A program made the translations under genes and the position numbers. 36,154 nucleotides of DNA from an uncultured Eisenbergiella sp. (GTDB lineage: Bacteria; Bacillota; Clostridia; Lachnospirales; Lachnospiraceae), in NCBI GenBank assembly GCA_947626995.1, contig CANQUI010000022.1:1-36154 (forward strand), written 5' to 3'. The first letter of the stretch is position 1, and each line of letters begins with the position of its first letter. Positions 1 to 36,154 of the stretch are shown here, piece after piece. Under the pieces are notes generated by a model. That model was not told where the DNA came from. It worked only from the letters and a program-made list of their open reading frames with translations, and ran no database searches.

Positions 1-17
1 GAAAAACTGTGTGATTG

Positions 18-44
18 GGAAGAGGTTTCGGCCTCTTCCTTTTA
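18..44 (+). terminator. Rho-independent terminator of an upstream gene
   Basis: An 8-bp stem (GGAAGAGG paired with CCTCTTCC) closes a TTTCGG loop and is followed by a T-rich run. It would end transcription of a plus-strand gene lying before the window. Confidence 0.85.
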
Positions 45-117
45 TTTTTATTTTGCCAACTATAATTTTACACTAACGAGACGCTGCCAGTGGAGGGAAA
101 GGCCGCCGATCCGGCAT

Positions 118-145
118 AAAAAAAGAACCGTCTTAAAAACGGTTC
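118..145 (-). terminator. Rho-independent terminator for the tRNA-Gly transcript
   Basis: On the minus strand, GAACCGT and ACGGTTC form a 7-bp stem around a 7-base loop, followed by seven T residues. It lies about 60 bases downstream of the tRNA gene and should end that transcript. Confidence 0.85.
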
Positions 146-204
146 CGTCGTGTGCCCGCCCTCCTTTGCCGGAGGAAACAAAGGCAGGTCTTTGTCGTGA
201 AAAG

Positions 205-277
205 AGCGACAGACGGGGCTCGAACCCGCGACCTCCACCTTGGCAAGGTGGCGTACTACCAACTGTACTACTGTCGC
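205..277 (-). tRNA. tRNA-Gly (anticodon GCC)
   Basis: Read on the minus strand, a 73-base cloverleaf is visible. The acceptor stem is GCGACAG with CTGTCGC. The anticodon stem is CCACC/GGTGG around TTGCCAA, giving anticodon GCC. The T-loop GGTTCGAGCC is canonical. The discriminator is U at base 205, and no CCA is encoded after it. A terminator follows, and a promoter-like site lies upstream at 315-343. Confidence 0.95.
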
Positions 278-314
278 AAACGTATCGCCGATCCAATTCC
301 CGACGACAAGGACT

Positions 315-343
315 ATATTATCACAGCCGGGGAGAAAATGCAA
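315..343 (-). promoter_or_regulatory. Putative promoter for tRNA-Gly
   Basis: On the minus strand, TTGCAT (338-343) and TAATAT (315-320) are separated by 17 bases. The predicted start is about 30 bases before the tRNA 5' end. Confidence 0.5.
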
Positions 344-351
344 GCCGTATT

Positions 352-365
352 TGCAAAATTTTGCA
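352..365. promoter_or_regulatory. 14-bp perfect palindrome, possible operator
   Basis: TGCAAAATTTTGCA is a perfect palindrome between the divergent tRNA and galK promoters. It ends two bases before the galK -35 box. Position and symmetry suggest a repressor or activator site; the regulator is unknown. Confidence 0.4.
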
Positions 366-367
366 GA

Positions 368-396
368 TTGACAGAAGCTGTGAACACATGCACAAT
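368..396 (+). promoter_or_regulatory. Putative galK promoter
   Basis: A consensus -35 TTGACA (368-373) is followed after 17 bases by CACAAT (391-396), a 4/6 match to the -10 consensus. The predicted start lies about 35 bases before the galK start codon. Confidence 0.55.
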
Positions 397-436
397 AGAC
401 CTATAAGGATGGCAGGAAGCCGGAACGGAGGACGAG

Positions 437-1600
437 ATGAAACAACAGCTTTTGGAAAAATTCGCAGCAGTTTTCGGAGATGCAGAGGGCGCAAAGGTCT
501 ATTTCGCGCCGGGCCGGGTGAATCTGATCGGCGAGCATACGGATTATAACGGCGGACATGTGTTCCCCTGCGCGCTGACCATCGGCACCTACGGGGTGGC
601 CAGAAGGAGAGCAGACGACGCGCTGCATCTGTATTCGGCCAATTTTGAACAGTTGGGCGTGGTCAAAAGCAGTCTGAAGGAACTCATTTTTTCAAAGGAG
701 GCGGACTGGACCAATTATCCCAAGGGCGTGATCTGGGCCTTTGGACAGAAGGGGATGCCGGTGACAGGCGGCATGGATCTTTTGCTCTGGGGCAATATTC
801 CCAACGGTTCCGGCCTTTCTTCCTCCGCGTCCGTGGAGGTGCTGACGGGATTCATCCTGCGGGATCTGTACGGATTTGAGGTTTCCAATCAGGAGCTGGC
901 GCTGATCGGCCAGTACAGCGAGAATCATTACAACGGCGTTAACTGCGGCATTATGGATCAGTTTGCCATCGCCATGGGAAAGGCGGACTGCGCAATTTTT
1001 CTGGATACGGCGACCATGGAATACGCGTACGCGCCCATCCGCCTGGAGGCTATGAAGCTGGTGATTTCCTGCAGCAATAAGAAACGCGGGCTGGGCGATT
1101 CCAAATATAATGAAAGAAGAACCGAATGTGAGACGGCGCTGGAACGGCTGCAGAAGGTGACCGGGATCCGGACGCTGGGAGATCTGGACGAGGACACCTT
1201 TGAGAAGGTTAAGGACGTCATCGGGGATAAGACGCTGATTGCGCGGGCGCGGCACGCGGTTTATGAGAACCGGCGTACCCTGCGGGCGGTAGAGGCGCTG
1301 CGCGCAAACGATATTGCGACCTTTGGCAGGCTGATGAACGAATCCCACATTTCCCTGCGGGACGATTACGAGGTGACGGGCAGGGAGCTTGACACGCTGG
1401 TGGAAGAGGCGTGGAAGATTGACGGCGTCATCGGTTCCCGGATGACGGGCGCGGGATTTGGCGGCTGTACGGTCAGCATTGTAAAAGAGGAGGCCGTGGA
1501 CGTTTTTTGCCAACAGGTCGGAGCGGCTTATCGCAGGGCCGTGGGATACGACGCCGACTTTTATGTGGTGCAGATCGGAGGCGGCCCCACACAGCTATGA
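437..1600 (+). CDS. galK: Galactokinase
   Basis: This 387-residue protein matches the usual length of GalK, which phosphorylates galactose to galactose-1-phosphate in the Leloir pathway in the cytoplasm. The galactokinase signature GRVNLIGEHTDYNGG is at residues 26-40. The GHMP-kinase ATP loop GSGLSSSAS is at about 124-132. The CGIMDQFAIAMG segment at about 170-181 contains the expected catalytic Asp. The C-terminal motif GSRMTGAGFGGC is near residue 340. The ATG at 437 is supported by GGAGG at 427-431. The stop overlaps the next gene as ATGA, so the two are probably translationally coupled. No galT or galE is visible next to it. Confidence 0.96.
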   Translation: MKQQLLEKFAAVFGDAEGAKVYFAPGRVNLIGEHTDYNGGHVFPCALTIGTYGVARRRADDALHLYSANFEQLGVVKSSLKELIFSKEADWTNYPKGVIWAFGQKGMPVTGGMDLLLWGNIPNGSGLSSSASVEVLTGFILRDLYGFEVSNQELALIGQYSENHYNGVNCGIMDQFAIAMGKADCAIFLDTATMEYAYAPIRLEAMKLVISCSNKKRGLGDSKYNERRTECETALERLQKVTGIRTLGDLDEDTFEKVKDVIGDKTLIARARHAVYENRRTLRAVEALRANDIATFGRLMNESHISLRDDYEVTGRELDTLVEEAWKIDGVIGSRMTGAGFGGCTVSIVKEEAVDVFCQQVGAAYRRAVGYDADFYVVQIGGGPTQL

Positions 1601-3426
1601 AATTTTTACTGGCCGCGCTGAACGCGAAATATATTCATTCCAATCCGGCGCTTTACAGTATGCGCGCCTACGCGGCGGCGCGCAGTCCGGCCGCCGGAGA
1701 GCAGGTGGAGATTGCAGAATATACGATCAACCAGCCGTTTTTCGAGATCCTGGACGATCTTTATCAACGCAGGCCGGACGCGGCCGCCTTTTCCTGTTAT
1801 ATCTGGAATTGGACGCTGGTGCGCCGCCTGATCGACGCGCTGCACAAGGTGATGCCGGCGCTTCCCATATGGCTTGGCGGGCCGGAGGTTTCCTTTCACG
1901 CCGAGGCGGTTCTGCAGAAAAATCCCGGCGTGTTCGGCATTATGACGGGAGAGGGAGAGGAAACGTTTTGGGAACTGCTGGAATGGTACGAGGCGCCGCA
2001 AAAGCCGCTTTCAGAGATTGCCGGGCTGGTCTTTCGAAAGAACATGGAGGGCAAAATCCACCGGACCAAAGAGCGGGCACCGCTGGATATGGATGAGCTT
2101 GTGTTTTTTTACCGGGAGGCGCAAGCGGACGCTTTTACCAATCGGATCGTGTACTATGAATCCGGCCGGGGCTGTCCGTTTCGGTGCGGTTATTGTCTTT
2201 CCTCGCTGGATAGAACGGTCCGGCTGCGCAGCCTTGACCGGGTAAAGCAGGAGCTGCAGTTTTTTTTGGACCGCAATACGCCCCAGGTGAAGTTTCTGGA
2301 CCGGACGTTTAACTGCAATCCCGTGCATGCGCTGGAAATCTGGCGGTATCTTTTGGCGCATGACAACGGAGTCACCAATTTTCATTTTGAAATTGCGGCG
2401 GAGCTTCTGACGCAGGAGCAGCTGGATCTGCTTTCCCGGATGCGTCCCGGGCAGGTGCAGCTGGAGATCGGCGTACAGTCCACAAATCCCCGGACGCTGC
2501 AGGCGGTGCGGCGGCGGACGGATCCGGAAAAGCTTGCCCGGTCCGTGGCGCAAATCCGCAAAAGCAATCATGTCCATATCCATCTGGATCTGATCGCCGG
2601 GCTGCCCTATGAAGACCTGTCCCGTTTCCGAAAGTCCTTCAACGATGTATGGCGGATGCGCCCCCATCAGCTGCAGCTGGGCTTTTTGAAGGTGTTAAAA
2701 GGCTCTTATCTGGAGGAGACGGCGGAGCGTTTTGGCATTGTATACGGAGACGAGCCGCCTTATGAGGTGCTGTTTACCCGCTGGCTTTCCTTTGCGGACA
2801 TCGCGCGCCTAAAGCGGATCGCGGAAATGGTGGAGCGCTATCACAACAGCGGTCAGTACCTTCATATGATGGGCGCGCTGGAACGATGTTTTCCGACGCC
2901 CTTTGATCTTTACGATGCGCTGGCGGATTTTTATGACAAACAGGGGGAGCGGGGACACAGCCTGTCCTATGCCGAGGGGTACAGGATCCTGCTGGAGTTT
3001 GCGGTCCTGCGGGATCCGGGTCGGGAACGGCTGTACCGGGAACTGACCGTCTTTGATCTGTATTTAAGGGAAAACGCAAAAAGCCGTCCGGATTTTTTGC
3101 CCCAGCTTTGCGCGCCGCCAAAGAAAGTGCGTGCTTTTTATGAAAGAGAGAAAAAAAGCCCGCGGTATCTGTCCGGATACGAGGGCTGCAGCCCGCAGCA
3201 GGCGAGGCGGATGACCCATCTGGAGGTCTTTCACTGGTGCATGGAGGCGGACCCAAAAGAGCTGCTTTTCGCGTTTGATCAGGCGCCGGAAGAAAAAGAA
3301 TACGCATATTTGTTTGATTACCGCAGGCGCGACCCGCTGACGCATAACGCGCGGGCGGTACTGCTTACAGAATGGGGAGAAGACGATGAACGCACATACG
3401 AAAGCGATCCTGGCTCTGCTGGATGA
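1597..3426 (+). CDS. B12-binding-domain radical SAM protein (DUF4080 type)
   Basis: A 609-residue protein. The open frame extends upstream, but the ATG at 1597 overlaps the galK stop as ATGA and begins the conserved-looking MKFLLAALNAKYIHSNPALY. The N-terminal 150 residues look like a cobalamin-binding Rossmann domain. The radical SAM cluster motif CxxxCxxC is C193, C197 and C200 (CPFRCGYC). The remainder matches my recollection of Clostridia proteins ending in a DUF4080 region. Radical SAM enzymes cleave S-adenosylmethionine reductively, and those with a B12 domain often methylate or rearrange unactivated carbons. No substrate can be inferred here. It lies between galK and nth and overlaps nth by 41 bases. 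Confidence 0.85.
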   Translation: MKFLLAALNAKYIHSNPALYSMRAYAAARSPAAGEQVEIAEYTINQPFFEILDDLYQRRPDAAAFSCYIWNWTLVRRLIDALHKVMPALPIWLGGPEVSFHAEAVLQKNPGVFGIMTGEGEETFWELLEWYEAPQKPLSEIAGLVFRKNMEGKIHRTKERAPLDMDELVFFYREAQADAFTNRIVYYESGRGCPFRCGYCLSSLDRTVRLRSLDRVKQELQFFLDRNTPQVKFLDRTFNCNPVHALEIWRYLLAHDNGVTNFHFEIAAELLTQEQLDLLSRMRPGQVQLEIGVQSTNPRTLQAVRRRTDPEKLARSVAQIRKSNHVHIHLDLIAGLPYEDLSRFRKSFNDVWRMRPHQLQLGFLKVLKGSYLEETAERFGIVYGDEPPYEVLFTRWLSFADIARLKRIAEMVERYHNSGQYLHMMGALERCFPTPFDLYDALADFYDKQGERGHSLSYAEGYRILLEFAVLRDPGRERLYRELTVFDLYLRENAKSRPDFLPQLCAPPKKVRAFYEREKKSPRYLSGYEGCSPQQARRMTHLEVFHWCMEADPKELLFAFDQAPEEKEYAYLFDYRRRDPLTHNARAVLLTEWGEDDERTYESDPGSAG

Positions 3427-4033
3427 GCATTACGGAACGGAATATGTCTGTTACTTAAACCATGAAAACGCCTGGCAGCTTCTGATCGCCACGATCTTAA
3501 GCGCCCAGTGTACGGACGCAAGGGTGAATCTGGTGACGAAGGATCTGTTTGTGAAATATCCGTCGGTGGAGGCGTTTGCCAACGCGGACCTAAAGGAACT
3601 GGAGCAGGACATCCGCTCCACCGGTTTCTATCATAACAAGGCGAAAAATATCATAGCCTGTTGTAAAGATCTGACGGAAAAATTCGGCGGCGAGGTTCCC
3701 TCCTCCCTGGAAGAGCTGACCTCGCTGGCGGGCGTGGGGCGCAAGACCGCGAACGTGATCCGCGGAAATATCTTTCATGAGCCCAGCGTGGTGGTGGATA
3801 CCCATGTGAAACGGATCTCCAAAAAGCTGGGGCTGACAAAAGAGGACGATCCGGTGAAGGTGGAGATGGAGCTGATGAAGGTGCTGCCAAAGGATCACTG
3901 GATCCTTTATAACATCCAGATCATCACGCTGGGGCGGCAGATCTGCAAAGCCCCTACGCCGCACTGTAAAGATTGTTTCCTGACGGAACACTGTCCGGAT
4001 TATCAGAAGAGAAGGAAACTTGCAAAACAATAA
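3386..4033 (+). CDS. nth: Endonuclease III (DNA glycosylase/AP lyase)
   Basis: A 215-residue base-excision-repair enzyme that removes oxidised pyrimidines and nicks abasic sites. The helix-hairpin-helix LAGVGRKTANV contains catalytic Lys120, and the catalytic Asp138 is in VVVDTHVKR. The C-terminal [4Fe-4S] ligands C187, C194, C197 and C203 have the exact C-X6-C-X2-C-X5-C spacing. The ATG at 3386 lies inside the end of the radical SAM gene, preceded by GGAGA at a suitable distance, so translation is probably coupled. Confidence 0.96.
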   Translation: MNAHTKAILALLDEHYGTEYVCYLNHENAWQLLIATILSAQCTDARVNLVTKDLFVKYPSVEAFANADLKELEQDIRSTGFYHNKAKNIIACCKDLTEKFGGEVPSSLEELTSLAGVGRKTANVIRGNIFHEPSVVVDTHVKRISKKLGLTKEDDPVKVEMELMKVLPKDHWILYNIQIITLGRQICKAPTPHCKDCFLTEHCPDYQKRRKLAKQ

Positions 4034-4048
4034 AAAGTGAATTATAAT
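4020..4048 (+). promoter_or_regulatory. Strong promoter for the small membrane peptide and probably the VanW gene
   Basis: TTGCAA (4020-4025) and a perfect TATAAT (4043-4048) are 17 bases apart. The -35 box lies within the last codons of nth. Transcription would start about 30 bases before the 34-codon ORF. Confidence 0.7.
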
Positions 4049-4085
4049 AGGCAGAGGTTGTGGAAAGACTGTGAGGGAAAAGACG

Positions 4086-4190
4086 ATGATGAATCTTCAC
4101 AATAAGAAAACAAAAAAAATCATATCTTCCGTGATCATTCTGATCCTGGTGCTGGCGATGGTGGTACCCACGCTGCTTTCCTTATTATAA
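4086..4190 (+). CDS. Small single-pass membrane peptide (Prli42-like)
   Basis: A 34-codon ORF with tandem ATGs (4086 and 4089), preceded by AGGGA and a strong promoter. It has a short Lys-rich N-terminus (NKKTKK) followed by about 20 hydrophobic residues ending in VVPTLLSLL. The architecture resembles the Firmicutes stressosome-associated peptide Prli42: a basic cytoplasmic tail plus one transmembrane helix. The resemblance is architectural, not a demonstrated homology. It ends 50 bases before the VanW-type gene and probably shares its transcript. Confidence 0.6.
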   Translation: MMNLHNKKTKKIISSVIILILVLAMVVPTLLSLL

Positions 4191-4240
4191 GACAGGGACG
4201 CAGGAAGAAAGAAAACGGATCGCATAGAGGGGAAGTTGGC

Positions 4241-5782
4241 ATGAAAAAGTGGAAAACCTGGATAATGCTCCTGCTGCTGGCATCGGCGGTCTTTGCGGCC
4301 GATAAAAGAGAAGCCGCCGCCGCACCGAACGATACGATACGACAGGGCGTATCCGCTGACGGGATCGATCTGTCCGGCATGACGCAGGCGCAGGCGCAGC
4401 AGACGCTGACCGAATATGTGGAGCAAAGCAGGAACGCGCCGATCACGTTATATGCCGCCGACGGGGAAAGCGTTACCGTGTCGGCGGGACAGCTGGGCCT
4501 GTTCTGGGAGAATCCGGATCTGGTACAGCAGGCGGCGGATCTGGGAGAAACCGGAAATATCGTGGCGCGCTACAAGGTCTTGCAGGATTTAAAGCATAAG
4601 GGATATTCGTACGAGGTAAAACTGGATTTTGACCGCAGCGCCATTTCGGGCGTGGTGCAGGAGCAGTGCCAGCGTTTTAACGTGGAGGCGGTGAACGCAC
4701 AGCTGACGAGAAAAAACGGCGTTTTTGAGGTGACGGAGGGACAGACCGGATATACGGTGGATGTGGAGGCCTCCGTTTCCGCCATCTATGATTATCTGAC
4801 GCAGCAGTGGGATAAAACGGAAGGCAGCGTGCAGCTGGCGATGGCGGTGGAGGAGCCGAAGGGAACGGCCGAGGAGCTTTTGCAGGTAAAAGACGTGCTG
4901 GGGACGTTTACCACCAGCTATTCCACCTCCGGCGCGGACCGGAGCCGCAATGTGGAGAACGGATGCCGTCTCATCAACGGGACCACGCTGTATCCCGGCG
5001 ATACGTTTTCCACCTATGATACGGTCAAACCCTTCAGTTCCGAAAACGGATATTATCTGGCGGGCTCCTATCTGAACGGAAAGGTGGTAGACAGCATCGG
5101 CGGCGGGATCTGTCAGGTGTCCACCACGCTGTACAACGCGGTGCTTTTGTCGGAGCTGGAGGTCTCGGAACGGCATAACCATTCCATGATCGTCAACTAT
5201 GTGGATCCTTCCGCGGACGCGGCCATTGCCGAATCCTCCGGAAAAGATTTCAAGTTTGTAAACAGTACGGAATATCCGATCTACATAGAGGGAAGCACGC
5301 AGAATAAGAAGATTACCTTTACGATCTACGGCGTGGAGACCAGGGATCCCGGCCATTCGGTAAGTTACGTCAGCGAGGTGCTGGAAAAGAAGGTGCCGGA
5401 GCAGGATAAGATCGTGGCGGACGCTTCCCAGCCCATCGGCTTTATCCACACCACCGCGGCGCATATCGGATACCGGGCGCAGCTGTGGAAGGTGGTGAAG
5501 GAAGACGGCGTCGAGGTGAGCCGCGAGGTTATCAATACGAGCAGCTATCAGATGAGCCCCAAGACGGTAACGGTGGGAACCGCCACCGCAGATCCCAATT
5601 ACAGCAATCTGATCCAGACCGCCATCGCCAGTAACGATACCCAGACCGTAAAGGACACCATTGCCAATATCCAGGCGGCCCAGGCCATGGCCCAGGCGAT
5701 GACGCCGGAGCAGCTCGCGCAGCTTCAGGCGGCGCAGGCGGCCGCGCAGCAGGCCGAGCAGGACGCCCAGGCCGGCAATTAG
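4241..5782 (+). CDS. VanW-family exported protein with peptidoglycan-binding-like domain
   Basis: A 513-residue protein with a signal peptide (basic MKKWK, hydrophobic to about residue 20, possible cleavage near VFA-ADK). A region at about 70-200 resembles the YoaR-type peptidoglycan-binding domain. The VanW domain at about 225-355 includes LYPGDTFSTYD and GGGICQVSTTLYNAVL. The last 70 residues are Ala/Gln-rich and probably flexible. VanW proteins are found in some vancomycin-resistance clusters and widely as single chromosomal copies in Clostridia; their activity is unclear. No van ligase genes are nearby, so glycopeptide resistance should not be inferred. A cell-envelope role is likely. Confidence 0.85.
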   Translation: MKKWKTWIMLLLLASAVFAADKREAAAAPNDTIRQGVSADGIDLSGMTQAQAQQTLTEYVEQSRNAPITLYAADGESVTVSAGQLGLFWENPDLVQQAADLGETGNIVARYKVLQDLKHKGYSYEVKLDFDRSAISGVVQEQCQRFNVEAVNAQLTRKNGVFEVTEGQTGYTVDVEASVSAIYDYLTQQWDKTEGSVQLAMAVEEPKGTAEELLQVKDVLGTFTTSYSTSGADRSRNVENGCRLINGTTLYPGDTFSTYDTVKPFSSENGYYLAGSYLNGKVVDSIGGGICQVSTTLYNAVLLSELEVSERHNHSMIVNYVDPSADAAIAESSGKDFKFVNSTEYPIYIEGSTQNKKITFTIYGVETRDPGHSVSYVSEVLEKKVPEQDKIVADASQPIGFIHTTAAHIGYRAQLWKVVKEDGVEVSREVINTSSYQMSPKTVTVGTATADPNYSNLIQTAIASNDTQTVKDTIANIQAAQAMAQAMTPEQLAQLQAAQAAAQQAEQDAQAGN

Positions 5783-5794
5783 AGGGGATTTTTC

Positions 5795-6319
5795 ATGCAG
5801 ACAGTCGTCATGACCAAGTGGGCGGGACTGGAGGGCACGGCGCATTTGGCGGAACGGTGCGGCCGCCGGCTGGCAGAACGGTATCCGGCGCATCTGATCG
5901 AAACCGCCCGCGGGTTTTTACAATATCTTTCGGTGCAGCAGGAGAAGGCCATCGCCGAGGCGGCGGACGTACGGCTGATGCAGGAGGTATCGGAAGGCGG
6001 CGTATTCGGCGCACTCTGGACGCTGGGACAACGGGCGGGATGCGGCTTGCGCATCGAGCTGAAAAAAATACCGATCCGGCAGGAAACCGTGGAGATCTGT
6101 AACTTTCTGGACCTCAATCCGTACCGGCTGCTGGGGACCGGGAGCCTGCTTTGTATTACCTCCCAGGGAGAGGTGCTTGCGGCGCGGCTGCAAGAGGCCG
6201 GGATCGACGCGGCGGTGATCGGATTTACGGCGCCGGGGCATGACCGCGTGGTGCAAAACAAAGAATTCAGACGCTTTTTGGAACCGGTAGGGGTCGATGA
6301 AATCCATCGGGCCCTGTAA
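5795..6319 (+). CDS. AIR-synthase C-terminal-like protein (PurM/HypE/ThiL C-domain fold)
   Basis: A 174-residue protein starting 12 bases after the VanW gene, with RBS AGGGGA. Motifs typical of the C-terminal half of the PurM/HypE/SelD/ThiL superfamily are present: EGGVFGALW, the LNPYRLLGTGSLL segment, LQEAGIDAAVIG, and an Arg/Val-rich end. The N-terminal ATP-binding half found in full enzymes (about 330 residues) is absent and is not encoded upstream. It could be a standalone regulatory or binding domain. No hydrogenase genes are visible, so a hypE function is not supported. Confidence 0.7.
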   Translation: MQTVVMTKWAGLEGTAHLAERCGRRLAERYPAHLIETARGFLQYLSVQQEKAIAEAADVRLMQEVSEGGVFGALWTLGQRAGCGLRIELKKIPIRQETVEICNFLDLNPYRLLGTGSLLCITSQGEVLAARLQEAGIDAAVIGFTAPGHDRVVQNKEFRRFLEPVGVDEIHRAL

Positions 6320-6384
6320 AAAACCGAATTATCACCGGCTAAGAGCCGGACAGTCAGCCGCAGGCGCGGCGGAAATGAGGAAAA

Positions 6385-6867
6385 ATGAGAGAAGAATTGC
6401 TGCGTATCATTGAACGGAACAGCCGGATCGACCTGAAGGAACTGGCGGTGATTTTGGGCGCGGAGGAGATTGACGTGGTCAATGAGATGGCCGCCATGGA
6501 GGCCGAGGGCATTATCTGCGGTTACCATACGCTCATCGACTGGGAGAAGACCAGCATCGAAAAAGTGTCGGCGCTGATCGAGGTGCGCGTCACGCCGCAG
6601 CGGGGACAGGGATTTGACCGGATTGCGGAACGGATCTATAAATATCCGGAGGTGAACGCGGTCTATCTGATTTCCGGCGGGTTCGATCTTTTGGTCACGC
6701 TGGAGGGGAAATCCTTAAAGGAAGTTTCCGCTTTTGTTTCAGACAAGCTGGCGCCGCTGGAAAGCGTACTGAGTACCGCGACGCATTTTATCCTGAAAAA
6801 GTATAAGGATCATGGAACCATTCTGACCAGACAGTATGAGGATCAAAGAGAGAAGGTGTCGCCGTGA
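6385..6867 (+). CDS. Lrp/AsnC-family transcriptional regulator
   Basis: A 160-residue protein with an N-terminal winged helix (IERNSRIDLKELAVILG through EGIICGYHT) and a C-terminal ligand-binding domain (YKYPEVNAVYLISGGFDLLVTLEG). This is the standard Lrp/AsnC arrangement of amino-acid-responsive dimeric regulators. Its stop overlaps the aminotransferase GTG start as GTGA, so it very likely regulates, or is co-expressed with, amino-acid metabolism encoded next to it. Confidence 0.92.
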   Translation: MREELLRIIERNSRIDLKELAVILGAEEIDVVNEMAAMEAEGIICGYHTLIDWEKTSIEKVSALIEVRVTPQRGQGFDRIAERIYKYPEVNAVYLISGGFDLLVTLEGKSLKEVSAFVSDKLAPLESVLSTATHFILKKYKDHGTILTRQYEDQREKVSP

Positions 6868-8045
6868 GGAATCCGTTATCCGACCGGATTGTGCAGATCA
6901 AGCCCTCCGGGATCCGAAAATTTTTTGATATTGTAAGCGAGATGCCCGACGCCATTTCCCTGGGCGTGGGAGAGCCGGATTTCGATACGCCCTGGCACAT
7001 CCGGGACGAGGGAATCTATTCGCTGGAAAAGGGGCGGACCTTTTATACCTCCAATCTGGGGCTGAAGGAACTGCGGGAGGAGATCTGCAAGTATCTTGCG
7101 CGCCGCTTCGATCTGCATTATGATTGCCAGAATGAGGTGATCGTGACGGTGGGCGGTTCCGAGGCCATTGATATTGCGCTGCGGACCATGATCAATCCCG
7201 GCGACGAGGTGATCATCCCCCAGCCCTCTTACGTTTCGTACGAGCCGTGCGCGATTCTTGCAAACGCAAAGCCGGTGATCCTGAATCTGAAAGCGGAGAA
7301 TGAATTCCGGCTTACCGCGCAGGAACTGGAGGATGCGATCACCGAGCGGACAAAGGTGCTGATTCTGCCGTTCCCCAACAATCCCACCGGCGCCATCATG
7401 GAGCGCGCCGATCTGGAGGCCATTGCCAGAGTGATCATACAGCATGATCTGTTTGTTATTTCCGATGAGATCTACGCGGAGCTTTCCTACAAGGGAAAGC
7501 ATGTGTCCATCGCCCAGATTCCGGGCATGAAGGAGCGGACCGTGCTGATCAACGGTTTTTCCAAATCCTATGCCATGACGGGATGGCGGCTGGGTTATGC
7601 CTGCGCGCCGCAGAGGATCACCGAGCAAATGTTCAAGATCCATCAGTTTGCGATCATGTGCGCGCCCACTACCAGCCAGTATGCCGCGATAGAGGCGTTA
7701 AAAAACGGGGACGGGGACGTGGAGCGGATGCGGGAGCAGTACAACCAGCGCCGCCGGTATCTGGTTCACGCGTTTGAAGAGATGGGGCTGCCCTGCTTTG
7801 AACCGTTCGGGGCCTTTTATATCTTTCCCTGCATCCGGGAATTTCATATGACCAGCGACGAGTTTGCCACCCGGTTTTTGGAAGAGGAAAAGGTGGCCGT
7901 GGTGCCGGGCACGGCGTTTGGCGACTGCGGAGAGGGATTCCTGCGGATTTCCTACGCGTATTCCCTGGAAAATCTGAAGGTGGCCATCGGCAGACTGGAA
8001 CGCTTTGTCAAGAGGCTGAAAGCGCAGCAGGGCAGGGACGTATGA
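6864..8045 (+). CDS. Class I/II PLP-dependent aminotransferase
   Basis: A 393-residue fold-type I aminotransferase with a GTG start overlapping the regulator stop. Key features are YTSNLGLKELR near residue 61, PNNPTGA at about 171-177, the SDEIYAEL segment at 200-207, and NGFSKSYAMTGWRLGYA, which contains the Schiff-base Lys234. It is the length of aspartate- or aromatic-type transaminases. The donor and acceptor cannot be read from sequence. Coupling to an Lrp regulator upstream and trmL downstream (ATGA overlap) indicates one operon. Confidence 0.93.
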   Translation: MRNPLSDRIVQIKPSGIRKFFDIVSEMPDAISLGVGEPDFDTPWHIRDEGIYSLEKGRTFYTSNLGLKELREEICKYLARRFDLHYDCQNEVIVTVGGSEAIDIALRTMINPGDEVIIPQPSYVSYEPCAILANAKPVILNLKAENEFRLTAQELEDAITERTKVLILPFPNNPTGAIMERADLEAIARVIIQHDLFVISDEIYAELSYKGKHVSIAQIPGMKERTVLINGFSKSYAMTGWRLGYACAPQRITEQMFKIHQFAIMCAPTTSQYAAIEALKNGDGDVERMREQYNQRRRYLVHAFEEMGLPCFEPFGAFYIFPCIREFHMTSDEFATRFLEEEKVAVVPGTAFGDCGEGFLRISYAYSLENLKVAIGRLERFVKRLKAQQGRDV

Positions 8046-8539
8046 TCCATATCGTGCTGCATCAGCCGGAGATCCCGCAGAATACGGGCAACATCGGCCG
8101 GACCTGCGCGGCAGTGGGCGCGTCGCTGCACCTGATCGAGCCGCTGGGGTTTTCCTTAAGCGAAAAGCAGCTGAAACGGGCCGGGATGGATTACTGGGAC
8201 AAGCTGAACGTGTCCCGATATGTGAATTTCGCGGAATTTTGCGAGAAGAATCCGGGTGCGAAAATCTGGATGGCCACAACCAAGGCCCGCCGGATCTATT
8301 CGGAGGTCTGTTTTGGCCCGGACGACTATCTGATGTTTGGGAAGGAAAGCGCCGGCATACCGGAGGAAATTTTGGTGGCGCATGAGGAGAACTGTATCCG
8401 GATCCCCATGCTGGATCAGATCCGTTCCCTGAACCTTTCCAATTCCGTGGCCGTCATTTTATACGAAGCGCTGCGGCAGAACGGGTTTGCCGGCCTGCAG
8501 GAGCATGGGAAGCTGCACCGGCTGCAATGGAGATCCTAA
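8042..8539 (+). CDS. trmL: tRNA (cytidine/uridine-34-2'-O)-methyltransferase
   Basis: A 165-residue SPOUT-family enzyme of the TrmL/YibK type that methylates the ribose of wobble position 34 of tRNA-Leu isoacceptors. Conserved blocks are IVLHQPEIPQNTGNIGRTC at the N-terminus, LMFGKESAGIP, and the knotted SAM-binding segment IPMLDQIRSLNLSNSVA. The start overlaps the aminotransferase stop. The last four bases overlap the end of the convergent histidine kinase gene, leaving no room for a terminator. Confidence 0.93.
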   Translation: MIHIVLHQPEIPQNTGNIGRTCAAVGASLHLIEPLGFSLSEKQLKRAGMDYWDKLNVSRYVNFAEFCEKNPGAKIWMATTKARRIYSEVCFGPDDYLMFGKESAGIPEEILVAHEENCIRIPMLDQIRSLNLSNSVAVILYEALRQNGFAGLQEHGKLHRLQWRS

Positions 8540-9963
8540 ACGCCTTCCGTTTCGTCTTCGTCCACGGGAAGGGAGAAGATAAATTCGCTGCCCACGCCTT
8601 CGGTGCTGATGACGTTGATATTCTCATTGTGGGCGCGGATGATTTCCCGGGTGATAGAGAGGCCCAGGCCGGTCCCTTTTTTATCCTTCCCTCTGGAAAG
8701 ATCGGTTTTGTAGAAGCGGTCGAAGATCAGATTTAAACTGTCTTTTGGGATGCCGATGCCGCTGTCCTTGACGGAAACGAACACCTTGCCGTGTTTTTCC
8801 GTGGTCTCGATCCGGATGGAAGAGTTGGCATGTGAAAATTTGATGGCGTTGTCGAGCAGGTTATAAAGCACCTGCTCGATTTTGCTTTTATCGGCGATCA
8901 CCGGAAGCGTCTCTCCGGTGAGGATCAGTTCGATCCGGATGCGTCTGGGACGGCAGGTCCCTTCAAAGGATTCGGCGATGGAACGGATCATTGCGTTGAT
9001 GTCGAAAGAAGATTTTTCCAGCACCATGCCTTTCATATTCAGGTTGTTCAAAGTCAGAAGGCTGTTGGTCAGTTTGATCAGCCGCTCCGTCTCGTTGTGC
9101 AGGATCCCCAGATATTTCCCGTACAGCTCGGGCGGGATGGTGCCGTCCTGCATGGCCTCCAGATAGCCCTTGATGGAGGTCAGCGGAGAGCGGAAATCAT
9201 GGGAAACGTTGGCGATGAATTTTTTCTGGTTGTCCTCGCTGCGGGCGATTTCGCTTGCCATAACGGACAGGGAGGCGGCCAGATACCCCATTTCGTCTTC
9301 GCTGTCCACCTGAAATTCATAGTGCATATTGCCGGCGGCATACTGTTCTGTGGCCGCCGTGATCTTTTTTAAGGGGAGATAGACCATCTCCGTAAAGAAA
9401 ATCAGGATGATCAGGGAAAGCAGGAAAAAGATAGCCAGCATAATATAGGAAATGTTCAGCAGACTTTCCCGGAGGGCGCGGATCTGGGCCATCTGCATGT
9501 GGATGACCACATACCCCCGCACCTTGAAATGCGAAGTGATCGGGGCAAAGACGCTGAGCATTTCCTCGGAAAAACGGCCGAAGAAATTTCCGGTGGTATA
9601 GACGGAACCCGCCGTGACGGTAGGATCGAATCCCTCCACCACCGTTTCATGCGTCACATCCAGGGGCATTTCCGTGGTCATAACGATGCGCCCGGAGGGA
9701 TTGATGATCCAGATCTGCGCGGACAGATAGACGCTCAGCGCGTCCAGCTGCTCTTTGACGGCCTCCAGAGAGGTTTCGCTGTTGTACAGATCGGACGCGT
9801 AGGTGTTGGCGATCAGGGTGGCCTCTTTATACAGCGCGTCCGCCTTGTCCCGTTTCAGGTGCTCCAGCGTCATGCTGGAGACAAAGGTGGCAACCACAAG
9901 AAACCCGAAAAGGCCGAAGATGAGGTAGCCCAGTATGAATTTCAGATAGAGCGTTTTTCGCAT
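8536..9963 (-). CDS. Membrane sensor histidine kinase
   Basis: A 475-residue kinase. Transmembrane helices lie at about 8-30 and 168-192, flanking an extracytoplasmic sensor of about 135 residues. A HAMP linker follows at about 190-242. The phosphoacceptor His255 is in FIANVSHDFRSPLTSIKGY. The ATPase domain has N-box NLLDNAIKFS, G1 DSGIGIP and G2 GTGLGLS. It lies 20 bases downstream of its response regulator and forms the last gene of the mutS2 operon. The signal sensed is not evident; there is no dedicated target gene beside it. Confidence 0.94.
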   Translation of the reverse strand: MRKTLYLKFILGYLIFGLFGFLVVATFVSSMTLEHLKRDKADALYKEATLIANTYASDLYNSETSLEAVKEQLDALSVYLSAQIWIINPSGRIVMTTEMPLDVTHETVVEGFDPTVTAGSVYTTGNFFGRFSEEMLSVFAPITSHFKVRGYVVIHMQMAQIRALRESLLNISYIMLAIFFLLSLIILIFFTEMVYLPLKKITAATEQYAAGNMHYEFQVDSEDEMGYLAASLSVMASEIARSEDNQKKFIANVSHDFRSPLTSIKGYLEAMQDGTIPPELYGKYLGILHNETERLIKLTNSLLTLNNLNMKGMVLEKSSFDINAMIRSIAESFEGTCRPRRIRIELILTGETLPVIADKSKIEQVLYNLLDNAIKFSHANSSIRIETTEKHGKVFVSVKDSGIGIPKDSLNLIFDRFYKTDLSRGKDKKGTGLGLSITREIIRAHNENINVISTEGVGSEFIFSLPVDEDETEGV

Positions 9964-9983
9964 ATACGGCCTCCGCGCCTTTT

Positions 9984-10682
9984 TTAACGGACCTCAAACT
10001 TGTAGCCGATCCCCCAGATCGTGGCGATCCTCCAGTTGGCATGATCCTTAATCTTTTCCCGCAGACGTTTGATATGAACGTCCACCGTGCGGGTGTCTCC
10101 GATGTACTCGTATCCCCAGATCTGATCCAGAAGCTGTTCCCGGGAATAGACATGATTGGGGGAGGAGGCCAGGAAGTAAAGAAGCTCCAGCTCCTTGGGC
10201 GGCATATCCACATTGTTGCCCAGATAGACGACGGAGTAGTTGGTTTTGTTCACCGTCAGCCCTTCATATTCCGCCACTTCCACGGACGGCCGGGACGGCG
10301 CGTCCGGCAGGGGCTTGTAGCGGCGCAGGACCGCCTTGACCCGTGCCACCAGTTCCTTGGAATCGAAGGGTTTTTCAATATAATCGTCCGCGCCCAGTTC
10401 CAGCCCCAGCACCTTATCGAACACCTCTCCCTTTGCGGAAAGCATGATGATGGGAATCCCGGAGCGGCTGCGGACCTCCCGGCAGACCTGATAGCCGTCG
10501 ATGCCCGGCAGCATCAGATCCAGCAGGATCAGGTTGGGGGAAAAGGTGTTTACGGCGCTTAAAGCCGCCTCGCCGTCCCCCACGATCAGGGTATCGAAAC
10601 ATTCCTTGGTGAGATAAAGAGAGATCAGCTCCGCAATGTTGGCGTCGTCGTCCACGATCAGGATCTTCTGTTTGTTTGCCAT
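9984..10682 (-). CDS. OmpR/PhoB-family response regulator
   Basis: A 232-residue regulator. The receiver domain contains the acidic pocket DDD (11-13), phospho-acceptor Asp55 in LILLDLMLPG, and Lys in EKPF near residue 104. The winged-helix DNA-binding domain occupies about 135-230 (KELELLYFL, RTVDVHIKRLREK). Its RBS AAGGAG overlaps the mutS2 stop codon four bases upstream, indicating translational coupling. It partners with the downstream kinase. Confidence 0.95.
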   Translation of the reverse strand: MANKQKILIVDDDANIAELISLYLTKECFDTLIVGDGEAALSAVNTFSPNLILLDLMLPGIDGYQVCREVRSRSGIPIIMLSAKGEVFDKVLGLELGADDYIEKPFDSKELVARVKAVLRRYKPLPDAPSRPSVEVAEYEGLTVNKTNYSVVYLGNNVDMPPKELELLYFLASSPNHVYSREQLLDQIWGYEYIGDTRTVDVHIKRLREKIKDHANWRIATIWGIGYKFEVR

Positions 10683-10686
10683 GGTT

Positions 10687-13062
10687 TCACTCCTTAAATT
10701 CTGCGATGGTCACGCCGGCGTCGCCTTCTCCGTATTCGCCGGGACGATAGGATTTGATATATTTTACCTTTCTCAGGTGATTCTGCACCGCCTGACGCAG
10801 GGCGCCGGTGCCTTTGCCGTGGACGATGCGCACGGTTTTTAAATGCGCCAGATAAGCGTCGTCCAGATATTTGTCCAGCAGGGAAAGGGCTTCATCCACC
10901 GTCTTTCCCAGCAGATTGATCTCCGGGGAGACGGAAAAGGACTTGGCCATCCGCAGCTTTCCGTTTCCGGTGCGCTGCAGGTTGGGAGAAAGGATCGTTT
11001 CTTCTTCCACAGGGACCAGATCCCGGATATTGACCGAGGTGCGCAGGATGCCGCACTGTACGAACAGATTTCCGCGGGAATCCGGCAGGGAAGAAACCGT
11101 CCCTTTTAGTCCCATGGAAGGGATCTTTACAAGATCGCCTTTTTTGAGCTGTTCCGGTTTTATCGGCGCGCCGGGTCTGGGGATGTTTTTGACGGACAGC
11201 GAGTCGTTTTTTTCTTCAATCCGTCCCCGCAGCCGCTCCCGGGTCTGTTCCAGCTCCTTCATGGAGGCGCCGGGGCCGGCCTTGCGGAAGACGCGGATGG
11301 TATCATCCGCCGTTTCCTTTGCCTCCCGCAGAATATCCCGCGCCTTTTCATTGGCCTCCCGCAGGATGCGTTCCCGCGCCCGGTCAGTTTTTTCCTTTTT
11401 TTCTTCCAGTTCTTTTTTCAGCTGCCGGATCTGCGCCTGATCCTCCTCGATCTGCCGCTGTCTGCGCTCCATTTCCACACGCTGCTGCTCCAGATCGGCG
11501 ATCACGTCCTCAAAGCTTTTGTCCTGTTCGTCGATCTGTTCCTTTGCCGCCGCGATGATCTCGTCGGGCAGTCCCAGCTTTTGGGAAATGGCAAAGGCGT
11601 TGCTTTTGCCGGGAATCCCGATCAGGAGACGGTAGGTGGGACGCAGGGTTTCCACGTCAAATTCGCAGCAGGCGTTTTCGACAAAGGCAGTGGAAAGGGC
11701 GTAGATTTTCAGCTCGCTGTAATGCGTGGTGGCCATGGTGCGGATGCCCTGTCCATGCAGAAAATCCAGAATGGCGATGGCCAGCGCGGCGCCCTCCGTG
11801 GGATCCGTTCCGGCGCCCAGCTCGTCGAACAGACAGAGGCAGTCCGCGTCCGCATGCCTCAGGATCTGCACGATCCCGGTCATGTGGGAAGAAAAGGTGC
11901 TTAAGCTCTGCTCGATGCTCTGCTCGTCTCCGATGTCCGCGTATACTTCCCGAAAGACGGAAAGGCGGGAACGGTCAAAAGCGGGGATATGGAGTCCCGC
12001 CTGCCCCATCAGCGTCAGCAGCCCTACGGTTTTCAGCGAGACCGTTTTGCCGCCGGTGTTGGGCCCGGTGACAATGAGAAGATCGAAATCTGTCCCCAGC
12101 GACACATCAATGGGGACGACGCTCTTTTGATCCAAAAGAGGGTGACGGCCCTGCCGGATTTGAATCTGATGATCGGTGTCAAACAGGGGGCGGGTGGCGT
12201 TCATTTCCAGAGCCAGAGAAGCCTTGGCAAAAATGAAGTCCAACCGGGTCAGAATCTCCTGGTTATGCGCAATCTCTGTTTGATGTTCGCCCGTTTGGGC
12301 GCTCAGCCCGGCCAGTACGGCGGCGATTTCCTTTTGCTCCTCGATTTCCAGTTCCCGCAGCTGATTGTTCAGGTTTACCACGGCGGCGGGCTCGATGAAA
12401 AAGGTGGACCCGGTGGAGGACTGGTCGTGGATCATGCCGGGCACCTGTCCCCGGTATTCGGCCTTGACCGGAATACAATAGCGGCCGTTGCGGGTGGTGA
12501 TTACCGCGTCCTGCAGCCAGGACCGGACGGGGCCGTTTATCATGGCGTTAAGCTGGGTATGGATGCGTTCCCCGGAAAGGGTCATGCTCCGCCGGATCTT
12601 TTTCAGGGCAGGACTGGCATCGTCGGCGATCTCTTCTTCCGAAAGGATACATCTGCGGATTTCGGCGGAAAGAGGGGTCAGCGGCTCCAGCTCCTGAAAA
12701 AGAAAGGTCAAGGAATCGGCCGTCGCGTCCTCCCGTTCGGCGCGGCCGTAATTTTTGACCCGGGCCGTATTTTCCAAAAGACCGGCAATGCGCAAAAGCT
12801 CCCCTGTGGAAAGGGTGCTGCCGATCTCCAGAGAGCGCAGGCTCATGCCCAGCGGATGATTGTTCCCAAAGGTCGGATTTCCCTTCCGGAAGATCCGGGC
12901 CAGAGCGTCGGCGGTCTCTGTCTGGGCAGACAGGATCTGCTGCAGATCCGTCATGGGAACCAGAGAGCGGCAAAGGCTTTTCCCGGGCTCAGAGGTGGCT
13001 TTTTCCTCCAGCATACAGAGCACTTTATCATATTCCAGTACGCGCAGAACTTTGGCGTTCAT
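10687..13062 (-). CDS. mutS2: MutS2 ATPase with C-terminal Smr domain
   Basis: A 791-residue protein of normal MutS2 length. It has the MutS core/clamp, then Walker A GPNTGGKT at 333-340 and Walker B LCLFDELGAGTDPTEGA. A long charged coiled coil lies at about 510-600, a KOW-like linker follows, and an Smr domain is in the last 80 residues. Known MutS2 proteins suppress recombination and, in Bacillus, act on collided ribosomes. The Smr domain retains HGKGTGALR, but the first motif reads INLLG instead of LDLxG. It heads an operon with the two-component genes. Confidence 0.95.
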   Translation of the reverse strand: MNAKVLRVLEYDKVLCMLEEKATSEPGKSLCRSLVPMTDLQQILSAQTETADALARIFRKGNPTFGNNHPLGMSLRSLEIGSTLSTGELLRIAGLLENTARVKNYGRAEREDATADSLTFLFQELEPLTPLSAEIRRCILSEEEIADDASPALKKIRRSMTLSGERIHTQLNAMINGPVRSWLQDAVITTRNGRYCIPVKAEYRGQVPGMIHDQSSTGSTFFIEPAAVVNLNNQLRELEIEEQKEIAAVLAGLSAQTGEHQTEIAHNQEILTRLDFIFAKASLALEMNATRPLFDTDHQIQIRQGRHPLLDQKSVVPIDVSLGTDFDLLIVTGPNTGGKTVSLKTVGLLTLMGQAGLHIPAFDRSRLSVFREVYADIGDEQSIEQSLSTFSSHMTGIVQILRHADADCLCLFDELGAGTDPTEGAALAIAILDFLHGQGIRTMATTHYSELKIYALSTAFVENACCEFDVETLRPTYRLLIGIPGKSNAFAISQKLGLPDEIIAAAKEQIDEQDKSFEDVIADLEQQRVEMERRQRQIEEDQAQIRQLKKELEEKKEKTDRARERILREANEKARDILREAKETADDTIRVFRKAGPGASMKELEQTRERLRGRIEEKNDSLSVKNIPRPGAPIKPEQLKKGDLVKIPSMGLKGTVSSLPDSRGNLFVQCGILRTSVNIRDLVPVEEETILSPNLQRTGNGKLRMAKSFSVSPEINLLGKTVDEALSLLDKYLDDAYLAHLKTVRIVHGKGTGALRQAVQNHLRKVKYIKSYRPGEYGEGDAGVTIAEFKE

Positions 13063-13092
13063 ATCGATCTCCTCATCCTAAGGGTTATGATT

Positions 13093-13101
13093 ATCATACC
13101 A
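13093..13101 (-). promoter_or_regulatory. Putative extended -10 promoter for the mutS2 operon
   Basis: On the minus strand TGG-TATGAT forms an extended -10 element about 30 bases before the mutS2 start codon. No good -35 box is present at 17-18 bases. Confidence 0.45.
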
Positions 13102-13131
13102 CATCGCAGGAAAAACGGACAGCACTTTTTC

Positions 13132-13160
13132 TTGTGCCGGGGGGCGGTTTGCGGTATACT
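13132..13160 (+). promoter_or_regulatory. Putative promoter for the HtrA-like gene
   Basis: TTGTGC (13132-13137) and TATACT (13155-13160) are spaced by 17 bases. They lie about 40 bases before the ATG at 13200 and diverge from the mutS2 promoter. Confidence 0.6.
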
Positions 13161-13199
13161 GAAAGAAACGCAGTCCGGCCGGAAAGGAAGCTTCAGCTT

Positions 13200-14483
13200 A
13201 TGGAAGAAAAGCAGACCAATCAGGAGATAGAGTTTATAAAAGAAAAGGTAAAGGAACGGCCCCTGAACCGGAAAAAACTGCTGCGCAGAACGATTCTGAC
13301 CGCCAGTATGGCCGTAATCTTCGGACTGATCGCCTGCCTGACCTTTCTGGTGCTGGAACCGGTGTTCACCAATCTGCTCTATCCGGAGGAAGCCAAAAAG
13401 CCGGTGGAGCTGCAGGAGGAAAATCCGGCCGAGGAGATGCGTCCGGAGGATATGATCCTGGAAGAGGAAAGCCCGCAGGACGTGTCGGAACCGGGCGCTT
13501 CCTCCGCCGTCGTGGAAAAGGTGGAGCTGGAAATGAGCGATTACCAGCGGCTGTATCGTCTGATGTACGGGCTGGCGCAGGAGACCGCCCAATCCATGGT
13601 GACGGTGGTGGGCGTGGAAACAGATCTGGACTGGTTCGACAATATTTATGAAAATCAGGGGCAGTCCTCCGGCCTGATCGTGGCGGATAACGGAGAGGAA
13701 CTGCTGATTTTGACGGACAACGCCGTGGTGGCGTCGGCGGACAGCCTGCAGGTGGTCTTTTCGGACGGGACGCGGCTGGACGGGACGATCAAGGGACAGG
13801 ATGAATCCAGCGGACTGGCCGTGGTCAGCATATTGCTGGAAAGGATTCCTTCCGACACAAAAGAAACGATTCGGACGGCGGTGCTGGGCGGTTCCGGCAG
13901 CAGCATACTGGCTACGCCGGTGATCGCGCTGGGCAGGCCGTTGGGGAACGCGGATTCCATCGCCTACGGGATGGTCACCTCCGTGGACGCAAAGGTGAAT
14001 CTGGTGGATTATAACGTGCGGCAGCTGACCACGGATATGGCAGGGGGACGCGGCGCCAGCGGCGTGCTGGTCAATCTGACCGGACAGGTGATCGGTATGC
14101 TGCAGCCGGAGGGCGACGCCGGTTCTCTTTTGACCGCGTACAGCATGACGGATCTGCGGCCGCTGATCGAGAAGCTGTCCAACGGCGGCCGCATCGTCCA
14201 TCTCGGCGTGACGGGAACCGATGTGCCCGAAGAAATCCATGAGGAGCTGAAGGTCCCTCTGGGCGCTTATGTGACAGAGATTCAGATGGATTCTCCGGCC
14301 ATGGCCGCCGGGATCCAGAGCGGGGATGTGATCGTCGGCGTGGAAGACGTTTCGGTCCATTCCTTTGCCGAATACCAGGAGGCGCTGATGAATCTGACTA
14401 CAGACGCGCCGATCACGTTGTCCGTGATGCGCCAGGGCAGCGAAACATATCAGGAGATGACGGTGGAAGTGACGCCGGAATGA
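13200..14483 (+). CDS. HtrA/DegP-like S1C protein with PDZ domain, probable pseudoprotease
   Basis: A 427-residue protein starting at the ATG at 13200 (AAGGAAG nine bases upstream), though the frame is open further upstream. A cytoplasmic basic N-terminus is followed by one transmembrane helix at about 31-52, an acidic linker, a trypsin-like domain at about 120-320 and a PDZ domain at about 335-420. Against HtrA motifs, TNNHVV reads TDNAVV (His to Ala175) and SDLAVL reads SGLAVV (Asp to Gly205). The Ser equivalent is kept at Ser287 in GRGASGVLV. Loss of two triad residues suggests a non-catalytic membrane-anchored scaffold or peptide-binding protein. Confidence 0.8.
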   Translation: MEEKQTNQEIEFIKEKVKERPLNRKKLLRRTILTASMAVIFGLIACLTFLVLEPVFTNLLYPEEAKKPVELQEENPAEEMRPEDMILEEESPQDVSEPGASSAVVEKVELEMSDYQRLYRLMYGLAQETAQSMVTVVGVETDLDWFDNIYENQGQSSGLIVADNGEELLILTDNAVVASADSLQVVFSDGTRLDGTIKGQDESSGLAVVSILLERIPSDTKETIRTAVLGGSGSSILATPVIALGRPLGNADSIAYGMVTSVDAKVNLVDYNVRQLTTDMAGGRGASGVLVNLTGQVIGMLQPEGDAGSLLTAYSMTDLRPLIEKLSNGGRIVHLGVTGTDVPEEIHEELKVPLGAYVTEIQMDSPAMAAGIQSGDVIVGVEDVSVHSFAEYQEALMNLTTDAPITLSVMRQGSETYQEMTVEVTPE

Positions 14484-14502
14484 AAAGAAAGGAAGCAGGC
14501 AA

Positions 14503-15447
14503 ATGAAATATATCAGGGATTATAAAGAAGGGGACCGGGTCTTTGACATTTATCTGTGCCGGCATAAACAGGCCGCGGTCACCAAGAACGGAAAGCCTTA
14601 TGACAACGTGATCCTGCAGGACAAAACGGGAACCATAGACGCCAAGATCTGGGATCCCAACAGCGCGGGCATTGAGGACTTCGATACGCTGGATTACATT
14701 CAGGTCTACGGAGACGTAAACAGCTTTCAGGGAGCGCTGCAGGTGAATATCAAACGGGTCCGGCTGTGTCACGACGGCGAATACGATCCGGCGGATTACC
14801 TGCCCGTCAGCAAACGGCCGACGGCGGAAATGTACCGGGAGCTGCTCGGCTATATTGGGAGCGTGGAAAATACATATCTGAAAAAGCTGCTGGAGGCTTT
14901 TTTTGTGGAGGATGAGACGTTTATCCGGGATTTTCAAAGATCCTCGGCGGCCAAGAGCGTCCATCACGGCTTTGTGGGGGGCCTTTTGGAGCATACCGTA
15001 AGCGTGGCAAAACTCTGCGATTATTACTGCGCGGCCTATCCTCTGCTGAAACGGGATCTGCTGCTGACGGCGGCCCTGTGCCATGATATCGGAAAGACCA
15101 GGGAAATCGCGCCCTTTCCCCGCAACGACTACACGGACGACGGACAGCTGCTGGGGCATATCGTCATCGGTTCCGAGATGGTGCAGGAAAAGATACGTCT
15201 GATCCCCGGCTTTCCTCCGGCGCTGGCCTCCCAGCTTAAGCACTGCATCCTGTCCCATCACGGCGAGTACGAATACGGCTCCCCGAAAAAACCGGCCCTC
15301 ATGGAGGCGCTGGCATTAAATCTGGCGGACAATACGGACGCAAAGCTGGAAACGTTTACCGAGATCCTGGAAGGAACCCCCGATACGGGATGGCTGGGAT
15401 ACAACAGACTATTTGAGTCCAATCTGCGGAAAACGCAGCTGGAGTGA
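14503..15447 (+). CDS. yhaM: 3'-5' exoribonuclease YhaM-type (OB fold plus HD domain)
   Basis: A 314-residue protein whose length matches YhaM/Cbf1 exoribonucleases of Firmicutes. An N-terminal OB-fold nucleic-acid-binding region (VILQDKTGTIDAKIWD, VYGDVNSFQGALQVNI) precedes an HD phosphohydrolase domain. Likely metal ligands are His154/His155, His164 and His194-Asp195 (CHDIGKTRE). AAAGGAAG precedes the ATG. It is four bases from the rlmD start, so the two genes are probably one transcript. Confidence 0.92.
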   Translation: MKYIRDYKEGDRVFDIYLCRHKQAAVTKNGKPYDNVILQDKTGTIDAKIWDPNSAGIEDFDTLDYIQVYGDVNSFQGALQVNIKRVRLCHDGEYDPADYLPVSKRPTAEMYRELLGYIGSVENTYLKKLLEAFFVEDETFIRDFQRSSAAKSVHHGFVGGLLEHTVSVAKLCDYYCAAYPLLKRDLLLTAALCHDIGKTREIAPFPRNDYTDDGQLLGHIVIGSEMVQEKIRLIPGFPPALASQLKHCILSHHGEYEYGSPKKPALMEALALNLADNTDAKLETFTEILEGTPDTGWLGYNRLFESNLRKTQLE

Positions 15448-15451
15448 GCGG

Positions 15452-17107
15452 ATGAACCTACAGAAAAATCAGATCGTGGAAGTAACCATTACGGATATGG
15501 GCGCCGACGGAGAAGGGATCGGTCATCTGGACGCAGGCTATACGCTGTTTGTCAAGGACGCCCTGATCGGGGACGTGGTGCGGGCCAAAATCGTCCGGCC
15601 CAAAAAAGGATACGCGTTCGCCCGCCTGGAAGAAATTCTGTCCCCTTCCCCGGACCGGGTGGAGCCGGTCTGCCCTATGGCCCGCCGGTGCGGCGGCTGC
15701 CAGCTGCAGGCGCTTTCCTACGAAAAGCAGCTGGAATTTAAAAACCGCAAAGTAAAAAACAATCTGATCCGGATCGGCGGCCTTTCCCCCCGGCTGGTGG
15801 AGGCCGTAATGGAAGAGCCTGCCGGGATGGAGGTCCCTTTTTTTTACCGCAACAAGGCGCAGTTTCCGGTGGGAACGGACAAAAACGGACGACTGGTGGC
15901 GGGCTTTTACGCGGGTCGCACCCATACCATCGTCCCGGCGGAGGACTGTGTGCTGGGAACGGCGGAAAACAGGGAAATTCTGCGCATTGTGCTGGATTTT
16001 TGTGAGCAGAAGCGCATCCCGGCTTATGATGAGATCAGCGGACGGGGGCTCGTGCGGCACGTGCTGATCCGAAAGGGATTTTCTACCGGGCAGATCATGG
16101 TCTGCCTGATCCTAAACGGTTCGTCCCTGCCCGATGAAAAGGAACTGGCGGACCGGCTCTTTGCCGGGATTTCGGGCATGACCAGCTTTTCCGTCAGCGC
16201 AAACACCGCGCGGGGGAATGTCATTATGGGAAACTCCGTCCGCACCGTGCGCGGCGCGGACCGGATCGAGGATACCATCGGCGACCTTGTGTTTTCCATC
16301 TCTCCGCAGTCTTTTTATCAGGTAAATCCGGCCCAGACGGAGCGAATCTATGCCCAGGCGCTCTCCTATGCGGGTCTGACGGGGAAAGAGACCGTGTGGG
16401 ATCTCTACTGCGGGATCGGCACGATTTCGCTGTTTCTGGCGCGGAAGGCGAAGGCCGTCTACGGCGTGGAGATCGTGCCCCAGGCCATAGAGGATGCCAG
16501 GGCCAACGCCGCGCGAAACGGCATCCAAAACGCCCGGTTTTTTACCGGAAAGGCCGAGGAGGTGCTGCCGCGCAAATTCGAGGAGGAGGGAATCCATGCG
16601 GACGTGATCGTTGTGGATCCGCCCCGCAAGGGCTGCGAGAAGGCGTGTCTTGAGACCATAGTGCGAATGAATCCCACCCGGATCGTGTATGTGAGCTGTG
16701 ATTCCGCTACGCTGGCCAGGGATCTTGGGTGGCTGAATCAGAACGGGTATGAACTGGTGAAGGCGCGGGCGTTTGACAATTTTCCGCAGAGCGTGCATGT
16801 GGAGACGGTTGTTCTTTTGTCCCAACAAAAACCAGATGACACGATAGAGATCGACTTAGACCTGGACGAGCTGGATGCCACCAGTGCCGAGTTGAAAGCA
16901 ACCTATCAGGAAATCAAAGATTATGTGCTGAAAGAATTTGGCTTGAAGGTTTCAAGTTTATATATTTCTCAGGTAAAACGCAAATGTGGAATTGAAGTGG
17001 GAGAAAACTATAATCTTCCAAAATCAGAAAATGCAAGAGTTCCACAATGCCCGAAAGAGAAAGAAGATGCTATCAAGGCTGCCCTGAAATATTTTGCGAT
17101 GATTTAA
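15452..17107 (+). CDS. rlmD: 23S rRNA (uracil-C5)-methyltransferase with element-derived C-terminal tail (chimeric RlmD)
   Basis: The 551-residue product is a host RlmD/RumA-type methyltransferase up to about residue 450, then an element-encoded tail. Visible parts are an N-terminal TRAM domain, the iron-sulfur region CPMARRCGGC, the SAM loop DLYCGIGTISL, the DPPRKGC motif and the nucleophile Cys416 in YVSCDSATLARDL. After HVETV (450-453) the reading frame enters AT-richer element DNA encoding about 98 residues (ATYQEIKDYVLKEFGLKVSS ... ALKYFAMI). The displaced native end, CLMSRVEGK-stop, is at 34,683-34,712; without the insertion the protein would be 462 residues. The catalytic core is intact, so activity is probably retained. 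The ATG at 15452 is chosen for its RBS GGAGTGAG. Confidence 0.88.
   Translation: MNLQKNQIVEVTITDMGADGEGIGHLDAGYTLFVKDALIGDVVRAKIVRPKKGYAFARLEEILSPSPDRVEPVCPMARRCGGCQLQALSYEKQLEFKNRKVKNNLIRIGGLSPRLVEAVMEEPAGMEVPFFYRNKAQFPVGTDKNGRLVAGFYAGRTHTIVPAEDCVLGTAENREILRIVLDFCEQKRIPAYDEISGRGLVRHVLIRKGFSTGQIMVCLILNGSSLPDEKELADRLFAGISGMTSFSVSANTARGNVIMGNSVRTVRGADRIEDTIGDLVFSISPQSFYQVNPAQTERIYAQALSYAGLTGKETVWDLYCGIGTISLFLARKAKAVYGVEIVPQAIEDARANAARNGIQNARFFTGKAEEVLPRKFEEEGIHADVIVVDPPRKGCEKACLETIVRMNPTRIVYVSCDSATLARDLGWLNQNGYELVKARAFDNFPQSVHVETVVLLSQQKPDDTIEIDLDLDELDATSAELKATYQEIKDYVLKEFGLKVSSLYISQVKRKCGIEVGENYNLPKSENARVPQCPKEKEDAIKAALKYFAMI
16799..16829 (+). other. attL of the integrated element
   Basis: The core GAGACGGT (16802-16809) is shared with attR. 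The element-side arm TTGTCCCAACAAA (16817-16829) is the exact reverse complement of the arm at 34648-34660. The codons here read V-E-T-V in rlmD. Confidence 0.8.
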
Positions 17108-17138
17108 GGACATCGCTGATTTCAAGGAGGAATAACAC

Positions 17139-17510
17139 ATGAAAAGCACATTTGAAAAAATGGGTGGAACCTACACACTTGGCGCAGACGGAATTTACTA
17201 TCCGAATCTTGTCAGTACAGATGAAGAACCGCATTATGGGAAATATGGAATGATACGGAAAACGTATCTGAAAGAGCATCGTCCGGCAATGTATTCACTG
17301 TATATGTTGGAAGACAGACTGACAGAACATCTGAATACTGTGGATGATGAAGCACAGGAGAGAATGGATATTCTGATGCGTCAGATGATGGAGCGGAAGG
17401 GCATTACGGAAGAATTGAAAGCTCGTGATCAGATGGAATGGGTTAGAGCGGTAAATAATGCCCGGAATGCTGCAGAAGAGATTGTGTTGAAAGAATTAGT
17501 GTATATTTAA
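17139..17510 (+). CDS. TnpV family transposon-encoded protein
   Basis: A 123-residue protein with a strong AAGGAGG RBS. The sequence (FEKMGGTYTLGADGIYYPNL, KYGMIRKTYLKEHRP, the RMDILMRQMMERKGITEELK helix) matches my recollection of the TnpV family of Tn4451-like elements, described as excisionase-like accessory proteins; its exact role is unproven. It begins 31 bases after the rlmD tail and is followed by a terminator. In the integrated state it would therefore be read from the rlmD transcript, and in the circle from the recombinase transcript. Confidence 0.85.
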   Translation: MKSTFEKMGGTYTLGADGIYYPNLVSTDEEPHYGKYGMIRKTYLKEHRPAMYSLYMLEDRLTEHLNTVDDEAQERMDILMRQMMERKGITEELKARDQMEWVRAVNNARNAAEEIVLKELVYI

Positions 17511-17517
17511 AGCGTGG

Positions 17518-17538
17518 AAAGCTCCTTCGGGAGCTTTT
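17518..17538 (+). terminator. Rho-independent terminator after TnpV
   Basis: An AAAGCTCC/GGAGCTTT stem closes a TTCG tetraloop and is followed by only a short T run. It separates the rlmD-tail-TnpV transcript from the caspase gene. Confidence 0.75.
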
Positions 17539-17577
17539 CAGTGTTTGTAAGAGTTTATATAAAATGGGCTAAGAAGG

Positions 17578-17586
17578 TGGTATGAT
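17578..17586 (+). promoter_or_regulatory. Possible extended -10 promoter of the caspase gene
   Basis: TGG-TATGAT is an extended -10 element about 90 bases before the caspase start. No clear -35 box is present. The leader between them is very AT-rich. Confidence 0.35.
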
Positions 17587-17676
17587 CAAAATAACAGATT
17601 AAAATTTATATTAAGAAATGAATTTAAAATTTTTAATTATGAAATAAAACGTAAGATAATTTCAGAGGTGAGAATA

Positions 17677-19143
17677 ATGGATAGAATTGCATTAGTAATC
17701 GGTAATTCTGATTATTCAAATGTAGGGAAATTGAATAATCCTAAGAATGATGCTGACGATATTGCTAGTATTTTGAATAAATTAAATTTTGATGTTACAA
17801 AAATAATGGATGCAAATTTAATAGATATTCAAAAATCTGTTAATGATTTTTTACAGGCATTAGATGAATATGCTGTAGGGGTATTTTTTTATGCAGGGCA
17901 TGGTATGCAAATCGACGGTAAAAATTTTATCGTTCCTATTGATTTAAAGTTAAGTGATAAAAGCAAGACAATGGTCTCTTGTTATTGTTTAAATTCGCTG
18001 TTAGAAGGTGCATCTTCATATAAGGGAAAAACATTAATATGTATATTGGATGCATGTCGAGATAATCCTTTTGCTATGGGGAGGGGATTTTTAACAGGCT
18101 TTGCGCCATTTAATAATCCACCTAAAGGTACTATGATTGCTTATTCTACAAGCGCTGACTGTAGTGCATTTGATGGACAATGTAGTAATGGATTATATAC
18201 ACAAGTTTTAAAAGATGCTATGCTTATTCCAAATTTGAAAATTGAAGAAATGTTTAAATTTGTTAGAAATAAAGTGTCAGAAATATCAATTAGCCAATAC
18301 GGAGAAGAACAGCTTTCATGGGAATATTCTTCGTTAGTGGGAGACTTTTATTTTTCTGTTACGCCACAACCAGTCAATGAACAGGTTACTGATGAGAAAA
18401 TATATGAATTCATATGTGCTCGTCGAAAATCTTATGAGAATGCTTCGGATAATATTTATGATATTGAATGTTTGCCATATATAGATGCCTATAATAAATA
18501 TCATATACCAATTATTAAAATTTTACGTGCATATTCAAGAGTAGATTATTCAAAAAGAGGATTTCAGTTTTCGGATGCTACTATAGATCAGTTAAACAGC
18601 AATTATTTGTCATCATGGGGATTTATACAGAAATATGGTAGATGGTATTATAAAAATTATTACGTTGAGATGGGAGATTTATTGCCATTGCCCGAGGAAT
18701 TAGAACCTAAACAACCTATTAATGGAAAGGAATTGAAGATTGAAGCTTCATTGAGCTGGAAAATGAATGATGGAAAGATAAGATTTCAAGTATCTTCTAA
18801 TATTCCAGAGGAAACCCCATTAATGTTTACATTACGTGGCAAAGAATATACAGCTCAATGTAAATCTGTAGCAGGTAATAGAATTTCAATAAGTGAATGG
18901 TTTAGTGACAGAGGTAATCCTATGAAAAATGGATTTTATACTATAGATGTGTCATGTCCGATATATAGTGTATTGCCAGAAAAGATAAAGAAAATATTTG
19001 GTGAACGTAATAGAAATATATGTGGACAATATGTTAAATTTGAACCAGTGGGAGGAAATACGATTCATTTTTCGTATGGATTAGTTCTTAAAAATAGTAA
19101 AGTTCAAGTTATTGATATGCAACAAAGAATCTCAGCATTATAA
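17677..19143 (+). CDS. Caspase-like (peptidase C14/orthocaspase) protein with unassigned C-terminal region
   Basis: A 488-residue protein. The ATG at 17677 has AGAGGTG six bases upstream; an in-frame GTG at 17668 is less likely. Residues 1-228 form a caspase/p20-like domain: RIALVIGNSDY at the N-terminus, catalytic His75 in FFYAGHGMQ and catalytic Cys127 in CILDACRDNP, followed by MIAYSTSADCSAFDG. Residues 235-345 hold a helical, Tyr-rich linker. Residues 350-475 alternate hydrophobic residues as in a beta-sandwich (LKIEASLSWKM, IRFQVSS, PLMFTLRGKEYTAQCK, GFYTIDVSCP). No signal peptide or transmembrane helix is seen. The gene is a single cistron between two terminators and is AT-richer than the rest of the element, suggesting separate acquisition. 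Bacterial caspase-like proteases can act in regulated cell death or phage defence; that role is inference here. Confidence 0.85.
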   Translation: MDRIALVIGNSDYSNVGKLNNPKNDADDIASILNKLNFDVTKIMDANLIDIQKSVNDFLQALDEYAVGVFFYAGHGMQIDGKNFIVPIDLKLSDKSKTMVSCYCLNSLLEGASSYKGKTLICILDACRDNPFAMGRGFLTGFAPFNNPPKGTMIAYSTSADCSAFDGQCSNGLYTQVLKDAMLIPNLKIEEMFKFVRNKVSEISISQYGEEQLSWEYSSLVGDFYFSVTPQPVNEQVTDEKIYEFICARRKSYENASDNIYDIECLPYIDAYNKYHIPIIKILRAYSRVDYSKRGFQFSDATIDQLNSNYLSSWGFIQKYGRWYYKNYYVEMGDLLPLPEELEPKQPINGKELKIEASLSWKMNDGKIRFQVSSNIPEETPLMFTLRGKEYTAQCKSVAGNRISISEWFSDRGNPMKNGFYTIDVSCPIYSVLPEKIKKIFGERNRNICGQYVKFEPVGGNTIHFSYGLVLKNSKVQVIDMQQRISAL

Positions 19144-19199
19144 TGAATGTGGTTTTATACAAGAAAACATGGCAGATTGTAACTGGTTAAAGTGAATTG

Positions 19200-19232
19200 G
19201 GCGTATGGAACTTTTAAATCCATACGCCTTTT
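19200..19232 (+). terminator. Rho-independent terminator after the caspase gene
   Basis: GGCGTATGG and CCATACGCC form a perfect 9-bp stem with an 11-base loop, followed by TTTT. It lies between the caspase stop and the convergent relaxase gene. Confidence 0.85.
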
Positions 19233-19274
19233 AAACAAGAGAGTTGTAAGAGCATATTATCTACTCGATGATGA

Positions 19275-20984
19275 TTATAATTCCATATCATATGACCTTT
19301 TCTTAGCTCTGGCAGGCTGATTTCGCCGCATCCCCTGTTTCCTCTGATATTCAAGTTCCCAGGCACGATGGGAAAAAACATCAGGATCTTCCACATTGAG
19401 ATAATCTACCTCATTGGCGGCAATATCACGGCGGTGATAGTCATAATACTTACCAAAAGTACCTTTGAGCTGCTCGATCAGCTTATCCCGGAAATTAGGA
19501 CGTATCTGGATTCTGGTGTCCAGCAATTCTGTATACTGTTCAGGTTCAGGACGAAATTTTTCTTCCCGGAAAGCAGCGGCGTCTTTTTTAAGCTGCTTTT
19601 TAAGGGAGATGTCCTGAGAATCCAGGATATCAAGATTGCTATTCATCTGGTCATATTTTTTGGATAGATTCGTCATATCTTTATCAGTGGAGCATTGTGC
19701 CTGGAAGATTAGTTGCTCTTTCCTTGATTTCAGTTCTTCAATTTCTTCCGTAACAGTGGTAAGCTGCTGATTCAATTTTATATGCTGGATGGGATTCAAA
19801 ATACTGGTTTTCTCTTTTTCTACATTCAGCTCTTTCCGTTCTGTAACTTTAGCTTTGAGTTTCTTTTTAACGGTGTTGTATTTATTCAGTATTGGATTAA
19901 AATGATTCATCCAATCATGAATTACTTCTTTTTGCATCTCATTATGAAGTAAATGATATTGTGTAAAAATCATATGATTTCGGATAGTTTCCATTGTTTC
20001 TGCAATTACAGGAATAGAATTTTTGACAGCTTGAGCCAGTTTCTCTACCTGAGCTTTTAATTCCCGGAGCATTTGGTTATCTGCACGAATCTGGCGGTTG
20101 ATTTCACAGCGGTCAGCTATCATTCCTTTCTTTTCCATGTTTTGAGCAATATAGCCTTCGTGGATGGTCGGCTGTTCGGTGATTCCCTGATCTGCAAAGC
20201 TGCGGTGATCAATGGATGCATTTATCTGATTGTGGGCAAGCATTTCATTTACAGTATCTGCCCAGTTTGCTCTCCAGATACAGAGTTGCTCATCACTGTT
20301 CCATTGTTCAGAAATGGGATTCTGTCTGCCATAGCGGCTGCTTTTTGGCTGCTTGTCGATGCGGTCATAGCCTTTTTCCTGTGCGACAGATGCGGTCATA
20401 TAAACTTTCTTTTTCCCAACTTTATATCTGTATTGCTTTTCCCAGCCATCTTTTTGAGCAGCTTTGAATTCAGTAGCTGTAAATCCTTTTTCTTCTCCAT
20501 TTTTTATGCAGAGATATTCTTTTTCTGTTTTATACTGCCATGTTCCGTTTTCGTTCAGTGGACGGACGGTAAGCAGAATGTGTGCATGAGGATTGTGTCC
20601 ATCCGTATCGTGAATAGCAAAGTCAGCGCACATGCCCATATCTACAAAGTTCTTTTGAATAAAATCTTTTAGAAGAGAAATATTACTGTCCTTATCTAAT
20701 TCAACGGGAAGTGCGACAACAAATTCCCTTGCCAGTCGGCTGTCTTTTGTTTTTTCTGCAGCTTCCACAGCATTCCAGAGTTGTTCACGGTCTTTCCATT
20801 CTGGTGAAGCCATCGGTGGAAGCAATACTTCCTGATAAATGAGTCCATGCTTTCTGGTGTAATCATGCTGGATGCCATCGTAATCATTGTACATCCGGCT
20901 GCAGCTCATATAAGCAGAAGCTGCGACAGCGGAACGTCCGGAACCACGGCTGACAACTTTGGCTTGCATATGATAAATTGCCAT
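19275..20984 (-). CDS. mobA: MobA/MobL-family (MOBQ) relaxase
   Basis: A 569-residue relaxase that nicks oriT and pilots the transferred strand. Tyr25 in SAVAASAYMS occupies the position of the catalytic Tyr25 of RSF1010 MobA. The His motif HDTDGHNPHAHI (His125, 130, 133, 135) binds the metal. The C-terminal half (about 300-480) is charged and coiled-coil-like; the primase domain found in RSF1010 MobA is absent. The start chosen is the ATG at 20984, because an upstream in-frame GTG lies inside the AGGAGGTG ribosome binding site. The nic site is just upstream at 21095/21096. Confidence 0.93.
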   Translation of the reverse strand: MAIYHMQAKVVSRGSGRSAVAASAYMSCSRMYNDYDGIQHDYTRKHGLIYQEVLLPPMASPEWKDREQLWNAVEAAEKTKDSRLAREFVVALPVELDKDSNISLLKDFIQKNFVDMGMCADFAIHDTDGHNPHAHILLTVRPLNENGTWQYKTEKEYLCIKNGEEKGFTATEFKAAQKDGWEKQYRYKVGKKKVYMTASVAQEKGYDRIDKQPKSSRYGRQNPISEQWNSDEQLCIWRANWADTVNEMLAHNQINASIDHRSFADQGITEQPTIHEGYIAQNMEKKGMIADRCEINRQIRADNQMLRELKAQVEKLAQAVKNSIPVIAETMETIRNHMIFTQYHLLHNEMQKEVIHDWMNHFNPILNKYNTVKKKLKAKVTERKELNVEKEKTSILNPIQHIKLNQQLTTVTEEIEELKSRKEQLIFQAQCSTDKDMTNLSKKYDQMNSNLDILDSQDISLKKQLKKDAAAFREEKFRPEPEQYTELLDTRIQIRPNFRDKLIEQLKGTFGKYYDYHRRDIAANEVDYLNVEDPDVFSHRAWELEYQRKQGMRRNQPARAKKRSYDMEL

Positions 20985-21003
20985 ATCTGGCACCTCCTTT
21001 CGA

Positions 21004-21100
21004 TGTTGCCTGCAACAGCGGAAAAGCCCTCGGCAGAGCGCACGAGCCCCGTAGGGGATACCACCGCCCGATTTATCGGGTGGTGAGTAAGTGCGCCCTT
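21004..21100 (+). other. Origin of transfer with RSF1010-like nic site
   Basis: The sequence TAAGTGCGCCCT at 21088-21099 matches the RSF1010/MOBQ nic consensus, with the expected cut between G21095 and C21096 on the plus strand. It is preceded by a hairpin with 11-bp arms (21062-21072 and 21075-21085, one G-T pair) ending 10 bases before the nick. Two smaller hairpins lie upstream (TGTTGC/GCAACA at 21004-21017 and CCCC/GGGG at 21047-21057). The region lies directly upstream of the relaxase gene. With this polarity mobA would be transferred last. Confidence 0.85.
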
Positions 21101-21120
21101 CGGGAGTAGAACTTGTGCGT

Positions 21121-21342
21121 TTACATTCCTCGTAGCCGGATTATCAGCTCCCGTTTCAGGGAATCCAAATCCATTTCTTTAATATGGGGAACAATACTTT
21201 CCAAAATGGCTCCTTCCTGGACTAATCGGTGTGTTCTGGCATCACGTTCTTTTTTGCGATTTCTTGCTTCGGCTTCTTCTTGGCGGTGTCTTGCCTGTAA
21301 AAGTGCTTTTTCTTCCGGTGTCATGATTTTTTTATCTGCCAT
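21121..21342 (-). CDS. DUF3847 family small protein
   Basis: A 73-residue, highly charged helical protein (MADKKIMTPEEKALLQARHR, ARTHRLVQEGAILESIVPHI). I recognise this as the DUF3847 type commonly encoded next to mobilization genes of Clostridia elements. By position, just ahead of oriT and mobA and co-oriented, it may be a relaxosome accessory protein, though no function is established. The ATG at 21342 follows GGAGG in a leader that is a direct copy of the mobA leader. Confidence 0.75.
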   Translation of the reverse strand: MADKKIMTPEEKALLQARHRQEEAEARNRKKERDARTHRLVQEGAILESIVPHIKEMDLDSLKRELIIRLRGM

Positions 21343-21422
21343 ATCTGGCACCTCCTTTTTATGCCCGTATCCGGGCAGTATTGGTTTTAAAATCTTATGG
21401 TTTGGTACTATAGTTTCGGATA

Positions 21423-21480
21423 ACTGACAGTGGCATGTTTCTGGTGATAAATAAGGAAAGAAAGTAGTACCACTGTCAGT
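21423..21480. repeat. 11-bp inverted repeat in the dnaC-DUF3847 gap
   Basis: ACTGACAGTGG (21423-21433) and CCACTGTCAGT (21470-21480) are perfect inverted arms 36 bases apart in the 170-base gap between the DnaC-like gene and DUF3847. They could be a protein-binding site or an RNA hairpin dividing the replication and mobilization parts of the minus-strand operon. A 5-bp hairpin (GCCCG/CGGGC) lies nearby at 21363-21376. Confidence 0.5.
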
Positions 21481-21512
21481 GAAGAATAATTATCGTGTTA
21501 TGCTTCTTTGCT

Positions 21513-22370
21513 TCAGTTCTGGTTCGGAGCATGATTGTTTAACAGAATTCTTTTTGCCTGTTTTAAATTAGCTGTTGCATTGTCCTGACGAATATTCCGG
21601 TTATTGATACGGACAGGAATACATCTCTCCAGAATACGGTCATAAATTCGTTTGTGTGCGATATCAGCGGCGTTATTCAGCTCTGATAAAGTGAGATTGG
21701 TCGTTATGATCAGGGGCTTTTTACTGCGGTAACGACTGTCGATCACATTGAATACCTGTTCCAGTGCAAAGTCAGAGTTCCGCTCAATTCCGAGATCATC
21801 AATAATCAGAAGACTGTAGCGGTTTAAGCTGTTGATGAACTGGTTTCTGTCTTCAAAATGCATTCCGGTAAGGGTATTTAGAATTCGGGAAAAGTTGGTC
21901 ATCAGTACAGGAACGCCTTTTTCCAGCAGGGCATTGGCAATGCAGCCTGCAAAAAAAGATTTTCCAGTACCGACATCACCCCAGATGAGAAGTCCGGAGG
22001 CGTTTGCTTTCATCTCTTCCCAGTTGCTTACATAATTGTGTGCCAGTTTTATTTCCGGATTGATGCCGTTATCCCTGGCAAAAGTGTAGTCATAGAGTGC
22101 TTTGTCCTGTAAGCCGCTGGTTTTAAGATGCTCTATTTCCATTTGTTTTTCATGAAGTTTTCTCTGGGTTTCTTCCTGCTCAAAGATTTCCTGCTGGCAT
22201 TTACAGCGGATGGAAGGAATAAGAACCTTTCCCTGTAATTCATGCCGGCATTGTCTTGGCGTATTGCATTTGGAACAGTAGATCAGGTGGTCTGTTTCGT
22301 TAAAATATTCATCAGGCTGAAGCTCTCTGTTTGGTGTTATAGCGGTTGCTTTTTCTGTAAATCTTGTCAT
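21513..22370 (-). CDS. DnaC/IstB-like AAA+ ATPase (helicase loader)
   Basis: A 285-residue protein. A Cys-containing N-terminal segment (YCSKCNTPRQCRH ... CKCQQEIF) resembles the zinc-binding front of Firmicutes DnaC-like loaders. The AAA+ core has Walker A LLIWGDVGTGKSFF at about 127-140 and Walker B SLLIIDDLGIE, with sensor segment PLIITTNLTLSEL. Its start overlaps the repA stop by four bases. Together with RepA it probably loads the host replicative helicase at the element origin. Confidence 0.9.
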   Translation of the reverse strand: MTRFTEKATAITPNRELQPDEYFNETDHLIYCSKCNTPRQCRHELQGKVLIPSIRCKCQQEIFEQEETQRKLHEKQMEIEHLKTSGLQDKALYDYTFARDNGINPEIKLAHNYVSNWEEMKANASGLLIWGDVGTGKSFFAGCIANALLEKGVPVLMTNFSRILNTLTGMHFEDRNQFINSLNRYSLLIIDDLGIERNSDFALEQVFNVIDSRYRSKKPLIITTNLTLSELNNAADIAHKRIYDRILERCIPVRINNRNIRQDNATANLKQAKRILLNNHAPNQN

Positions 22371-23083
22371 AGTGTTTCGTATTCCTCACTTTCGTAATTT
22401 CTTTGCCGGGAAGCAGGATGATCCTGTCTTGCCCAACTGATGATGGTAGCTGCATGGTTCTGATATTGCTTTCCGGTAGAAGCCATATAACCGGATAAGC
22501 GTTCAATATAATCCTTCCAGTCAGGGATTGTCTGCCGGATATCTTCAAGCTCTTTTTCTGACAGAAAAACATTTTGAAATTTTCCATAGGGTGAGAGTGG
22601 CTCCTTACTCCCTCTTATTGCTAAATTGTTCTTTTTTATCTCTTTCTTATTACCAGACAGTTTTCTGTCTGTATCAGGGAAAGAATCCTGTCTGTCAATA
22701 GGACAGTTTTCTGTCTGTCTTAGGGAAAGAAATCTGTCTGTATAGTGGATGGTTTCTTTTGGGAGTTTTACATAAATTCGATTGGGCTGTCCGGGTCCCT
22801 GCCGTTTTCGGAAGATAAGCTCCTGTTTTTCCAGTACTGCCAGAGCAGTTTTAATCGTCATCTGGCTTTTGTGGAGAACTTCTGCCAGTGCTTCAATTGT
22901 AAAGTAAATGAACACATGACCATCGATATCTGACCAACCCTCATTTTTCTGGGAAAGCCTTGCCCGGTCGAGCAGGATAATATAAAGCATTTTGGCAGTT
23001 TCGTTTATTTCCATGTCCAGAAGGAAACGGGGAAACATCATATAAGATGGCAGGTTGGTGTCTGCTGTCAGAAAGTCCGTCAT
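22367..23083 (-). CDS. repA: RepA_N-type replication initiator
   Basis: A 238-residue protein. The first 110 residues (LPSYMMFPRFLLDMEINETA, MLYIILLDRARLS, YFTIEALAEVLHKSQMTIKT, LIFRKRQGPGQPNRIYV) form the winged-helix RepA N-terminal domain of theta-replicating Firmicutes plasmids and ICE-type elements. A variable middle contains a repeated Arg/Asp-rich stretch encoded by the iteron-like DNA at 22656-22741. The C-terminus matches the usual short conserved tail. RBS GGAGGTG precedes the ATG. It sits between parR and the DnaC-like gene. Confidence 0.88.
   Translation of the reverse strand: MTDFLTADTNLPSYMMFPRFLLDMEINETAKMLYIILLDRARLSQKNEGWSDIDGHVFIYFTIEALAEVLHKSQMTIKTALAVLEKQELIFRKRQGPGQPNRIYVKLPKETIHYTDRFLSLRQTENCPIDRQDSFPDTDRKLSGNKKEIKKNNLAIRGSKEPLSPYGKFQNVFLSEKELEDIRQTIPDWKDYIERLSGYMASTGKQYQNHAATIISWARQDHPASRQRNYESEEYETL
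22656..22741. repeat. Iteron-like direct repeats within repA, probable replication origin
   Basis: Two about 40-bp units (22656-22695 and 22702-22741) start with GACAGTTTTCTGTCTGT and end with CTGTCTGT, with a 46-base period. They differ at only five or so positions. Each contains CTGTCTGT boxes in both orientations. RepA_N plasmids are known to carry their origin as iterons inside the rep gene, so this is the likely oriV of the circular form. Confidence 0.65.
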
Positions 23084-23101
23084 GTGTTCACCTCCAATCA
23101 G

Positions 23102-23485
23102 TTATTCTCCAAGAAAATCCCAGTCTACATCATTATCCGGCTGTGAATTTTCAGGTGTTGGAAAGGACACCCTGATTTGGGGCTCCCTTTGCGCCATGCC
23201 TACAGTCAGTCCGGAAAGAAAAAGTGGCAATTCCTGTTTCAGACTGTTTTCCACTGCATCTACAATCTGTTTCACAAAAAGTTCTTCCCGTTCTCTTGTT
23301 TCCAGATAAGGATCAGCCTGTGTGCGGTAGTAGCGGTCAAAATAATCTACCAGTGCAAGAGAGATTACCTGACTGTAAGATTTAAAATCCTGCCTGTCCA
23401 TCGTCTGTAAATATTCCCAGGCTCTCCGCTGTTGTTCTTTGTCCAGATTAAAGCGCAGGTTTGTGTTGCGGATATTGTTCTGCAT
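23102..23485 (-). CDS. ParR-like segregation adaptor protein
   Basis: A 127-residue protein directly downstream of the ParM-like gene, with its RBS (GGAGGGG) embedded in the last parM codons. The N-terminus (NTNLRFNLDKEQQRRAWEYL) looks like a ribbon-helix-helix DNA-binding strand and helix. The acidic C-terminus (PDNDVDWDFLGE) fits the filament-binding tail of ParR proteins. It is assigned mainly from gene order and architecture; homology should be checked by profile search. Confidence 0.65.
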   Translation of the reverse strand: MQNNIRNTNLRFNLDKEQQRRAWEYLQTMDRQDFKSYSQVISLALVDYFDRYYRTQADPYLETREREELFVKQIVDAVENSLKQELPLFLSGLTVGMAQREPQIRVSFPTPENSQPDNDVDWDFLGE

Positions 23486-23488
23486 GGT

Positions 23489-24406
23489 TTATCCCCTCCT
23501 TTTCAGGCTCATATAAGCCAGAGATTCGTAACCTTTGGCAGTGGCGCAGATGTCATCAATGATGGTGACTCGTGATTTGTCATACGTTCCGAAGTTACGG
23601 ATCAGGCATCCACCGCCGCCAACCACATACAGGCGCATTAGGTCAGGATTATATTCATATTTGCGGAGCGTGGAAAAAAGTTCTGCCACATACTGTCTGG
23701 CAATAGAACTGATACAATCCAGATATGGTGCTGAAATGTCAGCTGTTCCAAACCGCAGAATCTGTTCTACTGTAGATTCTTCAATCTTCACTCCAAATTT
23801 GTCCAGAACAGCGTTCTTTGCAGCAATCATGCATTGGTTTACACCAAGTTTTTCTGTCCAGCATCGGCTTTCTTGTGCTTTCTTATTGTTGATATACAGA
23901 ATGTTCATGGTTCCGTTTCTGATATCTGCAAGGAGATTAGTTCCCTTGAAATTTCCAAGGTGGTTTACAATAGCCGGATATCCCTGTGGGTAAAGGCTAC
24001 ATCCCACAAAGCGGAGATGATATTCTTTGCCGTTGAAACGGTAATGGACTTCTGGATTCTGGAGCAGATAGGAACGAAAAGCTTCTCTTTGATTTCTGAT
24101 CCATGTCAGAGGAAGTCCGGCAGCCAGATGAACATCTGCTTCACGGATGGAAAAGACATTCAGTTCCCTTGCAATAGCCATTAGCGTCAGAAGATAATAT
24201 TCTTCGTCCATAGCTTTATCCGGGATAAATTCTTTGTGTCCTTCGCCGATCCGGTAGTAAATGCCGTTGTATTCCAGAATATTCCCGGTGAAGATTGGTT
24301 CAGTTTCATAGGCTTTGATGCCGGTTGGGGTGACGGTGTTTGCTTTTTTCATATTGCCGTAGCCATGATCTACAGCAATGATTTTGGTGTTTCTGAGTTC
24401 TCGCAT
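23489..24406 (-). CDS. parM: ParM/StbA-like plasmid segregation actin homologue
   Basis: A 305-residue actin-like ATPase. Phosphate-1 motif KIIAVDHGYGNMK is at the N-terminus. The second half contains LLADIRNGTMN (phosphate 2) and the adenosine motif LYVVGGGGCLIRN near residue 265. Such proteins form filaments that push plasmid copies apart. The ATG at 24406 is preferred over an upstream in-frame extension because GGAGG lies eight bases before it. It is first in the minus-strand parM-parR-repA-dnaC-DUF3847-mobA series, and its leader contains a large inverted repeat. Confidence 0.87.
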   Translation of the reverse strand: MRELRNTKIIAVDHGYGNMKKANTVTPTGIKAYETEPIFTGNILEYNGIYYRIGEGHKEFIPDKAMDEEYYLLTLMAIARELNVFSIREADVHLAAGLPLTWIRNQREAFRSYLLQNPEVHYRFNGKEYHLRFVGCSLYPQGYPAIVNHLGNFKGTNLLADIRNGTMNILYINNKKAQESRCWTEKLGVNQCMIAAKNAVLDKFGVKIEESTVEQILRFGTADISAPYLDCISSIARQYVAELFSTLRKYEYNPDLMRLYVVGGGGCLIRNFGTYDKSRVTIIDDICATAKGYESLAYMSLKRRG

Positions 24407-24414
24407 AAAAAATA

Positions 24415-24498
24415 CCTCCGTTTTCGTATTGATTGATTCAGCAGGTCGTACCGGTGTGGTACTGCTCTGCTGTGGGATAAGCATACGAAAATCGGAGG
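24415..24498 (-). promoter_or_regulatory. Large nested palindrome in the parM leader
   Basis: Outer arms CCTCCG+TTTTCGTAT (24415-24429) pair with ATACGAAAA+CGGAGG (24483-24498, one bulged T). Nested inside are CAGCAG/CTGCTG and GTACC/GGTAC. The outer arm contains the parM ribosome binding site, so a folded transcript would hide it. It may be a translational control element or part of a parC centromere. Confidence 0.6.
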
Positions 24499-24574
24499 AA
24501 AAAGGCATTGAGGGGAAATTGAGCAGGAATTGAGAAAAAAGATATATTGTGCTTACGTTCTTCATGTACTCTTG

Positions 24575-24604
24575 TTGTGATTTCATTGTTTTTTATCGTA
24601 TAAT
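24575..24604 (+). promoter_or_regulatory. Promoter of the two-component/ABC transporter operon
   Basis: TTGTGA (24575-24580) and a perfect TATAAT (24599-24604) are spaced by 18 bases, ending 22 bases before the response regulator start codon. Confidence 0.7.
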
Positions 24605-24626
24605 ATGGATACTGGAGGTGGTTTGG

Positions 24627-25301
24627 ATGAAATACAAGATTTTAGTTGTCGATGATGATAAAGAATTGGTGAAAATGCTTTGTAGTTATTTTAATATGAA
24701 ACAATATGAAACCATTACGGCTACAGATGGAATGGAAGCATTAAATAAAATAAAAATGAAACCGGATATTATTTTGTTGGATATCAATATGCCACGCATG
24801 GATGGGATTGAAGTATGTCGTCTGATACGCAGTAAAGTGTTATGTCCAATTTTATTTCTGACAGCAAGAGTTGACGAAGATGATAAAATTAATGGGTTGC
24901 TTTCAGGTGGGGATGATTATATTACGAAACCATTTAGTCTTCGGGAGTTGGAAGCAAGGATTGTCACAAACATAAAGAGAGAAGAAAGGCATCAACAAAA
25001 AACGGAATACCGTTTCATGGATGAAATGCTGATTGATTATTCTGAAAAAATAGTAGCTATAGCTGGACACAGGATGGAGTTCACAAAAATTGAATATCAG
25101 ATTATTGAATTCTTATCCATGCATCCAGGGCAGGTGTTTGATAAAGAACGTATATATGCACAAGTCTGTGGATATGATGCGGAAGGGGACAGTAGAACGA
25201 TAACGGAATTAGTACGGCGTATAAGGAAAAAAATAGCGGATTATTCAGAAAAAGAATACATAGAAACTGTATGGGGGATTGGATACCGATGGAAAAAATA
25301 A
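24627..25301 (+). CDS. OmpR-family response regulator of the element
   Basis: A 224-residue regulator: receiver domain with DDD at 9-11, phospho-acceptor Asp52 in IILLDINMPRMDG, and Lys101 in TKPF; winged helix at about 130-220 (FTKIEYQIIEFLS, RTITELVRRIRKK). The ATG at 24627 follows GGAGG by eight bases, so the upstream open frame is not coding. Its end overlaps the kinase start by 13 bases. It probably controls the ABC transporter genes downstream, as similar cargo modules do in antimicrobial-peptide response loci. Confidence 0.93.
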   Translation: MKYKILVVDDDKELVKMLCSYFNMKQYETITATDGMEALNKIKMKPDIILLDINMPRMDGIEVCRLIRSKVLCPILFLTARVDEDDKINGLLSGGDDYITKPFSLRELEARIVTNIKREERHQQKTEYRFMDEMLIDYSEKIVAIAGHRMEFTKIEYQIIEFLSMHPGQVFDKERIYAQVCGYDAEGDSRTITELVRRIRKKIADYSEKEYIETVWGIGYRWKK

Positions 25302-26467
25302 GAAACTTGTCACTGAAAAAAACAATTCTGCTTTATTTTGTGATCAGCTTAACGGCAGCATTTCTGTTATCTGGATTTACAGTTCATTTTGCAGGAAATA
25401 TGCAGAATAAAATATGGGAAAAATATATTGATTATGCAGATTATACGGACGTGTTTCAGCAATATGGAAAGAAATACGAGATTGAGATATCAAGACCTAA
25501 TCAATCGCAGATGAATCGTTTGGACTATCATCTTTCGGAAATGTGTGACTTTATGGAAACATATTCGGTACTGATTTTTTCGATTGTTGGGAGTGTTGTT
25601 GCGGTATTCTTTTTTTATAAAAATAAGTTAAAGACACCTCTACAGGAACTAAAAGATGCCTCACAAATGATTGCAGATAATGAACTGGATTTTCATGTGT
25701 CCTATGAAAATAAAGATGAGATGGGAACTTTGTGTAAAGAATTTGAAATGATGCGAAGTGATTTAGCAGATAACAACAGAAAGATGTGGCGAATGATTGA
25801 TGACGAGAAGGCTTTGCGGAATGCAATTGCACATGATATACGTTCTCCACTTTCCATATTGCGTGGGTATCAGGAAATGCTCTTAGAGTTTGTTTCTGCC
25901 GAGAGTATAAAAACAGAGGATGTTATTGATATCTTACAAACAGGCATGTATCAGATTGACCGTATAGAGCATTTCACGGAAAACATGAGAAAAATGTCCC
26001 ATTTAGAACAGAGGGAACTGCAATGCTCAGAGATAGAGTTATCGGAACTGGCAAAAAAGATTGAGGCAGAAGCTGCCATGCTGTCCAAGAAGGAAAGTAA
26101 ATTATGTAAGGTAGAAAGAGTGCAGGAACAAAACATTGTGAAAGTGGATGAGGAACTTGTCATGGAAGTGACAGACAACTTACTGGAAAATGCGGTTCGA
26201 TATGCACAAAAAAGTATTGCTTTGCAGATAAAGAAAAAGGATGGTTTTCTTATAATTTCTGTTGAAGATGATGGAATAGGATTTGTGGATACTGAGGAAA
26301 AAGTAACAGAGCCATTTTATCATAAGAATCCACAAGATGATTTAAAGCATTTTGGCCTTGGTATGTATATTTCTCGTATTTTCTGTGAAAAGCATGGAGG
26401 AAATTTGAAAATATATAATGCCAGACAAGGCGGTGCTCATGTAGAAGCTCTTTTCAAAGCTGAATAA
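25289..26467 (+). CDS. Sensor histidine kinase of the element
   Basis: A 392-residue kinase with helices at about 12-34 and 91-111 flanking a short extracytoplasmic loop of about 55 residues. A HAMP segment follows, then phospho-acceptor His182 in NAIAHDIRSPLSILRGY and an ATPase domain with N-box DNLLENAVRYA, G1 VEDDGIGF and G2 FGLGMYISRIF. It overlaps the regulator gene. The small sensor resembles kinases that detect stimuli at the membrane or through a partner transporter, which fits the adjacent ABC genes. Confidence 0.92.
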   Translation: MEKIRNLSLKKTILLYFVISLTAAFLLSGFTVHFAGNMQNKIWEKYIDYADYTDVFQQYGKKYEIEISRPNQSQMNRLDYHLSEMCDFMETYSVLIFSIVGSVVAVFFFYKNKLKTPLQELKDASQMIADNELDFHVSYENKDEMGTLCKEFEMMRSDLADNNRKMWRMIDDEKALRNAIAHDIRSPLSILRGYQEMLLEFVSAESIKTEDVIDILQTGMYQIDRIEHFTENMRKMSHLEQRELQCSEIELSELAKKIEAEAAMLSKKESKLCKVERVQEQNIVKVDEELVMEVTDNLLENAVRYAQKSIALQIKKKDGFLIISVEDDGIGFVDTEEKVTEPFYHKNPQDDLKHFGLGMYISRIFCEKHGGNLKIYNARQGGAHVEALFKAE

Positions 26468-26583
26468 AAATACTTTATAAGGCTGAAATCGCAAATAAAG
26501 TGGTTTTAGTCTTTTTTGTTGTGAATTTATTGAGAATTGATTTGTATGATGTTGTTAAAGAAATAAAGAAAGGAAGAGATACA

Positions 26584-27654
26584 ATGAAAACAATCATAAA
26601 AAGAAGTATACTTGATTATTTAAAGAACCCTGTTTTGTGGATTGGCTTGATTATTATAGTTGCCAGTATGTATCAATGTCTGTCATCGTATTTGCAAATT
26701 CATTATATCAAACAGAATGAACAGATCACACAAAATGACGTAGCATTGGAAGATGCTGATGTCATGGATGGGTACATTCCCACATCTGATGATAAAGAAA
26801 GAAGAAGGGAGTGGGAAGATACGATCAAAGAGACGTTAATGGACACCTCCAAAAATGGTTTTGGATTTAGCAGGCAGGAAGCAGATCATGTAATGAAAGA
26901 AATTCAGAATATGGATGTAAAGACTGCTTCTGAGTTTTTGGAATCCCAATATGGCTATTATAATGCAATATATGCTTATGAGGACCTTGAAATTCATAAG
27001 GGGACAGCAGAAGAAATCAATCATTATATCGAGCGGAAATTATCCGAACATTCTTTTTCCTGGTACTTTGCCAAAAAATTTACGGATTTTGCAGGATTGC
27101 ATATGGCCTTTTTTGCAACAGTCTTGCTATCATTTTTATTTATTCAGGATACACGAAAAAGTACCTATGAATTATTACATACAAAGCCTGTTACGGCAGT
27201 CCAATATATATGTGGGAAAGTAATAAGCGGATTCATTAGTATGCTGGGAGTATTAGTGATTTTGAATGTTATATTCTTTATGCTGTGTTTGAAAACGTCT
27301 TTAGAATCGGGCTTTCCAGTAACACCAATTGATTTTTGCGTGAATTCTCTGATCTATATTATTCCGAATCTTTTGATGATATGTTGTGTCTATACAATTA
27401 CAGCAGTAATATTTAAAAATCCGCTTCCGGCAGCACCAATCTTGTTTTTACACATTATATATTCAAATATGCTGACCATGAAGAATGATATTTATTATAT
27501 GAGACCGTTCTCTATTATGGTGCGATTCCCTGGCAGGTTTTTTGAAACACATGCAGCTAAAATGTCAAACATAAATCAGATTATTCTTGTAATTTCATCA
27601 GTTATATTAGTATGTATTTCTGTTACAATCTGGAAAAGGAGGAGGGTTCATTGA
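26584..27654 (+). CDS. ABC-2 type transporter permease subunit (large)
   Basis: A 356-residue membrane protein. One helix at about 15-35 is followed by a hydrophilic region of about 130 residues, then five or so helices from about 180 to 350 (LHMAFFATVLLSFLFIQ, FISMLGVLVILNVIFF, LIYIIPNLLMICCVY, IILVISSVILVCISV). This is the layout of ABC-2 family permeases with a large first extracellular loop. The ATG at 26584 has AGGAAGAG upstream. Its stop overlaps the TTG start of the next permease. Substrate unknown; peptide or antibiotic efflux is plausible. Confidence 0.8.
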   Translation: MKTIIKRSILDYLKNPVLWIGLIIIVASMYQCLSSYLQIHYIKQNEQITQNDVALEDADVMDGYIPTSDDKERRREWEDTIKETLMDTSKNGFGFSRQEADHVMKEIQNMDVKTASEFLESQYGYYNAIYAYEDLEIHKGTAEEINHYIERKLSEHSFSWYFAKKFTDFAGLHMAFFATVLLSFLFIQDTRKSTYELLHTKPVTAVQYICGKVISGFISMLGVLVILNVIFFMLCLKTSLESGFPVTPIDFCVNSLIYIIPNLLMICCVYTITAVIFKNPLPAAPILFLHIIYSNMLTMKNDIYYMRPFSIMVRFPGRFFETHAAKMSNINQIILVISSVILVCISVTIWKRRRVH

Positions 27655-28307
27655 AAACGGAACTCAAAAACTGCCTGTCGTTATATAAGATTTTTTATTC
27701 ATGTGCATTTATACTGATATTGTGTGTTATTCATCCGATTATATACTATGAAGAAATCGGTTCAGCAATTCAGTCTCCAATAGCATTTTTAACAATTATT
27801 TTTTGTAGTGACACATATTTGATGGAAGTAAAAAGTAAGCGTGCCGATGTATTTCATTTGTATGATCAAAAAAAGCAGTTAAAAGTAATATCGCAGAGAG
27901 TGGGCGTTCAAATATTATATTTATTAATACTTTCTTGTGTTGGATATGTTTTGTTTTACTGGCAAAAACCGGGCAGTGTAAACGAAGGCATTTCGGGTAT
28001 TCAGATATTTCTTTTATATTTCATTGCAATGTTTGGAACTATCTGGCTTTGGAGTATATGCTCTGTGATTTTGTGTACATTGCTTCGAAATATGTGGGCA
28101 GGTATTGGATGTTTATTTGGAATTGTCATTGGACTTATATCAAAAGCGGGAAGTTCATTTTTCGGAAATCTGGGATTGTTTTCTTTCAGCTTTTGTGAAC
28201 CTACTCAATTAATGTCCGAGAGTTGGATTTATGGAACGCTTGTGTCTTTTATAGCGGGGCTGTTTTTATTTGCAGTATTACCAATGACTTTAAAGAAAAG
28301 AGGATAG
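27651..28307 (+). CDS. ABC transporter permease subunit (small)
   Basis: A 218-residue membrane protein with about six helices (IFYSCAFILILCVIHPI, ILYLLILSCVGYVLFYW, IFLLYFIAMFGTIWLWS, WAGIGCLFGIVIGLISK, LVSFIAGLFLFAVLP). It most likely starts at TTG 27651, where AGGAGGAGGG lies six bases upstream and TTGA overlaps the preceding stop; the longer frame from ATG 27612 has no RBS. It is expected to pair with the larger permease and the downstream ATPase. Confidence 0.78.
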   Translation: MKTELKNCLSLYKIFYSCAFILILCVIHPIIYYEEIGSAIQSPIAFLTIIFCSDTYLMEVKSKRADVFHLYDQKKQLKVISQRVGVQILYLLILSCVGYVLFYWQKPGSVNEGISGIQIFLLYFIAMFGTIWLWSICSVILCTLLRNMWAGIGCLFGIVIGLISKAGSSFFGNLGLFSFSFCEPTQLMSESWIYGTLVSFIAGLFLFAVLPMTLKKRG

Positions 28308-28310
28308 ATT

Positions 28311-29183
28311 ATGAGTATTAGAATAAATGATTTAACAGTTAGATTTAAAAATGGTGTAGTTGCAGTAAATAAGGCATCTCTTGAAATACCTAAGGGAATT
28401 TACGGACTTTTGGGTGAGAATGGTGCCGGAAAAACCACTTTGATGAGGGTTCTTACAACTGTTTTAAAACAAACGGAAGGAATGGTTTCCCTTGATGGAA
28501 TTCTGTATAACGAGGGAAATTATGAGAAAATACAGAAAAAGATTGGTTATCTTCCACAGGAAATCGACTTATATCCGAATCTTACGGTGAAAGAATGTCT
28601 TGTATATATGGGGGGACTGTCAGGAGTAGCCAGAAATGACCTCGAACAAAGAATTACCTATTATCTGGAAAAGACTTCTCTTACAGAGCATCAGAATAAA
28701 AAAATGCGGCAATTATCTGGTGGTATGAAGAGACGTGTCGGACTCATACAGGCACTTCTTAATAATCCGGATTTTTTGATTATTGATGAACCTACCACCG
28801 GGTTAGATCCGGAAGAAAGAATCAGGATCCGCAATCTTTTGGTTGATTTTTCAAAGGATAGAACTGTGCTGTTTTCCACTCATGTAGTAGAAGATTTAGC
28901 AGCAACCTGTACACAGCTTGCCATTATGAAAAAGGGAAGTTTTTTATATTCTGGAAGCGTGAGTGGGTTGCTGGAAAATGCAAAGGGCTGTGTTTGGAAT
29001 TGTACGGTACAAAATGCAGAAGAAGCCCGTTTGTTAGAAGCCAATTATTCTATATCATCTAAGCAGTATGTAGAAAATGGAATTCATATGAAAGTATTAA
29101 GCAAAGGAAAGCCAAATGAGAATTGTGTCCTGGATAATGATATCACTTTGGAAGATGCATATATTTATTTGACGAATAGTTGA
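28311..29183 (+). CDS. ABC transporter ATP-binding protein
   Basis: A 290-residue ATPase with Walker A GENGAGKT at about 35-42, Q-loop LPQEIDLYPN, signature LSGGMKRR at 135-142, Walker B FLIIDEPTTGLDP at 155-167 and the H-loop LFSTHVVED. It has a C-terminal extension of about 80 residues. It is last in the five-gene operon behind the two-component system and three bases after the small permease. It energises the two permeases; a role in antimicrobial peptide resistance is inference from the gene arrangement only. Confidence 0.93.
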   Translation: MSIRINDLTVRFKNGVVAVNKASLEIPKGIYGLLGENGAGKTTLMRVLTTVLKQTEGMVSLDGILYNEGNYEKIQKKIGYLPQEIDLYPNLTVKECLVYMGGLSGVARNDLEQRITYYLEKTSLTEHQNKKMRQLSGGMKRRVGLIQALLNNPDFLIIDEPTTGLDPEERIRIRNLLVDFSKDRTVLFSTHVVEDLAATCTQLAIMKKGSFLYSGSVSGLLENAKGCVWNCTVQNAEEARLLEANYSISSKQYVENGIHMKVLSKGKPNENCVLDNDITLEDAYIYLTNS

Positions 29184-29189
29184 ATATAA

Positions 29190-29210
29190 CGGCGGGCAAG
29201 TTGCCCGCCG
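29190..29210. terminator. Hairpin between convergent ABC and STAND genes, probable bidirectional terminator
   Basis: CGGCGGGC and GCCCGCCG form a perfect 8-bp GC stem with loop AAGTT, placed exactly between two convergent stop codons. The flanks are AT-rich without a long T run, so termination may be partial. Confidence 0.6.
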
Positions 29211-29220
29211 TAAATTATGC

Positions 29221-31533
29221 TTATTTTGTTAAAAGACCGGATAGATTTTTTCCAATGCAAAATCCAATCTGTGGATATAACTCCTGAATTTCCTGATATT
29301 TTGCTTCAATCATTTCTGGTTCATCAGCCCAGATCTTTTCATATATTTTGAAAGCTCTTTTAAAATGTGTTTTGGCTTGCGGAAGATTGGCAGTCATCAG
29401 ATAAATGGTTCCAAGGGTTTCCTGTACTTTGGCATAATCCAGACAGTCATCGGAATGGTATTCCTTGATGATGCCGGATAATTTTTGCAATTCAGAGATG
29501 CCTCTTTCGGGTTCCTGCTGTTCTGTCAGGAACATTGCATAATTGGCAATCTGAGGTATGCTGTCATTTATATGAAGCAGGTTAAATTGGTCAAGCAGTG
29601 AGATACTTTTTTCCATGTGTTCTCTTGCAAGATCGGGATGACCGTTCATGCGGTAAAGTCCACCGAGATTGGCATGAAGGTTGGAAACAAGGCGAGCATT
29701 GTCAGCAGTGATATTTTCTATCTGGGCAAGTGCATCCTTTTCCAGTTTTATTGCTTTTTCTGGCTTGATTTCAAGAGTAGCCTGAAAATCCAGTAACAAT
29801 GCCCGGTCAGAATCGGTGCCAATGTCTTTAGGCTTCAAAAAATTTTTTAATTCCTGAATGATTTCTTTCATACCTTTCTGGTAATTATAATTATCCATAT
29901 ATGGAAAAACATTTTCCAGAAAAAGTAGATATTTTGGTATATCATCTTTTTCAATCAATTCTATGATGTTTCCTGCTGTCTGAAACAGCTTCTTGTAATA
30001 ATCGACTTCAATTCCATGCATTAAACATATTTTCTGTAAAGAATCCAGTAATATGTGACAGCTACTTACAGATGGTTTTGTCTCTGAAAGGGCAATTTCC
30101 TTAATCATAGGATGCAGGGAGATTGTGTGACGTGTAGTTGTCTGCACAAAACCAGTTTCAATCAAGTCGTTAATTTCATTTAAGGTAGGCAGTTCCAGCC
30201 ATTTGGCGAATATGCGGGCAGAAATACCAGTGTAAGGAAGAAAACACAAATTGCACATGATATCCTGCTGTTTTCGGGATAAAGCATATAGTGAAAATAG
30301 AGTATGGATATGACTATAATAAGTGGCTTTACTGCTTTGACCATCCTTGATTATCTTAATTTTATCTTCATTATCGAGAGATGCTCTTTCTTCCTGAAGT
30401 TTTGCTAATAACTGACCTGGAGTTGAAATTCCATTTTCCAAAAGTTTTGCAGCCAGTTCTACAGCAAAAGTATGATAGTGTACGGTCTCTATGATTTTTT
30501 CGACGGTCGAACGATACTTGTCTGCTTCTGAATAAAATGCAGATGTCAGTTGGAAAAGAATGTTTATATCCTTTATTTCTTTTAATTGAAAAGTACAGTA
30601 TTCATTCAGATTACTTCTGGTCGTAAATAAAATCTGACAGCGGTATTTTAATACTACTGACAGAAAACTGTCCTGTGTAGCTGTGACATTAAAATTATCT
30701 ATGATAAGCAGAGTATCGGATTTCAGGGAACGCAGAAAACGGTTATGTCTTTGAAACCGTTCCTGTTCGCTGATTTCTGGTGGATCATCAATAAAATCCA
30801 TGTCAGTAATGTCCTGATGAAGATCACCTGTATATTCTACATATAGAATGTTAGTGTAATGCTTTTTGTAATGTTTTGCGTAGGCTTTGGCAAGTTCGCT
30901 TTTACCAATACCGGCAATTCCGCAAAGAAAAACATGACGGTTTTCCTCAAGCATGGTATATAATTCTTCTAGTTCTTTATCTCTTCCGATAAAATGACGG
31001 CATGGTTTCGGAACCTCACTGTCCATAATATAATCCAGCACAATGGGTGACAGGGCACCTCCGGCAAGTAATTTTTGATTTTTAGTATCACGTTTGATAA
31101 ATTGTCGCTCCATGCCAAAAGAAATCAGCTTTGCAAGAAAAAGCAGACGTGAGCTGGCTGGTTTGTACAGAGAAGCCAGATTTTTCTTTTTGGCATCGGA
31201 GATGGTGTCATCTTGTATAAATAATGTGTATATATCCTGCATAGCCATATTGCAGTCAGACATCAATGGAAGCAGATTCTGGTGAATGGTTTCTGCCAGT
31301 TTTTTCTGATTACTGGGTTTGGAATAGTAGGCAGATATTTTGGGACTGATCTTTGCTTGACCGGTCAGCCAACGACAAACCAGACCATTATCCATAGAAA
31401 AATCCTGATTTGCCGGATCATCCATAAAATCTTCAAATAATTCGTATAAAAAATCAGGCTGACTCATTTGATTACTTTCGCTGATATGATTTTTTAAGCA
31501 AGTGCTAATAGAAGAAAAATCGCATCGATTCAA
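29221..31533 (-). CDS. STAND-type NTPase (NB-ARC-like) with C-terminal TPR repeats
   Basis: A 770-residue protein starting at TTG 31533 with AGGGGA upstream; the next in-frame ATG lacks an RBS. Residues 1-170 are an unassigned helical N-terminus. FIGRDKELEEL at 181 opens the NTPase: Walker A FLCGIAGIGKSELA at 202-215, Walker B TLLIIDNF at 274-281, sensor ILFTTRS at 301-307. A winged-helix-like region follows at about 400-490. TPR-like pairs occupy about 600-750 (LGGLYRMNGHPDLAREHMEK, LGTIYLMTANLPQAKTHF). STAND proteins oligomerise after a C-terminal sensor binds a ligand; some are transcription regulators (MalT-like) and some are anti-phage sensors (Avs). No recognisable nuclease or protease effector is fused here, so either role is open. 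Confidence 0.85.
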   Translation of the reverse strand: MNRCDFSSISTCLKNHISESNQMSQPDFLYELFEDFMDDPANQDFSMDNGLVCRWLTGQAKISPKISAYYSKPSNQKKLAETIHQNLLPLMSDCNMAMQDIYTLFIQDDTISDAKKKNLASLYKPASSRLLFLAKLISFGMERQFIKRDTKNQKLLAGGALSPIVLDYIMDSEVPKPCRHFIGRDKELEELYTMLEENRHVFLCGIAGIGKSELAKAYAKHYKKHYTNILYVEYTGDLHQDITDMDFIDDPPEISEQERFQRHNRFLRSLKSDTLLIIDNFNVTATQDSFLSVVLKYRCQILFTTRSNLNEYCTFQLKEIKDINILFQLTSAFYSEADKYRSTVEKIIETVHYHTFAVELAAKLLENGISTPGQLLAKLQEERASLDNEDKIKIIKDGQSSKATYYSHIHTLFSLYALSRKQQDIMCNLCFLPYTGISARIFAKWLELPTLNEINDLIETGFVQTTTRHTISLHPMIKEIALSETKPSVSSCHILLDSLQKICLMHGIEVDYYKKLFQTAGNIIELIEKDDIPKYLLFLENVFPYMDNYNYQKGMKEIIQELKNFLKPKDIGTDSDRALLLDFQATLEIKPEKAIKLEKDALAQIENITADNARLVSNLHANLGGLYRMNGHPDLAREHMEKSISLLDQFNLLHINDSIPQIANYAMFLTEQQEPERGISELQKLSGIIKEYHSDDCLDYAKVQETLGTIYLMTANLPQAKTHFKRAFKIYEKIWADEPEMIEAKYQEIQELYPQIGFCIGKNLSGLLTK

Positions 31534-31571
31534 TAGAAATTCCCCTTTCGTAGTTAAGATTAAGTATATCT

Positions 31572-31600
31572 ATCATAACACGAACATATATTCGATTCAA
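31572..31600 (-). promoter_or_regulatory. Promoter of the STAND NTPase gene
   Basis: On the minus strand, TTGAAT (31595-31600) and TATGAT (31572-31577, with an extended TGT just upstream) are 17 bases apart. They lie about 40 bases before the TTG start. Confidence 0.65.
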
Positions 31601-31618
31601 GAAAATGCGGATATTTTT

Positions 31619-31648
31619 AAATTGATTGTGTCAATTTACAATCAATTT
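31619..31648. promoter_or_regulatory. 11-bp inverted repeat upstream of the STAND gene, possible operator
   Basis: AAATTGATTGT (31619-31629) and ACAATCAATTT (31638-31648) are perfect inverted arms separated by 8 bases. They lie just upstream of the STAND promoter and between it and the divergent 44-codon ORF. Confidence 0.5.
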
Positions 31649-31717
31649 CTATTCAATGTGGTTTTCCGGCAGGTTCTGTAAAATAAGCTCAGATCAAAAC
31701 AATAACGGGAGGAGCTT

Positions 31718-31852
31718 ATGCAACAGAATATTGAATTTGAGCGGTGCATTGATTTTCTGGTACGGATGATTGATAAGTACGGCGCTGAAGTCCTCCGGGA
31801 GTTGGAGGAAGAAAAACAGAATAAGGAAGAAAAAGAAGCGGCAGTTTCCTGA
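31718..31852 (+). CDS. Small acidic helical protein, 44 residues, unknown function
   Basis: A 44-codon ORF with an excellent GGGAGGAG ribosome binding site. The product (start MQQNIEFERCIDFLVRMIDK, then an Ala/Glu/Lys-rich helix) is predicted fully helical and charged. It is divergent from the STAND NTPase gene and 47 bases before the stop of the convergent GNAT gene. I do not recognise a family. It could be a regulator or partner of the neighbouring NTPase. Confidence 0.55.
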   Translation: MQQNIEFERCIDFLVRMIDKYGAEVLRELEEEKQNKEEKEAAVS

Positions 31853-31899
31853 AATACAAAATGTAAATCAGACTGTCGCTTTTTTCATGCATTTTTAAA

Positions 31900-32508
31900 T
31901 CAAATAAATTTTAAAAGCTGATGCAGAGTGTGTGGCTCATTATTCTGAGAAGCGGTAATACGCGTATCAAATGGCTTGAAATGATTCTGCGTATAAAAGC
32001 TCAGAAGAAATTCATTATCTTCGCATTCAAGAAACTCCATAACGCCACCTACGGAATATTTAAGACTGGATATGGTTTCCAGTGCAAATCCCAGTAGAAT
32101 ATTTCCAGGAATTCGTTTTTCCTTTGGAAGAGAATAGTTCTTTCCCAACTGGGCGATCAAGTAAGCTGCGGTAGTATAGGATTGTGTTTCTTCATCCAAA
32201 ATACTGACACGGGACAGTTTTTTTGCCATTGTCTTGCTGATATTTGAAGCACGGACAGAGATTGGTTTTATTGTAAGTGAAAAATAACCAACCAGTGAAG
32301 CATCTTCAGCATCAAATACCAGATAAGTGATAGATTGATCTTTTTTGGTAAACTCAATCGCATTATGTAATAAAAAGTATTCCACATCGGGATTTTTGGG
32401 ACAAGAAAAATCGGAGAGTAAGTCGTAAAGACTTTCCTCTCCGATATATGTCGGTTCGTCTTTATCCAAATATGCCCGAATATTAACGGTAAAATATTTA
32501 TCAGACAT
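31900..32508 (-). CDS. GNAT-family acetyltransferase, probable toxin-type partner
   Basis: A 202-residue protein with GNAT-like features: ITYLVFDAEDASLVGYFSLT (beta strands 2-4 region), AAYLIAQLGKNYS, NILLGFALETI and the C-terminal LLSFYTQNHFKPF. Its start codon overlaps the stop of the small upstream gene by eight bases, the arrangement seen in GNAT/antitoxin modules that acetylate charged tRNAs. The acetyl-CoA P-loop (Q/RxxGxG/A) is degenerate. The toxin role is inferred from architecture and location on a mobile element. Confidence 0.6.
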   Translation of the reverse strand: MSDKYFTVNIRAYLDKDEPTYIGEESLYDLLSDFSCPKNPDVEYFLLHNAIEFTKKDQSITYLVFDAEDASLVGYFSLTIKPISVRASNISKTMAKKLSRVSILDEETQSYTTAAYLIAQLGKNYSLPKEKRIPGNILLGFALETISSLKYSVGGVMEFLECEDNEFLLSFYTQNHFKPFDTRITASQNNEPHTLHQLLKFI

Positions 32509-32686
32509 GTTTTTTCTTCCTTTTTGACATTAAAGCTAAGATTTCCTGTGGGTTCGTTAACTGACGTCCGGGAAGTGTCTGCTTTGGTGTGCGGTCACGG
32601 TCGGCTTCGTCAATTGCTGCGACAAAACGCTTTACGCTATTTGGATTGGATACGACAAAATTATGAGTAATACTTGAAGTAGCCAT
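32501..32686 (-). CDS. Small antitoxin-like protein upstream of the GNAT gene
   Basis: A 61-residue basic protein (MATSSITHNFVVSNPNSVKR ... LTNPQEILALMSKRKKKHV). The ATG at 32686 has GGAGG seven bases upstream; the longer open frame is not needed. It is co-transcribed with and overlaps the GNAT gene. The sequence is not a typical ribbon-helix-helix protein, so it may be an unusual antitoxin or a targeting partner. A promoter with a symmetric element lies upstream, consistent with autoregulation. Confidence 0.6.
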   Translation of the reverse strand: MATSSITHNFVVSNPNSVKRFVAAIDEADRDRTPKQTLPGRQLTNPQEILALMSKRKKKHV

Positions 32687-32725
32687 ACTAACACCTCCTC
32701 TTTTTTGGCTTTTTTGTGTATTTAT

Positions 32726-32754
32726 AGTATATGCAATGTGTGATAAAAACACAA
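32726..32754 (-). promoter_or_regulatory. Promoter and operator-like repeat for the GNAT pair
   Basis: On the minus strand TTGTGT (32749-32754) and TATACT (32726-32731) are 17 bases apart. TGTGT...ACACA arms at 32737-32753 overlap the -35 box, a typical position for an autoregulatory operator. Confidence 0.6.
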
Positions 32755-32852
32755 TATCAAAAACAGAAATTATTTCTAAATAATTTTCAAGCCGGACATT
32801 TATTAGACGCTTCCGGTAAGCGAACAATATTTTCGAGCCAATCATTTATAAG

Positions 32853-32924
32853 TCGCCAATGGTGGGCGGGCAATATTTTGATAACAGAAATGCTCTGTAT
32901 CTAACTTAATTATACGATTGGCGA
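32853..32924. repeat. Inverted repeat in the 337-base gap before the recombinase gene
   Basis: TCGCCAAT (32853-32860) and ATTGGCGA (32917-32924) are perfect 8-bp arms 56 bases apart. The gap 32687-33023 also holds the GNAT-pair promoter, two CAATATTTT copies and the recombinase promoter; I see no further gene in it. Confidence 0.4.
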
Positions 32925-32952
32925 AGAAATGCGTCAATACGGAAAATAAGTA

Positions 32953-32981
32953 TTGAAAATAGTTGGAACAAGTACTAAAAT
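32953..32981 (+). promoter_or_regulatory. Promoter of the serine recombinase gene
   Basis: TTGAAA (32953-32958) and TAAAAT (32976-32981) are spaced by 17 bases and lie about 43 bases before the recombinase start codon. Confidence 0.65.
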
Positions 32982-33023
32982 AAGGTTGGGACAATAAAAC
33001 AGAGTTATACTGCGAGGAAGATT

Positions 33024-34712
33024 ATGAAGAATAAAAAGATTAAATGCGATATATATACCAGAGTATCCACAACCATGCAGGTAGATGGCTACAGTCTGGA
33101 TGCTCAGAAAGAAAAACTCAAGAGATATGCGGAATTTCAGAATATGGAAATCGTAAATGAGTATTCAGATGAAGGTAAGTCTGGAAAGAGCGTAGAGGGC
33201 AGACCGGAATTTCAGAGAATGTTGGATAATATTGAGAATGGAACAGATGAGGTACAGTTTGTACTGGTGTTCAAGCTTTCCAGATTCGGTCGTAATGCAG
33301 CAGATGTATTAAACTCTCTGCAGAGGATGCAGGATTTTGGAGTGAATCTGATCTGTGTAGAAGATGGAATTGACAGCTCAAAAGATAGTGGAAAGCTGAT
33401 GATTTCTGTTCTGTCTGCGGTGGCAGAGATCGAACGAGAGAATATCCTTGTTCAGACAATGGAAGGACGTAAGCAGAAAGCCAGGGAAGGAAAATGGAAT
33501 GGTGGATTTGCTCCGTATGGTTATGAATTAGTAAATGGAGAATTGCAGATTGCAGAGGACGAAGCAGAGATTATTCGTCTGATCTATGACAAATTTATTC
33601 ATACCAATATGGGAATCTCTGCGATTGCCGCATGGCTGAACCAGCATGGATATAAAAAGAAAAAACGACAGAATAATACACTGGACGCATTTGCCGCATC
33701 ATTTATAAAAGGCGTTCTGGATAATCCGGTATACTGTGGAAAGCTGGCTTATGGACGAAGGAAAAACGAGAAAGTTTCTGGTACAAGAAATGAATACCGC
33801 ATTGTAAAGCAGGAAAATTATATGCTGCACGATGGTATCCATGAAGGGATTGTTTCAGAAACAGACTGGGAGCTGGCACATCAAAAACGGGAAAAAACAG
33901 GTGTGAAATATGAAAAGACACATAGTCTCGATCATGAGCATATTTTATCTGGAATATTGAGATGCCCGTTATGTGGAAGTGGTATGTATGGAAACGTGAA
34001 CCGAAAGAAAAAGAAAGACGGAACTTTATATAAGGATTATTTCTATTATGCCTGCAAACATCGTCGCCTGGTAGATGGTCATAAATGTGGATATCGTAAA
34101 CAATGGAGTGAGGAGAAGATTAACAATGCAGTGGAAGAAGTTATTCGGAAGCTGGTGAAGAATCCTAAATTTGAAGAAGCAATTCTGAATAAAATCGGTT
34201 CAAGAATTGATACAGAAGAAATAGAAAAAGAGATTGAAGGATTGGAAAAGCAGCACAGGCAGCTGACCGGAGCAAAAGCAAGACTTGGACAGCAGATGGA
34301 CAATCTGGATATCATGGATAAATTTTATGAGAAGAAATATCAGGATATGGAGACAAGGTTATACCGTTTGTATGATGAGATTGAAGGCGTGGAGAACAGT
34401 ATAGAGGAAGTCAAGAACCGCCTGCTGAATATTCAGCAACAGAAAATATCAGAAGAAAACGTCTATCAATTTCTTTTATATTTTGATAAACTATATGATA
34501 AGTTCACCGACCTGGAGAAGAAAGAATTTCTTAACAGCTTTGTGGAACAGGTGGACATTTACGAGCAGGAGCAGCCAGATGGCAGATTCCTGAAGCACAT
34601 AAAGTTCCGTTTTCCGGTGTATTTTGGAGACAGGGAGACACAGGAACTTTGTTGGGACAACGAAAGTACCGTTGAGACGGTATGTTTGATGTCACGGGTC
34701 GAAGGGAAATAG
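33024..34712 (+). CDS. Large serine recombinase (integrase of the element)
   Basis: A 562-residue recombinase. The N-terminal resolvase domain has nucleophile Ser15 in YTRVSTTMQ and the arginine motif KLSRFGRNAADV. The recombinase domain follows at about 160-280 (GKWNGGFAPYGYEL). A zinc ribbon (RCPLCGSGMYG with CKHRRLVDGHKCGY) and a long coiled coil at about 395-480 complete the usual large-serine-integrase layout. GAGGAAG precedes the ATG. The last 12 codons, ETVCLMSRVEGK, span attR and come from the host rlmD 3' end. In the excised circle the frame would instead run on into the 101-residue tail now attached to RlmD. Confidence 0.95.
   Translation: MKNKKIKCDIYTRVSTTMQVDGYSLDAQKEKLKRYAEFQNMEIVNEYSDEGKSGKSVEGRPEFQRMLDNIENGTDEVQFVLVFKLSRFGRNAADVLNSLQRMQDFGVNLICVEDGIDSSKDSGKLMISVLSAVAEIERENILVQTMEGRKQKAREGKWNGGFAPYGYELVNGELQIAEDEAEIIRLIYDKFIHTNMGISAIAAWLNQHGYKKKKRQNNTLDAFAASFIKGVLDNPVYCGKLAYGRRKNEKVSGTRNEYRIVKQENYMLHDGIHEGIVSETDWELAHQKREKTGVKYEKTHSLDHEHILSGILRCPLCGSGMYGNVNRKKKKDGTLYKDYFYYACKHRRLVDGHKCGYRKQWSEEKINNAVEEVIRKLVKNPKFEEAILNKIGSRIDTEEIEKEIEGLEKQHRQLTGAKARLGQQMDNLDIMDKFYEKKYQDMETRLYRLYDEIEGVENSIEEVKNRLLNIQQQKISEENVYQFLLYFDKLYDKFTDLEKKEFLNSFVEQVDIYEQEQPDGRFLKHIKFRFPVYFGDRETQELCWDNESTVETVCLMSRVEGK
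34648..34690 (+). other. attR of the integrated element
   Basis: The element-side arm TTTGTTGGGACAA (34648-34660) precedes the core GAGACGGT (34674-34681) and host sequence TGTTTGATG. The codons V-E-T-V-C-L-M-S-R align with V-E-T-V-V-L-L-S-Q at attL in the same frame. Confidence 0.8.
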
Positions 34713-35093
34713 GTGCGAAAGCTTAAGTATACTGCGGTTTTCGGACAATCGGGCAAATTTGGCATCGGGCAGAAGTACAACAAGTCCAAATGGAACAGCA
34801 TCGTGAATAAGACACCGATTTCCGCAAGTAGCAATCGAAAAATTGGTGGCGGTGCTCCGTCTGTTTATCTTGGCAAGCTCGAAAAGAAAGGCTCCGTAAT
34901 GCCATCCGATTTGGATGGCTATGTCGAGACGCATTGGATAGACCATGACCTACTGAGAAATAATGAATTCCAGGATTTCATCATTGACTGTGCCAGGAAA
35001 CTTCTGTGTGCTATTGAGCAAGCCACAGGCAGAACGATATCCGGCGAGGACTCGGATGAGGTGAAGCAGGCATTCGGTGATTCGCTTATGTGA
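34713..35093 (+). pseudogene. C-terminal fragment resembling DUF262/GmrSD-type proteins
   Basis: A 126-codon frame beginning at GTG directly after the recombinase/native rlmD stop. The sequence IVNKTPISASSNRKIGGGAP followed by SVYLGKLEK, DLDGYVETHWID and LLRNNEFQDFIIDCARKLL resembles the C-terminal part of DUF262-type proteins of several hundred residues. The N-terminal DUF262 domain is missing, so this is probably a relic truncated at the rlmD junction. AAGGG in the last rlmD codons could still serve as an RBS, so expression as a short protein is not excluded. Confidence 0.5.
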
Positions 35094-35095
35094 AC

Positions 35096-35145
35096 CTTTT
35101 AGCGTTTACACACTTTTCAGCGATAACCATACATTTTAGCGATAG
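35096..35145 (+). repeat. Three imperfect direct repeats around TTTTAGCGATA
   Basis: CTTTTAGCG (35096), CTTTTCAGCGATAA (35113) and ATTTTAGCGATAG (35133) recur at 17-20 base spacing in the gap ahead of the 89-residue ORF. They could be a regulator-binding array. Confidence 0.35.
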
Positions 35146-35174
35146 CAGAAATCTCACGGGAAGGAGGGTGCAAA

Positions 35175-35444
35175 ATGGCAATGGCGCAGACAGCTTTCAG
35201 AACAAGACTGGCTTTTTACCGGCACAGCATAGCGGTAGCAAAACGGTCGCGTAGATCGGAAACGCCTTTATTTCAAGCCTTTTTACGCCCTTCTTCCGTG
35301 AAAGTCACAGATGGGCTTTGTATCAAAGACACTACTACGATAGATGGAATTTGTAGTACTGGAAATTCCTTGACTAATACGAACGATGGCAGGGTAGTAA
35401 AAGTTGAGTGCGGGAACGCTAAATATGTGGAGGTGAACGCATGA
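35175..35444 (+). CDS. Uncertain 89-residue ORF
   Basis: The ATG follows a good GGAGGGTGC ribosome binding site, and the stop overlaps the next start as ATGA. However, the sequence (MAMAQTAFRTRLAFYRHSIA, then Thr/Ser/Asn-rich) has no recognisable family or clear secondary-structure pattern. Either it is a genuine leader gene coupled to the AlbA_2 gene or a decayed remnant. Confidence 0.3.
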   Translation: MAMAQTAFRTRLAFYRHSIAVAKRSRRSETPLFQAFLRPSSVKVTDGLCIKDTTTIDGICSTGNSLTNTNDGRVVKVECGNAKYVEVNA

Positions 35445-36154
35445 TAGCAGAAAGCCAGAATATTGAATGGAAAGAATCCTGGCGTGACGAATATCTGAAA
35501 TGGATATGCGGTTTTGCCAATGCCCAGGGAGGAAAGATTTATATCGGTAAAAAGGACGATGGCACCGTCATTGGCGTCAGCGATGCCAGGAAGCTGATGG
35601 AGGATATTCCAAATAAAATTCAAAACAAGTTGGGTATCGTTGCGGATGTAAATCTTCTCACCGAAAACGGAGCGGAATACATTGAGATTGCGGTTTCCCC
35701 ATGGGCATTCCCTGTCAATTATGATGGCGAGTATCATTATCGCAGCGGCAGTACGAAACAGCAGCTTCGCGGCAGCGCGTTGACAAATTTCCTGATGTCA
35801 AAGACTGGAATCAGGTGGGACGCTGCGACAGTTAACAATATTACAGTTGATGATTTGGATAAGGAGAGCTTTGATATTTTTCGTCGTGAGGCGCTCCGCA
35901 GTGGCCGCATGACAAAGGATGATTTGGATATACCAAATGCTGAACTTTTGGACAAGCTCGATCTGCTTGTCGATGGCAAGCTGAAGAGGGCCGGAGCATT
36001 GTGTTTCTATCGAAACGCAGAAAAGGTTATCAGCGGCTGTTATGTAAAAATCGGAAAATTCGAGGGCAGTGAGCTTTTGTATCAGGATGAAGTGCATGGC
36101 TCTCTGCTGCTTATGGCCGACCGGGTAATCGACTTGATCTATCTGAAATACCTG
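35441..36154 (+). CDS. AlbA_2/Schlafen-type putative DNA-binding protein (partial, runs off the window)
   Basis: The first 238 residues of a longer protein, starting at ATG 35441 with GGAGG seven bases upstream. The N-terminus shows the AlbA_2 pattern: QNIEWKESWRDEYLKWICGF, then ANAQGGKIYIGKKDDGTVIG and SPWAFPVNYDGEYHYRSGS. Complete proteins of this type are commonly around 450-500 residues, with a C-terminal winged helix or ATPase-like domain. They are annotated as transcriptional regulators or ATP-binding proteins and are frequent in mobile and defence regions. Function here is unknown. Confidence 0.75.
   Translation, partial: MIAESQNIEWKESWRDEYLKWICGFANAQGGKIYIGKKDDGTVIGVSDARKLMEDIPNKIQNKLGIVADVNLLTENGAEYIEIAVSPWAFPVNYDGEYHYRSGSTKQQLRGSALTNFLMSKTGIRWDAATVNNITVDDLDKESFDIFRREALRSGRMTKDDLDIPNAELLDKLDLLVDGKLKRAGALCFYRNAEKVISGCYVKIGKFEGSELLYQDEVHGSLLLMADRVIDLIYLKYL

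Follow-up and report, generated by a model that had tools for sequence, protein, structure and literature searches.

Why should the gene of an RlmD-type protein end in a tail of 101 residues, and why should the first bases of that tail recur, in the same reading frame, near the end of a large serine recombinase gene far downstream? This question is raised by a stretch of 36,154 nucleotides from an uncultured Eisenbergiella sp., referred to here as the window. Our answer, to which we assign a probability of roughly 0.75, is that the two genes have traded their 3′ ends. The attachment site of a mobile element would lie within the element's own recombinase gene, between the body of the enzyme and a C-terminal domain of approximately 100 residues. 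An rlmD-type gene has E-T-V codons near its 3′ end, and recombination with these in GAGAC(GGT) would exchange the two 3′ ends in frame. RlmD would gain the tail of the recombinase, the first residues of which would rebuild the usual RlmD end, and the recombinase would gain the sequence lying downstream, which in this case probably belongs to a second element, already resident at the site, and forms its short end. Excision would rejoin the tail and the recombinase, and the pair would therefore evolve as one unit even though its members are 18 kb apart in the integrated state. The features of the locus are listed in Table 1.

Table 1. Features of the rlmD locus and of the candidate mobile element, in window coordinates
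Feature	Position	Strand	Evidence or remarks
RlmD, whole ORF	15452-17107	+	ATG 15452, TAA 17105-17107; 551 aa
RlmD body, 450 aa ahead of the core	15452..16801	+	NCBIfam TIGR00479 rumA, 7.5e-130
Left core GAGACGGT (attL), read E-T-V in rlmD	16802..16809	+	
Tail of 101 aa plus stop	16802..17107	+	Alignments, Mantel test, dN/dS
TnpV gene, 31 nt past the tail stop	17139..17510	+	Pfam PF14198, 4.3e-38
MobQ relaxase of the element	19275..20993	-	NCBIfam NF041496, 2.5e-71; Pfam PF03389, 1.2e-88
RepA_N replication initiator of the element	22367..23083	-	Pfam PF06970, 1.3e-13
Large serine recombinase; 562 aa in integrated form, predicted 651 aa in circular form	33024..34712	+	ATG 33024, TAG 34710-34712; Pfam PF00239, PF07508, PF13408; phrog_95 integrase, 9.6e-121
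Right core GAGACGGT (attR), within the recombinase gene	34674..34681	+	
Nine final recombinase codons past E-T-V (CLMSRVEGK), stop and about 60 nt	34682..34773	+	Recurrence behind other cores

The insertion site is near the 3′ end of rlmD, with the junction at the C-terminal ETV of the protein assigned to RlmD by TIGR00479. The recombinase has Resolvase, Recombinase and zinc-ribbon domains (Pfam), and the cores also enclose IstB-like replication genes and genes for an actin-like protein, a two-component system and an ABC transporter. With a serine recombinase and a MobQ relaxase of its own, the 17.9-kb element (16802-34681) fits an integrative mobilizable element (IME). A Pfam scan of 16 of the larger element ORFs, several of them without any match, returned no conjugation machinery. 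A caspase-domain protein (17677-19143) and a STAND-like ATPase/TPR protein (29221-31533) are carried by the element as cargo, possibly related to defence.

The bases common to both genes number exactly eight, GAGACGGT; they are codon-aligned in both, and the distance from core to core is 17,872 bp. The repeat alone does not rise above chance: a 14-nt pattern round the left core, allowing up to three mismatches, gave three matches against 1.85 expected, and the right core is not among the three. The junction does rise above chance, because the same in-frame junction recurs in many relatives. In 95 RlmD junctions, each of the GAGAC bases is found in 87 to 95 cases, and the following position is less constant (79 of 95). 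In the tabulated elements, the in-frame state of the left tails is partly by construction, since these tails were detected as RlmD-joined ORFs; on the recombinase side, which is free of this construction, the core is in frame with the recombinase ORF in 20 of the 21 elements. The remaining one is the G131 array, where a stop precedes the core and separates the recombinase from the tail. At another locus (L228:15309-15983), a stop-interrupted tail lies inside an ORF that ends in ..YYYCFGCGVHGETV and looks, by eye, like a zinc-finger primase, that is, an off-target core.

In the window, the tail frame (16802-17104) is free of internal stops. The initial annotation had proposed that integration shortens the recombinase from 651 to 562 residues and lengthens RlmD from 462 to 551, and its arithmetic is right: the predicted circular recombinase comprises 550 + 101 = 651 aa, and the RlmD left by excision would comprise 450 + 12 = 462 aa.

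An exchange of 3′ ends between rlmD and recombinase genes is well supported by comparison with related loci. Among ten recombinase ORFs with bodies that are 94-100% identical, the window's included, nine different suffixes follow E-T-V. The short ones are CLMSRVEGK (window), VLLSKKH, VLMSRVEK, VGLQRKNT, VLMSKVNPNK and CLLSRKASV, two others measure 34 aa counted from E, and one is a full 102-aa tail (L260). Across a census of 76 distinct recombinase ORFs, 38 end within 20 residues of the core, 15 have a medium or partial suffix, 12 a full tail joined via the core and three a core-less tail, while six are cut by a contig or locus end and two have no core; the census pattern misplaced a few cores, such as those of L240, L204 and L285, which are really short suffixes. 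About nine further recombinases, judged by eye, end partway through a suffix resembling the tail, so that a tail on a recombinase at the site is not retained in every case. A third class of suffix, of approximately 34-40 residues (KPD..V.L..DM.DY.RIK-like), occurs on recombinases and RlmD proteins alike (L235, L262, L098, L120, L213).

The tail itself follows the recombinase. We hand-picked, rather than drew at random, 21 elements with the tail and the recombinase on one genome stretch in the expected order, and compared the 19 in which the tail is carried by an RlmD body (all except L038 and G150). In Mantel tests, tail distances correlated with recombinase distances (rho 0.88, p 2e-4), as against 0.14 (p 0.06) for tail and RlmD and 0.15 (p 0.05) for recombinase and RlmD. 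With a single element per 90% cluster (12 elements), the respective values were 0.885, 0.08 and 0.16. The left tails of the window and of G183, G130 and G164 are 95-99% identical, whereas the RlmD bodies to which they are attached share 36-67%. The proposed exchange of C-termini is thus borne out by the suffixes and by the correlations, and we infer from the sequence that this particular copy in the window has undergone it. The pairing of tail with recombinase speaks for ownership, not for function, as mere linkage in the circle gives the same result.

The initial annotation had proposed searching the tail against RlmD proteins and serine recombinases, and the tail indeed turned up on both. 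A tail model matched 186 ORFs in 190 sequences, or 156 once duplicates were removed, of which 99 continue from RlmD-type bodies, 11 are on recombinases and 46 are orphans or fragments. The preponderance of RlmD-type bodies is what one would find if the tail were a host-side extension of RlmD and its likeness to the recombinase at the core a coincidence. Such an origin is highly improbable, however, given that the tail tracks the recombinase and not RlmD in the Mantel tests, and that its bearers comprise diverse RlmD-type bodies, recombinases and orphan sites.

The tail has two parts. Its first seven residues, ETVVLLS, resemble the usual end of RlmD. Beyond them lies a conserved domain, most marked in residues 32-101, whose lineages match those of the recombinase. 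Over residues 8-101 the median dN/dS was 0.135, and over residues 32-101 it was 0.10, from 145 pairs with dS between 0.05 and 1.2, kept from 2,850 possible among 76 sequences; as the pairs share sequences, they are not independent. The other two forward frames contain on average 7.1 and 7.7 stops. These values indicate that the tail domain is under purifying selection. In a sample of 200 host-family genomes, one tail model found matches in 88 (E up to 1e-6, fragments included), and a broader model, with a different limit (E up to 1e-8), found them in nine of 299 genomes across the phylum; these nine include the genome of the window and another from its family. The closest tails on named contigs are mostly from Lachnospiraceae, and the tail is also present in an unassigned ORF of the Streptococcus suis phage record YS387. 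Searches of Pfam returned stray matches only, each to one of 76 members; the best PDB match (E 0.031) was not convincing, and further fold and family searches gave weak matches below the cut-offs, for example ribosomal protein L23 (0.05) and VapD (0.015). A match was obtained with phrog_27283 (1e-5), the function of which is unknown, and in the open-access literature we found no paper on the tail as a domain.

The exchange might also be a by-product of the position of the attachment site, the tail simply giving the target gene an acceptable end and both forms of the recombinase behaving alike. Most element ends, long and short, do start with the RlmD-like ETV[VCA]-L-[LM]-S, the majority of the distinct tail ORFs continue from an RlmD-type body, and the variety of recombinase suffixes, with the broken tail-like ones among them, makes it seem that the exact C-terminus is tolerated in the integrated state. 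Yet nine residues seem to be enough to end RlmD, while in the long tails strong purifying selection acts on residues 32-101, and recombinases with core-less tails bear the domain without any link to RlmD. We consider this account possible, though less likely than not. The suggestion of the initial annotation that the tail preserves the target gene is partly supported, for the beginning of the tail, the residues that resemble the usual RlmD end; a 9-aa suffix, however, seems to suffice elsewhere, and the conserved remainder would be left unexplained. Preservation of the target is plausible as a second, compatible role of the first seven residues only.

If the tail is normally rejoined to the recombinase by excision, its presence on a recombinase could be taken as a strict mark of the circular state, in line with the state-specific module of the initial annotation. 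In other genomes, 12 natural recombinases run in frame via the core into a full tail. In ten of them, the tail is dissimilar to the one borne by the most closely related recombinase (identity 0.36-0.62), and the other two, L050 and L072, have no near cousin for comparison. The tail is thus not a strict mark of the circle, and because of the mismatched tails we rejected the reading of the fusions as sequenced circles. The fusions in our data seem mostly to be array junctions instead. The clearest case is L260: its recombinase is 99% identical to the window's, but the tail fused to it is the same as in element G130b, and farther down the same contig, at L271, stands a recombinase identical to that of G130b. 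An integrated recombinase also bears a tail where another element adjoins downstream, so the C-terminus reports whatever adjoins it, be it the element's own circle (predicted), the host gene or a neighbouring element. In the window's genome (G000:C73, L004), we also observed a recombinase fragment with a decayed tail, which could be a leftover or could lie at the far end of an array.

A stop at the circular junction would have spoken against the rejoined form. Frame arithmetic gives none for the window, and the 12 fusions show that recombinases can be read through the core into a full tail; the stop in G131 and the recombinases broken inside a tail-like suffix are cases to the contrary. The circular form with its own tail was also sought directly. 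The predicted junction pattern had no exact match in viral contigs. A second junction pattern (up to two mismatches) matched in eight of 299 family genomes, none of the matches being the window recombinase's own junction: three are RlmD junctions, two are orphan tails and three come from other recombinase types, whose tails are broken or cut.

On the right-hand side of the element, the initial annotation had taken the sequence past the core for the native end of the host rlmD. The stretch 34671-34773, however, recurs in other genomes at 79-90% identity (50-103 nt aligned). Five of these copies follow different RlmD bodies (L228, L230, L231, L243, L247), one follows what remains of a recombinase (L229, with 82% identity to L086 recombinase residues 351-559) and three are orphans (L242, L244, L245). 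This recurrence speaks against a native rlmD end. By eye, several of the matches share more sequence farther on. Because the stretch recurs in such different surroundings, the sequence from 34682 to the contig end at 36154 probably belongs to a second element, of another class, which presents its left end here and bears a tail of nine residues. As neither the far end nor the recombinase of this short-tail class was found, we infer the second element rather than observe it. It also follows that 462 aa, the length of the RlmD left by excision, need not be the native length, since the flank looks like the end of another element. A Schlafen/AlbA_2 gene begins at 35441, within 34682-36154, and the contig ends inside the probable second element.

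Another possibility would be that the tail exerts its effect chiefly after integration: produced together with RlmD from the host rlmD promoter, it would serve in trans as a partner of the recombinase, either RDF-like or as an immunity factor, in company with the downstream TnpV. The TnpV gene follows the rlmD-borne tail at close quarters when the element is integrated, and would follow the recombinase-borne tail in the predicted circle. Of 124 tails examined, 23 have a TnpV-like ORF behind them, some orphan tails that lie elsewhere than in rlmD keep an open frame, and engineered integrase-RDF fusions are described as working in cis in the accessible part of PMC5737554. On the other side, TnpV-like ORFs are missing behind 101 of the 124 tails, the core-less tails borne in cis by recombinases suggest a role in cis, and binding of the tail to the recombinase is purely hypothetical. 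We consider this possibility unlikely. In many relatives (L039, L042, L045, L152, L139), the place that TnpV occupies in the window, immediately after the tail, is taken by a conserved small ORF of approximately 85-90 codons.

Returning to the exchange of 3′ ends, the best hint that the tail domain works with the recombinase comes from four loci (L050, L072, L211, L248), at which a recombinase with a core-less tail lies directly upstream of a second recombinase. A tail that lacks the E-T-V core cannot be swapped via the core. The second recombinase, swappable at the first three loci, has a full tail via the core at L050 and L072 and ends in ETVVLLSRKQE at L211, where the first, visible only as a 242-aa frame, keeps its tail; at L248, the frame of the second stops before the core. 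Such loci are rare: a query with a core-less-tail recombinase gave one match in 295 genomes of the order under a strict limit.

Tentatively, at somewhat less than even odds, we suggest that the tail changes the activity of the recombinase, most likely by aiding integration from the circle. The direction of the effect is proposed by analogy with the Mx8 integrase and with engineered integrase-RDF fusions, as far as the latter are described in the available text of PMC5737554. More speculatively, large serine recombinases may possess, in the tail, a natural control domain that can be detached, present on the enzyme in the circle (or lent by a neighbour) and lost to RlmD on integration. The state of the DNA would then be written into the C-terminus of the enzyme, and tandem rlmD arrays would exchange C-terminal modules between elements.

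The choice between integration and excision by large serine integrases is central both to phage biology and to DNA-writing tools. Our analysis points to a common family, its tail being present in 44% of the sampled host-family genomes with fragments counted, in which integration itself would alter the C-terminus of the enzyme. The natural variants, with a short suffix, a neighbour's tail or a permanent core-less tail, make a direct test possible. The long RlmD tails of Clostridia would also be explained, with the warning that such tails are mobile-element sequence.

The swap of C-termini as such has already been reported. Streptococcal ICEs and IMEs with a single serine integrase insert in rumA (PMC4701971, 2016; PMC5357655, 2017, both as far as their accessible text goes), and for the ICEs a reciprocal exchange of the 3′ ends of the rumA and serine integrase genes, altering both C-termini, is described (same portion of PMC4701971). 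A functional difference between the two integrase forms was likewise proposed there (PMC4701971, PMC5357655, accessible portions). In these descriptions, the streptococcal elements resemble ours in the rumA/rlmD target and in the short repeats, of which one is located in rumA and the other, at the opposite end of the element, in the integrase gene. They differ in that the accessible part of PMC4701971 describes both reading frames as changed, whereas in the window both genes keep their frame and what is swapped is a conserved domain. The recombinase of phi-SsuFJZZ32_rum, a rum assignment taken from the record name, is 49% identical to the window's over 98% and ends in ECVALLVKN. What our analysis adds, and what we did not find in the open-access literature, is the identity of the domain and the finding that it pairs with the recombinase, together with the core-less form and the shuffling in arrays.

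More distant parallels exist for an attachment site within a protein gene. In phage Mx8, attP lies inside the integrase gene, and integration replaces a C-terminus of 112 residues by one of 13, rendering the integrase less active (Magrini 1999, as cited in the accessible part of PMC4701971); in contrast to the window, the enzyme is a tyrosine integrase and the target is different. Integration-dependent immunity of mycobacteriophages, as presented in the available text of PMC9262239, likewise places attP in a protein gene, the C-terminus of which is altered on integration, but the protein is a repressor, the integrases are tyrosine integrases, and degradation tags rather than a conserved domain are involved. 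The archaeal suicidal integrases, such as that of SSV1, share the attachment site in the integrase gene; that gene is split and inactivated according to the portion available of PMC8371274, whereas the body of the window recombinase stays whole. The serine integrase-RDF fusions described in the accessible part of PMC5737554 are engineered, and the fused part is a known RDF, while for the window tail the searches gave no convincing relative. They nevertheless share with the arrangement proposed here that a large serine integrase bears a fused part which determines the direction in which recombination runs.
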